In this document: in pieces, positions 1-64,000 of the stretch
Numbering within the stretch: the stretch's first letter is position 1
How the letters are laid out: every line of letters starts with the position of its first letter
Assembly: GCA_030147925.1 (NCBI GenBank)
Contig: JASBUK010000011.1
Coordinates: 1 to 64,000 of the forward strand
DNA from: Trueperaceae bacterium
Lineage (GTDB): Bacteria > Deinococcota > Deinococci > Deinococcales > Trueperaceae
DNA length: 64,000 bases
Reading direction: 5' to 3'
The notes under the pieces: generated by a model
Told to the model about the DNA's origin: nothing
The model's database searches: none
What the model saw: the letters and a program-made list of their open reading frames with translations, nothing else
Program-made: the position numbers and the translations under genes

Positions 1-33
1 AACTCACCTGGTGCCATTAGGCTTAAGTTGTTC

Positions 34-57
34 GGCTATAACCCCCAGGGGTTAGCC
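34..57. other. Short imperfect hairpin in the leader region
   Basis: The arms AACCCC and GGGGTT pair perfectly around a two-base loop, and GGCT/AGCC extends the stem after a small bulge. No T-run follows on either strand, so it is not a clear terminator. Bases 1-82 hold nothing else that I recognise. Confidence 0.25.
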
Positions 58-82
58 AAAACCAGCATGTTAAGGAGTGTTT

Positions 83-151
83 ATGAAGATAAGACGTTTT
101 CTTATTCCCATCGCCGCGACTGTCTTTATTGGCCTTGGCGCTAAAAGTTAA
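83..151 (+). CDS. Possible 22-residue membrane or leader peptide
   Basis: A short frame starts at an ATG preceded by a good ribosome site (AAGGAG, 72-77) and encodes MKIRRFLIPIAATVF followed by IGLGAKS and a stop. The composition is a basic start followed by a hydrophobic stretch, like a tiny single-span membrane peptide or a truncated signal peptide. It lies about 90 bases before the next small gene and could be a leader peptide for it. The evidence is only the ribosome site and the composition; such frames also arise by chance. Confidence 0.25.
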   Translation: MKIRRFLIPIAATVFIGLGAKS

Positions 152-244
152 CCCTTCCAAAGGACAATTATCCCTATTAATTATCACCGCGCAAAAGGTA
201 GCTTTAGTTAGCGCGAAGCCTTATTAGGATTATTAGGAGAAGTC

Positions 245-526
245 ATGATTAACGAAAGATGGGTAGTTGAAATCGCTGCAACGGAGCTGCAAACCGTGCC
301 GCAAGAACAGCTCGAGCTGGCCAGCCAGGTAAAAAGTAGCGACGGTAAACAACTGCTCATTTATCGGGAAAATTTTCTCGCTTATAAAGTCGCTTCGCTA
401 ATTCGGAGACGGGCACGCAAGGGCATTCTTGTCAACGATGACGGCCAGGATTACGCCAATGCCACGCGCTTAGAAGGTGGCAAACTTCTAGTGCTTGAAA
501 AGTCTGCCGAATGCAACGCCGCCTAA
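245..526 (+). CDS. Hypothetical protein, 93 aa
   Basis: I do not recognise the family. The ATG follows a good ribosome site (AGGAG about 7 bases upstream). The product is soluble-looking, mixed alpha/beta in composition, with no signal peptide or membrane segment. It has a basic patch (SLIRRRARKG, about residues 50-59) and an acidic segment after it (VNDDGQDY). It contains one copy of the genome-wide octamer GCTCGAGC encoding part of ...QLELA..., which suggests it is native rather than recently acquired. It stands alone; the following genes are on the other strand. Confidence 0.5.
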   Translation: MINERWVVEIAATELQTVPQEQLELASQVKSSDGKQLLIYRENFLAYKVASLIRRRARKGILVNDDGQDYANATRLEGGKLLVLEKSAECNAA

Positions 527-549
527 GCAACTTTTTTACAGAATCGGCA

Positions 550-952
550 TTACTGTTCGCTGCTTAAGAACAAATCACAATACCAATGAGCGCCGTAAGC
601 CAGGACATCGTAAGCTATGTCAGGCAAGGGTGACAGTTTGACCTTAGCCCAGCTTTGCGCTTCGGCCTCGCTGGCAAAGGGTCCGATCATCACATCCCTG
701 AGCGCCCTGCCAAGACTTTGGTAACAGTGGGACAGCCAAGTCCCGGATTTCTCCACGCTTATCCCTCACGACACGAAAATAGACATGTCTGTCCTGAAAG
801 CGCGGTTCTGTTACGGCCTCGGCCAATATCTTATCCAAAAGCTCAAGCTCGGCTATTACGGGAGGCGGGAATATCAACAAGGTCTCGAGTTTTGCGGTTT
901 TGGCTCGAGCAAGGATGCAGATCAAAAAGCTGGTGTTCAGGAAAAAGAGCAT
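550..952 (-). pseudogene. Frameshifted small protein with SPOR-like C-terminus
   Basis: Two minus-strand frames overlap. The upstream frame (952 to 644) starts with a hydrophobic stretch (MLFFLNTSFLICILA) and reads sensibly to VYFRVVRDKRG. The downstream frame (756 to 550) carries GPFASEAEAQSWAKVKL, which resembles the repeat of SPOR/sporulation-related domains that bind denuded peptidoglycan. Read together through a shift near 755-765 they make one protein of roughly 130 residues; each frame alone is implausible at one end. No slippery heptamer is visible at the junction, so a degraded gene or a sequencing/assembly indel is more likely than programmed frameshifting. The function is unknown. 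Confidence 0.4.
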
Positions 953-1133
953 AAAGCCGTTGCGCTAAGTCCTCTTTTAGCTCTATAGCCACAGCCAGCA
1001 GCCGCTGCGCGTTCAGCATGGCATACATGCTGGGGTTTTCACGCCCCCGGCTGTCTAGGTCAATCCCGGCAGCTTCGGCTTTGCGCCGAACTTCTGCACT
1101 TGCCTGGTGTTGATGCAAATCCTTCTGATTCAT
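843..1133 (-). CDS. Hypothetical protein, 96 aa
   Basis: Not recognised. The first 60 residues (MNQKDLHQHQASAEVRRKAE onward) look like a soluble, charged, helical protein. The last 35 residues overlap the next frame downstream by about 110 bases and look less protein-like. This gene and the frame from 952 may therefore be one locus damaged by two indels, or two overlapping genes. An octamer GCTCGAGC lies in the overlap. It lies immediately before an intergenic repeat (1156-1294). Confidence 0.4.
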   Translation of the reverse strand: MNQKDLHQHQASAEVRRKAEAAGIDLDSRGRENPSMYAMLNAQRLLAVAIELKEDLAQRLYALFPEHQLFDLHPCSSQNRKTRDLVDIPASRNSRA

Positions 1134-1155
1134 AGGTCAATAGGGGACTAGGGGT

Positions 1156-1294
1156 ATGAGTAGTTTGTGGTGAGTGGTTGGTGGTAGGTAGGAAACATTT
1201 TGGGAAATCCGTTGTCTCCTACCTCCTACTAACCACTTTCTACTTACTTTTTACTTTTCCCTTGCTTTGTAGGCATACTTTCTAAAAACGCTAC
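1156..1294. repeat. Dispersed intergenic inverted repeat, copy A
   Basis: The left part reads GAGTAGTTTGTGGTGAGTGG and on through TGGTGGTAGGTAGGAAA. The right part reads CTACCTCCTACTAACCACTT and on through TCTACTTACTTTTTAC, so the arms are imperfect inverted copies. A tail, CTTTGTAGGCATACTTTCT then AAAAACGCTAC, follows. Related copies lie at 7021-7150, 9421-9480, 9530-9590, 16641-16750 and 48899-48954. The core between the arms matches copy D closely. It looks like a REP/MITE-like element, lies between genes and has no coding capacity. Confidence 0.7.
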
Positions 1295-1300
1295 ATGATT

Positions 1301-2455
1301 CTAGCGTACGACACAGGAGGCTTTAAAAAGCTCCGGCAATTGTGGTGCTTTTAAGATTTCAGCCAGTGCGGTCATAAGTTCTAGATAGTGTTCGGGTCGG
1401 GCATTTTCCCCCATTAAACCTAAGCGCCAAATCTTACCGGCGGTCTGCCCCAGGCCACCGGTCACGCTGATGTGATGGTCATGGCGCAATTGATGGCGGA
1501 CCTTAGCGTCGTCAAGACCTGCGGGCAAACGCACGGCCACAACCGTCGGCAAGCGGTAGGCTTGCGGCACAAAAGCAGTAAAACCGATGGTTTCTAAGGT
1601 TTGCAAAATGGCCTGGCCAAGCCAGTGCACGCGCTCGGCTCGAGCCGCTATGCTCTCATCTAATGCCGCGCGGATAGCTTCGCCAGTTGCCCAGTGAAGC
1701 TGCACCGGAATGGTGTGATGATATTTGCGGCCATTCTCGCCGGGCTCCCAATAGTTCTGCATACCCAGCACATCGCTATACCAGGTAATTACGGGAGTTC
1801 GCCTTTGCGAGATGACTTCAAGGGCCCTGGCACTAAGCGCCACCGGTGCCAAGCCCGGCGGGGCGGATAGGCATTTTTGCGAGCCGGTATAGGCATAATC
1901 CACGCCCCAGGCGGCCATATCAAAGTCCAGCATACCCACAGTCGTCACCGCGTCCACCGAGTAAAGCGCCTCAACCTCGCGGGCAATAGCTGCTAGCTCT
2001 TTAACAGGGTTCATCACCCCGGTACTGGTCTCACCATGCACCATGGCAATCATTTTGGGGTGGTTCTTGTGGGCGGCCTCACGCACCAGTTCCAGCCGGA
2101 TCGGCTCACCCGGAGGGAAACAAACTGGGATTACTTCGGCACTGAGGCGCTGAGCCATCTCAATCATGCGCTCGCCAAAAACGCCGTTGCTGACAATCAG
2201 CACCCGATCACCAGGCTCGAGCAAATTGGCAAAACCCGCCTCCATGCCCAAAGAACCAGTTCCTGAGAGTAGGCTGGCAAAAGCGCCAGGGCCTGTCTTG
2301 TAAAGCGTATGCAAATCGGCCACGATGCGGTCGTTGTAGGCAAAGACCTCCGGATCCATGTGTCCGCGCATCGGCCAGGACATAGCTGCCAGTGCCCGAG
2401 GATGTATCGGTGTAGGTCCGGGGGTCAAGAGCAGCACGGGTTTTGAGATGTCCAT
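1301..2455 (-). CDS. Class V aminotransferase, alanine/serine-glyoxylate type
   Basis: A PLP-dependent aminotransferase of the alanine-glyoxylate / serine-glyoxylate / (S)-ureidoglycine branch. It shows the opening TPGPTPIHP (about residues 11-19), the cofactor-phosphate region [11 protein letters not shown], an aspartate in SVDAVTT that should contact the pyridine ring, and the Schiff-base lysine in [11 protein letters not shown] (Lys194). Length, 384 aa, is typical. I place the start at 2455 because AAGGA lies 8 bases before that ATG; an in-frame ATG three codons upstream (2464) abuts the ribosome site. It has its own long upstream region with an inverted repeat (2539-2560). Substrate choice (Ala, Ser or another amino donor) cannot be read from sequence. 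Confidence 0.88.
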
Positions 2456-2538
2456 GTCACACATCCTTAAATTAAATGGCCCTTAGCAAAGCAGCAAAAG
2501 AAAAACGACCACACCAGCTAAGGCGGGTCATTCAGCAG

Positions 2539-2560
2539 GCGATACACTACTGTGTATCGC
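2539..2560. promoter_or_regulatory. Perfect 9-bp inverted repeat, candidate operator
   Basis: GCGATACAC and GTGTATCGC are perfect reverse complements separated by TACT. The element lies about 84 bases before the aminotransferase start on the minus strand and about 110 bases before the rimP promoter on the plus strand. No T-run follows, so an operator for a dimeric regulator is more likely than a terminator. Confidence 0.45.
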
Positions 2561-2672
2561 AGTTAAAAAGCTCGAGCTCTTGGCAAGGACTTCATTGCTA
2601 GGCAGTTTACACGAGCTAAGCTAAGTTGTAAAGCGAGAAATTTACAAAGTTTTCCCAACGTTTTAAACTCTC

Positions 2673-2702
2673 TTGTATTAACGCCTGCACAAGCAGTATA
2701 CT
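2673..2702 (+). promoter_or_regulatory. Promoter of the rimP-nusA-ylxR-infB operon
   Basis: TTGTAT (2673-2678) and TATACT (2697-2702) are spaced by 18 bases, a good sigma-70-type promoter. Transcription would begin near 2709 and give a leader of about 110 nt before rimP that contains a terminator-like hairpin. Confidence 0.55.
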
Positions 2703-2735
2703 CTTGTTTGGAATTTGTTTTCCGACTGCCTTTTT

Positions 2736-2766
2736 AAGGGTGGGTGCAAGATGCCCGCCCTTTTAT
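2736..2766 (+). terminator. Terminator-like hairpin in the rimP leader (possible attenuator)
   Basis: AAGGGTGGG (2736-2744) pairs with CCCGCCCTT (2754-2762), nine pairs with one G-T, around a nine-base loop, followed by TTTTAT. It lies between the operon promoter and the rimP start, so it would act as a conditional terminator of the nusA-infB operon rather than as the end of an upstream gene; the upstream gene is on the other strand. Confidence 0.5.
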
Positions 2767-2821
2767 CTTGCAAAACCCCTTTTATTAAGTAAAACGCAGC
2801 CGGGAAAACTGGAGGTAAGCC

Positions 2822-3265
2822 ATGGATTTGGCGCAGGCAGCGACCGATGTGCTCGCGCCGCTTGGCTTCGAAGTTCTGGAGCTAACGGTCAGTCATAAGG
2901 GTAAAAATATGCGACTCGTCTTGCGTATTGACCGCCTTGATGAGCGGCAGGTATCTGTCGAAGACGTGACCTTAGCCGCCGAGGTCTTTGGGCTCGAGCT
3001 TGACAGACTTGATCCCTTTAGCAACCCTTACCAGCTCGAGCTTGAGTCGCCCGGGCCGAAGCGTCCGCTACTAAAAGCGCGGCATTTTGAACGCTTTCAC
3101 GATCTGCTGGCCAAGGTCAAGACCCGGCAGGAAACGTTTAAAGGCATTATCCGCAATGTCCAGGATGATTACGTCACCTTCGAAGTCGGTCAGGAAATAC
3201 GCACGGTCGCACTTAAAGATATTGAAACTGCCCGTTTGGCACAGTGGCCTGAAACGCCCCGCTAG
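2822..3265 (+). CDS. rimP: Ribosome maturation factor RimP
   Basis: RimP binds the 30S precursor and assists late assembly of its head. The 147-aa product has the expected two-part layout: an N-terminal alpha/beta domain with the signature LELTVSHKGKNMRLVLRID (about residues 21-39), a conserved SNPYQLELESPGPKRPL segment (about 63-79), and a C-terminal SH3-like barrel. A ribosome site (GGAGG) precedes the ATG. It is the first gene of the classical rimP-nusA-ylxR-infB operon, and that context makes the assignment secure. Confidence 0.93.
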   Translation: MDLAQAATDVLAPLGFEVLELTVSHKGKNMRLVLRIDRLDERQVSVEDVTLAAEVFGLELDRLDPFSNPYQLELESPGPKRPLLKARHFERFHDLLAKVKTRQETFKGIIRNVQDDYVTFEVGQEIRTVALKDIETARLAQWPETPR

Positions 3266-3301
3266 CTTTTTGGCCACAACACAACTGAATAAGGAGTAGG
3301 A

Positions 3302-4480
3302 ATGAACAAGGAATTTATCGACGCATTAAACCAGCTTGCCATAGAGCGCAATTTAGACAAAGAGCAGCTTCTCTTGAGTTTTGAAGAAGCGCTCGAGCAG
3401 GCTTATGAACGCAATGTCGAACCCGGTAAGGACATCGAGGTACAGGTTGACCCGGAAAACGGTGAAATCGAAGTTTTGGTAATCAAACGCGTAGTCGAAG
3501 AGGTCGAGGACCCCGATAAGGAGCTGACTTTAGAGGAGGCCGCCGTACTCGACCCCACCATCGAAGTGGGTATGGAAATCGAGTTCCCGGTTGACCCCGA
3601 GCGCTTCACTCGCATTGCCGTCCAGACCACCAAACAGGTCATAACCCAAAAAATCCGCGAGGCCGAACGTGCCATCGTCTTTGACGAATACAAAGATCGC
3701 GCCGGCGAGATATTAACCGCCGTCGTATCCCGCGTGGATAACAAGCGCAATGTCTTTGTAGACCTTGGTCGTGGTGAGGCCATCATGCCGCCCAAGGAGC
3801 AAATACCCGGCGAACGCTATATGGTGGGCATGCGCCTTAAGGTCTATGTCGTTAAAGTTGAACTTTCCAACCGTGGCCCCAGCATTCTGGTCTCAAGAGC
3901 CGCTCCTGAGTTGCTCGAGTACTTAATGCGGCAGGAAATCCCCGAAGTGAGCGACGAAACTGTAGAACTCAAGGCGGTGGCCCGCGAAGCCGGACAGCGT
4001 TCCAAAGTTGCGGTCACCAGCCGCAACCCCAATGTCGACCCTATCGGAGCCTGCATCGGTCATCGCGGCAGCCGCATCCAGGCGGTCACCTCCGAGTTGC
4101 AGCGTGAACGCGTTGACATCATCATGTGGGACGCCAATCCCCGCGAGTTTATTCGCAACGCCCTCTCCCCCGCCAAGGTCGGCAACATTGACTTAGACAG
4201 CGAAAGCGGCGAAGCCCGCGTTATGGTTGCCAACGACCAGCTATCCCTGGCTATCGGCAAGGGTGGACAGAATGTTCGCTTGGCCGCTAAGCTCACCGGC
4301 TTTAAGATTGATCTGATTGCCTCGGAAAGCGTCTCTGATTTAGACGCAGCTATTCAGGCGGCAGCGGCACGTGTCGATGAAGAAACCGTTACCACCCCTG
4401 ATAGTCGCCGCGCTGCTTTCGACGCCCTGTTTAGCGCTTCTCCGGACGACGAAAGCGGTGAAACGGAGACTGAGAGCTAA
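3302..4480 (+). CDS. nusA: Transcription termination/antitermination factor NusA
   Basis: NusA binds RNA polymerase and the nascent RNA, promoting pausing, intrinsic termination and antitermination. The domains are in order: the polymerase-binding N-terminal domain (about 1-130), an S1 domain (about 133-200), KH1 with GACIGHRGSRIQAV and KH2 with AIGKGGQNVRLAAK, then a short acidic tail (DDESGETETES). At 392 aa it lacks the C-terminal acidic repeats of enterobacterial NusA, as in most bacteria. AAGGAG precedes the ATG. The terminator-like hairpin in its own leader invites autoregulation, which is inference. Confidence 0.96.
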   Translation: MNKEFIDALNQLAIERNLDKEQLLLSFEEALEQAYERNVEPGKDIEVQVDPENGEIEVLVIKRVVEEVEDPDKELTLEEAAVLDPTIEVGMEIEFPVDPERFTRIAVQTTKQVITQKIREAERAIVFDEYKDRAGEILTAVVSRVDNKRNVFVDLGRGEAIMPPKEQIPGERYMVGMRLKVYVVKVELSNRGPSILVSRAAPELLEYLMRQEIPEVSDETVELKAVAREAGQRSKVAVTSRNPNVDPIGACIGHRGSRIQAVTSELQRERVDIIMWDANPREFIRNALSPAKVGNIDLDSESGEARVMVANDQLSLAIGKGGQNVRLAAKLTGFKIDLIASESVSDLDAAIQAAAARVDEETVTTPDSRRAAFDALFSASPDDESGETETES

Positions 4481-4482
4481 AT

Positions 4483-4809
4483 ATGTCCCCAGCTGCCGCA
4501 GCCAAGCATCTGCCCTTGCGCCGCTGTGTGGCCTGTCGTGACAGCAGGCCTCAGGCCGAACTCATCCGTTTTTATCGCGGGGAGTTAAGTCAGTGGCGGT
4601 TAGATGCCAAGCAAAAAGCGGGTGGTCGCGGCGCTTGGATCTGTAAAGACAAGGTAGCCTGCCACAACGAAAAGGTGCTTAAGCGTTTTTTTCGCTCCCA
4701 GGCACTACGTATCAGCAAAGAAATTGCCGCGTTGCGCCAAGATGAGGAAGTTAATACCCAAACAAGCAAGTCTCAACACAATTCCCGAATTGGAGGGGTG
4801 AATGTCTGA
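4483..4809 (+). CDS. ylxR: YlxR/RnpM family RNA-binding protein
   Basis: A 108-aa member of the YlxR (DUF448) family, a modulator of RNase P activity in Firmicutes. The signature CVACRDSRPQAELIRFYR (about residues 15-32) and the GGRGAWIC segment are diagnostic; the family's usual C-terminal helix is extended here by a polar tail. The start lies 2 bases after nusA and the stop overlaps infB by 8 bases, with the infB ribosome site (GGAGG) inside this gene, so the two are translationally coupled. Confidence 0.9.
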   Translation: MSPAAAAKHLPLRRCVACRDSRPQAELIRFYRGELSQWRLDAKQKAGGRGAWICKDKVACHNEKVLKRFFRSQALRISKEIAALRQDEEVNTQTSKSQHNSRIGGVNV

Positions 4810-6577
4810 TAAAGTCCGAATTTACCAACTCGCCAAAGACCTGAACCTAGAAACCAAAAAAATGCTCGAGCTACTAGACTCAATGGGCGTAGAGTACAAG
4901 TCCCATTCGAGCACATTAGATGCGGAAACCGCCGAGACAGTCAGGCAAATCATTGCCGAAGAGAGTAGCGAAGCCGCTCCGGAAGCTAAAGAGCCGCAAG
5001 TAGAAAAGGCAGAAAAACCAGCCAAACCGGCTAAAGCAGCGCCCAAAAAGACTAAAAAAGCCAAGGAAGCCCCCCTGCGCGCACCGGTAGTCACCGTTAT
5101 GGGCCACGTTGACCACGGCAAAACCAGTCTGCTGGACTATATCCGCAAATCAAGAGTCGCCGAAAAAGAGGCTGGCGGCATCACCCAACATATTGGCCCC
5201 TATCAAGCAGAAACCGCTGGTGGTACTATTACTTTCTTAGACACCCCCGGTCACGAGGCTTTTACCACTATCAGGCAGCGCGGCGCTAACGCTACCGATA
5301 TTGCCGTTATCGTGGTAGCAGCAGACGACAGCATCATGCCGCAAACACGCGAAGCCATCGCCCACGCCAAAGCCGCCGGCGTGCCGATCATTGTGGCCAT
5401 CAACAAAATCGACCTGCCCCAGGCCAACGCGGATAAGGTCATGCAGGACCTGATGCGGGTAGAACTGGTGCCCGAGGCCTTTGGCGGCGATACCATCACC
5501 GTGCCAATCAGCGCCAAGACCGGTCAGGGCATCGATGACCTTTTGGAGATGATTTCGCTGGTGGCCGAAGTTGAGGACCTCCGCGCACCTGCCGACGGTC
5601 CGGCAGAAGGCATCATTATCGAGTCGATTCTTGATAAACGTGCGGGCGTTTTGGCCACGGTGCTCGTGCAAAAAGGCAAACTGCACGTAACCGATTACAT
5701 CGTCTCCGGCGAAGCCTGGGCCAAAATCCGGGCCATGACCGACTCCGCCGGAAAACGCATCAAGGAAGCCGGGCCGTCCGTTCCGGTGCAGATACTTGGC
5801 TTTAGCGAACAACCCTTAGCCGGTGACAGCGTTGCCGCCGTTGCCAGCGAGCAGGCCGCCAAGCAACTGGTAAGCAAACGTCGTGAAGAACGCGAGGAAG
5901 AAGAGCGCGCTAACATCGGCATAAAAGGCGTGACTTTAGCCGATCTCTTTAGCAAAACCAAAACAACCAAGATCAACCTGATACTCAGGGCTGACACGCA
6001 AGGTTCGCTAGAAGCTATCAAAGGTGTACTGGCAAAAGAATCCGCAGCCACCGATGAGGTTGATTTGGAAATAATGCTTGACGCCGTGGGCGCACCAACC
6101 GAAGCCGATTTGCTGTTGGCCGGCACCGCCGACGCCACCGTCATCAGCTTTGGCGTCAATCCGGCAGGTAGCGTTATTAAAGCCGCCGAACGTCAGGGAA
6201 TCACCTTAAAGAGCTATCGCATCATTTACAACCTCATCGAAGACGTGCAAAAAATGATCCGGGGCCAGATTGAACCCGAATACGAAGAACGGGTCATTGG
6301 TCATGCCGAAATTCGCGCCGTCATCAAAGTACCCAGGTCCGGTAATATCGCCGGTTCCTATATAACCGACGGCTTTATTCGCCGCGGAGCCAAAGCGCGT
6401 CTTATTCGCGGAGGCAAAGAGGTCTATAAAGGCTCCATTGCACAGCTCAGACGCTTTAAGGACGATGTGCGGGAAGTACAGACAGGCTTTGAATGCGGTA
6501 TAAATCTGCAAAACTATGACAATGTCCAAGAAGGTGACATTATCGAAGCCTACGAGATGGTCGAGGTGAGCGTTTAA
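4802..6577 (+). CDS. infB: Translation initiation factor IF-2
   Basis: The GTPase that places initiator tRNA on the 30S subunit and drives subunit joining. A compact IF2_N domain (residues 1-52) is followed by a short Lys/Ala/Pro/Glu linker (about 55-92), then the G domain with G1 GHVDHGKT (101-108), G3 DTPGHE (147-152), G4 NKID (201-204) and G5 SAKT, and then the C-terminal beta-barrel domains including the fMet-tRNA-binding C2 domain. At 591 aa it is a short-form IF-2, usual in the Deinococcota. Last gene of the operon. Confidence 0.97.
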   Translation: MSDKVRIYQLAKDLNLETKKMLELLDSMGVEYKSHSSTLDAETAETVRQIIAEESSEAAPEAKEPQVEKAEKPAKPAKAAPKKTKKAKEAPLRAPVVTVMGHVDHGKTSLLDYIRKSRVAEKEAGGITQHIGPYQAETAGGTITFLDTPGHEAFTTIRQRGANATDIAVIVVAADDSIMPQTREAIAHAKAAGVPIIVAINKIDLPQANADKVMQDLMRVELVPEAFGGDTITVPISAKTGQGIDDLLEMISLVAEVEDLRAPADGPAEGIIIESILDKRAGVLATVLVQKGKLHVTDYIVSGEAWAKIRAMTDSAGKRIKEAGPSVPVQILGFSEQPLAGDSVAAVASEQAAKQLVSKRREEREEEERANIGIKGVTLADLFSKTKTTKINLILRADTQGSLEAIKGVLAKESAATDEVDLEIMLDAVGAPTEADLLLAGTADATVISFGVNPAGSVIKAAERQGITLKSYRIIYNLIEDVQKMIRGQIEPEYEERVIGHAEIRAVIKVPRSGNIAGSYITDGFIRRGAKARLIRGGKEVYKGSIAQLRRFKDDVREVQTGFECGINLQNYDNVQEGDIIEAYEMVEVSV

Positions 6578-6622
6578 CAGGGTGTCCACCGGGTACCCTT
6601 TATTTTATATAAACAGGAGTTT

Positions 6623-7006
6623 ATGCTATATTTGGCAACTTGCGCTAGAATAACGTTCGTGTTCACTCGTAGCAACTTCATGCCGCGGCTTTTGCTAGCC
6701 TTGCTCTTTGGCTTGCTGCCACTGTTGCAGATGGTTTCGGTCTGGCCGCTGGCTGGTGGCACCGAAAGTTCGGGTATGCGGGCATCGCTGGCGCTGGTGC
6801 TCGAGCTGCCCTCGCGTGTGAGCTTAAGCCCGGTTTCAACTTCGCAGCGCAAACTGACAGCTGGAACTATGCCGACAGTTTCAGAGCGCTTACTTCATGG
6901 CAGAGCCTTAGCGCTGCCAGCACAGCAATTTCTGACCGATTATTTATTGGCTTCGCCCAAATTCATGCTAGTGACTCTCCAACGACTGCAACTGGAGGGT
7001 GGCTAA
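6623..7006 (+). CDS. Hypothetical exported protein
   Basis: Not recognised. The longest frame gives 127 aa with a ribosome-like AGGAG close to the ATG. A second start, GTG at 6659, lies 7 bases after TAGAAT (6646-6651), the leaderless arrangement common in this genome, and would begin right before FTRSNFMPRLLLALLFGL, a better signal peptide (basic start, hydrophobic core ending near WPLAGG). The mature part is short, polar and without cysteines. It sits between infB and secDF, separated from the latter by an intergenic repeat. Confidence 0.5.
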   Translation: MLYLATCARITFVFTRSNFMPRLLLALLFGLLPLLQMVSVWPLAGGTESSGMRASLALVLELPSRVSLSPVSTSQRKLTAGTMPTVSERLLHGRALALPAQQFLTDYLLASPKFMLVTLQRLQLEGG

Positions 7007-7020
7007 GTCTATTTCAAAGT

Positions 7021-7150
7021 AAAAATAAAAAGTAAGTAGAAAGTGGTTAGTGGGAGGTAGAAACCAGGGGTTTTCCAGAGGTGGCAAAGTCAGGCAACGG
7101 GAATTTGTCAGTTAACCGCAAACTACCGACTACTAACCACCACAAACTAT
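7021..7150. repeat. Dispersed intergenic inverted repeat, copy B (inverted orientation)
   Basis: It begins AGTAAGTAGAAAGTGGTTAG then TGGGAGGTAG, the reverse complement of the right arm of copy A, and ends CTACTAACCACCACAAACTA, the reverse complement of its left arm. The interior differs from copies A and D. It fills most of the gap before secDF. Confidence 0.65.
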
Positions 7151-7215
7151 CAAACCTTTGAAAACTTGTCGGCTGTATTAGCCAACAGCAGTAATCACAA
7201 CAGGAGTATGATCTT

Positions 7216-9411
7216 ATGAACCGACGTTCTTTTACCGGCATAGTGGTTTTGGCTGCTGTGCTTGCCTCCATTATGTACCTCTGGCAACCCTGGAACACCT
7301 CCGGCGAGGCCACCCTCAAACTCGGACTCGACTTACAGGGCGGTCTGCGTGTAGTGTTGCAATCCGAAGAGGCCAACCCCTCGCGTGAAGATCTAAGTGC
7401 CGCCCGGCGCGTCATTGAAAACCGCGTCAACGAATTTGGCGTGGCCGAGCCTGTCATTCAAACCAGTGGCAACAATCGCATTGTCGTGGAGTTGCCGGGT
7501 CTTTCTTCCAGCGATCAGGACCGCGCCTTGGATCTAATCGGTCAACAGGCCATTCTTGAGTTTCGGCTGGTCAAACCAACCTCAGTCAACAAAATCGATG
7601 TTGAGATGACCGAGGAAGACCTCGAGCCGACAGCCTTCACCGGGGAAATCCTGCAATTCGCCCAGGCGGACTTTGAACGTATTGGTGGCGCCACCCTCGG
7701 CGGCGCCATCGTCAGATTCGATATAAAACGCCAATTCGCCAACGACTTTGGCGAATTCACCGGGCGCAACATTGGTCGGCGTATGGCCATTGTCCTAGAC
7801 GGCAGGGTCATGAGCGCGCCAACCATTAATGGACGTATCAGCGACTCCGGTGAAATCTCCGGTATGGAAAATCTGGAAGAAGCCAGCGACTTAGCCTTGG
7901 TTCTGCGCTCGGGCAGTCTGCCCATTAACTTGCAACTCGAAGAAATTCGCGCCATCGGCCCGACCTTGGGTCAAGACTCCATCACTGCTGGAACACGCGC
8001 AGCCTTAATCGGTGGTATTGCCGTGATAGCGGCCATTTTGCTTTACTACGGCCCACTTTTTGGTGGCGTGCTGACCATAGGCCTCTTTTTGGTCATGCTG
8101 TTTATCTTTGGGGTACTGGCCGGCCTCGGCGCTGCCCTGACACTACCCGGTTTGGCTGGTCTGGTGCTCACCATTGGTGCAGCAGTTGACGGCAACGTCA
8201 TTTCCTTTGAACGCATCAGAGAAGAGTTGCGCAGCGGCAAGGGTCTGCGCTTGGCCATGCGTGGCGGCTTTGGCAATTCGCTTTCGGCCATTATCGATGC
8301 CAACGTCACCACGCTTTTGGCCGCCGCTGCTCTTTATCAGTACACTTCGGGTCCGGTGCGTGGCTTTGCCATCACCTTGGCCATCGGTATTATCAGCGCA
8401 GTTTTTGTCAACATCATTGTGGTGCCCTTTTTATTAGACGTGCTCACGTTACGCATAAAACGTCCTCTGTTTGTCAGTGGTCTTTATGTTAGTGGACTAA
8501 GGTTTGTGAGCAGAGCTCCAATCGTAGTCGGGATCTCTGGTCTACTGGCACTAGGCGCTATCGCCCTAGTACTGACAAACGGCTTTAATTTATCCACTGA
8601 CTTTACCGGGGGCACCAGTGCGCTTTACCAAGTCAGTGATAACACCAATGTTGACAACGTGCGGCAGGCCATTGACGAACTTAATATCGCCGGAGTTAGT
8701 GGGGGCAGCGCCACCGTGCAGGAAGTTGAAGACGCCACCATTGACGGCAAGCTTATCTCGGTTCGGGTAGGCATTACCGCCGAAAGTGGTGCTGCGGATC
8801 GCTTTCCTATTGAGCTAGCAAACAGCCTAAACGCTGACTTGCTCCAACAGGATTTTGTTGGCCCCTCGGTAGGTGAAGACCTGCGCACCGGCGCTTATAT
8901 GGCGGTGCTCGTCGCCTTGGGCTTGATTCTCGTTTATGTGGGCTGGCGCTTTTGGCCTAACTGGATTATCGCTATTGCTGCTATTATTGCCGTGGTGCAC
9001 GACGTAGCCATTGTCATGGGAGCCTTAAACCTTTTTAGTGCCGAGTTCAGCATCCCAGTTTTAGCGGCCTTACTCTTTGTGGTTGGCTATTCACTCAACG
9101 ACTCAATCATCATTTCCGACCGCATTCGCGAAAATCTGCGCAAGATGCGCAACCAGAGCTACGAAGAAATCGTGGATTTATCCGTCAATCAAACCTTATC
9201 GCGCACGCTGGTTACTTCCGGCACTACGCTGCTGCCGGTGCTGGCTCTGTTTTTCTTTGGCGGCAGCGTTTTAAGAGACTTCAGCACAACTCTTTTAATA
9301 GGTATTGGTGTTGGCACTTACTCAAGCATCTTTATCCTGGCGCCAATGGTGGTCTGGTTTAAAAAGCGTCAGCGTAGCGGCAGATCGGCTGCCCGCCGCC
9401 GCGCCGCTTAA
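7216..9411 (+). CDS. secDF: Fused protein translocase subunit SecDF
   Basis: SecD and SecF in one 731-aa chain; they use the proton-motive force to pull proteins across the membrane after SecYEG/SecA. The SecD half has LGLDLQGGLRVVL (about residues 35-47), IVVELPG, and GAAVDGNVISFERIREEL in its fourth membrane segment. The SecF half has LSTDFTGG and GYSLNDSIIISDRIREN. Twelve membrane segments are expected from the two six-helix halves. The start is an ATG with AGGAG upstream. The fusion is typical of Deinococcus and some Firmicutes. The periplasmic P1 region of SecD is short. Confidence 0.95.
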   Translation: MNRRSFTGIVVLAAVLASIMYLWQPWNTSGEATLKLGLDLQGGLRVVLQSEEANPSREDLSAARRVIENRVNEFGVAEPVIQTSGNNRIVVELPGLSSSDQDRALDLIGQQAILEFRLVKPTSVNKIDVEMTEEDLEPTAFTGEILQFAQADFERIGGATLGGAIVRFDIKRQFANDFGEFTGRNIGRRMAIVLDGRVMSAPTINGRISDSGEISGMENLEEASDLALVLRSGSLPINLQLEEIRAIGPTLGQDSITAGTRAALIGGIAVIAAILLYYGPLFGGVLTIGLFLVMLFIFGVLAGLGAALTLPGLAGLVLTIGAAVDGNVISFERIREELRSGKGLRLAMRGGFGNSLSAIIDANVTTLLAAAALYQYTSGPVRGFAITLAIGIISAVFVNIIVVPFLLDVLTLRIKRPLFVSGLYVSGLRFVSRAPIVVGISGLLALGAIALVLTNGFNLSTDFTGGTSALYQVSDNTNVDNVRQAIDELNIAGVSGGSATVQEVEDATIDGKLISVRVGITAESGAADRFPIELANSLNADLLQQDFVGPSVGEDLRTGAYMAVLVALGLILVYVGWRFWPNWIIAIAAIIAVVHDVAIVMGALNLFSAEFSIPVLAALLFVVGYSLNDSIIISDRIRENLRKMRNQSYEEIVDLSVNQTLSRTLVTSGTTLLPVLALFFFGGSVLRDFSTTLLIGIGVGTYSSIFILAPMVVWFKKRQRSGRSAARRRAA

Positions 9412-9420
9412 GCTAAAAAA

Positions 9421-9480
9421 GTAGAAAGTGGTTGGTAGAAAAACCTCTACTTTCCACCAACCACTTACCACCTGCTACTA
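9421..9480. repeat. Dispersed intergenic inverted repeat, copy C
   Basis: AAGTGGTTGG (9426-9435) and CCAACCACTT (9457-9466) form a perfect 10-bp stem; the outer bases GTAGAA and the closing TACCACCTGCTACT continue the family consensus. This short version lies 10 bases after the secDF stop and might serve as its terminator, though no T-run follows. Confidence 0.6.
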
Positions 9481-9529
9481 ACAAAATTGGCATAACCCCT
9501 CCCGCCTCACACCTCACTCTCGCTTTGTA

Positions 9530-9590
9530 GGGATGCTTTCTAAATAACGCTTTTCCTACCATCTACCAACTGCTAACCACTCATTGCTTT
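9530..9590. repeat. Dispersed repeat fragment, copy C-prime
   Basis: CGCTTTGTAGGGATGCTTTC then TAAATAACGC matches the tail of copy A (CTTTGTAGGCATACTTTCT then AAAAACGCTAC), followed by CTACCATCTACCAACTGCTA then ACCAC, a family arm. It lies between secDF and the convergent lipoprotein gene. Confidence 0.55.
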
Positions 9591-9976
9591 TTTAGTCCCA
9601 GGCTGAACTGGCGCACAATCTGCCCTTTAAAAGAAACCAGAGCGCGCCAGCGTCCTGGCGTTAGAGCAATGTCAGCAGGTAGAAAAATTTCTCTAGTGGA
9701 ACCGGCATCTTCCGGCTCGAGCCAAATGGAGTCAGAGGCAAGCTCTTTGTTTCTGGGCGAAAACCACTGCACCGCTAACCAGCCGCTTTCCGGAATGGTG
9801 CGCAAGCTAAGCTGCAAACTCAGCTCCGTCTCAAACTTAAGCCCGCTTTCGGCGGCAAACTCCAGTTGCGGTGTCCGCGTCTGGACTTGCGGTATCGGTG
9901 GCAGATAGGTAAAGGTGCAGGCACTGAGCGTTATTAAACTAAGCAGTGCAAGTATCTTAACTATCCGCCGGTTCAT
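9581..9976 (-). CDS. Hypothetical lipoprotein, 131 aa
   Basis: The N-terminus is a lipoprotein signal: basic start (MNRRIVK), hydrophobic core, and lipobox LSAC with the cysteine at residue 20. The mature part looks like a single beta-sandwich domain (alternating hydrophobic strands, WLAVQWFSP, RWRALVSFKGQIVRQF); no family is recognised. Its ATG overlaps the rsmE stop (ATGA), so it is the last gene of a coupled operon with the PlsY fusion, prmA and rsmE. The 3' end runs into an intergenic repeat. Confidence 0.75.
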   Translation of the reverse strand: MNRRIVKILALLSLITLSACTFTYLPPIPQVQTRTPQLEFAAESGLKFETELSLQLSLRTIPESGWLAVQWFSPRNKELASDSIWLEPEDAGSTREIFLPADIALTPGRWRALVSFKGQIVRQFSLGLKKQ

Positions 9977-10686
9977 AACGCCTCGGGTAAAAGAATGGCC
10001 GCAGTGAGCGCTATAGGTGCGGTTTCCGCCCTGAGGATGCGAGCACCCAGATTAACTTCTCTAAACCCCTGCCTGAGCAGCAGGGCAACCTCCTGCTCGG
10101 TTAAATCGCCTTCCGGCCCGGTGACAATGGTGAAATTGGCGTTTTCGGCTGCTTTCTGCGTCTTTATTAGGGTCGATAGTGTATTAGCTGACCCGGGTTG
10201 GGCCACCAGACCTAAATTTTGCGGTTTTAATTCGCTTATAGTGCTTGTCTCTACCAGCGGCACCACGCTGCGCCCAGACTGTTTGGCGGCTTCTTTAGCG
10301 ACCCGCCGCCAGCGCTCGAGCTTGTTTGCCGATATAACTCTCACTTCCGAGCGCTTGCTCACAAAGGGTAAAAAGCACACCGCACCCAGTTCGGTACCAC
10401 GCCGCACCACCTCGGTCAGCTTGTCACCCTTTAGCAAAGCCACTGCCACTGTGATCTGGTAGTTTGGCTCGACGGAGCTCTGCTTGGGGGGCTCGAGCCA
10501 GAGCTTGACCGACATATCGTCAACTTGCTTAACCTCAGCCTGGGCTTCTAGGCCTTCGCCATCAAAGGCACGTACCAAAGCGCCGGGCTTTACCCTTAAG
10601 ACCTCGACAAGATGATGGGCCTCAGTGCCGCTAAGCCGCAACTCGCCGGCAACCAGTTTATGCACAAAAATGCGGTGAACTCTCAT
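9973..10686 (-). CDS. rsmE: 16S rRNA m3U1498 methyltransferase RsmE
   Basis: Methylates N3 of U1498 in helix 44 of 16S rRNA. The 237-aa product begins MRVHRIFVHKL; an N-terminal PUA-like part is followed by a SPOUT knot with TGPEGDLTEQEV and NLGARILRAETAPIAL, the diagnostic SAM-binding loops. I choose the ATG at 10686 because it overlaps the prmA stop as ATGA and begins at the conserved N-terminus; a longer frame starting at 10725 would extend into prmA without family support. Confidence 0.94.
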   Translation of the reverse strand: MRVHRIFVHKLVAGELRLSGTEAHHLVEVLRVKPGALVRAFDGEGLEAQAEVKQVDDMSVKLWLEPPKQSSVEPNYQITVAVALLKGDKLTEVVRRGTELGAVCFLPFVSKRSEVRVISANKLERWRRVAKEAAKQSGRSVVPLVETSTISELKPQNLGLVAQPGSANTLSTLIKTQKAAENANFTIVTGPEGDLTEQEVALLLRQGFREVNLGARILRAETAPIALTAAILLPEAL

Positions 10687-11471
10687 TCTTTCCTTAGGGG
10701 TCGCCGGGCGGAAATTAACAACCATTCCTCAGCTGGCTCTATAGTCGTTATTTCCAGTTGCGGCTCTAGAGCCTCACGTACTATGGCAACACGCTCGCGC
10801 AAAATGCCCGTTATCAACAACACTCCACCAGGTTTTAACACGCGAGTATACTCCCTGGCTAATTCGGCGTGCAGTTCGGCAAAAAGATTAGCAACAATCA
10901 CGTCAACACTGGCGTCAGGCACCGTGTTATCCAAGCTGCCCAGGCGAAATGACGCTTTAGAGTCGTTTAGTTCACGGTTGCTGTTGGCCACCGGCAAGGT
11001 TGCCGGGTCAATATCAAGGCCAAGGGCAGTTTTTGCGCCCAGCAAATCAGCAGCGATTGCCAAGAGACCCGAACCAGAGCCGACATCTAAGACACTTTTA
11101 CCTCTCAAATCCAGTTGCTCGAGCGCTGCTAAGGCCAGACGAGTGGTCGCGTGGTGTCCAGTGCCAAAAGCCATGCCGGGATCAAGCCAGATGACACTCT
11201 GCCCTGCCCTGGCCTCGACACGGCAGTGGGTCGGCGCCACAATAAGGCGCTGCAAAACTACAGGTTTTAGCTCGGCATAATAAGCTGCAAGCCAATCTCT
11301 GTCTCCTTGCTGCTCCCAGCGCCCTGTTAGAGGGAGCTCGAGCGGAGCTTCAAAATAAGCCAGCAAGTCGTCATTATCTTGCACGATGCCCTGACAGCCC
11401 AGTTCCCAGAGCATGGCGGTCTCTACCTCTAAACTTGCAAAATCTCCTTTAAGCCGAAAAACAAAACTCAC
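10683..11471 (-). CDS. prmA: Ribosomal protein L11 methyltransferase PrmA
   Basis: Trimethylates ribosomal protein L11. The 262-aa chain has a small N-terminal substrate-recognition domain and a class I SAM methyltransferase domain, with DPGMAFGTGHHATT (family signature), VLDVGSGSGLLAI (SAM loop) and the NLFAELH motif in place of the usual NILA. The start is a GTG overlapping the stop of the upstream gene (GTGA). PrmA next to RsmE is a common pairing in bacteria. Confidence 0.93.
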   Translation of the reverse strand: MSFVFRLKGDFASLEVETAMLWELGCQGIVQDNDDLLAYFEAPLELPLTGRWEQQGDRDWLAAYYAELKPVVLQRLIVAPTHCRVEARAGQSVIWLDPGMAFGTGHHATTRLALAALEQLDLRGKSVLDVGSGSGLLAIAADLLGAKTALGLDIDPATLPVANSNRELNDSKASFRLGSLDNTVPDASVDVIVANLFAELHAELAREYTRVLKPGGVLLITGILRERVAIVREALEPQLEITTIEPAEEWLLISARRPLRKE

Positions 11472-13165
11472 GCTACTTCCTCATAAAGAGCGAAGCTCTC
11501 GTCCCGGGTCACAATCTCAAAACCAAGCTGCTCACCAGCAGTCAGATAAAAATCAATATTGGCGCTTTTTGTTTGCGGCCCTAAAGATTTGCGGTCAAAA
11601 GCCCTGGTCGCCGTCATAATCATGGTTTCGGCCATGCAAGCAGGCACCATGCCATCGCCAAAGTGAACGTCAATAAGGCTTTGCATCTCACCAGGGGGTC
11701 TAACTACCCCGCCGGGGATGATATGCACACCGGGAACATCTCTCACGGCTTCGTCCACATCCGCAGGCCTGCCAATGTCAAAAATCCAGGCGCCGGGTTT
11801 GACGTGCTCCGGAAAAATCACCGGATTGGGGTCGGAAGTTGCACTAAAGATAAGGTCGGCAGCGGCGCAGACGGCCATGTCGGTACCGACTTCGATTTCG
11901 ATTTCCGGATACTTGCGGCTCAAAGTTTTGGCGCTGCGCAAAAGACGCTCTTCATCCCGGCCAATTAAGATGAGTTTGCCAAGTTCAGAAGCAAGGGCTC
12001 GAGCCACTCCAAAAGCCACCACACCATTAGCACCCACTACCGCGGCACAGGCGTCGCGCAAAGAAGCGCCTTCTTGCGCAAAACGTTTGAGCAAACCCGG
12101 CACTGCAGCTTTGACGGTAGCTGCCGTATAAGCCCCACCGTTAGTAATATGTATGTCAGGCACGGCTTCTTGCACTTCTAAGCCTTTATTGCCAACCGTT
12201 GACCAAAAGGCCCCCAAGCCAAAGGCTTCGGCGCCCAACTCCCGAGCCAAATTAGCTCCTTGAATGGCCATGCGCGTTGCCTCTTGCGGATAACTGCGAA
12301 TCTGATCCGGTAACATAGGCCCGGCAATAAGCATTACTCGCAACTCACGACCATCACTTAGTCTGATGCCGCGAATTTCCCCTTGCTTCTGCGGACGCAT
12401 AAAGAGCAACACGCGGCGCAGCATCGCTTCGGGTAAAATTCCCCATTCGATTAACGGCCTTAACCACTTTTGACTACCAGGCTGCCAGAGGTCGTCAATG
12501 GTGATGGGGTGCACCATAAAAGCAGCATAAACTATCCCGGGGTCTACCCCACGCACGGGTGGTGGATCGCCGAGCTTGGCTTCAGTCTGATCCAAAATGC
12601 GGGCCAGACTGACCTTGTGCCGCCACAGCGACAACCCAAAAATCAGGCTCGTAGCCAGCACTGCCGTCGCACCCTGACCCGTAAACGCCAAAATCAAGGG
12701 TAGCAGCAGTTGACCGCCCAGGGTGGCTAAAGCCGCATAGCCGGTCAGCGCCAGCAGTATCGCGTAAAAAGCTACGGGCAGCAAGACGGCACCGAACGAC
12801 AAACCGCCAAAAGCCCAAAAAGCGGCCAAAATACCCAGCATTACGCCATTGCCCCGTCCACGTGGAATCTCACCGCGGTTTAGTTGTGGCAGCGGATACA
12901 GATGTCCGGCATATACTCCCAGCGCCGCCCAGGGGCTGGCTGCAAACAGTGCTAATGCGACAAAAGCTTTTATTAGATCCAAGGAAAAAGAAGCCAGCGC
13001 TACAGGTGTGCCGACAAAACGCAAGAGATTTTCCAAACCAAGGTTGTGAGCGCTAAAATCCCGGGCCTTTTTTCCGGTTGTGGCCTGAATCAGGCGGCTA
13101 CCCAAGGGCAGAGAACCCAACAGATAAGCAACTAAAATCGTCAGCAAAATAGTTAGTAAATTCAT
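11468..13165 (-). CDS. PlsY-like membrane domain fused to an acyl-ACP-reductase-like domain
   Basis: Residues 1-185 resemble PlsY, the membrane acyl-phosphate:glycerol-3-phosphate acyltransferase: YLLGSLPLG (14-22), NLGLENLLR (41-49) and GRGNGV (103-108) lie where the family has GS(I/L)P, NxGxTNxxR and GGKGVA, but the motifs are diverged. Residues 210-565 resemble long-chain acyl-ACP reductase (AAR) of cyanobacteria: GLGAFWSTVG (316-325), TNGGAYTAAT (341-350), a nucleotide loop VVGANGVVAFG (376-386), DIGRPADVDEA and ACMAETM with Cys510 at the position of the AAR active-site cysteine. A bifunctional acyl-chain enzyme (phospholipid synthesis plus aldehyde formation) is inferred. First gene of the prmA-rsmE operon; a leaderless start is possible. 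Confidence 0.75.
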   Translation of the reverse strand: MNLLTILLTILVAYLLGSLPLGSRLIQATTGKKARDFSAHNLGLENLLRFVGTPVALASFSLDLIKAFVALALFAASPWAALGVYAGHLYPLPQLNRGEIPRGRGNGVMLGILAAFWAFGGLSFGAVLLPVAFYAILLALTGYAALATLGGQLLLPLILAFTGQGATAVLATSLIFGLSLWRHKVSLARILDQTEAKLGDPPPVRGVDPGIVYAAFMVHPITIDDLWQPGSQKWLRPLIEWGILPEAMLRRVLLFMRPQKQGEIRGIRLSDGRELRVMLIAGPMLPDQIRSYPQEATRMAIQGANLARELGAEAFGLGAFWSTVGNKGLEVQEAVPDIHITNGGAYTAATVKAAVPGLLKRFAQEGASLRDACAAVVGANGVVAFGVARALASELGKLILIGRDEERLLRSAKTLSRKYPEIEIEVGTDMAVCAAADLIFSATSDPNPVIFPEHVKPGAWIFDIGRPADVDEAVRDVPGVHIIPGGVVRPPGEMQSLIDVHFGDGMVPACMAETMIMTATRAFDRKSLGPQTKSANIDFYLTAGEQLGFEIVTRDESFALYEEVA

Positions 13166-13243
13166 CTGCTTTATATTTTACCCACGACCCGGCTTGTTAA
13201 GGTGAAGTCCGCTGTCCCCTAGCGCCAGCGCATAAAAGCCCAG

Positions 13244-13249
13244 TACAAT
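13244..13249 (+). promoter_or_regulatory. -10 box of dnaB (leaderless start)
   Basis: TACAAT ends 6 bases before the GTG at 13256, leaving no room for a ribosome site. No strong -35 is visible. Confidence 0.55.
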
Positions 13250-13255
13250 GCCTAG

Positions 13256-14590
13256 GTGGAAAGTCGTACGCCGCCGCAAAATTTAGAAGCAGAGCAAAGT
13301 GTTTTAGGCAGTATTTTGCTCGACAATGAGGTCTATGCCGCCATAGAGGGCGTACTGACAGCCAATCATTTTTACAAAGAAAGCCATCGCAAAATTTTCC
13401 GGGCTTTCGAGCGGCTCTTTCGCCGCAATGAACCAATGGACTTAGTCACCCTAACCGAGGAACTCAGACAAACCGGCGAATTAGAAGCGGTTGGCAGCGT
13501 TCCTTATCTCATTGGCTTAGCAGACAGCGTGCCCACGGCGGCCTATGCCGAGAACTACGCCAAAATCGTTAACGAAAAGGCCATCCTGCGCGATCTTATC
13601 TCCGCTAGTGGCCAGATCATGCAAACGGCCTTTGACCAGGCCATGCCGCTCGAGCAAGTCTTGGATAAGGCCGAAGCCAACATCTTTGAGCTTTCCAGCA
13701 ACAAACGTAGTCACAGCTTTGCCGGCATGGGCACACTGGTAACCGACACCTTTGCCCATATAAACGAACTCTTTAGCAACCCCGATCCAGTGTCGGGCTT
13801 GCGCACTGGCTTTAAGGAATTAGACCAGCTCACTGCCGGATTACAAGACAGCAGTTTAAATGTCTTGGCAGCTAGGCCCTCGATGGGAAAAACGGCGTTC
13901 GCTCTAACTATCGGCATGAACGCCGCCTTGCGTGAAGGCAAAACCGTGGGTATCTTCTCCTTGGAAATGTCTAACGTGCAACTTGTAACCCGCATGCTCT
14001 GTAGCGAAGCACGTGTCGATATGAGCCGGGTGCGCAACGGCCAGCTCTCAGATCGGGACTTTCAGCGCCTAGCAGATACCGCCGGTAAAATGTCGGACGC
14101 AAAAATATTTATTGATGACAGCGCCGATATGGGTGTAATGGAGTTGCGTTCACGCTCGCGCCGCTTAATGGCTGAACATGATTTGGGCCTCATAGTCATC
14201 GATTACTTGCAACTTATGCACGGCAGTGGCCGAGTCGGTGGCGGCGAAAACCGTCAGCAGGAAATCTCTGCTATCTCCCGGGGCTTAAAAGCACTCGCCC
14301 GCGAGTTGAATATCCCGGTACTGGTGTTAAGCCAGCTTTCACGAGCCGTCGAATCCCGACCCAATAAACGTCCTATGCTCTCCGATCTGCGCGAATCGGG
14401 CGCTATTGAGCAAGACGCAGATTTGGTCATGTTTATCTACCGTGATGAATATTACGATCAGCACTCGGAAAAACAAGGTATCGCCGAAATCATTATCGGC
14501 AAGCAGCGCAACGGACCGGTAGGTACTATCGAGTTGCAGTTCCACAATGCCCACGTGCGCTTTAACGACCTCGCCAAAACTAGCTCCTAA
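13256..14590 (+). CDS. dnaB: Replicative DNA helicase DnaB
   Basis: The hexameric helicase that unwinds DNA at the replication fork. The 444-aa product has the N-terminal DnaB domain starting PPQNLEAEQSVLGSILLD, and a RecA-like domain with Walker A ARPSMGKTAFAL (about 205-216), Walker B LIVIDYLQLM, the DnaB signature LSQLSRAVESRPNKRPMLSD and GAIEQDADLVMF. No intein is present. The start is a GTG 6 bases after a TACAAT box, so the message is probably leaderless. It is divergent from the PlsY fusion. Confidence 0.96.
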   Translation: MESRTPPQNLEAEQSVLGSILLDNEVYAAIEGVLTANHFYKESHRKIFRAFERLFRRNEPMDLVTLTEELRQTGELEAVGSVPYLIGLADSVPTAAYAENYAKIVNEKAILRDLISASGQIMQTAFDQAMPLEQVLDKAEANIFELSSNKRSHSFAGMGTLVTDTFAHINELFSNPDPVSGLRTGFKELDQLTAGLQDSSLNVLAARPSMGKTAFALTIGMNAALREGKTVGIFSLEMSNVQLVTRMLCSEARVDMSRVRNGQLSDRDFQRLADTAGKMSDAKIFIDDSADMGVMELRSRSRRLMAEHDLGLIVIDYLQLMHGSGRVGGGENRQQEISAISRGLKALARELNIPVLVLSQLSRAVESRPNKRPMLSDLRESGAIEQDADLVMFIYRDEYYDQHSEKQGIAEIIIGKQRNGPVGTIELQFHNAHVRFNDLAKTSS

Positions 14591-14600
14591 GCTACGTTTA

Positions 14601-14622
14601 AGCCGGGACTATTGTCCCGGCT
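14601..14622 (+). terminator. Strong hairpin after dnaB
   Basis: AGCCGGGAC and GTCCCGGCT pair perfectly (9 bp, loop TATT) 11 bases after the dnaB stop. No immediate T-run; T-rich bases follow about 25 nt later. Termination of dnaB is likely but not proven. Confidence 0.45.
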
Positions 14623-14663
14623 GCGCCAGATAAATAAGCGGCTGATTTTTGTCTAAGCTTAAG

Positions 14664-14694
14664 GCGCCAGCTTACACTTTTTTCACGCTGGCGC
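14664..14694. promoter_or_regulatory. Inverted repeat overlapping the ftsH promoter
   Basis: GCGCCAGC (14664-14671) and GCTGGCGC (14687-14694) are perfect inverted copies 15 bases apart. They enclose TTACAC (14672-14677), the likely -35 element, and stop 2 bases before the -10 box. The position suits a repressor or activator of ftsH. Confidence 0.45.
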
Positions 14695-14696
14695 AG

Positions 14697-14702
14697 TAGA
14701 CT
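14697..14702 (+). promoter_or_regulatory. -10 box of ftsH (leaderless start)
   Basis: TAGACT ends 5 bases before the ATG at 14708. The spacing to the -35 candidate TTACAC is 19 bases, slightly long. Confidence 0.5.
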
Positions 14703-14707
14703 GGATT

Positions 14708-16624
14708 ATGGGCAAATTCCCCGTGCGAAACCTGCTTATTGGTATCGCCGTTGTAGCGCTGATTTTTTTCGTCATCGCACAAAACAGCGGTCGCAGTCAA
14801 GGTGAGTTCAAAAGTTATAGCGAGTTTAAAAGCCAAGTAGAAGCAGGTGCCATTGTCAGCGTCAGAGTAAAAGATACGGAATTACAAGTTACCCCTCGCC
14901 GAGGAGACCCCTTTGTAACCCGCTTAGCACTCCCGCCAACCAGCGAGGAGCTTGACCGCCTTAGTGAACAAGGGGTCGAAGTGGAAGTCGCGTCAAGACA
15001 GCAAAACTGGAACAATATCCTGTTTGCCCTGCTACCAATTTTGCTTATGGTGGGCTTTTTGTGGTATCTGCTTCGCGGCATGCGTGGTAGCAGCGATGGG
15101 GCGATGTCATTTGGTAAATCCAAGGCCAGGCTTATCAGCGAAGAAAACAGTTCTACGCTATTTGCCGATGTCGCCGGTGTCGAAGAGGCCAAAGACGATC
15201 TTACCGAAGTCGTCGAATTTCTTAAAAATCCCGGTAAATTTCATGCGCTGGGCGCACGCATCCCTCACGGCGTATTGATGGTCGGTCCGCCTGGTTCCGG
15301 CAAAACTCACCTGGCCAAAGCCGTGGCGGGCGAAGCCAAAGTGCCGTTTTTTAGTATTTCGGGTTCGGATTTTGTCGAGATGTTTGTGGGCGTAGGTGCC
15401 GCGCGTGTACGTGACCTTTTTGATCAGGCCAAAAAGAATGCCCCCTGCATTGTCTTTATCGATGAAATTGATGCCGTGGGTCGCCGCCGGGGCGTAAGCA
15501 TCAGTGGTGGCAACGACGAGCGTGAACAGACCTTAAATGCACTGTTAGTAGAAATGGATGGTTTTGAGTCCAAACACGACATTATCATCGTTGCCGCAAC
15601 CAACCGCCCTGATGTACTCGACCCGGCGCTGCTCCGCCCCGGGCGTTTTGACAGACAGGTTGTAGTTGACGCACCGGATGTCAAGGGACGTGAGGCCATC
15701 CTAAAAATCCATTCCCGTGGCAAACCCCTGGCCAGTACGGTGGATTTTAAGACCGTTGCCAGGCGCACACCGGGCTTTGTCGGAGCCGATCTGGAAAATC
15801 TCTTAAATGAAGCTGCTTTGGTAACGGCCAGAGCAAATCGCAAAGAAATCACTATGGAAGACCTAGATGAGGCCGCCGACCGCGTGGTAATGGGCCCTGA
15901 AAGACGCAGCCGGGTAATCAGCGTTAAGGAAAAGAGGATTACCGCCTACCACGAAGCTGGTCACGCCTTGGCTGCTAATCTGCTCCCATATGCGGACCCG
16001 GTGCATAAGATCACCATTGTGCCAAGGGGTCGTGCCGGTGGCTATGTCATGCGTATCGCCGAGGAAGATCGCATTTATGCCAGCCGGAATATGCTTTTAG
16101 ACACCATTGCCGTGGCACTGGCCGGACGCGTGGCCGAAGAGATTATTTTCCAGGACGTGACCACGGGTGCTCAAAATGACTTTCAGCAGGCCACTAACAT
16201 TGCCCGGCGCATGGTAACCAGTTGGGGCATGAGCGAGAACTTGGGCAAGATTGCACTCAGTAGCAGCAGCGAGTCCTATCTGGGCGAGGTCGAAGGAAGC
16301 CGCAGTTACAGTGAAGAAACAGCAAGACTTGTTGATGCCGAAGTAAAAGCCATTATCGACTCTCAATATCAGCGCGTGCTCGAGCTTGTCCAAGAGCGCC
16401 GCGAAGAGCTCGAGCATATCGTAACAGTGCTGCTCGATCGTGAGACACTCCATGCCGAAGAGTTTGCGAAACTGATGCGAGGCGAAGACCTGCCGGCTTT
16501 TGAGAACGAGGAAGTTGTCAGCGAAACAGCCAAAGCCACCAGCGAAAGTGAAAAAGAACCAGTGCGCGAAACTAAGCCCAAAGACCCCTCACTCCCGCCA
16601 GGGATGATGCCCAAACCAGGCTGA
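14708..16624 (+). CDS. ftsH: ATP-dependent zinc metalloprotease FtsH
   Basis: Membrane-anchored AAA+ protease that degrades misfolded and regulatory membrane proteins. Two membrane segments (about 8-24 and 104-121) flank a small extracytoplasmic domain. The AAA domain has Walker A GPPGSGKT (193-200; Ser replaces the usual Thr), Walker [16 protein letters not shown] and the SRH region [17 protein letters not shown]. The protease domain has zinc motif HEAGH (415-419). The 638-aa chain ends in a charged, Pro-rich tail. Leaderless start. Confidence 0.96.
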
Positions 16625-16640
16625 ATAGTCTTTGGCAAAA

Positions 16641-16750
16641 AGAAGTTAGTGGTAGGTAGTTAGTGGTCGGTAGGAAAAGCGTTTTGGAAAATCTGTTGTT
16701 TCCAGCTCCTACTAACCACTTTCTACTTTCCACTTTTTTAGAAACGCTAC
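16641..16750. repeat. Dispersed intergenic inverted repeat, copy D
   Basis: It starts AGTTAGTGGTAGGTAGTTAG and ends CTCCTACTAACCACTTTCTA, with a terminal GAAACGCTAC matching the tail of copy A. The core GGTAGGAAAAGCGTTTTGG then AAAATCTGTTGTTTCC aligns with the core of copy A, showing common descent rather than convergent simple sequence. Confidence 0.7.
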
Positions 16751-17034
16751 AGCTTGTACCACCCCGCATTTATTGTCAACAGACTGTCTTGTGACGATTG
16801 TGGGGTTCTGACTGGCTTGTCCATGTTTCCATGGCTAAAGACAGTGCCAGAGGCGATTACTGAACACTTCATTGTTTCCAATCAGTCCTATGGTGCTAAC
16901 AATAAACCGGCAAGAATTATGGCATGACAAAGAGAAAGTGGAAAAACTATCAACAGGCCTGGAGTGCGAAATTTATCGCGCGAAGGATGAAAGTATCATG
17001 ATAGACTTCGCTTGAATTTCAAGGAGGGGACGTT
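16751..17034 (+). other. Leader region of the pilM operon
   Basis: No gene is seen. Near the 3' end lie GCGAAATTTATCGC (arms GCGA/TCGC) and TATCATGATA, both short palindromes, and a strong ribosome site AAGGAGGGG about 6 bases before the pilM ATG. I cannot place the promoter with confidence. Confidence 0.4.
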
Positions 17035-18222
17035 ATGACCTCAACGCGCGGGTCGCTATCGCGCTTATTCAATCCCCGAATCGAAGCCGCTGGCCTAGAG
17101 ATTGGCACCAGCGCGCTTAAAGTCGTTGACCTCCGTGCAGGTACACCGCCCAGCCTTGGTGCCTTGGCTATGCGGCCCCTGCCTCCTGGCCTAATTCAGG
17201 ATGATCAAATCCTCGATGCGGCAGGCTTGGCACAGGAGATCAAAGCCCTTTTTGAAGAGGCTGGAATAAATAAGCGTTTTGTCGTGACAGCGGTAAGCAA
17301 TCAACAAGCTATCACTCGTAATATAGGCGTACCCAAAATGACCCTCCAGGAACTTGAGGAGGCCATCAAATGGGAAGCGGAGCGTTATATTCCCTTTCCC
17401 ATTGAAGAGGTTGTCCTTGATTATTACGTCCTGGATAACCCTGAGGATGTCGAAGAAGGGGGGCAGCTTGAGGTGGTTATCGCCGCCGCACGTCTGGATT
17501 TGGTGACGCAGCAAGTCGACTATCTCAAAATTGCCGGGCTCGAGCCGGTAGTTATCGACATCAAACCATTTTCCTTGCTACGCTCATTAAAGGGTTCGCT
17601 CTTAGGAGAACATCTCAATAAAACCACGCTGACCGGCAAAACCTATACCGAAGCCGACGAAATTGGCGTAGTGCTCGAAATTGCCGCCTCAAGCACCACC
17701 ATTACCCTGGTGCGTGGCGAGCGCGTGCTGATGAACCGCAATATCGGCGTTTCCGGAGACGATTTCACGGCGGCGATTCAGCGCTCCTTCGGCCTTGATT
17801 TTGATAGCGCCGAAGAAGTCAAGTTAGACTACGGCACGGCCACCATCCCTACCGAAGATGAAGAAGAATTGCTCAATTTCGACGCCAAACGCGAACAGTT
17901 CAGCCCCAGCCGCGTTTATGAATCGCTGCGCCCGGTTTTGGTTGATCTCACGACAGAGATTCGGCGCAGTCTAGAGTTTTTCCGGGTACAAGCTGGTGAC
18001 GCTAATATCAGTCGCATGTTGGTTACCGGTGGCGGCGCTAAACTGCGTGGGCTCCCCGAGTCCATAGGTGACGCCCTGGGGTTTCGGGTGGAGCTTGGCG
18101 ACCCCTGGCTTACCATCGGCACCGATGAAAACCGCTTTGACAGCCAGTATTTGCGCCGTGTGGGTCCAGAGTTTTCGGTACCGCTTGGTCTGGCGCTGCG
18201 GGGGGTAAACGCCATTGGTTAA
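17035..18222 (+). CDS. pilM: Type IV pilus assembly protein PilM
   Basis: Cytoplasmic actin-like ATPase that binds the N-terminus of PilN and links the pilus platform to the motor. The 395-aa product has the fold's phosphate loops (GLEIGTSALKVVDLR about residues 21-35, and VTGGGAKLRGL near 325) and the pilM motif KWEAERYIPFPIEEVVLDYY (about 112-131). It opens the pilM-N-O-W/P-Q operon. A strong AGGAGG ribosome site precedes the ATG, unlike the leaderless genes around it. Confidence 0.95.
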   Translation: MTSTRGSLSRLFNPRIEAAGLEIGTSALKVVDLRAGTPPSLGALAMRPLPPGLIQDDQILDAAGLAQEIKALFEEAGINKRFVVTAVSNQQAITRNIGVPKMTLQELEEAIKWEAERYIPFPIEEVVLDYYVLDNPEDVEEGGQLEVVIAAARLDLVTQQVDYLKIAGLEPVVIDIKPFSLLRSLKGSLLGEHLNKTTLTGKTYTEADEIGVVLEIAASSTTITLVRGERVLMNRNIGVSGDDFTAAIQRSFGLDFDSAEEVKLDYGTATIPTEDEEELLNFDAKREQFSPSRVYESLRPVLVDLTTEIRRSLEFFRVQAGDANISRMLVTGGGAKLRGLPESIGDALGFRVELGDPWLTIGTDENRFDSQYLRRVGPEFSVPLGLALRGVNAIG

Positions 18223-18841
18223 CATCAACCTGCTACCCAAGAATCTCAGACGGCGTCATGAACCCGGTTATTGGCGGCTCATTGCCGTACTGTTTCCCCT
18301 ACTGGCATTAGCCATCATCATTTTTGTGCAGTTCTCCGCCAACCAAACCGAGGCCAGGCTCATCGAAGACCGCAATCTGCGCGAGTTACAACTGACCCGC
18401 CTGCAACCAGACATTCGCGAGCAGCAAGAATTGCAACAGCGCCAAACCCAGCTCAATGAGCTGATTGCCATAGACCGCTCCGTCCGCGAAGGTCAGATCA
18501 TCTGGTCTGCTGAACTCTTTACCATGCTGGAAACTTTGCCGCCACAAGACGGCTCGCAGCCCCAAATTGCTTTTAGCCAACTCAATATGCAAACGCTTGA
18601 TGAAAGTGTCAGGCAACAGCGCTTAGCCGACAACAACTATGAAGGTTTGCCCATTTTGGCCGAAATGGATGTTCAGGGCAATGCCCTCAACGCTGAGGCT
18701 TTGGCTGATTATATTCGGGCTCTGCAGGATTCGCCGCTTTTCGGAGTGTCGTTCCAAAGCGCCACCCGCGAAGAGCAGACCGGCCTCTATCAATTCAGCT
18801 TGACCGTCGGTGCCCTTACCGGAGGTGGCAATGAGCCGTAG
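18215..18841 (+). CDS. pilN: Type IV pilus assembly protein PilN
   Basis: Bitopic inner-membrane protein. It begins NINLLPKNLRRR, the conserved PilM-binding peptide, followed by one membrane segment (about 24-41), a coiled coil and a small ferredoxin-like periplasmic domain. The 208-aa length is usual. Its start overlaps pilM by 8 bases and its end overlaps pilO, so all are coupled. Confidence 0.92.
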   Translation: MVNINLLPKNLRRRHEPGYWRLIAVLFPLLALAIIIFVQFSANQTEARLIEDRNLRELQLTRLQPDIREQQELQQRQTQLNELIAIDRSVREGQIIWSAELFTMLETLPPQDGSQPQIAFSQLNMQTLDESVRQQRLADNNYEGLPILAEMDVQGNALNAEALADYIRALQDSPLFGVSFQSATREEQTGLYQFSLTVGALTGGGNEP

Positions 18842-19421
18842 TTTTAGTCTTCGCAACCTGCGCCAACGCGATATTGCGCTCATTGTTATCGTCTTAACCA
18901 TTGTCGCTACCGTCCTGTGGTGGTTCTATATGTACAGCCCCAGCCAGAACCGCATTACAGAATTGCAAAATGACATCTCACAGCTTGACATCCAGATTCA
19001 GCGCGGCGAGGCAGCTCGGCGCAACCTGCCCGAGTTGCGACTCGCCGTAGCCCAGCTCGAGCAAGACCGGCTGGAATTCTTGGCCCGCCTGCCCAACGAA
19101 AATGAAGTGGCCGAACTCTTAGATGAACTCAGGGTCGCCGCCAGTGATGCCGATGTCACCTTCGAATCCGTGGCCCGCACCAGCGGAGGGCGCGAAGATG
19201 AAATACAAGGGGTCAGGCCGCTTGGCTTTACGGTCAGCACCAGTGGTAATTTCGTGAATACCATGAACTTCATGCAGACCATGGAAACGCTGCAACGTTT
19301 TACCAAAATCAGTCAGGTGGGTCTGTCAATTGAGGATCAGGAAAGTCGTGATCCTGTTCTTGGGGCTACCTACGCTTTTACCGTTTACGTCTTTACAGGC
19401 GACGATCCGGGAGCACAATAA
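18831..19421 (+). CDS. pilO: Type IV pilus assembly protein PilO
   Basis: The 196-aa product starts MSRSFSLRNLRQRDIAL, with one membrane segment (about 16-35), a coiled coil (ITELQNDISQLDIQIQRGE) and a periplasmic domain; PilO pairs with PilN. I place the start at ATG 18831, overlapping the pilN stop by 11 bases; a longer in-frame extension to 18810 lies wholly inside pilN and adds no family sequence. Confidence 0.9.
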   Translation: MSRSFSLRNLRQRDIALIVIVLTIVATVLWWFYMYSPSQNRITELQNDISQLDIQIQRGEAARRNLPELRLAVAQLEQDRLEFLARLPNENEVAELLDELRVAASDADVTFESVARTSGGREDEIQGVRPLGFTVSTSGNFVNTMNFMQTMETLQRFTKISQVGLSIEDQESRDPVLGATYAFTVYVFTGDDPGAQ

Positions 19422-19423
19422 CC

Positions 19424-20476
19424 ATGGCCTTGTCACGTGAAGCCCGCATCATGATCGGCATCCTTATGTTGGCCGCGGCTGTTTTTGTCTGGAGCAATTT
19501 CTTTCTCCGGCCACCAGCGATTGGTACCGGCGGCGCTGATAGCGGCCAGCTCGCCACCCCATCGCAAGCAGTTCCAGCAGACGGGATTGCGGTTAGTCCG
19601 GAGCTATCCCCTGCTGAGGGCACGCCCGTCATCGCTCGCGACATCGAGATTGCCGAACTGCCGTTTTTGGTAACGGCACCTCCCGAAATCGAGCTTGCGC
19701 CCCAGGCCGACGAACAGCTTAGCCCCGACGACATAAACCGCCCACAGAGCGAACAGCGGGCATCAGTCAACCCCTTCTCGCCCATCATTGTGCAAGAGGC
19801 TGCGGCTACTTCAACCGTAAGCGCTCCGCCCCCAACAACGGAGCCAATTGACTTAGTCGAGGTGCCAATCCAGGGGCCGCCCGGTGTCGAGATTGTCAAC
19901 ACGCCACCAGAGCCGATAGTCGCGCCTACACCACGGGCGCTCACACCTCCAGCGCCACCGGCGCGCAACCTGCCAAGAACTCTGCCCAACGGCGTTTTGT
20001 CGGTCACGCCGGATATATTGCGTACAACCAGAGCCGTCGACAACCAGCCACAACCAGTAAATTTGGCCGAGGTAGCCGCCATACGAGTACCAGGCGAAGC
20101 AACCCCCGATTTTAACGGCCCACTGGTAAACGGCAATCCTGTTCCCTTAAGCGCTCCAGAGGCCTTACCGGAACCTCTGGCCATGAGCCCGGCTGAGCTG
20201 CTTGATACTCCGGCTAACAGCGCAGAACCGCTCGCCGTTGCCACTAACTCCTTGTCACGTTATCTGCGAGATAACAATGTGATATTTACCGGTTCGGTTC
20301 TTGGCCCGGTTGGCGTTGCCGTGTTCCGCTCATCCTTGAGCCAGTCACCACTCGTCGTCACTCTGGGGCAAACCCTGCCCGAAACCGACATCGTGCTTAC
20401 GGACCTGAAAGGACAGCAGGCCGAATTTACCCAAGATAACGATAAACAAACTCTCATTCTCGATCTCAGGCGGTGA
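19424..20476 (+). CDS. Pilus assembly protein, PilW/PilP-like, with Pro-rich middle
   Basis: A 350-aa bitopic protein: a short cytoplasmic start (MALSREARIM), one membrane segment (about 11-29), a very long low-complexity Pro/Ala/Glu-rich region (about 30-265), and a C-terminal globular domain of about 70 residues (GSVLGPVGVAVFR, LVVTLGQTLPETDIVLTDL). That domain resembles the HR/PilP domain which docks onto the secretin. It occupies the place of pilP in proteobacteria and pilW in Thermus; which family it belongs to I cannot decide. It starts 2 bases after pilO and overlaps pilQ (GTGA). Confidence 0.75.
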   Translation: MALSREARIMIGILMLAAAVFVWSNFFLRPPAIGTGGADSGQLATPSQAVPADGIAVSPELSPAEGTPVIARDIEIAELPFLVTAPPEIELAPQADEQLSPDDINRPQSEQRASVNPFSPIIVQEAAATSTVSAPPPTTEPIDLVEVPIQGPPGVEIVNTPPEPIVAPTPRALTPPAPPARNLPRTLPNGVLSVTPDILRTTRAVDNQPQPVNLAEVAAIRVPGEATPDFNGPLVNGNPVPLSAPEALPEPLAMSPAELLDTPANSAEPLAVATNSLSRYLRDNNVIFTGSVLGPVGVAVFRSSLSQSPLVVTLGQTLPETDIVLTDLKGQQAEFTQDNDKQTLILDLRR

Positions 20477-21990
20477 TCATGAAACGACTTTGGCTTTACC
20501 TCACTATAGTTTTGGGCTCGAGCCTGGCGTTTGCCGGCTTCGCCCAACTCGCCCCCTTGCCCAGTGACGCCATCTTTGACCAGGCTGTCGAATTCAAGAC
20601 TGCCGCCGGGGGTGAATCACTCCAGGTTATGGTGGCCGCCCTGGCCAGGTCAATCAATCTCACGGCTATCGTTGACGATGTGCCGGATAAGACCATAACT
20701 TACGACATCGGTGACCCTAAACCTTTTAGACAGGTCTGGAATATCGTTTTGTCTCTCAATGACCTTGACTATTTACTGCTTGAAAACGACGTGGTGGTAG
20801 TCGGCACGCCAGAATCGGTGGCCAAGCTCAGGAAACAGTCTTCTACTCCCGGTGTGCAAACTCCGGCTGGCGAAGCCGCCATGTCAGAAATAGTCCAGCG
20901 TTTTTACAAAGTCAGCAGTGATGTCAATGAAGTGGCCGGTTTTTTGGAACAGGAATTGCCGGAAGTAAGCATCAATATTTTTGAAACGCTTAATATTATC
21001 TCCGTCAGAGGTACTCAAGAACAGCAAGATGAAGTCGCCGCTATCCTAAGCCAGATTGACCGCACCATTGAAGCCGTACCTTTGGAGCAACGTGTCTATA
21101 CCCTGTCAAACGCCAAGGCCGCTGACTTAGCCCAGGTCTTAGAGGCGAGCAACATTCAAAACGTCGCCGGCGTAGCCGATGTCCAGGACGGTCAGGTTGA
21201 TCAGCTACAGTTAAATCAGCAGGAAAAAGAATTCACCGTCACCGCTGATGAACGTACCAACAGCTTGATCGTAACTGCGACAGCCGCAGTGCAAGCGCGT
21301 ATTGCCGAGCTAATACCCCAGTTGGATGTGCCGGTGCCACAGGTCAATGTCCAGGTGAGGATTCAGGAAATTACCACCACTGCAGCACAACAGCTCGGTA
21401 TCAACCTGAATGCGGGCTTGGGTAGCTTTGCTACTACCATCCTCGATGGCGGCCTCAATTTTATCTTTGACGCCCAGAAAGCCATTTCCGGACTAAACAT
21501 CGGCGCGGTACTCGACACTCTGGAAAGACAGGGTCTATCGCGCCGCGTTGACGACAGCAATTTGACGGTCCTCAATAACGGTAAGGCGCAAATTCAATCG
21601 GGTGGAACTATCTTTATCAGCATCGCCGGAGCCGATGAAAATATCGAGAGAACCATTCCTTATGGTGTGCAAATCGACGTACAACCACAAATTTCAGCCG
21701 ATGGCCGTGTCATCTTAGCCGTAGATGCCAAGGTTGAGGATGTGCTATCAGAAACCGCCGATCCGTCTTTTTTAGAACTCTCAACTCGCAAGGTCTCCTC
21801 GACGGTGAGCTTATCGCCCGGCCAAACGATTGTCTTGGGCGGCTTGCTGCAAAACAGCTTTACCGACACTACTAACCGCGTGCCGGTTTTAGGCAGCATT
21901 CCCTTAATCGGCAGTCTTTTTAGCAGCACTACGGTAGAAGAAAGCAATACCGAATTGCTGTTGATTATCAATGCCGTGGTGATCGAATAG
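20473..21990 (+). CDS. pilQ: Type IV pilus secretin PilQ
   Basis: Forms the outer-membrane channel for the pilus and incoming DNA. After a signal peptide (MKRLWLYLTIVLGSSLAFA) come a short STN-like domain (about 35-100), N-domains (IVQRFYKVSSDVNEVAGFL; VYTLSNAKAADLAQVLE), and the secretin core with VPQVNVQVRIQEI and LSPGQTIVLGGLLQ ending in VPVLGSIPLIGSLFSS. At 505 aa it is much shorter than Thermus PilQ (about 750), so fewer periplasmic N-domains are present. The start is GTG 20473 (overlapping the previous stop) or ATG 20479. Confidence 0.93.
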   Translation: MIMKRLWLYLTIVLGSSLAFAGFAQLAPLPSDAIFDQAVEFKTAAGGESLQVMVAALARSINLTAIVDDVPDKTITYDIGDPKPFRQVWNIVLSLNDLDYLLLENDVVVVGTPESVAKLRKQSSTPGVQTPAGEAAMSEIVQRFYKVSSDVNEVAGFLEQELPEVSINIFETLNIISVRGTQEQQDEVAAILSQIDRTIEAVPLEQRVYTLSNAKAADLAQVLEASNIQNVAGVADVQDGQVDQLQLNQQEKEFTVTADERTNSLIVTATAAVQARIAELIPQLDVPVPQVNVQVRIQEITTTAAQQLGINLNAGLGSFATTILDGGLNFIFDAQKAISGLNIGAVLDTLERQGLSRRVDDSNLTVLNNGKAQIQSGGTIFISIAGADENIERTIPYGVQIDVQPQISADGRVILAVDAKVEDVLSETADPSFLELSTRKVSSTVSLSPGQTIVLGGLLQNSFTDTTNRVPVLGSIPLIGSLFSSTTVEESNTELLLIINAVVIE

Positions 21991-22020
21991 TCATAAGACA
22001 GTTAGAAGCCTGTCGTTTCA

Positions 22021-22049
22021 AGACGCCCGCTTAAGGTGGGCGTCTTTTA
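22021..22049 (+). terminator. Intrinsic terminator of the pil operon
   Basis: AGACGCCC (22021-22028) and GGGCGTCT (22038-22045) form an 8-bp stem with a nine-base loop, followed by TTTATT. It separates pilQ from the aro genes, which have their own promoter. Confidence 0.8.
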
Positions 22050-22074
22050 TTAGTTTAAATTTAAAGCTGCATGC

Positions 22075-22080
22075 TAGGCT
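22075..22080 (+). promoter_or_regulatory. -10 box of aroC (leaderless start)
   Basis: TAGGCT ends 7 bases before the aroC ATG (22088), too close for a ribosome site. The -35 region is weak. Confidence 0.45.
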
Positions 22081-22087
22081 GGTTAGC

Positions 22088-23242
22088 ATGTTGCGATTTC
22101 TCTCAGCAGGCGAATCTCACGGTCCGGCCCTGACCGTGCTTTTAGATGGTGTTCCTGCAGGGCTCGAGCTCATAGCAAGCGAGCACATCGACCCCTGGCT
22201 TAAGCGGCGACAGGGCGGTTATGGCCGTGGCAGGCGCATGGTTATCGAAACTGATAGTGCAGCCATCCTCTCGGGCGTGCGAGCAGGTCGCACAACCGGG
22301 GCGCCTATTTCAATCCAAATCGAAAACCGCGACTGGCGCAACTGGTCGGAAATCATGTCGCCGGAACCGGGTAATGAACCGCGTAAAAAAGCCCTGACAG
22401 AAGCTCGTCCTGGTCATGCCGACTTAGCCGGTGGCATAAAGTATGGGCACAAGGATTTGCGTGACGTGCTCGAGCGGGCCTCGGCCCGTGAAACAGCCAG
22501 CCGCGTAGCTGCTGGAGCAGTAGCAATGAGGCTTCTTGAAACTGTTGGTGTGCAAGGCTGCGCCCGAGTCGTTAATTTAGCCGGTGTTGCTTGTGATGGT
22601 GGTGTGAATTGGGAGCAATTAGAACTGCTCGATGAAAGCCCTATCCGCAGCTTTGCTAAAGATGCTGAAGCAGAAATCATCACCCGAATCGATCAGGCCA
22701 AAAAAGCCGGTGACACCTTGGGTGGCATCATCGAGGCGCGTTTTCGGGGCGTGCCCCTGGGTCTAGGTAGCCATACCCAATGGGACCGCAAACTTGACGG
22801 TCGCTTAGCACAGGCGGCCATGAGTATCCAGGCGATCAAAGGCGTTGAGATAGGTGACGGCTGGCACAACGCACTGGTACCCGGCAGTCAGGTACATGAC
22901 GCCATCTACCGCAATGAACAAGGCTACTATCGTGAGAGTAACCGCTCCGGTGGGCTCGAGGCCGGCATCACTACCGGTGAAGAGCTGGTGATTCGTGCGG
23001 CCATGAAGCCCATTGCCACTCTGATGAAGCCCCTACCTACCGTCAATGTCGTAACACGCCAACCGGCAGACGCAGCCCGCGAACGCTCCGACACCACCGC
23101 CGTACCGGCAGCGTCTATTGTGTTGCTGGCTATGACATCACTGGTCTTGGCCGATGCGCTCTTAGAAAAGTTTGGGGCCGATACCAGCAGGGAAATCTGC
23201 GAACGTGTCAGCGCACACCGCGATTACGTCAGTAATTATTAG
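22088..23242 (+). CDS. aroC: Chorismate synthase
   Basis: Last enzyme of the shikimate pathway: converts EPSP to chorismate using reduced FMN. The 384-aa product starts LRFLSAGESHGPALTVLLDG (signature 1), followed by GRGRRM, RPGHADLAGGIKYG and RASARETASRVAAGA (signature 2), and a C-terminal SDTTAVPAASIV (signature 3 region). It heads aroC-aroK-aroB-aroQ immediately behind the pilus genes, an arrangement long known for pilQ and aroK/aroB in other phyla. Confidence 0.96.
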   Translation: MLRFLSAGESHGPALTVLLDGVPAGLELIASEHIDPWLKRRQGGYGRGRRMVIETDSAAILSGVRAGRTTGAPISIQIENRDWRNWSEIMSPEPGNEPRKKALTEARPGHADLAGGIKYGHKDLRDVLERASARETASRVAAGAVAMRLLETVGVQGCARVVNLAGVACDGGVNWEQLELLDESPIRSFAKDAEAEIITRIDQAKKAGDTLGGIIEARFRGVPLGLGSHTQWDRKLDGRLAQAAMSIQAIKGVEIGDGWHNALVPGSQVHDAIYRNEQGYYRESNRSGGLEAGITTGEELVIRAAMKPIATLMKPLPTVNVVTRQPADAARERSDTTAVPAASIVLLAMTSLVLADALLEKFGADTSREICERVSAHRDYVSNY

Positions 23243-23283
23243 CGCTTTTAATAAATACAACGTAAATACTGCCCCGTTTTGAG

Positions 23284-23289
23284 TAGACT
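23284..23289 (+). promoter_or_regulatory. -10 box of aroK (leaderless start)
   Basis: TAGACT lies 7 bases before ATG 23297. It decides the start: the longer frame from TTG 23279 would begin upstream of the box. Confidence 0.5.
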
Positions 23290-23296
23290 ACAGCTA

Positions 23297-23872
23297 ATGA
23301 CAGAGCACGAAAGCTGGACAAAAAAACGGCACCTTCCCACAGATCGCCCTGTAACCTGGGTGGCTTTAGTGGGATTCATGGGTACTGGGAAAAGCCGCAT
23401 AGGTTGGGAACTATCCCGCTACTTGAGCCTCACTTTTATCGACACCGATAGGGTGATTGAAAGGGTTAGCTGCATGCGCATCCCAGACATCTTTGAGCTT
23501 TATGGCGAGCACGTCTTTCGGGAGTATGAAACCGAAGTGGTGAGTCGCTGCCTCAGACTGAATGAGGTCGTCATCTCCAGCGGCGGCGGCACTCCTTTGA
23601 AACCGGAAAATCGCAAAATGTTGAAGAGTCGTGGCCCGGTAGTCATGCTCACTGCCAGCCCCGAGACTATTTATAAGAGAACTCGCCGACATAAACGCCC
23701 ACTGCTGGAAATCGGCAACCCAACCGAGCGCATCCGCGAACTAATGGCCGCCCGGCAAGCAGCCTATGAGGATGTGGCTTCTTTTCGGGTCTCAACCGAT
23801 GGCCGCAATTCCGAGGACGTAGTTAGCGAAATCGTTAAAAAACTCTGGCGCTGGCAGGAGTCAAGCAGATGA
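23297..23872 (+). CDS. aroK: Shikimate kinase
   Basis: Phosphorylates shikimate at O3. The 191-aa product has Walker A GFMGTGKSRIG (about 26-36), the DTDRVIE shikimate-binding motif (about 49-55), FREYETEVV and SSGGGTPL, and the lid region around RTRRHKRPLLE. I start it at ATG 23297 because a TAGACT -10 box lies 7 bases upstream. A 25-residue N-terminal extension precedes the P-loop strand. Its stop overlaps aroB (ATGA). Confidence 0.94.
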   Translation: MTEHESWTKKRHLPTDRPVTWVALVGFMGTGKSRIGWELSRYLSLTFIDTDRVIERVSCMRIPDIFELYGEHVFREYETEVVSRCLRLNEVVISSGGGTPLKPENRKMLKSRGPVVMLTASPETIYKRTRRHKRPLLEIGNPTERIRELMAARQAAYEDVASFRVSTDGRNSEDVVSEIVKKLWRWQESSR

Positions 23873-24930
23873 GACTTGAAGTGGCCGTGACTCCCCCGTA
23901 TCCGGTATTTATCGAAAAAGGCAGCCTTGAGCGGCTTGCTAGCTATGTCGCTGAGACCGCTGTTGCGCTTATCAGCGACGAGCATGTCGCGGCGCTGTAC
24001 GCCGGGCGGGTACAAGCAGGGCTCGAGCACAGCGGTAAATGGGTCAAGCTTTATGTCGTCGCGACAGGCGAAAAAAGCAAATCGCTTGACAGCTTTGGCA
24101 GCGTTTTAAGGCAAATGGTCGGTGACGGCTTCGATCGGCAGGGAGCGGTTCTGGCTTTGGGCGGCGGCATCGTCGGCGATCTGGCCGGTTTTGTGGCGGC
24201 CAGCTACATGCGCGGCATTGCCTTTTATCAATGCCCTACCAGTCTGCTGGCCATGGTCGATGCCAGTGTCGGTGGCAAGACCGGCATCAATCTTCCCGAA
24301 GGCAAAAATTTAGTGGGGGCCTTTTGGCAGCCCCGAGCCGTAATAATTGATCCAAAAACCCTAGACACCCTGCCCCCCCAAGAGTTTCGCCAAGGTGCCG
24401 TGGAGCTATACAAACATGGTCTGCTGGCCGACCCAGAAATCTTGGCGCGTATGGAAAAGCGCGATTTTCTTAAAAGCGCAGCGGCAGAAGTCATGACCGA
24501 GCTCATTTCTCGTTCGGTGGCTGTAAAAGCTAAAATTGTAGCGGCTGACGAACGCGAGCAAGGTCAGCGCGCTTTTCTAAACTTGGGGCACAGCTTAGCG
24601 CACGCACTTGAGTCTTATACCGAACACACCCTTAGCCACGGTGATGCCGTTGCCTATGGCCTGCTTTTTGCGGCTAAGTTGGCAGCGCAGCGCGGCTTTG
24701 CCGATGAAACCAAGCGGTTGCTCCGCTTTCTTGACTGGCTGCAGCCAGCACCACTGAACTTGCGTAGTTTTGAACTCCTTAAGCCATATTTAAGCCGTGA
24801 TAAGAAAAATCAGGCGGGTACACAACGCTGGGTTCTATTAGAAAGTATTGGTCGACCACGGCTGCTGTCTGATATAGCTGATGACGAGCTAAAAAACGCC
24901 TGGCAGTATCTCCTGGAGGTCACAAAATGA
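23869..24930 (+). CDS. aroB: 3-Dehydroquinate synthase
   Basis: Second step of the shikimate pathway: NAD- and zinc-dependent cyclisation of DAHP. The 353-aa product has GGGIVGDLAGFVAASYMRGI (about 100-119), PTSLLAMVDASVGGKTGIN (about 123-141) and KNLVGAFWQP, plus metal ligands in LNLGHSLAHALE and LSHGDAVAYGL. The ATG overlaps the aroK stop and its end overlaps aroQ, so the three are coupled. Confidence 0.95.
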   Translation: MRLEVAVTPPYPVFIEKGSLERLASYVAETAVALISDEHVAALYAGRVQAGLEHSGKWVKLYVVATGEKSKSLDSFGSVLRQMVGDGFDRQGAVLALGGGIVGDLAGFVAASYMRGIAFYQCPTSLLAMVDASVGGKTGINLPEGKNLVGAFWQPRAVIIDPKTLDTLPPQEFRQGAVELYKHGLLADPEILARMEKRDFLKSAAAEVMTELISRSVAVKAKIVAADEREQGQRAFLNLGHSLAHALESYTEHTLSHGDAVAYGLLFAAKLAAQRGFADETKRLLRFLDWLQPAPLNLRSFELLKPYLSRDKKNQAGTQRWVLLESIGRPRLLSDIADDELKNAWQYLLEVTK

Positions 24931-25364
24931 TTCTCGTCCTAAACGGCCCTAACCTAAACCTGCTGGGTAAGCGTGAACCAGATATTTACGGTGATGGCTC
25001 ACTCGACGAGCTCGAGCAGCAATGCGCCGTCTGGGGTTCTGATAATGCCGTAAGTGTGGTCTGTCATCAGAGTAATTTTGAAGGCCAACTGCTCGACCTG
25101 CTCCACCGCGCCGCGGAGGAGGGCTTTAAGGGAGTTATTATCAACCCGGCGGGCTTAAGCCATAGTTCGGTGGCGCTTAGAGATGCCATTGCCGCTATCA
25201 ACCTGCCTGTTGTCGAGGTGCATATTTCAAATATTTACGCCCGTGAACGATTTCGTCATCACAGTTTTGTTTCGGCAGTTTGCGTAGGAACCATAACCGG
25301 GCTCGGCTTTAGAGGTTACGAAGCGGCAATCCGTTTTTTGGCCGAAGAAATTCAAGTTTCTTAA
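24927..25364 (+). CDS. aroQ: 3-Dehydroquinate dehydratase, type II
   Basis: Third step of the shikimate pathway. The compact 145-aa type II enzyme starts ILVLNGPNLNLLGKREPDIY with the catalytic arginine and tyrosine region, then CHQSNFEGQLLDLLHRA, GVIINPAGLSHSSVALRDA and VEVHISNIYARERFRHHS carrying the catalytic histidine. The start codon overlaps the aroB stop (ATGA). The first enzyme (DAHP synthase), aroE and aroA are not in the window. Convergent with the pseudopilin operon. Confidence 0.95.
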   Translation: MILVLNGPNLNLLGKREPDIYGDGSLDELEQQCAVWGSDNAVSVVCHQSNFEGQLLDLLHRAAEEGFKGVIINPAGLSHSSVALRDAIAAINLPVVEVHISNIYARERFRHHSFVSAVCVGTITGLGFRGYEAAIRFLAEEIQVS

Positions 25365-25385
25365 GCTCGAGCTCAGGTCTTGCGG

Positions 25386-26126
25386 CTATTCGGGATTTGA
25401 CTGCGCCGCTCTAGGAATCGCCCGCGAAAAGACATAATTTGTTCGCTCGACTTCTACGGGCGGATTGCGGTTGTAACGCACGACCAAATTCGAGCTTACC
25501 GATTGAATCAGGGCCGAGGCAATGTTGGTCACATTTGCCGTATAGGTGAAGGCATTTTCATCAAAATCACTTTGCTGCAGGGCTAGTGTCAACTGAGCTG
25601 CACTGGCCAAGTCTGATCTTAGCGGGTCTGCCGAATCAGCCAAGATGCCCGGTGTGGCACTGTTCCAGGTAGTCGTCGGCAAGGTATCTCTGGGCCAACT
25701 GATACCGCTGACCTGCCATTCGATGAGCGCTAAACCTGTAGTGGCGTTACCCGCACCGAGAATCGCCGCATAGGGCGCACGATCTTCAATGCTATAGGCA
25801 AAGCCACAATAGGTCTGGGTCCCTGCATCAGGACAGTAGGTCGTGTCCTCCGGAACCAAAACGGCCAGCAAGCTAGCCCCGGTGCTAAGAGCAGTGCCGT
25901 TGATGGTCAAAGACTGCTCAGCCGGATAAATGTAGGCTGATTGCGCCACGATATCGTTAAGGCGCAACAGCGACAGGCGCACCGCCAAACCAGCATCAGC
26001 AGCAGCTATCTGGCGGTTGGTAATACGCAAATTAGAACTGAAAAAAACCGATAAAACCGCCAACAATATGCCCAGAATCGCCATGGCGACCAGCAACTCC
26101 AAAAGTGTGATGCCACTGCGCTTCAC
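25386..26126 (-). CDS. PilW-like minor pseudopilin
   Basis: The N-terminus MKRSG-ITLLELLVAMAILGI is a class III prepilin signal: short basic leader, cleavage after Gly5, Glu at +5 of the mature chain, then a hydrophobic helix. The remaining 220 residues are a variable beta-rich domain with a cysteine pair (TTYCPDAGTQTYCGF). Length and operon position fit the PilW/PilJ type of minor pilin. The GTG start overlaps the previous stop (GTGA). Last gene of a five-gene operon. Confidence 0.85.
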   Translation of the reverse strand: MKRSGITLLELLVAMAILGILLAVLSVFFSSNLRITNRQIAAADAGLAVRLSLLRLNDIVAQSAYIYPAEQSLTINGTALSTGASLLAVLVPEDTTYCPDAGTQTYCGFAYSIEDRAPYAAILGAGNATTGLALIEWQVSGISWPRDTLPTTTWNSATPGILADSADPLRSDLASAAQLTLALQQSDFDENAFTYTANVTNIASALIQSVSSNLVVRYNRNPPVEVERTNYVFSRAIPRAAQSNPE

Positions 26127-26554
26127 TTTGGGGGCCTACCAATTTCGGTAGCGAGCTGAGCGCGCACCTTGCCGTTTAAATCCGTTAGCGTAACACTCAC
26201 GCGTCTTAATGGCGGATCACTGCTGTCGCAAACCAGGACGGTGCCATCAGTATCAATGCAGGCATAATTGATTGCCATAAAAGGGAATGCCGCAGGTTGT
26301 GCAGGCAACGGCGGGGTCAGTGGTTCGGGAGGAATTGTCGGCTGAGTTTTGTAGTTATTTAGGCTCGACCAGAAATCTTTGTAGCGCTCGAGCACGCTAG
26401 CAGCATAATTTTGCGCCTCGGCGTCCAGTTGGCTGCTGCGTCTAAGCTGTAAGCCAGAAACAATGGTGGAACTAACGGCGATCATCACTATGGCAAAAAT
26501 TGCCAGTGCAATCAGCACTTCCAACAGGGTCAGACCCTGTTTCTTGTGTCTCAT
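26123..26554 (-). CDS. Minor pseudopilin (PilV/GspI-like)
   Basis: A 143-aa prepilin: MRHKKQG-LTLLEVLIALAIF with the cleavable Gly7 and Glu at +5, a helix, then a short globular part including a cysteine pair (ACIDTDGTVLVCD) probably forming a disulphide loop. A Pro-rich spacer (TIPPEPLTPPLPAQPAAF) lies in the middle. The start overlaps the previous gene by ATGA. The PilV/GspI label rests on size and order only. Confidence 0.82.
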   Translation of the reverse strand: MRHKKQGLTLLEVLIALAIFAIVMIAVSSTIVSGLQLRRSSQLDAEAQNYAASVLERYKDFWSSLNNYKTQPTIPPEPLTPPLPAQPAAFPFMAINYACIDTDGTVLVCDSSDPPLRRVSVTLTDLNGKVRAQLATEIGRPPK

Positions 26555-26976
26555 TGTTGTATCACCATCCCCGTCGGCAACATAAAAACCTGCCGGTTTA
26601 GCGAGCCACGCGATATCTCAAAACGCACCTGCTGCAAAGGCAAACCACGACCCGTATAGCTTATGGTGCCACCTGGGTTTTGATCGCTGACGGTTGCGCC
26701 ATTTGGCAAAACTTGACGGCCAATTTCAGCGCCGTCCGCCCGCCAGATAAGAGTGTCACCGGCCACGACGAGATCGAGCTGGCGACTTTGGGTAATGGCT
26801 TCATCACTCACCCGGCGCAGGGTATCAGCAAGCGTCCGACTGGCCTCATTTAAGCGTAAACGCTGGATGTACTGGTTCAAAAACAAAGTTGAAAGCGCAA
26901 CCAAAATACCTAAGATGGCAATTGTTACCAACAGCTCGAGCAGGCTAAAACCACGCCTAGTCTTTATTGCGGTCAT
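26551..26976 (-). CDS. GspH/FimT-like minor pseudopilin
   Basis: 141 aa starting MTAIKTRRG-FSLLELLVTIAI: a canonical prepilin motif with cleavage after Gly9 and Glu at +5. The globular part (LNEASRTLADTLRRVSDEAI then a beta domain) matches GspH/FimT-type minor pilins that prime the pilus tip. It overlaps the upstream gene by 20 bases. Confidence 0.85.
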   Translation of the reverse strand: MTAIKTRRGFSLLELLVTIAILGILVALSTLFLNQYIQRLRLNEASRTLADTLRRVSDEAITQSRQLDLVVAGDTLIWRADGAEIGRQVLPNGATVSDQNPGGTISYTGRGLPLQQVRFEISRGSLNRQVFMLPTGMVIQQ

Positions 26977-27343
26977 AATTTATTCTCACCCGAATATTAC
27001 CGTCTAAACGTTCTAAAACCAAAGGTGTTACTGTAAGGTGACTGTCATCAATAAATACGAGAACTGGCAATGCCCCTTGTCTGTCAATGTACTTAATTTG
27101 CGCTAGCCTGATCTCCTCAGGGCGCTGCGTGCTCAAAGGCAGTGCCGCATTGGCCAACAACTCATCGGTTCTATCGACACCATTTATGGTAATGCGGGTT
27201 TGGGGGGTAATAGTAGGGTTCGAGCCCGCCCCAGCCGTAGCCGACCCGGTATCTGCACCAGAAGCACCCGGCCTCAGCAAGGCAAATGCTAAAACAGCCA
27301 ATCCCGAAACGGCAAGAATTAAAAGCAGATTTCTGACTGACAC
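26957..27343 (-). CDS. Hypothetical membrane-anchored protein in the pseudopilin operon
   Basis: 128 aa, not a prepilin: MSVRNLLLILAVSGLAVLAF is an uncleaved anchor or signal peptide, then a low-complexity Gly/Ala/Ser/Thr linker and a small soluble domain (RITINGVDRTDELL ... VRINYDRNKD). Its GTG shares a base with the stop of the ComZ-like gene (TAGTG) and its end overlaps the next gene. Placement suggests a pilus accessory or periplasmic chaperone, but nothing in the sequence names a function. Confidence 0.75.
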   Translation of the reverse strand: MSVRNLLLILAVSGLAVLAFALLRPGASGADTGSATAGAGSNPTITPQTRITINGVDRTDELLANAALPLSTQRPEEIRLAQIKYIDRQGALPVLVFIDDSHLTVTPLVLERLDGNIRVRINYDRNKD

Positions 27344-29448
27344 TATCTGACTCTATCCGAATAATCATCGGCAAGTTGCCAGGACAGGGTCTGACCGATG
27401 ATGCCGGAAACTAAGTTAAAACCATAACCCCCATTACGCAAACGATGATCATAATTTACCGTCAGACGACAGGCCTCAACATCGGGATCATAGTATGGAG
27501 TTGAGCTACCGCAAGTTTGTGCTGAGTTATTGAGAAAACCGTATCGTCCACTCGGCATCCACCAAGCCCTACGGCGCCCTGGAGCCAAGACCCCAATTTC
27601 TTTGGCTACCATGCCCCCATTTATTGCCATGCCCAGCATACTGGTCTTGCCCGCAATCCGCTGGTTGGCATATAAGAATGAATCTACCCGGGTTACCTGA
27701 TTTTCGTAGGTTCGCGGGGGATCGATAATCACTCTTAATGTCCCACCACCGTTCCATCTCGCCCAGCCAATGATATTGCCGCTGGCATCCCGCAAACTTC
27801 TACTATCCTTGTTATCAAAAAGCGCATCTGCTGAAGCCGCTGACACACCCAGAGGGGCCAGTTGATTTCTTAGCTCCTGCCTGCTTACACCTCTGGCATT
27901 CCAGCGCCAAGAGTTATAGTCATAGGTTTTGGTGCCAAGAATTTGCTGATAGAGCGCGTCGCTAAGCCAGCTATTAAAGTTCCCGCCGCTGTCAATCGCG
28001 CCGGGGCGCAAACTGTAATCATAAGCATCATAGCCGTTTACCGCCTGAACTCTGCTTCCGGAAACACTGTCACCATCAACATTTTTATAACTGCCGTCTA
28101 TGTAATCAAGCTCATCCCCGGTAGCCTTGTCGTAGTAGCGGGTATCAGAATTAGATTCAAATCCAAACTGAGCGCGATAATAATCAGAAGATTGTCTTAG
28201 ATACCAGGGCTTGGGATTTCCGTCGGCGTCATATTCGGTATAGTCACCAAGTACGATATTGCCCCTTGCCCCGGTCCGAAAAGCATCCTTACCGGCACGA
28301 ACATTTTCCTTAGCGCAATCGTCCGGATCAGTTATGCCGGCACAAACCCCTTGATTGGGTCTGTCCGGTGGATTTTTTAAACTTACGTCACCAGCAAAAT
28401 AAATATTGCGTCCGGCATAGATAGCGCCAATACCGGTCACCACACCTTTGATGACTACATCACCACTGACGTATACGTCCTCATCCAAATTTATGGGGTT
28501 ATCGCTAGTGCCAATGAGAATGAGGTTGCCGTCATAAGTTTTGTTAACTCCCGTTAGCAGATTGCTACTACCCGGCACCGAACCAAGCGTGTTGTTATTG
28601 GGTATGCCATAAATCAGGGCCCCGTCAGTAGCAACAGGATTGACACCTAAGCTCCCTAAGGCATTGGCCTGGGCTATGTCACGGCGAATCGGCGGAAAAT
28701 CCGGGATATCATCCCCGTCTACATCGACAGGAAGCTTACTGCCACTATAGTTTGTCAGTACATTATCTCTGACCCTTGCCCCGTTAATAATCTTAGGCGT
28801 ACCGCTTAAATCGGTATTATCGCCTGAAACATTTCTAGCGGCATAGACACTTCCGTAAACCCAAGAACCGTTCCCGGAGTTCTTGCCACCTCCACCTTCG
28901 CTACCCCAGCCAGGCCGCAGCAATTCAAGTGAGCCCACATCGCCTCGCACCCGCAAATGACAGTACATACAGTTGGTGGTTTCGCTCAGCATTGCCAAAT
29001 CAAAAATCTGGGTCTGTCCAAAGCTGACCCGACGAATAACTGTTTGAGCACCCTGCGCTGTTTCGGCGGTGGCGGCCACATCAATCCAGCCATATTGACT
29101 GCCGGGTTCAGAAACCCCCCTTATCTCCCAACGACCTTCAATACCGTCAATGGTGGTGCTTTTGACGCCGGAAAGCTCCACTATTTGATCGTCTCGCACT
29201 TGCTTCAAAAAATTACTTACGGTGTAAGATGCGCGTTCGAAAGTCCCAACAACCTCTAGCCTGGCTCTTTCCGAAACGGCGTCGGCTACTTGCAAAGTTT
29301 CGTTGATCTGAACCGAACTTGAGGTGGCTCGGCGCTCGGAAAGAGCGACGAAGCTAAACGTCAAAGATAACACCAAAACAACAGCCATAATCAAGATGAC
29401 GCTGATAAGAGCTATGCCGTGCTTTTCTCTGAATTGCGAGTTTTTCAT
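27343..29448 (-). CDS. Large ComZ-like minor pilin with beta-solenoid and CxxCH motif
   Basis: 701 aa. The leader MKNSQFREKHG-IALISVIL resembles PilX/GspK-type prepilins, with Ser rather than Glu at +5. A long insert (about 280-370: YGIPNNNTLGSV, GNLILIGTSDNPINLDEDVY, VSGDVVIKGVVTGIGAIYAG, RNIYFAGDVSLKN) has the regular strand repeats of a beta-solenoid, as reported for ComZ, the competence pilin of Thermus thermophilus. Residues 160-164 are CMYCH, a haem c attachment motif, unexpected for a pilin. First gene of the operon, with GGAGG before the ATG. ComZ identity is by architecture, not alignment. Confidence 0.78.
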   Translation of the reverse strand: MKNSQFREKHGIALISVILIMAVVLVLSLTFSFVALSERRATSSSVQINETLQVADAVSERARLEVVGTFERASYTVSNFLKQVRDDQIVELSGVKSTTIDGIEGRWEIRGVSEPGSQYGWIDVAATAETAQGAQTVIRRVSFGQTQIFDLAMLSETTNCMYCHLRVRGDVGSLELLRPGWGSEGGGGKNSGNGSWVYGSVYAARNVSGDNTDLSGTPKIINGARVRDNVLTNYSGSKLPVDVDGDDIPDFPPIRRDIAQANALGSLGVNPVATDGALIYGIPNNNTLGSVPGSSNLLTGVNKTYDGNLILIGTSDNPINLDEDVYVSGDVVIKGVVTGIGAIYAGRNIYFAGDVSLKNPPDRPNQGVCAGITDPDDCAKENVRAGKDAFRTGARGNIVLGDYTEYDADGNPKPWYLRQSSDYYRAQFGFESNSDTRYYDKATGDELDYIDGSYKNVDGDSVSGSRVQAVNGYDAYDYSLRPGAIDSGGNFNSWLSDALYQQILGTKTYDYNSWRWNARGVSRQELRNQLAPLGVSAASADALFDNKDSRSLRDASGNIIGWARWNGGGTLRVIIDPPRTYENQVTRVDSFLYANQRIAGKTSMLGMAINGGMVAKEIGVLAPGRRRAWWMPSGRYGFLNNSAQTCGSSTPYYDPDVEACRLTVNYDHRLRNGGYGFNLVSGIIGQTLSWQLADDYSDRVR

Positions 29449-29534
29449 CTGACCTCCGTAACGGCCTCAAAACGTATAAGCAAAGGTATTCACAATGTTC
29501 GTCATAATTTTACCAGTACGACCCCCCTAGTTAA

Positions 29535-29552
29535 TACCCCCAGTTGGGGGTA
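29535..29552. promoter_or_regulatory. Palindrome between divergent pilin operon and hydrolase gene
   Basis: TACCCCC and GGGGGTA are perfect 7-bp arms with loop AGTT, placed about 87 bases before the pilin operon start and about 81 bases before the hydrolase start. Another C-run (CCCCCC) lies just upstream. Candidate operator shared by both directions. Confidence 0.4.
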
Positions 29553-29619
29553 CTACAATTCCGAAACGATGCTAAAAATTCACATAGCTAATACAACAAA
29601 ATACTTAACTCGCTCTTGT

Positions 29620-29625
29620 TAAACT
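29620..29625 (+). promoter_or_regulatory. -10 box of the metallo-hydrolase gene (leaderless start)
   Basis: TAAACT ends 7 bases before ATG 29633; no ribosome site is possible. Confidence 0.45.
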
Positions 29626-29632
29626 CAGATTT

Positions 29633-30265
29633 ATGTCGTTTACTTTGCGGAGCTTTACCGTTGGTCCCCTGATGGAAAATTGCTATTTGTTGGCAGATTC
29701 AAAGAGCAAAACCGCCGTACTTATTGACCCCGGCGATGAAGCAAGCCGTCTGATAGCTGCCTTAGAGCAAGAAAGTCTTAAGCTTAAGGCTATTTGGCTC
29801 ACTCACGCACATTTTGATCATGTGGGTGCGGTGGCTGACATATTGGACCGTTTTGACGTACCGGTTTTTCTGCACCCTGAAGATGGGCCCTTGCTGGCTC
29901 GAGCCGCACAATCAGCCGCAGTCTGGGGTATTGGCATCAGACAACCCCCAGGCCAAACCCAAGCCCTTGCCGACGGTCAGATTTTGCAGTTAGGAGGGCT
30001 TGAAGTCAAGTGTCTGTTCACGCCCGGTCATGCGCCGGGCCATATTGCTTTTTATCTTCCTTCCGCCAACTTAGTAATCGCGGGAGATGCGCTCTTTTAT
30101 GGCTCGATTGGCCGAACCGATCTCCCCGGGGCAGATCACCAGCAGCTTATAGACAGCATTAAAACCAAACTGCTGACCCTGCCCGAAAAAACCATAGTCT
30201 ATCCAGGGCACGGCCCAAAAACCGAAATCGGCTTTGAGGCGAAAAACAATCCCTTTTTGAGCTAA
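29633..30265 (+). CDS. Metallo-beta-lactamase-fold hydrolase (glyoxalase II-like)
   Basis: 210 aa with the binuclear metal motifs in order: THAHFDHVG (HxHxDH, about residues 62-70), CLFTPGHAPGHIAFY (metal histidine), VIAGDALFYGSIGRTDLPG (bridging aspartate) and VYPGHGPKTEIGFEAKNNPFL (last histidine and the glyoxalase II-type C-terminus). The subgroup is the YcbL-like hydroxyacylglutathione hydrolase relatives. The thiol ester substrate is unknown; Deinococcota use bacillithiol rather than glutathione, so the name glyoxalase II should be read loosely. Confidence 0.88.
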   Translation: MSFTLRSFTVGPLMENCYLLADSKSKTAVLIDPGDEASRLIAALEQESLKLKAIWLTHAHFDHVGAVADILDRFDVPVFLHPEDGPLLARAAQSAAVWGIGIRQPPGQTQALADGQILQLGGLEVKCLFTPGHAPGHIAFYLPSANLVIAGDALFYGSIGRTDLPGADHQQLIDSIKTKLLTLPEKTIVYPGHGPKTEIGFEAKNNPFLS

Positions 30266-30274
30266 ACCCGGCTC

Positions 30275-30303
30275 TTGTCAGCCTGCATTGCAGCGTGTTA
30301 AAC
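30275..30303 (+). promoter_or_regulatory. Candidate promoter of tRNA-Pro
   Basis: TTGTCA (30275-30280), 17-base spacer, TTAAAC (30298-30303). The -10 is imperfect, but the position (about 38 bases before the tRNA) is suitable. Confidence 0.35.
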
Positions 30304-30340
30304 TTCCAGGGCTAAACGAGGCTTGTCCTCACAGGCTTTT

Positions 30341-30417
30341 CGGGGTGTAGCGCAGCCTGGTAGCGCACTTGACTGGGGGTCAAGTGGTCGCTGGTTCAAA
30401 TCCAGTCACCCCGACCA
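30341..30417 (+). tRNA. tRNA-Pro (anticodon GGG)
   Basis: A complete 77-nt cloverleaf. Acceptor arm CGGGGTG pairs with CACCCCG; the D arm contains AGCCTGGTAGCG; anticodon stem CTTGA/TCAAG encloses loop CTGGGGG with anticodon GGG at 30375-30377; the T arm contains GGTTCAAATCC. The discriminator A and CCA are encoded. It reads proline codon CCC (and CCU by wobble). A bidirectional terminator follows. Confidence 0.97.
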
Positions 30418-30444
30418 TAAAGACACCGTCACAGACGGTATAAA

Positions 30445-30486
30445 AAGAGCGCTTAGTATTTACGCTAAGTGCTCTTGCTTTTTTTC
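30445..30486. terminator. Bidirectional terminator between tRNA-Pro and the small ORF
   Basis: AAGAGCGCTTAG (30445-30456) pairs with CTAAGTGCTCTT (30465-30476), 12 pairs with one G-T, and is followed by GCTTTTTTT on the plus strand. On the minus strand the same stem is followed by a shorter U-run (from TAAAAAG). It ends the tRNA transcript and would also end the minus-strand ORF at 30536-30700. Confidence 0.85.
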
Positions 30487-30535
30487 AATATAGTCCGTTG
30501 CATTCTGGTTGACAGTAGGCTGACTGTCTAATTTT

Positions 30536-30700
30536 CTACTCGGAATCAGTCTCGACTGCGTCGGCAGGTTCAGTCTCGACTACGTCGGCAGGTTCAGTCT
30601 CGACTACGTCGGCAACGCTTCGGTGGTATTGACAACATGTCAATACCACCGAAGCGCTCTCTAGTGGTTCAAATTTTAACTTAGGGTTATCCCTCTCCAT
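30536..30700 (-). CDS. Possible 54-aa protein with three acidic octapeptide repeats
   Basis: An open frame on the minus strand: MERDNPKLKFEPLESASVVL, then TCCQYHRSV, then ADVVETEP twice and ADAVETDSE, stop. The 24-bp DNA repeats are exactly three codon-phased octapeptides with only conservative changes (Val/Ala, Glu/Asp, Pro/Ser), which argues for translation. TATGAT lies 5 bases before the ATG, matching the leaderless pattern here, and a terminator follows the stop. The middle is made of the 19-bp inverted repeat. It may be a genuine small gene, or the remnant C-terminus of a larger one into which the palindrome was inserted. No family is recognised. Confidence 0.4.
   Translation of the reverse strand: MERDNPKLKFEPLESASVVLTCCQYHRSVADVVETEPADVVETEPADAVETDSE
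30545..30616. repeat. Three tandem 24-bp repeats
   Basis: Units start at 30545, 30569 and 30593 and read TTCAGTCTCGACTACGTCGG then CAGG, with ATCAG and GCG variants in the first. Unit length is a multiple of three and encodes an acidic octapeptide on the minus strand. There are no spacers, so this is not a CRISPR. Confidence 0.9.
30616..30656. repeat. Perfect 19-bp inverted repeat with 3-nt loop
   Basis: CGCTTCGGTGGTATTGACA (30616-30634) and TGTCAATACCACCGAAGCG (30638-30656) are exact reverse complements around ACA. One arm recurs with two mismatches at 42184-42206, so it belongs to a repeat family. Both arms contain TTGACA, a perfect -35 hexamer pointing inward. Confidence 0.9.
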
Positions 30701-30905
30701 CCAAAATCATATCAATCTAGAGGAATTCGGTGAAAGTAAACACTATGCAATTTTTATTTTATGCAATAATTGATTAGGTTTATAATTTGAATACGATTAG
30801 AGCAAGCTGATTAAAGCTCGCCCCACCCTGGTACCGGGGTAGGGTATAAAGGCAATTTAGCCAGTCCGGGAGGAGGTATTCGCAACCATCACAATTCTCT
30901 CAAAC

Positions 30906-30919
30906 AGGACAAATGTCCT
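30906..30919. promoter_or_regulatory. Short palindrome upstream of a candidate promoter
   Basis: AGGACA and TGTCCT flank AA. It is centred about 50 bases before the -10 box at 30951-30956, a position typical of activator sites. The regulator is unknown. Confidence 0.3.
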
Positions 30920-30927
30920 ACTAGCAT

Positions 30928-30956
30928 TTGCTGCAAGCTTAATGTTAAATTATGAC
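30928..30956 (+). promoter_or_regulatory. Distal candidate promoter of the complex III operon
   Basis: TTGCTG, 17-base spacer, TATGAC. A hairpin GTGGCG/CGCCAC (30968-30985) would lie at the very 5' end of the transcript. This would give a leader of about 260 nt; a nearer promoter exists at 31172-31199. Confidence 0.35.
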
Positions 30957-31171
30957 AGTTCTGCTTAGTGGCGGCTTTTCGCCACATTATAATTTGCCAA
31001 AGAGAACGCAGCACCAAAACGCGGATTTTTTGCTCAATAAGGGAGGTGTTATCGGTTACGCTTTAAAAGCTTTTTTCTACCTTTAAGCCCCCCACTCTAA
31101 AAACTATGTTTTGCTCTGCCATAGGGTTTTAGATGGGTGGTCTTAAGTTTTTTAAGCCAGGAGTGCCTATT

Positions 31172-31199
31172 TTGTGTCTTGTCAAACTAAACTTATGAT
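31172..31199 (+). promoter_or_regulatory. Proximal candidate promoter of the complex III operon
   Basis: TTGTGT (31172-31177), 16-base spacer, TATGAT (31194-31199); transcription would start about 18 bases before the actA ATG. The stretch 30701-31171 holds no gene I can support. Confidence 0.45.
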
Positions 31200-31223
31200 T
31201 TCAAACAGATTCGGGGTTTGTTG

Positions 31224-31877
31224 ATGCCTCAATACTTTCCGCCAAACTCAAACGCCTTCGCCAAATGGAGCATCTACGGTGGCATGGTTTTCTTTATCGT
31301 CTTAATAACCGTTTTAGCCATCTTTGCACGCGTCTCGAACAATAAGGTCGGCGTCGCCATAGAACAACCCGTAGCCTTTGCCCACAACCTCCACGCCGGT
31401 CAGTTAGGAATCAGTTGCGCATATTGCCATGCCAGTGTTGAAACTTCGGCTGTAGCCGGTGTTCCACCCACAGAAACCTGTATGGCCTGTCACTCACAAA
31501 TCCGGGTCGGCACCGAACAGCTTGCCGCGGTGCAAAAAAGCTGGGACACCAACATACCAATAGAGTGGAACAAGGTAACTGACTTAGCTGATTTTGTCTA
31601 CTTTAATCACGCCATCCACGTCAATAAGGGCGTGGGCTGCGCCGAATGTCATGGACGTGTGGATCAAATGGAGGTGGTGTTTAAGGCCGAGCCGCTAACC
31701 ATGGGTTGGTGTTTGGAATGTCACCGCGCTCCAGAAAAGTTCTTACGCCCACGTGAGGAAGTTTTCAATATGGCTTATGAGAAACCTGCCAATCAGCTCG
31801 AGCTAGGGCAAAACTTAGTTGAGGAATACCATATCAATCTTGACAAACTCATTAGCTGTTCGGTGTGCCACCGATGA
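31224..31877 (+). CDS. actA: Alternative complex III pentahaem cytochrome c subunit ActA
   Basis: A 217-aa membrane-anchored cytochrome: one N-terminal membrane segment (about 17-35) and exactly five CxxCH motifs (CAYCH, CMACH, CAECH, CLECH, CSVCH), the count expected of ActA. It receives electrons from the Fe-S subunit. The longer frame begins with two TTG codons (31218); I use the ATG at 31224, where the family-like sequence MPQYFPPNSNAF begins. It overlaps actB by ATGA. Confidence 0.94.
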   Translation: MPQYFPPNSNAFAKWSIYGGMVFFIVLITVLAIFARVSNNKVGVAIEQPVAFAHNLHAGQLGISCAYCHASVETSAVAGVPPTETCMACHSQIRVGTEQLAAVQKSWDTNIPIEWNKVTDLADFVYFNHAIHVNKGVGCAECHGRVDQMEVVFKAEPLTMGWCLECHRAPEKFLRPREEVFNMAYEKPANQLELGQNLVEEYHINLDKLISCSVCHR

Positions 31878-34870
31878 ACGAACATAATCAAGACAAGCAA
31901 ATTGATATTGCCGATATCCGCAAACGCTTAAGCGAAAGCCAGGGTAAGGCCTATTGGCGCAGTCTTGACGAGTTGGCCGAAACCGAGGAATTTCAGGAGT
32001 TTTTGCACCAGGAATTCCCGCGGCAGGCCGCACCGCTACAAAGCTCGCTCAATCGGCGCGATTTTATGAAGCTCTTGGGGGCTTCGCTGGCACTCGCCGG
32101 TCTTGCTGCTTGTGCCGCCCCTGTTAGGGAAAGCGAGAAGATCGTTCCTTATGTGCGAGCGCCCGAGGAGGTCGTGCCTGGCAAACCGCTCTTTTACGCC
32201 AGCGCTATAACGAGTGGCGGCTATGCCAGCGGCGTGCTGGTCGAAAGCCACATGGGTCGGCCTACCAAGATAGAGGGCAACCCCGATCATCCTGCCAGCC
32301 TTGGCGCTACTGACAGCATGATGCAGGCTTCGGTGCTGACGCTCTATGACCCCGACCGCTCACAAAATGTCAGCCAAGAGGGCAATATGAGCACCTGGGA
32401 AGATGCCACGGCGGCTCTTAGCGCGGCCTTAGCAGGGCTTGAAGATGGCGAAGGCTTACACATCTTAAGCGGAACGATCACATCACCGACGCTAACAAGC
32501 CAGCTAAATCAGGTGCTCGGCAAATACCCTGAAGCCCGCTGGCATCAGTACGACCCCAGCCACAGCGATAACGTTCTAACAGGTGCGGAGTTGGCCTTTG
32601 GGGAGGCCGTACAGACTCGTTATGAGCTAAGCGAAGCCGAAGTCATCCTTTCGCTTGGTGCCGACTTTTTGGGTAGCGGCCCTGGCAAACTTCGTTACAC
32701 GCGTGAATATTCCAGAAGACGCCGTGTGTATGACGAAGAACATGCTGAAATGAACCGCCTTTATCTGGTAGAGAGCACTCCCAGCATCACCGGTTCGGTA
32801 GCCGATCACCGTTTGCCGCTGCGCGACGCCGAAATTGAAGCATTGGCTCGAGCCCTTGCCGAAGAATTCGGCATCGAAGCGCAGGCAAGCGGCAGGCCCG
32901 AAGCGGTATCGGCTGAGTGGTTTGAGGCGCTGCTTGAAGATTTGCAAGAAGCACGCGGCAAGAGCCTAGTTATTGCCGGCGCCGAGCAATCCCCCGCCGT
33001 TCACGTGCTGGCCCACGCTATTAACGAGGCTCTGGGCAATGTCGGCCAGACTGTTATCTACAGCGAACCGGTTGCAGCCAACCCTGTTAACCAATTGGCC
33101 TCGCTGACCACGCTGGTAAACGACATGAACGCTGACAAGGTCAACACCCTAGTCATGATTGGCGGCAACCCGGTCTACAACGCTCCGGCTGATTTAAACT
33201 TTGCCGCAGCCTTAAACAAGGTGCCGCTGAGCGTGCATTTAAGCATGTATCAGGACGAAACCTCGGCAGTTAGCACCTGGCATATCCCGCAAACGCACGA
33301 GTTAGAAACCTGGAGTGATGCTCGAGCCTTTGACGGTACCGCTACCATCATGCAGCCGCTGATTGCTCCCTTTTATGGTGGCAAATCGGCCCATGAGCTG
33401 TTAGCAGCCGTTCTGGGTGAAACCGAGACCAACTCCTATGACGTGATTCGCGCTTTTTGGCGCGAGCAGGCCGAAGGTGATTTTGATGCCTTCTGGCGCA
33501 ACACCGTCTATCGCGGCGTGGTCGAAGGCACCGAGCTAAAAACCAAGGAAGTATCACTCACAGCCGAGATTCCCGCCCCCAGTGCCACAGCAAACGGCGA
33601 AGCCCTGGAAGTCGTTTTCCGACCTGATCCCAGCATCGGCAGTGGAGAATACGCCAACAACGGCTGGCTGCAAGAGTTGCCCAAACCCTTTACCAAACTC
33701 ACCTGGGACAATGCCGCTTTAGTTGGCCCGGCTACTGCCGAACGCCTTAACCTACGCCAGGACGACGTGGTTGAACTTAGTTTAGACGGGCGTTCGGTTG
33801 AGGCCCCGGTATTTATCCTGCCCGGACAGGCCGATAACGTAGTCACTTTGCATTTAGGTTATGGCCGCAGCAATGCTGGCAATGTCGGCACTGGTGCTGG
33901 TTTTAACGCCTATGCTCTGCGCAATTCTGAAAATCCCTGGTCGGCTACGGAACTTAGTTTAAGTAAGACTGGTGAACGCTACAAACTTAGCAGCACACAG
34001 ATTCACTTCAGCATGGATGGCCGCAATCTGGTGCGCAGCGGTACGCTGGCAGAATACGAGGAAAATCCCGAATTCGTTGAAGAGATGGAACACATTGTCG
34101 AATCGGACCTCTATACCGATTGGGAATACAACAGCTATGCCTGGGGCATGGTTATCGATCAGACGGTCTGCACCGGCTGCAATGCCTGTGTCACTGCCTG
34201 CCAAGCCGAAAACAATATTCCTATCGTAGGTAAAGATGAGGTCGCCATCGGACGGGAGATGCATTGGATCAGGGTTGACAGCTACTACCGGGGAGATTTG
34301 GACAACCCCGAGCTTTTGCATCAACCGCTTCCCTGTATGCAGTGCGAAAAGGCTCCCTGTGAGCCCGTTTGCCCGGTTGGCGCAACCATGCACGATACCG
34401 AAGGCCTCAATGTCATGGTCTACAACCGCTGCGTAGGCACACGCTACTGCTCTAACAACTGCCCCTATAAGGTGCGTCGCTTTAATTATCTGCAGTACGC
34501 CGAGCTGGAAGAAAATGCCTTTGCCATGCAGAAGAACCCCGATGTGACCGTGCGCAGCCGTGGCGTGATGGAAAAGTGCACCTATTGCACCCAGCGCATC
34601 AACACCGCTCGCATCCAAGCAGAGCTCGAGCACCGCAGCATTCAAGACGGCGAGGTCGTCACCGCCTGTCAGGCCGCCTGCCCGGCGGAAGCCATCGTCT
34701 TTGGTGATATCAACGACCCGGGAAGCAAGGTCACTGCGTATAAGGCTTCACCACTTAACTACGGTCTCTTAACCGAGCTGAATACCTTCCCACGCACCAC
34801 CTACTTAGCCAAACTGAGAAACCCGAATCCGGCGCTGCTTGCCGCTGGCGAAGAGGGAGGGCGGGCATGA
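31874..34870 (+). CDS. actB: Alternative complex III molybdopterin-like/iron-sulfur subunit ActB
   Basis: 998 aa fusing a molybdopterin-oxidoreductase-like domain (no cofactor in known ACIII) to a four-cluster ferredoxin domain. Twin-arginine signal RRDFMKLLGA (61-70) ends in lipobox LAAC with Cys80, so the protein should be Tat-exported and lipidated. Cysteine clusters: CTGCNACVTAC from residue 766, CMQCEKAPCEPVC, CVGTRYCSNNC and CTYCT...CQAAC, enough for three 4Fe-4S and one 3Fe-4S or 4Fe-4S. ATG 31874 overlaps the actA stop; an earlier GTG (31865) is less likely. Confidence 0.95.
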   Translation: MNEHNQDKQIDIADIRKRLSESQGKAYWRSLDELAETEEFQEFLHQEFPRQAAPLQSSLNRRDFMKLLGASLALAGLAACAAPVRESEKIVPYVRAPEEVVPGKPLFYASAITSGGYASGVLVESHMGRPTKIEGNPDHPASLGATDSMMQASVLTLYDPDRSQNVSQEGNMSTWEDATAALSAALAGLEDGEGLHILSGTITSPTLTSQLNQVLGKYPEARWHQYDPSHSDNVLTGAELAFGEAVQTRYELSEAEVILSLGADFLGSGPGKLRYTREYSRRRRVYDEEHAEMNRLYLVESTPSITGSVADHRLPLRDAEIEALARALAEEFGIEAQASGRPEAVSAEWFEALLEDLQEARGKSLVIAGAEQSPAVHVLAHAINEALGNVGQTVIYSEPVAANPVNQLASLTTLVNDMNADKVNTLVMIGGNPVYNAPADLNFAAALNKVPLSVHLSMYQDETSAVSTWHIPQTHELETWSDARAFDGTATIMQPLIAPFYGGKSAHELLAAVLGETETNSYDVIRAFWREQAEGDFDAFWRNTVYRGVVEGTELKTKEVSLTAEIPAPSATANGEALEVVFRPDPSIGSGEYANNGWLQELPKPFTKLTWDNAALVGPATAERLNLRQDDVVELSLDGRSVEAPVFILPGQADNVVTLHLGYGRSNAGNVGTGAGFNAYALRNSENPWSATELSLSKTGERYKLSSTQIHFSMDGRNLVRSGTLAEYEENPEFVEEMEHIVESDLYTDWEYNSYAWGMVIDQTVCTGCNACVTACQAENNIPIVGKDEVAIGREMHWIRVDSYYRGDLDNPELLHQPLPCMQCEKAPCEPVCPVGATMHDTEGLNVMVYNRCVGTRYCSNNCPYKVRRFNYLQYAELEENAFAMQKNPDVTVRSRGVMEKCTYCTQRINTARIQAELEHRSIQDGEVVTACQAACPAEAIVFGDINDPGSKVTAYKASPLNYGLLTELNTFPRTTYLAKLRNPNPALLAAGEEGGRA

Positions 34871-36279
34871 CCGTTAAACCAAGAGATGCCCGAAAAGTGA
34901 TCGAAACAGATCGCGTCATCGCCCCCGGACAAAGTTATGGCAGCGTTGACGATGCCGTAAACTCGCCGGTACTCCTCCCTTTGGGCAGAACAAAGCTGTG
35001 GTGGTTTATCGGTTTTGGGATTGCCTTTTCCCTGTTGATGCTTTATCTTTACACGGTCATTTATCTGATCGTCACCGGCATCGGTATTTTCGGCAACAAC
35101 ATTCCAGTTGCTTGGGCCTTCCCTATCATCAACTTCGTCTGGTGGATCGGTATCGGCCACGCAGGTACGCTGATTTCCGCCATCTTGCTGCTCTTTAGGC
35201 AAGACTGGCGTACCTCGATCAACCGCTTTGCCGAGGCCATGACGCTCTTTGCCGTGGCGGTGGCCGGTCTGTATCCGATTCTGCACTTGGGCAGACCCTG
35301 GGTGTTTTACTGGCTTTTCCCCTATCCCAACACCATGGGTCTCTGGCCCCAGTTCCGCAGCCCGCTTGACTGGGACGTCTGGGCCATCTCGACTTATGCC
35401 AGCGTTTCAATGTTTTTCTGGTTCATTGGCTTAATTCCCGACTTGGCCACCTTGCGTGACCGCTCTGAAAACCGCTTTGCCAAACTAATGTACGGCATGA
35501 TGGCGCTTGGCTGGCGCGGCTCTGCCAAGCACTGGCAGCGCTATCAGCGAGCTTATCTGCTCTTAGCCGCCTTAGCCACCCCGCTGGTGCTCTCGGTACA
35601 CAGCACCATCGCCATGGACTTCGCCGTGGCGCAATTGCCCGGCTGGAACAACACCGTGTCGCCACCTTTCTTTGTGGCGGGTGCGGTCTTTGCCGGTTTT
35701 GCCATGGTGCTGCTCTTGGCCATTCCGCTGCGTAAGGTCTTTGGGCTTGAAGGCCTGATCACCAAGAAGCACCTGGACAACGCCTCAAAGGTCATGCTGG
35801 CCACCGGCTTGATCGTGCTTTACGGCTACGTCATCGAAATCTTCACCGCCTGGTACAGCGGCGTCGAATTTGAGCGCTTTATGGCCTTCAATCGCATGTT
35901 TGGCAACTACGGCTGGTCGTTCTGGGCGCTGATCTTCTTTAACAGCGTGGCTATTCAACCGCTGTGGTCAAAACGGGTCAGGAACAGTCCTATAGCGCTA
36001 TTTATAATTGCCATCTCTGTCTCAATCGGTATGTGGCTCGAGCGCTTCGTCATCATCGTGGTAAGCCTTACTCGCGACTTTTTGCCCTCATCCTGGGGTG
36101 ACTACTCCGGTACTCTCTGGGACTGGTCACTTTACATAGGCTCTTTTGGCCTTTTCTTAACGCTCTTTTTCCTGTTCATTCGCTTCCTGCCGTCCATTGC
36201 GGTTGCCGAGATCAAGGAACTCGTACACCACACTAATCATTCAGAATCACATGAAGCGCCTCCCACGGAGGTAAGTTAA
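34867..36279 (+). CDS. actC: Alternative complex III quinol-binding membrane subunit ActC (NrfD-like)
   Basis: 470 aa, NrfD/PsrC family, with about ten membrane segments (for example [20 protein letters not shown] near 43-62 and [18 protein letters not shown] near 93-110). It binds menaquinol and passes electrons to the ActB clusters. The cytoplasmic ends are charged; the His/Glu-rich C-terminus ([12 protein letters not shown]) is notable. The start overlaps actB by ATGA. Confidence 0.94.
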
Positions 36280-36839
36280 TGAGTGATACCACACAAGTTA
36301 ACACCGTTAATAAGGAAATTTTCGGCTTGGCCGCCGAATTCAACGAACCCGAGGAAATCCTTGAGGCTGCCAACCGCGCCAGAGAAGCCGGTTATAAAAA
36401 GATGGACGCCTATACGCCTTTCCCGATTCCTGATTTGGACGAGGCGCTGGGTATGACCAATACCCGCCTGGGCTGGCTGGTGCTCATCATGGGCATCATC
36501 GGCGGCACTACCGGCTTTTTTATGCAGTGGTACGCCAACGTCATTTTCTATCCACTTAATATTGGCGGCAAACCGCTCAACAGTTGGCCTAACTTCATCG
36601 TCATCACCTTCGAGTTCACCATTCTATTTGCAGCCTTTACCGCCGGGCTATTCATGCTTGCCCGCAATGGTCTGCCCCAGCTTTATCACCCGATTTTCAA
36701 TACTCCCAACTTTGCCAGCGCCACCCGCGACAAGTTTTTTCTGTGTATAGAAGCCAAGGATAAAAACTTTGACCCAGAAAAGACTCGCAGTTTCTTAGAG
36801 AGCCTAAACCCCAATCAGGTCTCGGAAGTCGAGCGCTAA
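36279..36839 (+). CDS. actD: Alternative complex III membrane subunit ActD
   Basis: 186 aa (DUF3341 family). An N-terminal soluble part (FGLAAEFNEPEEILEAANRA, GYKKMDAYTPFPIPDLDEAL) precedes two membrane segments (about 64-84 and 108-128). It caps the complex on the cytoplasmic side. The ATG shares a base with the actC stop (TAATG). Confidence 0.92.
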   Translation: MSDTTQVNTVNKEIFGLAAEFNEPEEILEAANRAREAGYKKMDAYTPFPIPDLDEALGMTNTRLGWLVLIMGIIGGTTGFFMQWYANVIFYPLNIGGKPLNSWPNFIVITFEFTILFAAFTAGLFMLARNGLPQLYHPIFNTPNFASATRDKFFLCIEAKDKNFDPEKTRSFLESLNPNQVSEVER

Positions 36840-36849
36840 GGACTTGTCT

Positions 36850-37452
36850 ATGACCAAGAACAGATTTCCCTTAAAACGTCGCTTAAAGCTAGCGCTGCCC
36901 CTTATGGTAGTTTTCTTGCTGCTCAGTGGCTGTGGTCGTAACATGTTTGACCAGCCCAAATACACCGCCAGCAGCGGCAGCAGCCTCTTTGAAGACGGCT
37001 CTTCGGCTCGTCCCATATTGGAAGGAACTGTCTCCCGGGAGTTTGGCAACCTAAACCCAGCCTTTTTAAGCGGCCAAGACGAAACCGGTTTTCTGACCGA
37101 ATTGCCGCTTCCGCTTAGCGAAGACTTGTTACTGCGCGGTCAACAGCGCTACAACATCTACTGCGCCGTATGCCACAACTACTCCGGTGATGGCCGGGGC
37201 ATAATCGTCCAAAAGGGTTTCCCACAACCGACTTCGTTCCAGGACCAGCGGCTGCGCGACGCCCCGGTTGGCTATTTCTATAACGCTATCACCAACGGCT
37301 TTGGGCGTATGAACAGCTATGCTTATCGCATTCCACCCGAGGATCGTTGGGCCATTGCCGGCTATATTCGCGCCTTGCAAGTCAGTCAAAACGCCACCCT
37401 TGACGACGTTCCTGAAGACGTGCGTCCGCAGCTTACGGGGGCCAGTCAATGA
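36850..37452 (+). CDS. actE: Alternative complex III monohaem cytochrome c lipoprotein ActE
   Basis: 200 aa; signal peptide with lipobox LSGC and a cytochrome c domain with CAVCH (from residue 105) and an axial methionine candidate in FGRMNSYAYRIPPEDRWAI. It accepts electrons from ActA and is the likely exit to a soluble or membrane cytochrome. I use ATG 36850 because AAGGA lies 7 bases upstream; the frame opens at a TTG two codons earlier. Confidence 0.93.
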   Translation: MTKNRFPLKRRLKLALPLMVVFLLLSGCGRNMFDQPKYTASSGSSLFEDGSSARPILEGTVSREFGNLNPAFLSGQDETGFLTELPLPLSEDLLLRGQQRYNIYCAVCHNYSGDGRGIIVQKGFPQPTSFQDQRLRDAPVGYFYNAITNGFGRMNSYAYRIPPEDRWAIAGYIRALQVSQNATLDDVPEDVRPQLTGASQ

Positions 37453-38645
37453 TGCAAAACTATACACACACAGCAGCTCTTAACCGCTTTCAACGAATCG
37501 CCCTTATCGTGGGCATTATCGGTCTGGTGCTCATGCTCATCGGCGCTTTCACCGGGCTCGAGCTCTTCTTCCAGTCTTACCTCTTCGCCTTTTTGTTCTG
37601 GCTTGGCCTGTCGCTGGGCAGTTTAGTCCTACTGTTTATCCACTACGCCGCGGGCGGTCCCTGGGGCGTCATGGTTCGCCGCCCCTTAGAAGCGGCCACC
37701 ATGGTCTTGCCGGTGCTGGCTCTGCTCTTTATCCCGCTGCTTTTTGGCTTAGGTGAGCTTTACGAGTGGACTCATGCCGACGTGGTGCAGGAAACCCCGC
37801 TACTGCAAGCCAAAGCCGGTTACTTAAACATCCCGTTTTTTACCATCCGTGCCGCCATCTACTTCATCATCTGGATTGGCGGGGCCATAATTTATTATCG
37901 CTACTCACAGCGGCAAGATAAAGATTACAACCCCGGTGTGGCTCAGCGTATGAGAAGATGGAGCGCCCCAGGCATCATCCTTTACATCATGACCATGACC
38001 TTTGCCGCCTTTGACTGGGGCATGTCTTTAGAGCCCGAGTGGTTCTCCGGTATCTATGGGGTTCTGTTCATGATCGGTCAGGCCATCTCAGCAGTTGCGC
38101 TGATGATATTAATCATAGTGATTTACGGCAACCGCAAACCGCTCTCAGATATCGTCAACCCCACACGTGTTCAGGACTTGGGCAACTTCCTCATGGCCTT
38201 TGCCATGTTCTGGGCCTATGTTCAGGCCTCGCAATTGATCATTCTGTGGTCTAACAACGTCGTTGAGACCAATACCTGGTATGTCCTGCGTTTTAACAAC
38301 CAGTGGGTTGGTCTGGGTACCTTTGTCTACGTCTTTCACTTCTTTGTTCCCTTTTTGATCCTGTTCTCGCGCTGGGTCAAACGTAAGATACGGGCGCTGA
38401 CCTGGATTGCCATCTGGATGCTTTTTATGCGTCTGGTAGACCTCTTCTGGACTATCATCCCGCCCTTTGCCCGAGAGGGCTTCCCGCTGAAGTGGCTTGA
38501 TGTAGTCGCGGTAATCGGCTTAGGCGGCATTTGGTTGGCTGTCTTTGCCTACTACTTAAAGTCAAGCCCGCTACTGCCAGTTAATGATCCCCTTAGCCAA
38601 ACTGCACCCAGCACGCACGGCGCCGAGGCGGTAAGTCATGGCTAA
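37449..38645 (+). CDS. actF: Alternative complex III membrane subunit ActF (NrfD-like)
   Basis: 398 aa, the second NrfD-like subunit, about ten membrane segments (for example IVGIIGLVLMLIGAF near 20-34 and TFVYVFHFFVPFLILF near 293-308). Together with ActC it forms the membrane core and may take part in proton transfer. Coupled to actE by ATGA. It ends inside the start of the next gene by 8 bases. Confidence 0.93.
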   Translation: MMQNYTHTAALNRFQRIALIVGIIGLVLMLIGAFTGLELFFQSYLFAFLFWLGLSLGSLVLLFIHYAAGGPWGVMVRRPLEAATMVLPVLALLFIPLLFGLGELYEWTHADVVQETPLLQAKAGYLNIPFFTIRAAIYFIIWIGGAIIYYRYSQRQDKDYNPGVAQRMRRWSAPGIILYIMTMTFAAFDWGMSLEPEWFSGIYGVLFMIGQAISAVALMILIIVIYGNRKPLSDIVNPTRVQDLGNFLMAFAMFWAYVQASQLIILWSNNVVETNTWYVLRFNNQWVGLGTFVYVFHFFVPFLILFSRWVKRKIRALTWIAIWMLFMRLVDLFWTIIPPFAREGFPLKWLDVVAVIGLGGIWLAVFAYYLKSSPLLPVNDPLSQTAPSTHGAEAVSHG

Positions 38646-39852
38646 TCGTCCTGAAAATCGTACGGAGCGAGATTACTTAGTCAGCGAAAAGGGCCTGCGA
38701 CAGCTGTTTGTGCTTGGTGGTCTTGGCTCAGTGTTAATCATAGTCATAATTTTGGTCTTGTTGTCTGCTTTTCCAAAACCGGTTTATAAGCCACTGGACC
38801 GCAGTCAGCTCGAGCAAACCGTTGCCGAAGCCGCCGCTAAGCTCGAAGCCTACAACGTAGCCGAAGACGGCAGCGTGACCGTTCCGATAGATCGGGCGAT
38901 AACGCTGGTAGCCGAACGGGGCGTCAGCGCGCCATTTAGCTTAGCCCAAACTACACCAGAAGCCCCTGGTGGAGCTGCCATTACCGAACTGCCCGATGGT
39001 GAATCGCTCTTTGTCAGCAGTTGTGCCGCCTGTCACCAGGCCACCGGTCAGGGCATTCCTGGTGCTTTCCCGCCGCTGGCAAACAACGTGCCGGCGCTGT
39101 TCCAGGCCGAAGGGGGCCGCGACTATCTTGCGAACGTGTTGCTTTATGGTCTGCAAGGCGAAATTGAAGTTGCCGGGCAAAGTTATAACGGCGTTATGCC
39201 CGCCTGGCAGCAACTGGCTGACGAAGAGATAGCGGCGATTTTGAACTATACGCTTGGTGGCTGGGACAATGCCGAACTCCTGCCCGCTAATTTCGCAGAT
39301 TATAGCGCCGAGGATATCGCTGCTAAACGTGGTCAGGACTTAAACGCTCAGCAAGTCTATGAAATCCGTCAGGCACTGGAAATACCCAGTCTCGACGAAC
39401 TGCCCTTAGCGGTACAAGCCGCCCCAGGCGAAGCCAAGCCAGCCGCTTTTGATTGGCAAACTTTAGGCGCTAACGCCTACGCTAACTGCGCAGCTTGCCA
39501 CCAGGGCAATGGGCAAGGTATTCCCGGGGCTTTCCCGCCCTTAGCCGGCAATCTGGCCAAGATTTATAATCTTGAAGGTGGCCGTGAGTATCTCATAAAC
39601 GTGCTCCTTTATGGCTTACAGGGTCAGATTAACGCCTCGGGTCAGAGCTATAACAGTGTCATGCCGGCCTGGCCGCAACTGGGTGAAGAAAACATTGCCG
39701 CGGTGCTAAACTACGGGCTGACGAGTTGGGACAATGAGACCTTGCTCAATGACTTCAGCCCCATCTTGCCCGAAGGGGTGGCCGCCCAAAATGGTCAAGG
39801 CCTGAGCCCTCAACAAGTGCTCGAGCAAAGGCAGAGTTTAGGGCTAGAATAA
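38638..39852 (+). CDS. Membrane-anchored di-haem cytochrome c with duplicated domain
   Basis: 404 aa: a cytoplasmic start, one membrane segment (about 24-44), then two class I cytochrome c domains with CAACH at residues 129-133 and 284-288. The two modules repeat nearly word for word (QGIPGAFPPLA, GGR(D/E)YL, VLLYGLQG, QSYN(G/S)VMPAWPQL), so they arose by tandem duplication of about 155 residues. It is coupled to actF and ended by a terminator. It probably takes electrons from ActE to a terminal oxidase encoded elsewhere. Confidence 0.88.
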   Translation: MANRPENRTERDYLVSEKGLRQLFVLGGLGSVLIIVIILVLLSAFPKPVYKPLDRSQLEQTVAEAAAKLEAYNVAEDGSVTVPIDRAITLVAERGVSAPFSLAQTTPEAPGGAAITELPDGESLFVSSCAACHQATGQGIPGAFPPLANNVPALFQAEGGRDYLANVLLYGLQGEIEVAGQSYNGVMPAWQQLADEEIAAILNYTLGGWDNAELLPANFADYSAEDIAAKRGQDLNAQQVYEIRQALEIPSLDELPLAVQAAPGEAKPAAFDWQTLGANAYANCAACHQGNGQGIPGAFPPLAGNLAKIYNLEGGREYLINVLLYGLQGQINASGQSYNSVMPAWPQLGEENIAAVLNYGLTSWDNETLLNDFSPILPEGVAAQNGQGLSPQQVLEQRQSLGLE

Positions 39853-39872
39853 ACCCCCGATCAAGTTTTTAT

Positions 39873-39905
39873 GAGCAGCAAGCCTAGTGCTTCGCTGCTC
39901 TTTTT
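39873..39905 (+). terminator. Terminator of the complex III operon
   Basis: GAGCAGC (39873-39879) pairs with GCTGCTC (39894-39900) and is followed by TTTTT. Confidence 0.8.
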
Positions 39906-39948
39906 CGATAGGCAAGAATGACTCAAAAGCTTCAAGAGGAATCACCGC

Positions 39949-40932
39949 ATGCAAGCAAAAGTGTTTATCAGCCGCGACCTCCCCCAAAACGGCATCAGTG
40001 CTTTAGAACAAGCCGGGCTTAAGATTGACGTCTATCCCGGCGAGCTGCCCCCGTCACGAACGGAGTTGCTTAAGCGTGTAAAAGGTTGTGACGCCCTATT
40101 GACGCTGCTATCTGAACGCGTTGATGATGAATTGCTTACCGCAGCCGGTCCTCAACTAAAGGTAATTGCCAACTTTGCCGTAGGTTATGACAACATTGAC
40201 CTAGTAGCCTGTAGTAAACGCGGCATAGCCGTAAGCAATACCCCCGGCGTACTCACCGAAGCCACCGCGGATCACGCGATGATGTTGCTCTTAGCCACCG
40301 CTCGCCGCGTGCTTGAAGGAGACCGACTGGTACGTCAGGGGCAGTGGCGGGGCTGGGCTCCCCTGCAACTACTCGGTGTCGAAGTCAGCGGACAAACGTT
40401 GGGCATTATCGGTATGGGACGTATCGGTTACGCTTTAGCCAAAAGGGCCAAAGCCTTTGGCATGACGGTTCTTTACCACAACCGCTCCCGCCGACTTAAG
40501 GCCGAAACAGAGCTAAGTGTGCGCTATGTTGATAATCTTCATAACTTGCTAAGCCAGAGTGATTTTGTGAGTCTGCACACGCCGCTTACGCCAGAAACGC
40601 ATCATCTGATTGGCCAAGCGGAACTTGCGGTCATGAAGAAAAGTTCCGTGCTAATCAACACCGCACGCGGGCCGATCATCGATGAACAGGCTTTGGTCGA
40701 AGCCTTAAAAACTGCTACTATCTGGGCCGCCGGGCTCGATGTTTTTGAACGGGAACCAAGTCTTAGTGCAGGTTTAGCAGAACTTTCCAATGTCACCCTG
40801 GCACCCCACACGGGTTCCGCTACTCGCCAGACCCGCGAAGCCATGGCAAGACTTTGTGCCACGGCCATCATCGCCGCTTTAAAAGGTGAAGCCGCTCCCA
40901 ATATTCTCAATTCCGAAGTCTTTTCAAGCTGA
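39949..40932 (+). CDS. D-2-hydroxyacid dehydrogenase (glyoxylate/hydroxypyruvate reductase type)
   Basis: 327 aa of the D-isomer-specific family. NAD(P)-binding loop LGIIGMGRIGYALAKRA (about 147-163) and the catalytic triad in NTARGPIIDEQALVEAL (Arg), FEREPSLSAGL (Glu) and TLAPHTGSATRQTREAM (His) are intact. NFAVGYDNIDL and the GSAT loop favour glyoxylate/hydroxypyruvate reductases. The distant aminotransferase at 1.3-2.5 kb could be metabolically linked. A ribosome site (AAGAGG) precedes the ATG. It is convergent with the next gene, with a 12-base gap. Confidence 0.9.
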   Translation: MQAKVFISRDLPQNGISALEQAGLKIDVYPGELPPSRTELLKRVKGCDALLTLLSERVDDELLTAAGPQLKVIANFAVGYDNIDLVACSKRGIAVSNTPGVLTEATADHAMMLLLATARRVLEGDRLVRQGQWRGWAPLQLLGVEVSGQTLGIIGMGRIGYALAKRAKAFGMTVLYHNRSRRLKAETELSVRYVDNLHNLLSQSDFVSLHTPLTPETHHLIGQAELAVMKKSSVLINTARGPIIDEQALVEALKTATIWAAGLDVFEREPSLSAGLAELSNVTLAPHTGSATRQTREAMARLCATAIIAALKGEAAPNILNSEVFSS

Positions 40933-40944
40933 TTGGCGAGCTAA

Positions 40945-42006
40945 TCAGTAATAGCTTATGTCTCGGTAGCTGACACTGACAGGCTCGAGCACTTCTTCAC
41001 CAAAACGTGTCTGCCACTGTGAGGTCACGCGTTTTATCCAGTTGCCGCGCTCATCCATTTCGTAATCGTATTCAAAGCTAAAAGTCGTTTCACCGCTAGC
41101 GCTTAGGCTCGAGCGCTTAATGACGTTATCAAAGGCATCATAGGCATACTCGTAACGATAAAACAACTCTCCAGCGCTGTCATATTCGGACGATTCCAAT
41201 AAATTGCCTCTGGCATCATAGCGGTTAACGAGTTTATATTCGCTATTGCCAAATGCGTCAGAGGCGATTTCTTCAAGCAGGCGTCCCGCTTCGTTATATT
41301 TGTAAATCACACGGTATTGCAATGCATCTAACTCAAATGCCGCTTCTTCAAGGCGGTTACCCGCTCCATCAAAGGTCTCGACAACACGATAATCCGCTTC
41401 GTCGCCTAAGCTGTAATATTGCGTTGTACGGGTCATGCCTTTACGACTATAGCTGTAGCTGGCTTCGTAGTTGATCCTTTCATCGGCAGCATAGGATATC
41501 TCACGGTCTAGCCTGTCTTGCTCGTCAAAATACGAAACGAGTTTAAAATCCAGCTTGCCGTCGCTATCATAGCCGCTTAAGTCACGTCGCTGCTCATTGT
41601 AGCTGTGTCGCCACAGATAGAGCGGCCTGCCGTCTGCATCATAGCTGGCCTCCTCTACTAACTTATCTCCGTCATAGCTGTAGCTAAAGCGATAGTCAAG
41701 CTTGTTATCAGGCGTATAGCGGCTCATCTCCAGGACACGACCCTGCTGGTCATAACGCGTATCGCTTTCTAGACTGCGGGCCGCTTCCAGCCATTCTCCA
41801 AAACGATTGACATAAGGTGCATTCTCCACCCTGACTCGCGCTACCGGGCCGCGCAGGCCATCATTTAGTAAAGCAGCCTCAGCAGCATTAGTCCTTGTTA
41901 CACGAATTATTAAGCCAACAAGCACTACAGATACAAGTAAGACAATAACTAAAATAATTACGAGGAAGCGTCTCATCCTTTTAAGCTTAGCAAGCTTTGT
42001 ACTCAA
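40945..42006 (-). CDS. Membrane-anchored protein with YD/RHS-like short repeats
   Basis: 353 aa. One N-terminal membrane segment (about 13-33) is followed by a region (about 70-350) built from some dozen imperfect repeats of about 20 residues, with the pattern YD..G.L.Y...YSYD.....E.S (for example SYDADGRPLYLWRHSYN, YDSDGKLDFKLVSYFD, YDSAGELFYRYEYAYD). This resembles YD/RHS repeats or MORN-like strand repeats and should form an extended beta structure outside the membrane. There is no toxin-like C-terminal domain or core sequence of full Rhs proteins. Start TTG 42006; ATG 41976 is an alternative. Function unknown. Confidence 0.75.
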   Translation of the reverse strand: MSTKLAKLKRMRRFLVIILVIVLLVSVVLVGLIIRVTRTNAAEAALLNDGLRGPVARVRVENAPYVNRFGEWLEAARSLESDTRYDQQGRVLEMSRYTPDNKLDYRFSYSYDGDKLVEEASYDADGRPLYLWRHSYNEQRRDLSGYDSDGKLDFKLVSYFDEQDRLDREISYAADERINYEASYSYSRKGMTRTTQYYSLGDEADYRVVETFDGAGNRLEEAAFELDALQYRVIYKYNEAGRLLEEIASDAFGNSEYKLVNRYDARGNLLESSEYDSAGELFYRYEYAYDAFDNVIKRSSLSASGETTFSFEYDYEMDERGNWIKRVTSQWQTRFGEEVLEPVSVSYRDISYY

Positions 42007-42374
42007 TTAGCAGCAATATGTAGCTATTCATGTGTAGATTCACGATTTCCTGATACTGAATCTGCTTAATTCCTTTATGAAAGGCACTCGCTTCGATTCT
42101 TCTTGCCCAGCAAGCTTAGGCCGAATCCTATACGACTTTCAAACGGAATCGGCACGAAAGCTACGGTCTATTTCATTTTCGTTTGTCAATACCACCTAAA
42201 CGCTCTTTATTTTCTAAGCTTTTGACACAGACTCCCCTAGAGCTATGGTCACAAAGCACAAACCGCCTCAGAGGTTCATGCTTTGTAGCAAAAGTTTAAA
42301 GCTATTTGTCCCAAATTGGTTAACCCCTTAATGCTGATGCCTAGACCCCCTCCAGAATCAATTTTACGTATTTT
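42007..42374. other. Intergenic region with a degenerate copy of the palindrome arm
   Basis: No gene is recognised. The only structure I see is the 23-base match to the 30616-30656 repeat at 42184-42206. No clear terminator follows gyrB on the minus strand. Confidence 0.5.
42184..42206. repeat. Second copy of one palindrome arm
   Basis: TGTCAATACCACC then TAAACGCTCT matches 30638-30660 with two substitutions. Here the other arm is missing or degraded. Confidence 0.6.
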
Positions 42375-44342
<1,968 letters not shown>

Positions 44343-44344
44343 TT

Positions 44345-44367
44345 AAAAAGCGCTTGGCCCACAAGCG
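44345..44367 (-). terminator. First terminator-like hairpin of the gyrB leader
   Basis: On the minus strand CGCTTG pairs with CAAGCG around TGGGC, followed by CTTTTT. It lies at or just after the expected transcription start of gyrB and could also end proA read-through. Confidence 0.5.
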
Positions 44368-44371
44368 TTTT

Positions 44372-44401
44372 ATTTTATCATATCAACCATGGCGGCGTCA
44401 A
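44372..44401 (-). promoter_or_regulatory. Promoter of gyrB
   Basis: On the minus strand TTGACG (44401-44396), 18-base spacer, TAAAAT (44377-44372). An overlapping TATGAT lies just upstream of the -10. Confidence 0.5.
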
Positions 44402-44470
44402 ACCACAAGCAACGTCCTGGACGCACTTTTTGAGTTTAATAAACGACGCTTGGCACAGTTTGGCAAATAT

Positions 44471-45724
44471 CTAGCGAATCTGCCCCTGACCATCAATCAG
44501 ATATTTATGCGTCACCATTTCGGCTAGGCCCATCGGTCCACGGGCATGCAATTTTTGGGTGCTGATACCGATTTCTGCACCAAATCCAAAGACAAAGCCG
44601 TCGGTAAAACGGGTGCTGGCATTTACATAAACCGCAGCAGCGTCTACCTCATCCTGGAAGCGGCGGGCATTTTCGAGCGACTCGGTGACAATGGCCTCGC
44701 TGTGCTGGCTACCATACTGGTTGATATGGTCAATGGCTTCGTCAAGATCATTTACCACCCGCACGGCAAGCTTGAAATCAAGATATTCCGTGGCCCAATC
44801 GGCTTCACTAGCGACAGCCGCTTGCGGATAAAACTGCCGACTACGCTCACAGGCAAAGAGCTCGACACCTTGTTCGGATAAAGCTGCCAGAGCGTCGGGT
44901 AAAAAGGTCTCGGCGACATCCTGATGTACCAGCAGGGTCTCGGCAGAATTGCAAACGCCGGGTCTTTGCACCTTGGCATTGAGGATGATTTCCTGGGCGT
45001 GCTTAAGCTTAGCCGAGCTATCTACAAAAACATGGCAATTGCCAACGCCCGTCTCGATGACCGGAACCTTGGCATTTTGCACCACGTGGTTTATCAGCGA
45101 GGCGCCACCCCGAGGAATCACCAAGTCCACCTTGCCACGCGCTTCTAAAAGCTCGGTTACCAGGCGGCGCTCCGGGGAGTCAATCAACTGAATGACGTCC
45201 GCAGGCAAACCCGCCTTTGTTAGCGCTTGACGCATAACACGAACCAGGACTCGATTGCTGTTTAGGGCATTAGCGGAGCCGCGCAAAATCGCCGCACTAC
45301 CGGCCTTTAAGCTTAAGCTTGCGGCATCAACGGTCACATTGGGGCGAGACTCGTAAATCATGCCGATTACGCCAAAAGGAACCGTCATTTTTTTGATCCT
45401 TAGACCGTTGTCTAGTTGCCAACCGTCCTGAATGCGCTGCAAAGGGTCCGGCAGCGCCGCTATAAGCCTCACAGCCTGAGCAATGTCGGCAAGTCTTTTT
45501 ACGTTTAGCGTCAGACGGTCAAGCAGCGAAGCCGCCGTTCCTTTATTGCGCTCGGCTTCGACATCGAGGGTATTGGCGCTGAGAATTTCCTGGCTATGCG
45601 CTATCAGCTCATCAGCTATGGCTAGGAGTGTAGCATTGCGCTCAGCTCGAGCCAGACCTCGGCTCGCTCGCCGGGCACGATCAAAAAGTTCCGATAAGTT
45701 GACATCTGGTTTAACAACGGCCAT
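44471..45724 (-). CDS. proA: Gamma-glutamyl phosphate reductase
   Basis: Second step of proline synthesis: NADPH-dependent reduction of glutamyl-5-phosphate. The 417-aa aldehyde-dehydrogenase-fold protein has VPFGVIGMIYESRPNVTVDA (about 114-133), the catalytic cysteine in RPGVCNSAETLLVH (about 256-269) and the family C-terminal signature NASTRFTDGFVFGFGAEIGI. proB is not adjacent, unlike in many bacteria. TATACT lies 5 bases before the ATG (leaderless). Confidence 0.95.
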   Translation of the reverse strand: MAVVKPDVNLSELFDRARRASRGLARAERNATLLAIADELIAHSQEILSANTLDVEAERNKGTAASLLDRLTLNVKRLADIAQAVRLIAALPDPLQRIQDGWQLDNGLRIKKMTVPFGVIGMIYESRPNVTVDAASLSLKAGSAAILRGSANALNSNRVLVRVMRQALTKAGLPADVIQLIDSPERRLVTELLEARGKVDLVIPRGGASLINHVVQNAKVPVIETGVGNCHVFVDSSAKLKHAQEIILNAKVQRPGVCNSAETLLVHQDVAETFLPDALAALSEQGVELFACERSRQFYPQAAVASEADWATEYLDFKLAVRVVNDLDEAIDHINQYGSQHSEAIVTESLENARRFQDEVDAAAVYVNASTRFTDGFVFGFGAEIGISTQKLHARGPMGLAEMVTHKYLIDGQGQIR

Positions 45725-45729
45725 ATTAA

Positions 45730-45735
45730 AGTATA
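45730..45735 (-). promoter_or_regulatory. -10 box of proA (leaderless start)
   Basis: TATACT on the minus strand, 5 bases before ATG 45724. Confidence 0.5.
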
Positions 45736-45804
45736 GCCTAAGTCAATCTGGCAAATGCCATCCAGTGTTAGTTTATAAAAAGCCCAGCAGTTAAAGGAGG
45801 ATTT

Positions 45805-46494
45805 ATGTCCAGGACCGCCATCATCACCGGTGCAGGCGGTGCGATTGCCGCAGCCGTCACCAGAGTCTTTAAGCAGGCTGGTTGGCAGCTTGCGCTTTTT
45901 GTCTATAGCGAGGACAGTCTTAAAGAATTGCAACGGCAGTATCCCGACAGCCTGCTAAGACAAGTGGACCTTGGCGATGAAACTGCGACACAGCAGGCCG
46001 TTGACAGCGCAATTGCGCATTTTGGCAAACTCGATGCCCTGTTAAATATAGCGGGCGGTTTTGCTATGAACACGGCGGAAGACAGTTCTGCTAAAGAGCT
46101 CGAACAACAGCTAAACATAAACTTGCGCACGCTCGTTAACGCCAGCCAGGCAGTACTGCCGCAAATGCTAAAGCAAAACTCGGGTTTTATTTTGGGAGTA
46201 GGCGCCGCACCCGCCATTCGCGGTGGGGCCAAGATGTCTGCTTATGCCGCTTCCAAAGCCGCGGCCATGGCATATTTAAAATCCCTCGGGCTCGAGCTTG
46301 CTCCTAAAGGCATCGGCGTGAGCGTTATCATTCCCATGGGGACTGTCGATACCAAAGGCAACCGGGCCAGCATGCCCAAGAGCAATCCGCAGATGTGGAT
46401 AGAGCCCCAAGACTTGGCCCAGAGTATGCTGCACCTTGCCAGCCGCGGTCCGCGTGGTCGCATTCCCGAATTAAAGGTCTACCCGCCGCAATAA
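45805..46494 (+). CDS. Short-chain dehydrogenase/reductase
   Basis: 229-aa classical SDR. Cofactor loop ITGAGGAIAAAVTRVF (about 6-21; a variant of TGxxxGxG), LNIAGGFA in place of NNAG, and catalytic Tyr/Lys in SAYAASKAAAMAYLKSL. The Ser upstream is replaced: GVGAAPAIRGGAKM stands where SS..A is usual, so the full catalytic triad is not obvious. The substrate is unknown. A strong AAAGGAGG ribosome site precedes it; it is convergent with the amidohydrolase (15-base gap). Confidence 0.85.
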   Translation: MSRTAIITGAGGAIAAAVTRVFKQAGWQLALFVYSEDSLKELQRQYPDSLLRQVDLGDETATQQAVDSAIAHFGKLDALLNIAGGFAMNTAEDSSAKELEQQLNINLRTLVNASQAVLPQMLKQNSGFILGVGAAPAIRGGAKMSAYAASKAAAMAYLKSLGLELAPKGIGVSVIIPMGTVDTKGNRASMPKSNPQMWIEPQDLAQSMLHLASRGPRGRIPELKVYPPQ

Positions 46495-46509
46495 GGATTG
46501 GAAGCAAAA

Positions 46510-48078
46510 TTAAGGGCTTGGCTCTTTTGTCCAGCGCCCGGCCAGCATAGTTCCTTCAATTTGCAGGCCGTCCAGTTTTTCTGTAGGGTCATGCGAAAGC
46601 AAGACCAAATCAGCGTCAAAACCCGCCTGCAAACGACCCGAACTATTTTCGCGGCCAATAGCGTAGGCCGCGCCGCTGGTATAGCCTGCCAAAGCTTCCT
46701 CGACTGTGAGGCACTGTGCCGCATTGAGAACTTCGCCATCACTGCCTAAACGGCGACATGCCGCCAGCAATCCTTGGCGCACGTCCGGGCTGGCTACCGG
46801 TGTATCGGAACCAAGAGCCAGCACCGCTCCGCTATCTGCTAGCGAACGCATAGCATAGGCAGTACTCAGCCTGTCAGCCAAAAGCTTTCTGATGCGTGGG
46901 GCATCAAAAACCAGATGCAAAGGCTGCAGCGAGGCAATCACTTTAAGCCGGGCAAAGCTCATAAGATCAGCCGGGTGCAAATGCTGGGCGTGTTCTATCC
47001 GGGGACGCAAACCCCGGGCTTGCCACAACGGCTGACTGTTTTCAAGCGCGGCTAAAACCGCTCTGTTGGCCGCATCGCCAATGGCATGAATTACTGGCGT
47101 TAAACCTGCGTTAATGGCCAAGGGCAAACGTTCGGCCAAAACTTCAGGCCCATGCACCGCCATACCGGTCTCAGACGTTCCGGCATAGGGTTTAAGCATC
47201 CAGGCGGTGAGGCTGCCCAGCGCCCCGTCGGCAAAGAACTTAGCTCCGCCGACGATAAAACGGCTCCCGCCCTGCCCTGTCGCTAGGCCAAGCGCGGCAG
47301 CGTGTTCAATATCTTCTTGCGGGATACAGGCCCAAACTCTAAGTGGATAGTCCTCGCGGCTGGCCGTTAGCGCCATTTGCCGCCACTGCGCCGCCGGTTC
47401 ATAGGCCATGTGATGCACGGTGGTAATACCTTGCCCGGCGAGGCTTTCACCAGCTTCGTGCAGTGCCCCGGCAATTTCCTGATCGCTGGGCCGGGGCACG
47501 ACACGCGCTATAAGCTGCGCGGCCTGCTCGAGCAACAAACCACTCGGCTCGCCGTTTTCCTCTCTGACAATGACGCCGTTTTTTGGAGCGGTGCTGCCGC
47601 TGTGGACATTAGCCAAGCGCAAAGCCAGGCTATTCGCCCAGGCGCTGTGATGGTCCCGAGACAGCAAAAACACCGGATGATTTGGTGCAACATCATCTAG
47701 CTGCGTCTTGCTTATCGTCTCTAACTGCCAGCGTTCTAAAGCAAAACCCGAACCCAAAATCCAGGAACCTGTCGGCAGTTCCTTAGCTCTGGCAGCGACC
47801 TGTGCCAGAGCTTGCTTAAGCGTGGGCGTATCTTGTAAATGCAATCTCTTTAGCTCGAGCCCATGTTGGCCTAAATGCACGTGACTGTCGTGAAAACCCG
47901 GCAGTAAAGCACGTCCGGACAAATCGATATGCTCGCTGTCTTGTCGAGACAAGGCGCGGATTTCTTCTAAGTCACCAGCAGCCAGGATGCGCCCACCACG
48001 AACCGCCAAAGCCTCCACTCGCGGCCTTAAAAAATCCATGGTGAGAATCGGACCGCCGCTAAAGATGAAATCGGGCAC
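46510..48078 (-). CDS. Amidohydrolase family protein (YtcJ-like)
   Basis: 522 aa, amidohydrolase 3 subgroup. Metal ligands HDSHVHLGQHG (about 62-72), the HHM and HAIGDAANRAVL segments, RIEHAQHLHPADL, and the terminal aspartate region ALGSDTPVASPDVRQGL. Members hydrolyse N-acyl amino acids, formamides or exoenzyme substrates; the specific one is not predictable. The GTG start shares a base with the stop of the upstream crotonase gene (TAGTG), so the two form an operon. Confidence 0.88.
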   Translation of the reverse strand: MPDFIFSGGPILTMDFLRPRVEALAVRGGRILAAGDLEEIRALSRQDSEHIDLSGRALLPGFHDSHVHLGQHGLELKRLHLQDTPTLKQALAQVAARAKELPTGSWILGSGFALERWQLETISKTQLDDVAPNHPVFLLSRDHHSAWANSLALRLANVHSGSTAPKNGVIVREENGEPSGLLLEQAAQLIARVVPRPSDQEIAGALHEAGESLAGQGITTVHHMAYEPAAQWRQMALTASREDYPLRVWACIPQEDIEHAAALGLATGQGGSRFIVGGAKFFADGALGSLTAWMLKPYAGTSETGMAVHGPEVLAERLPLAINAGLTPVIHAIGDAANRAVLAALENSQPLWQARGLRPRIEHAQHLHPADLMSFARLKVIASLQPLHLVFDAPRIRKLLADRLSTAYAMRSLADSGAVLALGSDTPVASPDVRQGLLAACRRLGSDGEVLNAAQCLTVEEALAGYTSGAAYAIGRENSSGRLQAGFDADLVLLSHDPTEKLDGLQIEGTMLAGRWTKEPSP

Positions 48079-48854
48079 TACTTAGCCTTAAAGCGCGGAG
48101 GACGTTTTTCGGCAAAAGCCGCCACGCCCTCGGCAAAATCCGCCGTGCGGCTGGCTTTACCCTGCAGGGCGGCTTCTAGTTCAAGTTGTTCGGCAAGGCT
48201 GTTTTGCGCCGAGGCGTTTATAGTCTCTTTGATACCGCCATAGGCCACAGTCGGCCCCTGGGCCAGACGCTTAGCTACCGCTAATACAGCTTCGTGAAAA
48301 CCCTCTGCCGGCAACAGCATTTCAGCCAAACCAAGGCGAACCGCTTCTTTGGCCTCCACCTTGCGAGCCGAATAAGCCAGTTCAAAGGCTCTACCCCGCC
48401 CCACCAAACGCGGCAGAAAATAGCTCGAGCCCGCATCCATCACCAGACCGATACCAGCAAAAGCAGTAGAAAACACGGCCCCAGCGGAAGCCAGACGCAT
48501 ATCGCAAGCCAGCGCCAGACTCAGACCCGCACCGGCAACCGGCCCGTTAACTGCAGCCAGCACGGGCTTGGGCATAGAGACGATAGTCTGGGCTACCGGG
48601 TGGTAGTAGCTATCGAGCATGTTTTGCACGTCACCCTCTAAACCTGCACCACTGAGGTCGGCACCAGCGCAAAAGGCGCGCCCCGCACCGGTTAAGACCA
48701 AGCAACGCACCGAGTCGTCCTCTTTGGCTTGGCTAAGTGCCTCGCGAAGCTCGCTAAGCAGTGCTACGGACAAAGCATTGAGCACTTTCGGACGGTTTAA
48801 GGCAATAATACGAACCGCTCCATCTTGGCGTATTTCCAACATCTGATAGCTCAT
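48078..48854 (-). CDS. Enoyl-CoA hydratase/isomerase (PaaG-like crotonase)
   Basis: 258 aa. Oxyanion-hole segments GAGRAFCAGADLSGAGLEGD (about 58-77) and AVNGPVAGAGLSLALACDMR (about 102-121), followed by AGIGLVMDAGSSYFLPRLVG with the aspartate in the position of PaaG-type isomerases rather than the glutamate of hydratases. It may act in phenylacetate or fatty-acid degradation; none of the other paa genes are nearby. I start at ATG 48854 (AGAGG about 6 bases upstream, family N-terminus MSYQMLEIRQDG). The frame extends 27 codons further up into repeat E. Confidence 0.88.
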   Translation of the reverse strand: MSYQMLEIRQDGAVRIIALNRPKVLNALSVALLSELREALSQAKEDDSVRCLVLTGAGRAFCAGADLSGAGLEGDVQNMLDSYYHPVAQTIVSMPKPVLAAVNGPVAGAGLSLALACDMRLASAGAVFSTAFAGIGLVMDAGSSYFLPRLVGRGRAFELAYSARKVEAKEAVRLGLAEMLLPAEGFHEAVLAVAKRLAQGPTVAYGGIKETINASAQNSLAEQLELEAALQGKASRTADFAEGVAAFAEKRPPRFKAK

Positions 48855-48898
48855 AACGGCCTCTTTTCTTGGTTTATTGTCCAGAGGTGTCGCACTAA

Positions 48899-48954
48899 GT
48901 TGGTAGTTTGTGGTAGTGGGAAAATCACTTTCCACTTTTTACTTTTTACTTATT
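48899..48954. repeat. Dispersed intergenic inverted repeat, copy E
   Basis: TTGGTAGTTTGTGGTAGTGG matches the left arm of copy A, and TTTCCACTTTTTACTTTTTA the end of the right arm; the centre is shorter. The longer crotonase frame runs into it, which is why I reject that start. Confidence 0.6.
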
Positions 48955-48978
48955 GAACCACCTTCATTAGCCAGATTA

Positions 48979-49314
48979 TCAAAATTCAGGTTTGCGGCTC
49001 AGCTCGAGCAAAAGTTCGTAATCATCGGCTGCCGCCGGGTCATCCAAGGCGGCCTTGTTGCGGCGAAGCTCCCCACAACGCTCACAGCGGCTGATGATGA
49101 TCCAACCCTTTTTGCCCGAGTAGTCAACTCCGACAGGTTTTAGCAACCCGCCACAGTCACTGGCCCGGTCTCCTGGACTTACATCCAAATGCTGTGAATA
49201 AAGACAAAAGGGGCAGTGATTACGATAACTGCCATTAGCTAAAGGCGGTACCTCTTGGCCGCAGTGCAAGCAGGTAAACGAGCTGTTCTTCCCCTGGGCA
49301 ATAAACCGTCTCAC
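48979..49314 (-). CDS. RNHCP domain zinc-ribbon protein
   Basis: 111 aa with four cysteine/histidine knuckles: FTCLHCGQEV (about 13-22), YRNHCPFCLYSQH (about 30-42, containing the name-giving RNHCP), DCGGLLKPVG and RCERCGELRRNKAA. This small zinc-binding family occurs in many bacteria and has no established function. The start is GTG 49314 with TAAGCT 5 bases upstream, the leaderless pattern. Confidence 0.88.
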   Translation of the reverse strand: MRRFIAQGKNSSFTCLHCGQEVPPLANGSYRNHCPFCLYSQHLDVSPGDRASDCGGLLKPVGVDYSGKKGWIIISRCERCGELRRNKAALDDPAAADDYELLLELSRKPEF

Positions 49315-49319
49315 ACTTT

Positions 49320-49325
49320 AGCTTA
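49320..49325 (-). promoter_or_regulatory. -10 box of the RNHCP gene (leaderless start)
   Basis: TAAGCT on the minus strand, 5 bases before GTG 49314. Confidence 0.4.
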
Positions 49326-49458
49326 ACGCAGTTTGTCAAAATTACGGGTTTTGCCTTAGCAAAACCATAATAGCAACAATCTTGCTATGATAAAGCAGCC
49401 ATTTAGGGCCAAACGACCCTATAAACATAGAATTTCGCCGAGTTAGCATAAAAAGCTT

Positions 49459-50091
49459 ATGAAGATCCTGGCTATCGCCGATGCAGTGTCACCATTTATT
49501 TATACGCAAAACTTTCCGGGCAATTTACCCGAATTTGACTTGCTGTTAAGCGCGGGTGATATGCCGGGTTATGTCCTCGAGTTTTTGGCTACCAAACTCA
49601 AAGTGCCGCCGGTCTATGTGCTGGGTAATCACTGCAACGGCTACCTGCGCGACCCGGAAACGGATGAACAGCATTTACCGGGCGGCTGCATCAACGTTCA
49701 TAACCGGGTAGTCAATATCGGCGGAGTCCTGATTGCCGGTTTTGAAGGCAGCGCCCGCTATCGCTCGGGGCCACACCAGTACTCAGAAATGGAAATGCAA
49801 TGGATGGTTTCGCGCTTGGCTCCCCGTTTGCTATGGAACAAGCGGCGCTATGGCCGAGCGGTAGACATTCTGCTTACTCACGCCCCACCCAAAGGACCAC
49901 ATGAGGGTCCTGACTATCCCCATCGGGGAATTGCAGCCTTTAATCGCTTTACCAGAATCTGGAAACCAAAGCTACATGTTCACGGCCACGTCCATCTAAA
50001 TGGCGCCAACGCACCTCGGGAATATGTGACCGAGACAGGTGTGCGCGTGATCAACGCCTTTGAATTCACACTCATCGACATCAATATCTAG
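49459..50091 (+). CDS. Calcineurin-like metallophosphoesterase
   Basis: 210 aa. Motifs LLLSAGDMPGYVLEF (GD), VLGNHCNG (GNH), LLTHAPP (H) and HVHGHVHLNG (GHxH) are present; the first motif, normally DxH, reads ADAVSPFIY and lacks the histidine. Such a variant first motif (a D followed by hydrophobics) occurs in a subgroup I recall from Chloroflexi, so the enzyme may still be active with a modified metal site. The substrate is unknown. It is followed by a ParB-like gene, a pairing I believe recurs in Chloroflexi. Confidence 0.8.
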   Translation: MKILAIADAVSPFIYTQNFPGNLPEFDLLLSAGDMPGYVLEFLATKLKVPPVYVLGNHCNGYLRDPETDEQHLPGGCINVHNRVVNIGGVLIAGFEGSARYRSGPHQYSEMEMQWMVSRLAPRLLWNKRRYGRAVDILLTHAPPKGPHEGPDYPHRGIAAFNRFTRIWKPKLHVHGHVHLNGANAPREYVTETGVRVINAFEFTLIDINI

Positions 50092-50344
50092 CTACGCGGT
50101 ACTCCGTGAATGCGAGCGGATATAAAACGTCACTTTGGTATAAGAACGTTAATATCACAAACATTTGCAAGCAAGAAGCTATGCTAAGCTGTCAAAGCCT
50201 CGGATAATTTGATAGCTGTATCTGCCGAGGTAATCGTGTGCAAGTTTTAGCTGGCACATAACGTAAAAACTCATAAAACTGTCGGCAAAGCTCACACTGT
50301 CATGATCAAATGGCAGTAAGCTAGCCCCGAAAGGAGGTATCACC
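50092..50344 (+). other. Leader of the ParB-like gene with possible RNA structure
   Basis: Paired segments CCTCGG/CCGAGG (near 50197-50232), TGTGC/GCACA (near 50238-50261) and CTGTCAT/ATGGCAG (near 50298-50318, one G-T) precede a strong ribosome site AAAGGAGGT. No known riboswitch signature is recognised. No coding frame is supported. Confidence 0.3.
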
Positions 50345-51244
50345 ATGAGCCAAACAACCAGACAACGCGCCAAACTAGATGCAGAACGAGCCCGCAGCAA
50401 GGCCTTTTGGCATCAGGTGCTTCACAACCTCCGCGGCATGCCCAATGAACTCATTCCCTTTAGTGCCGTCAAACAACTCCATCCAAAATCCGAGCGTTAT
50501 GGTGGTATCAAGCCGATCCCCATTCAAAAAATTGTTGGTTCGGTTGATCGCTATCGCGATTTTGATCATTTTTTCCTGCCGCGTTTTCAGCACACCCTAG
50601 ATCGCTGGGCCGGTATCCGTCAGGCGGGTCTTGAGGGCAAAGAGCTGCCACCCATCCAGGTTTATAAGGTCGGCGAGGTTTTCTTTGTCAAAGATGGTCA
50701 TCACCGCGTTTCCGTTGCCCGCAACGCCGGACAGAAGTTTATTGATGCCGAGGTCATCGAGCTTAATGTCATCGTGCCACCTGATTCGAATGATACGGTT
50801 AAAGACTTAATCATCAAGGGTGAGTACGCTGGTTTTTTGGAAGAAACCGGTCTAGACAGGTTGCGCCCCGGGCACTACGAAATTCTCTTTACGGTACCGG
50901 GACGCTACGACATTTTGCTCGAGCACATCCGCACCCGCCAGTACTACCTCGGCCTGAACCTAGAACGTGAGGTCTCCTGGCCCGAAGCCGTGGAGTCCTG
51001 GTATGACCGCCTTTATAAACGCGTGGTCGACGAATCCCGTGAGCATCGCATCTTAGAGAGGTTCCCAGGACGTACCGAGGCCGATCTGTACTTGTGGATA
51101 ATGGACCACCGCTATTACCTGACTCAGAAGTTCGGAGTCGATGTAGGCTCGGAGCAAGCCGCCCGAGACTTTGCCGAGCATTTTTCACCCTTTGCCCTTA
51201 AACGAGTCTGGCAAAGGGTTGTGCAGCGCTGGCGCGGTGAATAA
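50345..51244 (+). CDS. ParB/sulfiredoxin-like domain protein of unknown function
   Basis: 299 aa. A basic N-terminal helix (TTRQRAKLDAERARSKAFWH) leads into a ParB-like fold: VKQLHPKSERYGGIKPIPI, then LPPIQVYKVGEVFFVKDGHH and RVSVARNAGQKFIDAEVIEL, where DGHHR-SVAR is the nucleotide-binding GxxR box of the superfamily. The C-terminal half is charged and helical (TEADLYLWIMDHRYYLTQKF). There is no helix-turn-helix typical of chromosome ParB. Role unknown; it follows a metallophosphoesterase. Confidence 0.75.
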   Translation: MSQTTRQRAKLDAERARSKAFWHQVLHNLRGMPNELIPFSAVKQLHPKSERYGGIKPIPIQKIVGSVDRYRDFDHFFLPRFQHTLDRWAGIRQAGLEGKELPPIQVYKVGEVFFVKDGHHRVSVARNAGQKFIDAEVIELNVIVPPDSNDTVKDLIIKGEYAGFLEETGLDRLRPGHYEILFTVPGRYDILLEHIRTRQYYLGLNLEREVSWPEAVESWYDRLYKRVVDESREHRILERFPGRTEADLYLWIMDHRYYLTQKFGVDVGSEQAARDFAEHFSPFALKRVWQRVVQRWRGE

Positions 51245-51303
51245 GTCTATGACTGTTAAGCACCTAGCGCTAGTTGTGCTAGTTTCATGCTAAGACTATG
51301 ACC

Positions 51304-52347
51304 ATGACCAACTGGTTAGAGCATTTGACCACGCATGGCGCAGACATTGTCGGGGGTCGTGTGCTGGCCTTTGGCGAGCATCCTAAACAAGCCTTGCAGG
51401 CCTTTTATGACCAGGGCTCTGCCGCTTTAGTACCCCTCTTGTCTCTAACACCGCTACGGGTCAGCGGCACTGACCGCCTGGATTTTCTTCACGGTCAGCT
51501 AAGCAACGAAGTAAAGAGGCTTAAGCCGGGCCACAGTAATAGCTCACTTATGCTAAACGTCAAGGGACATGCGCTGGCACTCATGCGCGTTTTTCGCCGC
51601 CAGGACGATGTCTACCTCGCTATTGAAGACGGCGCGGGCAAGCTGGTCAAGACGCAGCTAAAGGCTCACATCATCTTTGATCAGGTTGAGCTTGAGGATT
51701 TGAGCAAAAAGATCAGCACCATGACCTTACAGGGTTCGGGGGCAAGAAAAATCTTGCAGGCAATGTTTGGCAATCTTCCTGACGATGGGGAATTTATCGA
51801 ATTGCCTTTCGCCGCTGCCAAGTTGCTGATTAGCCCTGCCAGACGCAGTCACTCAGGCGGTTTTGACCTGCATGTTTTAAGTCGCGACGCCGCCGGTCTT
51901 TTTGATACGCTGATAGATGCCGGGGCAAGTCCGGTCGGTGAAGAGGCGCTGGAGACGGCCCGGGTCAGCGCAGGCATCGCTACGACTGCCGGTGAAGGCG
52001 GCGAGGGTGTACTACCCCAGGAAGCAGGGCTCGAGCAGGCCGTTTCTTACCACAAAGGCTGCTATCTGGGTCAGGAGATAATGGCGCGTATCGAGGCCCG
52101 AGGTAAGTTGCACAAAATGCTTAGGGGAGTGACTTTAAGTGATTTCCCCGCGGGACAGGGGCTCGAGCTGAAGCTGGCCGGTAAAACTGTGGGTCGCTTG
52201 GGCACAGTGGTTCGTCACCCTGAACTAGGGGTCATCGCCTTAGCCAGTCTCCGCCACGAGATAAACCCGGCGGATAAACTGGAAGTCGGCGGTACCGTGG
52301 CTACGGTAAGCGAACTCCCCTTTGACGCCAATTTGACGACAAGGTGA
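51304..52347 (+). CDS. Folate-binding YgfZ/GcvT-like protein
   Basis: 347 aa. It carries the YgfZ signature KGCYLGQEIMARIEARGK (about 254-271) with the conserved cysteine, in an aminomethyltransferase (GcvT) fold. YgfZ helps assemble or repair certain Fe-S enzymes in a folate-dependent way. The start is ATG 51304 (TAAGAC 7 bases upstream) or ATG 51298. It is followed after 4 bases by a small gene. Confidence 0.88.
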   Translation: MTNWLEHLTTHGADIVGGRVLAFGEHPKQALQAFYDQGSAALVPLLSLTPLRVSGTDRLDFLHGQLSNEVKRLKPGHSNSSLMLNVKGHALALMRVFRRQDDVYLAIEDGAGKLVKTQLKAHIIFDQVELEDLSKKISTMTLQGSGARKILQAMFGNLPDDGEFIELPFAAAKLLISPARRSHSGGFDLHVLSRDAAGLFDTLIDAGASPVGEEALETARVSAGIATTAGEGGEGVLPQEAGLEQAVSYHKGCYLGQEIMARIEARGKLHKMLRGVTLSDFPAGQGLELKLAGKTVGRLGTVVRHPELGVIALASLRHEINPADKLEVGGTVATVSELPFDANLTTR

Positions 52348-52351
52348 GCAC

Positions 52352-52642
52352 ATGAGTGATTTTGATGCTGAAAAAATAGCTAAAGGCCTTTACTATCTCA
52401 GACGCACAGGTGCGGATACTCAGCATCCAGTAATGAGCGTAGCTGGTGTGCAGGCCATGCTGGTCTATTCTGATGCCGCCGGGGCACAACAAGCTGCAAT
52501 TGCGCTGGGCGGAGCCGACGTGCTTTTTGAGGCCGAGCCCAAAATTCTCTTTCCAGGTCTACCCGAAGCCGTCACACACCTGCTGCTCGATTATGACCCC
52601 GAGAGTGGCGAAGGTTGGCTGCTCAGCAAAGAGGATGTCTAG
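52352..52642 (+). CDS. Hypothetical protein, 96 aa
   Basis: Not recognised. A small soluble protein (MSDFDAEKIAKGLYYLRRTG ... FEAEPKILFPGLPEAVTHLL) with an alpha/beta pattern, no cysteine and an acidic pI by eye. It starts 4 bases after the YgfZ stop with a weak ribosome site (AAGGTGAGC) and is probably co-transcribed. It ends just before the mutase promoter. Confidence 0.7.
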   Translation: MSDFDAEKIAKGLYYLRRTGADTQHPVMSVAGVQAMLVYSDAAGAQQAAIALGGADVLFEAEPKILFPGLPEAVTHLLLDYDPESGEGWLLSKEDV

Positions 52643-52676
52643 CCACGTACAAAACGCTATTTCTGCTTAGCCTCGC

Positions 52677-52682
52677 TATAAT
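52677..52682 (+). promoter_or_regulatory. -10 box of the mutase operon (leaderless start)
   Basis: A perfect TATAAT, exactly 6 bases before ATG 52689. Confidence 0.6.
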
Positions 52683-52688
52683 GAGGCC

Positions 52689-54335
52689 ATGAAATCAAAA
52701 AAGGCCTGGCTGGCGCAAGACTACTCCAAGAAAACCGCTGACCTTCCTGAGCGCTCTTATCCCTTTCGCACCCTCTCGGATATCGAGGCGGAACCGCTTT
52801 ACACCGGCGAAGACCTGGCCGATTTTGACGAGGCAAATCAACTGGCCTATCCCGGCGAATATCCTTTTACACGCGGCGTACAGACATCTATGTATCGCGG
52901 CAAGCTCTGGACTATGCGGCAATTTGCCGGTTTTGGCAGCGCCGAGCAAACCAACGAGCGCTTCAAAAAATTACTAGAGGCCGGTCAGCATGGTTTATCG
53001 ACTGCCTTTGATCTGCCCACCTTGATGGGTTACGACTCGGATCATCCTTTTAGCCAAGGCGAGGTGGGCAAGTGTGGTGTGGCTGTTTCGAGCTTGGCCG
53101 ACATGGAACTGCTTTTTGAGAGTATCAATCCTGAAGACGTCACCACTTCGATGACCATAAACAGCCCTGCCAATGCTATCTGGGCTATGTATCTGGCAAT
53201 GGCTGAAAACAAAGGGGCAGACTTGCGCAAAGTCGGTGGCACCATCCAAAACGATATCCTAAAGGAATTTATTGCGCAAAAAGAATATATTTTTCCACCG
53301 GCTCCCAGCGTCAAGTTAGTGATTGACACCTTCGAGTGGGGGCCAAGATATGTGCCCAAGTGGAATTTTATTTCGGTCTCGGGCTATCACATTCGCGAAG
53401 CAGGCTCTACAGCCGTCCAGGAACTGGCCTTTACGCTAGCCGACGGTATTCACTATGTTCAAAAGGCGCTCGAGCGAGGTCTGGATATCGATGAATTTGC
53501 ACCCCGCATCAGCTTTTTCTTCAATGTCCATAACGACTTTTTTGAAGAAATCGCCAAGTTCCGGGCGGCGCGGCGCATCTGGGCTAAGCAAATGCGCGAA
53601 GTCTTTGGCGCCAAAGACCCCAAATCCTGGATGCTGCGTACTCACGCGCAAACCGCCGGCGTATCCTTGACCGCACAACAGCCGCTGGTCAATATCGCCC
53701 GGGTAGCCATTCAGGCTCTAGCGGGTGTGCTGGGCGGCACTAACAGCCTGCATACCGATTCCTATGATGAAGCTCTTGCTCTCCCTACCGAGGAGGCAGC
53801 TAAAATCGCTTTGCGCACCCAGCAGGTTATCGCCTTTGAAACGGGTGTGTGCAATACAATAGACCCCTTAGCGGGCTCTTATTATCTGGAAACGCTGACC
53901 AGTGAAATGGAGCGGCAATGCCTGGCCTATTTTGAGCGAATCGACGCCTTGGGCGGCGTCGAAAAGGCCATTGACGCCGGCTTTTTTGCTCATGAAATCG
54001 GTGACGCCAGCTACCAGCAGCAGCGCGAGATTGACAGCAAAGAGCGTATCATCGTGGGTGTAAACGAATTTGTCGACGACAGCCCGGAAACCCCGATTTT
54101 GCTGGTAGATAAAGAGGTTGAGCGCCTTCAGCACGAACGCTTGGCCAGAGTCAGGCGAGAGCGCGACCCAAACGCTGTGGCACAAGCCCTAGAGGCACTG
54201 AGAAAAGCGGCCATAAATGATCAGAACACCATGCCGGCTTTCTTGGCTGCGGCACATGCTTATTGCACGCTGGGTGAACAAATGGACGTACTGCGCGAAG
54301 TTTATGGTGTTTATGAAGAACCAATTCTGATATGA
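52689..54335 (+). CDS. Methylmalonyl-CoA mutase, large (catalytic) subunit
   Basis: 548 aa; the substrate-binding TIM-barrel half of acyl-CoA mutases: [40 protein letters not shown] (about 56-75), [17 protein letters not shown], the TxSTI-like [12 protein letters not shown], and [14 protein letters not shown] near the end. With the 54350 gene it forms a two-gene adenosylcobalamin mutase interconverting methylmalonyl- and succinyl-CoA; isobutyryl-CoA or ethylmalonyl-CoA mutase cannot be excluded. The chaperone GTPase (MeaB) is not in the window. Leaderless start. Confidence 0.9.
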
Positions 54336-54349
54336 AAACAGGAGGCATG

Positions 54350-54766
54350 ATGGCAGAGCGCAAGATTCGCGTTCTTATTGCGAAACCAGGTTTAGACGGC
54401 CATGATCGTGGCGCCAAAGTTATTGCTCGAGCCCTACGAGACGCCGGTATGGAAGTCATCTATACCGGGCTTAGACAAACCAGCGAGATGATCATCAATG
54501 CGGCCATACAAGAGGATGTCGATGCCGTGGGCTTGTCAATTCTTTCTGGCGCTCACATGCACTATTTCGGCGAGGTAATCGAGGGTCTAAAAGCCCGCAA
54601 CGCTGCTGACATCTTAGTATTTGGTGGTGGCATCGTGCCCGATCAAGATTTAGCCAAACTTAAAGAGCTCGGTGTCAGTGCTGTTTTTACTCCCGGGACC
54701 AGCACCCAGGAGGTTGTTGAATTCTTGCGTAACGCCGTTACAGAGCGCTGGGCAGAGCAAGTTTAA
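54350..54766 (+). CDS. Methylmalonyl-CoA mutase, small cobalamin-binding subunit
   Basis: 138-aa B12-binding domain: [20 protein letters not shown] with the DxHxxG cobalamin ligand (His16), [13 protein letters not shown] (SxL) and [13 protein letters not shown] (GG). ATG 54350 has AGGAGG 4 bases upstream; an in-frame ATG at 54332 overlaps the previous stop (ATGA), so the ribosome may reinitiate there. Separate subunits are common in this phylum and in archaea. Confidence 0.92.
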
Positions 54767-54774
54767 GCAAGAAC

Positions 54775-54803
54775 TTGGACGCGGTACAAAATATATATAC
54801 AAT
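54775..54803 (+). promoter_or_regulatory. Promoter of the TetR-family gene
   Basis: TTGGAC (54775-54780), exactly 17 bases, TACAAT (54798-54803), then 6 bases to GTG 54810. This is the clearest complete promoter in the window and the best evidence for leaderless starts. Confidence 0.7.
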
Positions 54804-54809
54804 AAGGTC

Positions 54810-55418
54810 GTGTCAATCACCTTAACCGTACGCGAGCAGCAGAAGCGCGACCGCCAGGCGCGCATCTATAATGAAGCCTTACGGCTGTTTAAAGAACGAG
54901 GTTTTCAAAAGACCACGGTCTTGGCCATCGCCAAGGCGGCCAGGGTTTCCCGTGGAACCGTCTTTAACTATTATCCGTATAAAGAAGCCTTGCTACTCGA
55001 GTATGTGGCCTTTTGCCTAAAAGGGCTCGAGCAAGCTGCACAGGACCAATTGGCAAGCGGCGCTGCCCCCACCGAAGTTCTCTATGTAGTTTTTGATGAA
55101 CTCGCTGGTTTTGTCGAAAACAACAAGCACCTGGTTCTGCCGCTTAGCTACGAACTCTTAAACCCCGACCCGGAGCGCTCTAAGGCGGCTTTTAAGGCGC
55201 TGCCTTTAGCTAGGCTGGTGCAAACGCTGCTCACACACGGGGCCGATCTTGGTTTAGTGCGCACCGATTTTTCTCGGGAACGTTTAGCACGCACCGTTGC
55301 CAACAGCTATTTCCTGACGGCTTTACAATGGGCGGCTTATCGCTCGGACCGCTCTATCAAAGAAGAACTGCGCAAGACGCTTAAACTCACTTTAGAAGGT
55401 ATCTTGACTGTAAATTAG
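54810..55418 (+). CDS. TetR/AcrR family transcriptional regulator
   Basis: 202 aa. N-terminal helix-turn-helix (RIYNEALRLFKERGFQKTTV, LAIAKAARVSRGTVFNYYP, about residues 15-55) and a helical ligand-binding domain. It follows the mutase genes and may control them or the propionyl/methylmalonyl pathway in response to an acyl-CoA, by analogy with FadR/PsrA-type TetR proteins; that is inference. The start is decided by the promoter: GTG 54810 lies 6 bases after TACAAT, whereas the longest frame from 54672 would lie inside the mutase gene. Confidence 0.88.
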   Translation: MSITLTVREQQKRDRQARIYNEALRLFKERGFQKTTVLAIAKAARVSRGTVFNYYPYKEALLLEYVAFCLKGLEQAAQDQLASGAAPTEVLYVVFDELAGFVENNKHLVLPLSYELLNPDPERSKAAFKALPLARLVQTLLTHGADLGLVRTDFSRERLARTVANSYFLTALQWAAYRSDRSIKEELRKTLKLTLEGILTVN

Positions 55419-55419
55419 T

Positions 55420-55490
55420 GCAAAAAAAATAACTTTGAGAGGATCTCCGCTGGGGGGGCAGCGGGGTACGGAGATACGACTCTCAAAGTT
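55420..55490 (-). terminator. Large nested-stem terminator of the FAD oxidoreductase gene
   Basis: Outer arms AACTTTGAGAG (55431-55441) and CTCTCAAAGTT (55480-55490), 11 perfect pairs, enclose a second stem ATCTCCG/CGGAGAT (55443-55449 and 55469-55475) with a G-rich loop. On the minus strand it is followed by eight U residues (55429-55422), so it ends the oxidoreductase transcript; on the plus strand no U-run follows. Confidence 0.75.
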
Positions 55491-55567
55491 GGCTATATCC
55501 TAACAATAAATAAGACTTGCTGTCTAGTCCTTTGTCACAAACTGCCGGGACAAAATACAAGCTTTGT

Positions 55568-56725
55568 TCAAACAACGTTCTGCTCTATAAACGTCCCGGG
55601 GCGCGAAAACCGCTCATAGCGAAACCTGCTTATGTCAAAGCTTTTTACATCGCCAAGCATCAGCTCCTCGGCAATGATTAAACCCGTGGCAGGGCTGTGC
55701 TGCACTCCATGACCAGAGAAACCGCAGGCATTGACAAAACCGGGTGCGGCAGGCATCTCACCTAAGATTGGCAGGTGATCCGGCGTGATGGCGTAAAGCC
55801 CCGCCCAACAAGACTTAGCATCCAAAGCAGCAGACTCTAAAAAGGGAAATCTCGGCAGGGCAAGCTCTAGGACTTGCTCGAGCCATTGCCAATCAACGGC
55901 CTGCTCAAAACCAGGTGGCTCATCTCTCTTGGCCAGACCCATTATGAACCTCTGGCCTTCGCTGCGCAGCCATACACCAGTCGCCATATCCACCATCAGC
56001 GGGCTGGGGTGTGGGTAAGTGGGCAAGGGTCCAGTCACATAAACATTACGACGGTAGGGCTGCAGGGGTATTTCCAGACCGGCACGCCCGGCAATTTCGG
56101 CGGCAAAGGGCCCCGCTGCATTGACCACAAAGTCAGCTCGCCAGTTGGTGTTTTGATTGGCAGTTTTGGTACTGACCTGCCACATCCCTGCTTTGGCCCG
56201 CAACTTAAGCACCTCAGAGTTAAGACGTAAATTTGCACCCAGCGCCTTGGCCGCTCGCAGATAGCCCAGCGTAACGCTATGCGGATCAATCACACCATCA
56301 TCCGGGCCAAAACTAGCTCCGGCGAGCTGCGCGGTCGCCACAGCCGGAAAACGCCCCTTTAACTCCTCTTTGTCCAGCACCTCTACTCTGGCTCCTAAAT
56401 GCCGCTGCATATCTACTTGCTTAAGCCAGTTTGGCCAGTGCTCGCTCTTAAGCAAAAAGAGATAGCCCGAACGACGAAATCCGGCCTTCACGCCGGTCAA
56501 GTTCTCAAACTGCTTAAAGACCGCGGCGCTATAGAGCGACATCCTGACATTTTCCGGATGGCTGAACTGATGACGCAAGCCGGCGGCTGATTTTGCCGTC
56601 GAGCCTGTCGCCGGGTTAGCCGCTTTTTCAAGCACGGTCACATCGGCGCCATGTTCGGCCAGATAATAGGCACAACTTGCCCCGACGATGCCCGCCCCAA
56701 TAACGATGACCCTAGGCTGCACCAT
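55568..56725 (-). CDS. FAD-dependent oxidoreductase (DAO/sarcosine-oxidase-like)
   Basis: 385 aa of the D-amino-acid-oxidase fold. FAD-binding loop VIVIGAGIVGASCAYYLAEH (about 6-25) and the ribose-binding E (VTVLEKA), then STAKSAAGLRHQF, VNAAGPFAAEIAGRAGLEIP and the C-terminal CGFSGHGVQHSPATGLIIAE. The glycine/sarcosine oxidase, proline dehydrogenase and D-amino-acid dehydrogenase subgroups share these; the substrate is not predictable. Leaderless: TAAACT lies 5 bases before ATG. Divergent from hisD. Confidence 0.85.
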   Translation of the reverse strand: MVQPRVIVIGAGIVGASCAYYLAEHGADVTVLEKAANPATGSTAKSAAGLRHQFSHPENVRMSLYSAAVFKQFENLTGVKAGFRRSGYLFLLKSEHWPNWLKQVDMQRHLGARVEVLDKEELKGRFPAVATAQLAGASFGPDDGVIDPHSVTLGYLRAAKALGANLRLNSEVLKLRAKAGMWQVSTKTANQNTNWRADFVVNAAGPFAAEIAGRAGLEIPLQPYRRNVYVTGPLPTYPHPSPLMVDMATGVWLRSEGQRFIMGLAKRDEPPGFEQAVDWQWLEQVLELALPRFPFLESAALDAKSCWAGLYAITPDHLPILGEMPAAPGFVNACGFSGHGVQHSPATGLIIAEELMLGDVKSFDISRFRYERFSRPGTFIEQNVV

Positions 56726-56730
56726 AGCCC

Positions 56731-56736
56731 AGTTTA
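56731..56736 (-). promoter_or_regulatory. -10 box of the FAD oxidoreductase (leaderless start)
   Basis: TAAACT on the minus strand, 5 bases before ATG 56725. It lies 41 bases from the hisD -10, so the two divergent promoters share one regulatory region. Confidence 0.45.
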
Positions 56737-56776
56737 CACGGCAAGCCCGGAATAAGGCCTGGAGCCTAAGAATGGG

Positions 56777-56782
56777 TATGAT
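56777..56782 (+). promoter_or_regulatory. -10 box of hisD (leaderless start)
   Basis: TATGAT, exactly 6 bases before ATG 56789. Confidence 0.5.
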
Positions 56783-56788
56783 GGAACA

Positions 56789-58081
56789 ATGCGAGTTTTA
56801 GATGGCTTAGCACAAGCAAAACCTATTTTTCAAAAGCGCAGCCACTGGCAACACGACAGTCAGGATCGTCGCGCCGTAGACGAGATTATCAGCGCGGTGC
56901 GCAACGAGGGTGATGCGGCGTTGCAGCGTTTTACTCAGCAGTTTGACGGTGCCAATCTTGATGATTTTCGGCTGCCGTTCACCGCCTTTCACGAAGCCGC
57001 CTTAGCAGTGCCCGCGGAATTAAAAATGGCAATTAAGTTAGCGGCAAAACGCGTACGCGAGTTTTACGAACACCAACCCAAAGAGGGTTTTATCCAGCAG
57101 GCCAACGGCGCGCTCTTGGGTCAGTTGGTCAGACCGCTCGAGCACGTGGCCTGTTATATTCCTGGTGGCACCGCACCGCTGTTCAGCACCGTGTTAATGA
57201 CCGCCATTCCAGCACAGGTTGCCGGAGTTCCCGACATAGTGCTGGCTACCCCACCACGCCCAGATGGTACCGTCGCCCCGGAAATCCTGGTGGCCGCCCG
57301 CGAAATCGGTCTGAAGACCGTCTACCGTTTGGGGGGCGCACAGGCTATTGCCGCCCTAGCTTACGGCACTGAGTCCGTTCCCAAAGTGGATAAAATCGTT
57401 GGCCCTGGCAACCGCTTTGTGGTTTTGGCCAAACAGGCGGTTTATGGTGTGGTAGATATTGAATCTTTACCTGGGCCCACCGAGACGCTGGTACTTGCCG
57501 ACGGCTCGGCCAATGTGCATCACGTAGTCGCCGATTTGCTGGCCCAAGCCGAGCACCTTGGCGCTCAACCGGTACTGGTTACTAGCAGCCGCGAGCTGGT
57601 GGGTCTCATCAATAAGGAGCTTGAGCGGCAACTAAGCAATCTGAGTACGGCTGCTGCTGCCCGGGAGTCCATTGCCAAACGAGGTTATATCGTAGTGGTG
57701 TCTGACCTTGATGAGGCCGTTCAGATCGCTAATGCCTATGCCCCGGAGCATCTTTGTTTACTGGTTGCAGAACCCTGGTCACTGCTGCCGCAAGTCAAAA
57801 ACGCCGGGGGGATTTTCGTCGGCGAGAACAGTATGGAAGCGCTTGGTGACTATATCGCCGGACCCAGCCACGTCATGCCTACTGGCGGCACAGCGCGGTT
57901 TTCAAGTGCTGTTAATGTACGTGACTTTCAAAAAGTCATTCATGTGGTTAATCTGAGTGCCGGACTCGTGCAGGAAATTGGCCCGGCTGCTGCACGCATG
58001 GCTCGAGCCGAGGGCCTCGAAGCCCATGCCAGGGCCATAGAATCCCGCTTAAGCACAGCAATCAAAAACCCGGATGACTAG
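56789..58081 (+). CDS. hisD: Histidinol dehydrogenase
   Basis: Last two steps of histidine synthesis: NAD- and zinc-dependent oxidation of L-histidinol to histidine. The 430-aa product has VACYIPGGTAPLFSTVLMTA (about 120-139), KIVGPGNRFVVLAKQAVYG, DIESLPGPTETLVLAD, DLLAQAEHLGAQPV and the catalytic/metal histidines in AYAPEHLCLLV and YIAGPSHVMPTGGTARFSS. No other his gene is in the window. Leaderless start. It overlaps the next gene by 8 bases. Confidence 0.96.
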   Translation: MRVLDGLAQAKPIFQKRSHWQHDSQDRRAVDEIISAVRNEGDAALQRFTQQFDGANLDDFRLPFTAFHEAALAVPAELKMAIKLAAKRVREFYEHQPKEGFIQQANGALLGQLVRPLEHVACYIPGGTAPLFSTVLMTAIPAQVAGVPDIVLATPPRPDGTVAPEILVAAREIGLKTVYRLGGAQAIAALAYGTESVPKVDKIVGPGNRFVVLAKQAVYGVVDIESLPGPTETLVLADGSANVHHVVADLLAQAEHLGAQPVLVTSSRELVGLINKELERQLSNLSTAAAARESIAKRGYIVVVSDLDEAVQIANAYAPEHLCLLVAEPWSLLPQVKNAGGIFVGENSMEALGDYIAGPSHVMPTGGTARFSSAVNVRDFQKVIHVVNLSAGLVQEIGPAAARMARAEGLEAHARAIESRLSTAIKNPDD

Positions 58082-58637
58082 GCTACTGCCCGTAGCTGCG
58101 ATCTTGCCCGCACTGCTGGCCTTGCTGATAAGCCAGGACGCGCTCAATATCTGGGCTTTCCCAGCAGACCGGCAGCCCTGCCCTGCCGACACGCTGCTCA
58201 TTATGGGAGCCGCCCAATACGATGGTGTGCCCTCGCCGGTTTTTAGGCGCCGTTTAGATAAAGCGCTCGAGCTTTACCAGACGGGTTGCTCTGAGCGCAT
58301 TCTGGTAACCGGTGGCAAGCAGCCGGGAGATAGATATAGCGAGGGCGACACGGGTGTTCGTTATCTGACCGAGCGTGGTGTTGAACCCAGTGCTCTGCTA
58401 ACAGAGGCTAAAAGCAGCACCAGCTTTGAAAACTTGAGCTTTAGCCAACCGCTTATCAGCAGCAGTCGTCTGCTGATTATCACCGATGATCTGCACAGTT
58501 ACCGCAGCAAATGGCTGGCGCAATATCTTGGTTATGAAGCCGTGATCGCTCCGGTTAAGACCAGAGAAGGCCGCTTGCTATATGGCCTGCGCGAACTGAT
58601 AATTTTAAGCGCCTACCGATTGGGGATTATCAGATAG
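58074..58637 (+). CDS. YdcF-like (DUF218) membrane protein
   Basis: 187 aa: an N-terminal membrane segment (about 5-21) and a DUF218 domain with LLIMGAAQYDGVPSPVFRRR (about 42-61) and ERILVTGGKQPGDRYSEGD (about 75-93). The family includes SanA and ElyC, involved in envelope integrity and lipid-carrier use. Its start lies inside the last codons of hisD, so the two are coupled. Confidence 0.85.
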   Translation: MTRLLPVAAILPALLALLISQDALNIWAFPADRQPCPADTLLIMGAAQYDGVPSPVFRRRLDKALELYQTGCSERILVTGGKQPGDRYSEGDTGVRYLTERGVEPSALLTEAKSSTSFENLSFSQPLISSSRLLIITDDLHSYRSKWLAQYLGYEAVIAPVKTREGRLLYGLRELIILSAYRLGIIR

Positions 58638-58639
58638 CC

Positions 58640-59299
58640 ATGCTTAGCTCGCACAGATTAAAACAAGAAATCTCTTATCACTACGATCTTTTTATCCCTG
58701 CTACAGGACCGGCCCCGCTGCTGATCTGCCTGCACGGCTATGGTCAAAATAAAGAAATCGCCATGCAGTTTGGCCGTCAGATTCGCAGTGATTGGCCTAT
58801 TGCCGTTTTACAAGCCCCGCATCCGCATCACCGCAATGCCAGACCCGGGCAGGAAACCGGTTTTGGCTGGGTTAGCGCCTATAAGCCACAAGAGGATATC
58901 GACAATCACCATCGCTTTATCAGCCAGGTGATACAGGAGGCTTTTAGCAAGGGAATCACTGATAAACCCGCGGCTTTTTTGTTTGGATTTTCGCAGTCAG
59001 TTAGCTTGAATTATCGTTTTGCCGCGGCCCAACCACAAAATCTTCGGGGAGTCATTGCCGTTGCTGGGGCTGCGCCTTCAGACTGGCTTACTGGCTCGAG
59101 CACCCCCGCACTTAAACCGCCGATTTTGCACATCTCCACTAGTGAAGATAACTACTATCCAGCTAAAGTCGCTCAGCTCTTTAAGCAAAAGCTCACAGCT
59201 CGCGCGTCAGACTTAAGCTGGCATGACGCTAAGGGCGGTCACCGCGTTCCAAAATCCGCCTATCCGCTCATCAAACAGTGGCTTGACGCCAGGGTTTAG
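58640..59299 (+). CDS. Alpha/beta-hydrolase, carboxylesterase/phospholipase type
   Basis: 219 aa. Oxyanion region LLICLHGYGQNKE (about 28-40), the nucleophile elbow LFGFSQSVSLNYRFA with Ser in GFSQS (the usual GFSQG ends in Ser here), the acid in ISTSEDNYYPA and the base in KGGHRVPKSAYPLI. Closest to YpfH/phospholipase-carboxylesterase proteins. It starts 2 bases after the YdcF gene. Confidence 0.83.
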   Translation: MLSSHRLKQEISYHYDLFIPATGPAPLLICLHGYGQNKEIAMQFGRQIRSDWPIAVLQAPHPHHRNARPGQETGFGWVSAYKPQEDIDNHHRFISQVIQEAFSKGITDKPAAFLFGFSQSVSLNYRFAAAQPQNLRGVIAVAGAAPSDWLTGSSTPALKPPILHISTSEDNYYPAKVAQLFKQKLTARASDLSWHDAKGGHRVPKSAYPLIKQWLDARV

Positions 59300-59368
59300 C
59301 CAGGCATCCTGAGCTATCTAAAATAACATCCGTACGACACTTTTTGGCTCAGACACCGTTGACCGAAT

Positions 59369-59392
59369 AATCGAAAGTAAGTCGATTTTTTA
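59369..59392 (+). terminator. Weak intrinsic terminator after the esterase
   Basis: AATCGA (59369-59374) and TCGATT (59382-59387) with loop AAGTAAG, followed by TTTTA. Short stem but correct position. Between here and 59541 I see nothing else. Confidence 0.45.
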
Positions 59393-59541
59393 CTAACGTT
59401 ATTTATGCCCCTGAATTTATACTTGAAAGCCCGTGACAAAAGTCCTGGTCTTGTCTTAGTGCCAGTGAGGTAAATACAGAGCCCTCAACGACTCATAGGC
59501 TGTGCATTATATTTTACTAAACCGGGTCTAAGTTCATGCTG

Positions 59542-59547
59542 TATACT
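59542..59547 (+). promoter_or_regulatory. Candidate -10 box of the transporter operon
   Basis: TATACT with no convincing -35 upstream. It lies 80 bases before the first permease. Confidence 0.3.
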
Positions 59548-59563
59548 GTTGTACGCTATTAAG

Positions 59564-59594
59564 CGTTGCTAGGAATTTTTCCTAAAAAGCAACG
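59564..59594. promoter_or_regulatory. Nested palindromes in the transporter leader
   Basis: Outer arms CGTTGCT (59564-59570) and AGCAACG (59588-59594) enclose AGGAA (59571-59575) and TTCCT (59579-59583). It is either an mRNA hairpin with an internal asymmetric loop or an operator. It lies just upstream of the ribosome site. Confidence 0.4.
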
Positions 59595-59626
59595 TGTGCA
59601 AACAATAAATCGGGAGCAGTCAGACC

Positions 59627-60607
59627 TTGATAAACTATATCGTCCGTAGATTCATAAATCTTATTCCGACTTTTATCCTCGCTACCTTGCTGGCCTGGAT
59701 CGTCGTCGAATTGGCTCCTGGCGATTTCGCCAGTCAATTTGCCTTTGACCAGGTTGACCCCAACAAAGCAGAGCGCATCAGAGAACTCTTAGGGCTTAAT
59801 CTACCCTGGTGGAAACGCTATTTTTTCTGGTTGCGCAATCTGGTCACAGATTTCAACTTGGGCATCAGCATGACCACCAAAAACGACGTGACTATTCTAG
59901 TCATACCACGCATGCTCAACAGTCTTTATCTAGCGCTGCCGGCGCTGATTTTAGTTTATATTATCGCCATTCCTATAGGCGTTTACTCGGCCTTACGCCA
60001 ATACTCCATTGGCGATCGCTTTTTAACGGTTTTCAGTCTTATCGGCCTGGCCATTCCTAACTTTTTCTTAGCGCTGATCGTACTGGCTTTTTCGGTGCAG
60101 TGGTTCCAGGCTTACGGCTTTTTCCTGATTCCCACCGGCGGCATGACCAGTACCAATTTCAGCGAGCTCAGTTTCTGGGGCAAAACACTTGACTTTGGCT
60201 GGCATCTCATTGCCCCGGTGCTAGTGGTGGCCTTATCAGGTCTGGCTGGTCTTACCCGTATCATGCGTGGGCAAATGCTGGATGTTATGGGGCAGGACTA
60301 CATCCGCACGGCCAGGGCCAAAGGCTTACCGGAAAAATCTGTGACTTATAAACACGGTTTGCGCAACGCCATTTTGGTTATCATCGCCACCATCGGCAGC
60401 ACCCTGCCCGACCTGTTACTGGGTGCGGGAACGGTTGAGTTCGTCATGCGCTGGCCGGGTATCACGCCACTGTTTATCCGCTCTATTTTTGCCGCCGATG
60501 TCTATGTCGTCATGGCTCTTTTGACTATTGCCGTCGTCTTGCTCATGATTGGCAATCTTATTTCGGACCTGGCCTTAGCCCTAGTCGACCCAAGGATTCG
60601 TTACTAA
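59627..60607 (+). CDS. Peptide/oligopeptide ABC transporter permease (DppB/OppB type)
   Basis: 326 aa, six membrane segments. It starts INYIVRRFINLIPTFILATL, typical of DppB/OppB; a large loop between the first and second membrane helices; and the EAA motif RTARAKGLPEKSVTYKHGLRN (about 225-245) that contacts the ATPase. The start is TTG with CGGGAG upstream. First of four transporter genes; the substrate-binding protein gene is not in the window. Confidence 0.93.
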   Translation: MINYIVRRFINLIPTFILATLLAWIVVELAPGDFASQFAFDQVDPNKAERIRELLGLNLPWWKRYFFWLRNLVTDFNLGISMTTKNDVTILVIPRMLNSLYLALPALILVYIIAIPIGVYSALRQYSIGDRFLTVFSLIGLAIPNFFLALIVLAFSVQWFQAYGFFLIPTGGMTSTNFSELSFWGKTLDFGWHLIAPVLVVALSGLAGLTRIMRGQMLDVMGQDYIRTARAKGLPEKSVTYKHGLRNAILVIIATIGSTLPDLLLGAGTVEFVMRWPGITPLFIRSIFAADVYVVMALLTIAVVLLMIGNLISDLALALVDPRIRY

Positions 60608-60608
60608 C

Positions 60609-61832
60609 ATGGCTGATATCACGAAACCCCAAACCAAGCAAGAGATCGAAACCGCCGAAGCCAAGGCCGTCCGCTCGGCTAAGAGCGAAAGTCTTTACTC
60701 GATTGCCTGGAAACAGTTCCGCAAGCACCCCTTAGCCAGATTGGCTCTGACTATCCTGGCCATTCTCTATACCGTGTCGGCCTTTGCTGATTTCATTGCC
60801 CCTTACCCCGAGCGCTATCTCAATGCTCGAGCCACCTTCCAACCCCCCACCAAAATCCAGTTCCGGGATGCCGATGGACGCTTAACCAGACCCTATGTCT
60901 ATAAGCAAACCAAGTCCATTGATATGGAAACCTTTCAGGAAGTCTGGACCGTAGACACCTCGCGTCAATACCCGATAAAGTTCTTTGTCAGACGCGACAA
61001 CGTCTTGGATCGCTACGTGCCGTTCCCGGTAAATTTAATCCCCGTAGGTATCCGCAATCGACTCGGCATCAAACCCTGGGCCAGCTTGCACCTCTTTGGG
61101 GTTGATGACCCCAGCGATCAGGTCAAGATTTATCTCTGGGGCTCAGATGACGTGGGTGGAGACGTTTTTGGCAAAATCCTTTTTGGTGGCCGCATCAGCT
61201 TAACTATCGGCATTATCGGCAGCTTGGTAGCTATTGCCATCGGCATGGCCATGGGTGGCTTGGCCGGCTTTTTTGGGGGCTGGATCGACGAGTTGATCAT
61301 GCGTTTAGTCGAGGCACTTTCGGCCATTCCCACTATCTTTTTGTTGCTGGCGCTTTCGGCTATCTTCTATCCACTAAACTGGCCACCTATCTATGTCTTT
61401 GTAGCCATCGTCGTGTCATTAGCACTCATTGGCTGGGGCGGCATCGCCCGCTCGGTGCGGGGATTGGTGTTGTCTTTGCGTGAACAGGAGTTCACCTTTG
61501 CGGCTAAGGCCTTAGGAGCCAACAACTGGCGGGTGATTTTGCGCCACCTCTTGCCGCAAACATTCAGCTATGTCATCGTCGTGATGAGTCTGATTATCCC
61601 CGGTTATATCCTCTTTGAGTCTGTACTCAGCTTTTATGGTCTAGGTATTCAGCCGCCGGCAACCAGTTGGGGGCTGATGTTAAATACCGCGCAATCATTT
61701 GCCGGTGTAACCGGACTGACCGAACGCTGGTGGATTTTTATTCCGGGTATCTTTATCTTTGTTTCGGTACTTACCTGGAACCTGCTCGGCGACGGGCTGC
61801 GTGATGCTTTTGACCCGAGAAGCCGAAAATAA
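60609..61832 (+). CDS. Peptide/oligopeptide ABC transporter permease (DppC/OppC type)
   Basis: 407 aa, longer than usual (about 300) because of an insert of about 100 residues after the first membrane segment (PERYLNARATFQPPTKIQFR ... GVDDPSDQVKIYLWGSDDVG). The core has LFGGRISLTIGIIGSLVAI and an EAA motif FAAKALGANNWRVILRHLLP. The DPSDQ/GSDDVGGDVF segment matches the DxxGRDxxSR-like region of DppC. It begins a base after the DppB stop. Confidence 0.92.
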   Translation: MADITKPQTKQEIETAEAKAVRSAKSESLYSIAWKQFRKHPLARLALTILAILYTVSAFADFIAPYPERYLNARATFQPPTKIQFRDADGRLTRPYVYKQTKSIDMETFQEVWTVDTSRQYPIKFFVRRDNVLDRYVPFPVNLIPVGIRNRLGIKPWASLHLFGVDDPSDQVKIYLWGSDDVGGDVFGKILFGGRISLTIGIIGSLVAIAIGMAMGGLAGFFGGWIDELIMRLVEALSAIPTIFLLLALSAIFYPLNWPPIYVFVAIVVSLALIGWGGIARSVRGLVLSLREQEFTFAAKALGANNWRVILRHLLPQTFSYVIVVMSLIIPGYILFESVLSFYGLGIQPPATSWGLMLNTAQSFAGVTGLTERWWIFIPGIFIFVSVLTWNLLGDGLRDAFDPRSRK

Positions 61833-61931
61833 ACCAAAGGCTGGTGGTTAATTAGCAACCCTGCCCCCCTCCCCCGCCATCATCGGGTCAAAATCAGTTA
61901 CAATGTGCTGTCATGAGGAGCCAAAAGATAT

Positions 61932-62942
61932 ATGTCTAATCAAAGACTGTTAGAGGTAAAAGGTTTAAAGACGTACTTCGATACCGACGAGGGCACGGTT
62001 AAGGCCGTTGACGGTGTCAGCTTTCATATCGACAAAGGCGAAACCCTGGGTGTTGTCGGTGAATCGGGCTCTGGCAAATCCGTTACCAGCCTGTCAATCA
62101 TGCGCCTCATCCCTCAACCACCGGGCCGTATTGCCGAGGGGCAAATGCTCTTTAACGGTGAAGACCTGGTTAAGAAGAGCGAACGGGCTATGCGCAAGAT
62201 TCGCGGCAATGACATCTCCATGATTTTCCAGGAACCCATGACCAGCCTTAATCCGGTCTATACCGTGGGTGATCAAATCGCCGAAGCCATCGTGCTGCAC
62301 CAGGGTAAAACCTATAGGCAAGCACTCAAACTGGCTACGGAGATGTTGGATTTGGTGGGTATTCCTGAACCTGCTAAGCGTATTAAAAACTACCCCCATC
62401 AGATGTCTGGTGGTATGCGGCAACGTGTCATGATCGCCATGGCTCTCTCCTGCGGCCCCAAGTTGCTTATTGCCGACGAACCAACCACGGCTTTGGACGT
62501 TACCATTCAGGCTCAGATTCTTGATTTGATGCGCAAGCTGCAAAAAGAAATTGGCATGAGCATTCTCTTTATCACCCACGATTTGGGCGTAGTTGCCGAG
62601 ATTGCCGACCGCGTTGTGGTGATGTATGCAGGCCGCGCTGTCGAAGAAGCGGATGTAAAAAGCATCTACGCCAAGCCCAAGATGCCTTATACCATGGGCC
62701 TGCTCAACTCTATTCCCCGCGTCGATAAGGCCGCCACACATCAGGAGCGGCTCGAGGCCATTCCCGGCAACGTGCCGAACCCGCTATATCTACCACCGGG
62801 TTGCTCATTTCATCCCCGCTGTAAATTTGCCATCGAAGACTGCAAGAAAGCCATCCCGTCACTAGAGGATAGCGGTGACGGTCATATGGTGCGCTGCATT
62901 CGCTGGCAGGAACTCACCCTTAAGGAAGAGGTTGTTGCGTGA
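61932..62942 (+). CDS. Peptide ABC transporter ATP-binding protein (DppD/OppD type)
   Basis: 336 aa. Walker [18 protein letters not shown] (about 43-59), Q-loop [18 protein letters not shown], signature [16 protein letters not shown] and Walker [15 protein letters not shown]; the C-terminal oligopeptide-transporter extension has a cysteine cluster ([17 protein letters not shown]) seen in this subfamily, which binds an Fe-S cluster in some members. GAGGAG precedes the ATG. Confidence 0.94.
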
Positions 62943-63952
62943 CCATGGCAACAGAATCAACCGCAAAACAAGACAAGGCTGTGGCAAACGGCAACTTGCT
63001 AGAAATCAAAAATCTGCGCAAGTACTTCCCGATTCGCGGTGGTATTTTTTCAAGAGTGGTAGCCAACGTTAAGGCTGTTCAGGACATTTCCTTTGATATT
63101 AAGCCAGGCGAGGTTGTCGGCTTAGTAGGCGAGTCTGGCTCGGGTAAAACTACTGCCGGGCGTGCCATTTTGCGCTTGATTGAACCGACCGCCGGAGAAA
63201 TTTACTTTGATGGCGTTGACGTCGCCAAGCTAAAAAAGCCCCAACTTAGAGAGTACCGCAAGAAGATGCAGATCATCTTCCAGGATCCCTTTGCCAGCCT
63301 TAACCCCAGGATGACGGTCGGTGACATCATTGGCGAGGCTCTGCAAATACACAATCTGGCCAAGGGTAAAGCCCGCGAAGAGCGTGTGGCTGATCTGCTC
63401 GAGCGCACCGGTTTATCACCCACACACATGCGCCGTTATCCTCACGAGTTTTCCGGTGGTCAGCGGCAACGCATCGGCATTGCTCGAGCCCTGGCGGTGG
63501 ATCCACAGTTTATTGTCGCCGACGAGCCAGTTTCGGCCCTAGACGTGTCCATCCAGGCTCAGGTAGTCAACTTGCTGCAAGACCTCAAAGAAGAACTCGG
63601 TCTCACCTTGCTCTTTATCGCCCACGATCTGGGGGTTGTAGAATACATCTCCGACCGGGTCGTTGTCATGTATCTGGGTAAGATCATGGAGATTGCGCCT
63701 TCAAAAGAGCTGTACAGCAATCCGGTTCATCCTTATACCGAGGCGTTGCTAACAGCGGTGCCAATCCCCGACCCCACTATTAAGCGCGAACGCATACTCT
63801 TGCAAGGTGACATCCCTAGCCCGATCAACCCGCCTTCCGGCTGCGTCTTCCGCACTCGCTGCCCCATTGCCATCGAGGATTGCAAGCACATTGATCCGCC
63901 TTTAGAAGAAGTTGGCCCCGGGCACTTCAAGGCCTGTATCCGTCGGCCTTAA
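62939..63952 (+). CDS. Peptide ABC transporter ATP-binding protein (DppF/OppF type)
   Basis: 337 aa. Walker [18 protein letters not shown] (about 65-81), Q-loop [18 protein letters not shown], signature [17 protein letters not shown], Walker [15 protein letters not shown] and the same type of C-terminal cysteine motif ([17 protein letters not shown]). The GTG start overlaps the DppD stop (GTGA); ATG 62945 is an alternative. Last recognised gene; 48 bases remain in the window. Confidence 0.94.
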
Positions 63953-64000
63953 AACCAGCTAATTCGAAGGTGTCCCAAATTGTGTATTGAAATTTTGAAA

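Follow-up and report, generated by a model that had tools for sequence, protein, structure and literature searches.

A conserved Deinococcota protein joining a PlsY-fold membrane domain to a putative fatty acyl reductase, with a possible role in alkylamine lipid synthesis

Glutamyl-tRNA reductase (HemA) is a Cys-thioester reductase that feeds a PLP enzyme, and the formation of a fatty amine via transamination requires a fatty aldehyde. PigE and TamH follow this order of events: an acyl thioester is converted to the aldehyde, from which a transaminase then makes the amine (PMC8341465, PMC9594044). The acyl-enzyme thioester is formed on Cys296 of PigE or Cys294 of cyanobacterial AAR and is subsequently reduced; in vitro, reduction was not observed with purified PigE and was observed with a lysate that contained it (PMC8341465). 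In the structure of the acyltransferase PlsY, motifs 1 and 3 are mostly placed around G3P, and motif 2 mostly around acyl-phosphate (PMC5700162). The reductase domain is N-terminal in PigE and C-terminal in TamH, and these enzymes of prodigiosin and tambjamine secondary metabolism are fused to a class III transaminase, whereas the protein described here carries a PlsY-like membrane domain and occurs phylum-wide.

Thermus and Deinococcus contain an alkylamine phosphoglycolipid that has been known for decades. Its description comes from Thermus thermophilus, and Deinococcus radiodurans has a similar lipid (PMC3398001); it has also been reported in Thermus and Meiothermus, and TLC pointed to it in Oceanithermus, Vulcanithermus and Rhabdothermus (PMC3111992). 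For Truepera, which represents the family studied here, polar lipids were reported with no comparison with the alkylamine lipid (PMC3072082). The enzymes that provide the third chain and the head group of the lipid were treated as unknown in 2022 (PMC9636437).

The gene under study lies in a 64-kb stretch of Trueperaceae DNA (the window, by which the whole stretch is meant). It runs from an ATG at 13165 to a stop at 11468, 565 codons with no internal stop (Table 1). All 61 relatives in a first search matched the protein, 58 of them with a long match. Strong matches of 43-71% identity were present in 85 of 86 Deinococcota genomes that were at least 90% complete and lay outside the genus Deinococcus; two of the 85 carry the fusion split or cut by contig ends. 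The lone exception, a Trueperaceae MAG (G002), has a remnant between dnaB and prmA (L121:5585-6796), which comprises only the last residues of the fusion and has a Tyr replacing the catalytic Cys. This copy is a natural pseudogene. An apparent transposase fragment was also seen by eye at this syntenic site. The fusion is therefore not a frame artefact, and the frame error at the junction that the earlier note had raised as an objection is contradicted by full-length homologues in nearly every relative and across the phylum. A scan of named genomes, again outside the genus Deinococcus, yielded 69 loci, nearly all labelled Trueperaceae, Thermus, Meiothermus, Calidithermus, Thermaceae or Deinococcales; the remaining labels were one 'bacterium' of the same order and one Armatimonadetes MAG (L115). 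The control genome of Deinobacterium chartae matches TIGR04058, which suggests that the fusion is present there. A plasmid search found no homologues of the fusion on plasmids.

Table 1. Features of the fusion gene, its neighbours and the companion protein C3. Plain coordinates refer to the window.
Feature	Position	Strand	Basis
Fusion gene, 565 aa	11468..13165	(-)	Intact ORF, conserved across Deinococcota
PlsY-like membrane domain, residues 11-189	12599..13135	(-)	PF02660 8e-23 (over cut-off); Foldseek to 5xj7; table of motif residues
Putative acyl reductase domain, about residues 211-549	11519..12535	(-)	NCBIfam PigE/AAR partial matches; Foldseek to AAR 6jzu/6jzz
Nucleotide-binding motif GANGVV, residues 378-383	12017..12034	(-)	Aligns with PigE and AAR; Gly378 and Gly381 without exception in 73/73
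Codon of Cys510, predicted to form the acyl thioester	11636..11638	(-)	Invariant in 73/73, aligned with PigE Cys296 / AAR Cys294
prmA (context only)	10683..11471	(-)	PF06325 1e-58; 4-base overlap with 3' end of fusion gene
rsmE (context only)	9973..10725	(-)	PF04452 4e-40; overlaps prmA, next in operon
C3 in the genome of the window	G000:C50:1636-2541 (L185:1636-2541)		
C3, Armatimonadota example	L177:5005-5916		

The best NCBIfam profile for the C-terminal half was PigE (3e-24, a partial match over residues 280-534). This profile matched all 34 fusion members examined, to 6e-32, and was stronger still for the stand-alone reductases described below (1e-55 to 4e-65). In a phmmer search against PDB the best five matches were PigE, three AAR sequences and PlsY. 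An AlphaFold model based on 34 homologues reached a pLDDT of 89.7 and a pTM of 0.87, and its C-terminal half was matched by Foldseek to AAR with an E of 1e-18 and a TM of 0.76-0.78 over the target, as well as to the carmabin pathway domain 'TAD', which has a reactive Cys. Cys510 is situated within ACMAET and aligns with the cysteine that is catalytic in PigE and AAR. Together with Glu513, Gly378, Gly381, Asp463, Gly485 and Gly486 it is invariant in all 73 proteins compared (34 Deinococcota fusions, 6 Armatimonadota fusions and 33 stand-alone proteins). The AAR-like layout and the Cys that had been noticed from the letters alone are thus borne out by profile, alignment and fold, and the membership of this domain in the PigE/AAR reductase superfamily is secure. 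Within this superfamily it shares Cys position and nucleotide motif with the PigE and TamH domains, and fold and catalytic Cys with AAR, and is an equivalog of neither family: the window protein scored 85.3 bits against 850 for PigE (NF053554), of which it lacks the class III transaminase domain, and 43.1 bits against a curated cut-off of 449.7 for AAR (TIGR04058). As judged by homology, the domain is likely to be an acyl reductase that forms fatty aldehydes.

The N-terminal half of the model has the PlsY fold, with a TM of 0.79 over the target, so that the predicted structure agrees with both folds. Its score with the PlsY equivalog TIGR00023 (54-57 bits) lies below the cut-off of 137.2 bits, which the separate PlsY of the same genome, on contig C15, exceeds with 167 bits. 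A third PlsY-like gene in this genome (G000:C145:5292-5846) scores 97 bits, also below the PlsY cut-off. With residues numbered as in Aquifex PlsY (PMC5700162), S35, N37, R45, K104, S142, H177, N180, R183 and E189 were found in 14/14 canonical Deinococcota PlsY proteins, and T41 in all but one of them (13/14). The 29 Deinococcota fusions compared have mostly Ala or Pro for S35, His or Tyr for G36, Glu for T41 (28/29), Arg for G102 (29/29) and for K104 (27/29), variable residues for H177 and mostly Asn, Ala or Ser for N180. Invariant in these fusions are D59, K62, G91, H92, P95, G105 and E189, and G103 and R183 are kept as well. What most Deinococcota fusions have in common with PlsY (5xj5-9) is thus the fold and H92, G103, G105, D59, K62, R183 and E189; they differ from it by the replacement of S35, T41 and H177, by G102R, by the added reductase and by the separate PlsY encoded in the same genomes. 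In the window protein the G3P-site positions S35, T41, K104, H177 and N180 are A39, E45, R104, H183 and S186, of which the His alone is kept. From this pattern, the Deinococcota fusions appear to have lost the site for the G3P acceptor and to have retained part of the acyl-phosphate side. The diverged PlsY domain with changed motifs that the earlier note had described is therefore confirmed by PF02660, motif alignment and Foldseek. Of the coupled acyl transfer and aldehyde formation that it had envisaged, the aldehyde step has good support from homology, whereas transfer to G3P is unlikely in Deinococcota because the acceptor residues are lost.

Different forms of the protein were found in Armatimonadota. 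The reductase is present in 266 of 291 genomes (completeness not given), in six as a full fusion and in about 260, or about 90%, alone, as frames near 370 aa that align with about residues 220-557 of the query. The six fusions keep S35, T/S41, R45, K104, S142, H177, N180, R183 and E189, and no PlsY other than the fused domain was found in these genomes; its TIGR00023 scores of 134.8-147.4 bits lie around the cut-off of 137.2. From these residues and scores they look bifunctional. As in the Deinococcota fusions, G102R occurs in all six of them; G36H is shared by five. A maximum-likelihood tree built from the reductase domain separated all 40 fusions from 33 stand-alone proteins with support 100/100, and, if the root lies between these two forms, the Armatimonadota fusions are a grade below the Deinococcota fusions (99/96, 100/99). 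The fusions have a single origin, and the simplest history is that the two domains were joined once and the G3P site was later lost in Deinococcota, where a separate PlsY is present.

A 303-aa protein, C3, is encoded immediately upstream on the same strand in 20 of the 33 stand-alone reductase loci fetched from Armatimonadota. It was found in 273 of 291 genomes of that phylum and in 40 of 41 Deinococcota (mostly 39-53% identity), where it is unlinked to the fusion and often lies, by eye, upstream of an apparent efp-accB-accC cluster. No match to C3 was obtained among Pfam, NCBIfam and PDB sequences. Its AF2 model (pLDDT 92) gave Foldseek TM values up to about 0.4, with sugar-binding proteins and malic enzymes, none of them close enough to suggest a function. 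C3 and the reductase were jointly absent from 12 Armatimonadota genomes against 1.55 expected (Fisher p 1e-10; gyrA controls, 4 against 1.6 and 3 against 1.2 expected), a statistic that is weaker than it appears, since the two are frequently neighbours and a single assembly gap can remove both. The stronger point for a tie between them is their adjacency in one phylum together with their conservation in both.

The activity and substrate that we infer are the following. Cys510 in the C-terminal domain would accept a fatty acyl group delivered by acyl-ACP (or acyl-phosphate), and a nicotinamide cofactor would reduce it there to a long-chain aldehyde. The PlsY-fold domain of the Deinococcota proteins would not acylate G3P; it would anchor the enzyme and probably still bind acyl-phosphate or the acyl chain. 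A separate PLP enzyme would most likely aminate the aldehyde, giving a long-chain alkylamine, and as its destination we infer the major phosphoglycolipid of Deinococcota, in which the alkylamine is amide-bound to D-glycerate. That the protein is a membrane-tethered acyl reductase supplying the aldehyde for this alkylamine has, in our judgement, an even chance of being correct. The proposal, made from homology and phyletic pattern, is reasonable, since transamination needs an aldehyde and PigE and TamH make aldehydes for a transaminase.

The following observations count against the link with the alkylamine. The first is that no lipid or aminotransferase gene was recognised among the neighbours of the fusion or the reductase in any lineage examined. 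In Deinococcota these neighbours resemble housekeeping genes of translation or menaquinone type and vary between families; read by eye from translations, the gene stands behind infC-rpmI-rplT in Thermus and elsewhere in other families. A lipid gene cluster around the fusion was therefore rejected, and genomic context is uninformative on its function. The coupling to prmA and rsmE that had been pointed out earlier is real in the window, where the genes overlap, but as a general feature it is confined to the Truepera family. The window also contains a single-gene SecDF fusion (7216-9411), genes for IF-2 (4802-6577) and a secretin (20473-21990), NrfD/ActD genes of the alternative-complex-III type (about 34867-36839) and gyrB (42378-44312, (-)). 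The second observation is that no dedicated transaminase partner could be singled out: five class III aminotransferase genes or domains are present in the genome of the window (GabT-like, HemL, a HemL-like paralogue, one unclassified, and one within a 3116-aa PKS/NRPS frame), none of them tied to the fusion. The domain within the PKS/NRPS-type frame is itself HemL-like (L209; G000:C31 near 13796-14866). The third is the presence of the reductase in Armatimonadota, for which no alkylamine lipid was found in the literature searched.

The last point bears on the main alternative, that the protein is a membrane-bound acyl reductase whose aldehyde enters some other lipid (a fatty alcohol, an ether or a modified chain) common to both phyla. 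Since the reductase is near-universal in Armatimonadota, whose lipids are poorly known, such a shared lipid is possible. The stand-alone form often lies directly behind C3, C3 is conserved in Deinococcota as well, and a function common to both phyla would be the simplest reading of this. However, a small literature search revealed no lipid common to the two phyla, and the nearest characterised relatives supply transaminases; we regard this alternative as a real but lesser possibility. It is improbable that the protein is a bifunctional enzyme that partitions acyl groups, its PlsY half acylating G3P or another acceptor while the reductase draws on the same acyl-phosphate pool. The six Armatimonadota fusions, with their retained G3P-site residues and scores near the PlsY cut-off, would fit such an enzyme, but most of these residues are replaced in Deinococcota, which have a separate PlsY that exceeds the cut-off, the genome of the window included. 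Still less probable is a Rossmann protein that resembles shikimate dehydrogenase or glutamyl-tRNA reductase and acts on a non-acyl substrate. Pfam Shikimate_DH (1e-9) and hemA (2e-8) do match the C-terminal half, but these matches are limited to the generic nucleotide-binding core and rank below PigE and AAR (TIGR04058, 3e-11, a partial match), which extend over almost all of the domain, the Cys region included. HemA is thus a distant relative, and the identity as shikimate dehydrogenase, which the earlier note had set against its own reading, was rejected: PigE is closest, followed by cyanobacterial AAR, and no aroE model was among the 25 families listed for the window protein. Finally, no structure matches the C-terminal half better than AAR, from which the protein differs by its membrane fusion, but an enzyme of the cyanobacterial alkane pathway, which the earlier note had mentioned, is hardly credible with a score so far below the AAR cut-off and with ADO found in none of 61 Deinococcota genomes (Synechococcus elongatus served as positive control), which makes alkanes unlikely.

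The supply of aldehyde for the alkylamine remains our preferred reading. A more specific and rather speculative version of it would make the fusion the entry enzyme of alkylamine-phospholipid synthesis, derived from a bifunctional PlsY-reductase of the Armatimonadota type and working with C3, in which PlsX would make the acyl-phosphate and the modified PlsY site would pass it directly to Cys510. If true, the protein would be an acyl-phosphate-fed, membrane-embedded fatty-aldehyde synthase. By score alone the fusion would pass for a weak PlsY. The succession of stand-alone reductase, fusion with a working-looking PlsY and fusion with a degenerate PlsY illustrates how an acyltransferase can become the membrane module of another enzyme, and the fusion gene is a specific, testable and phylum-wide candidate for the enzyme that starts the alkylamine chain of the lipid.
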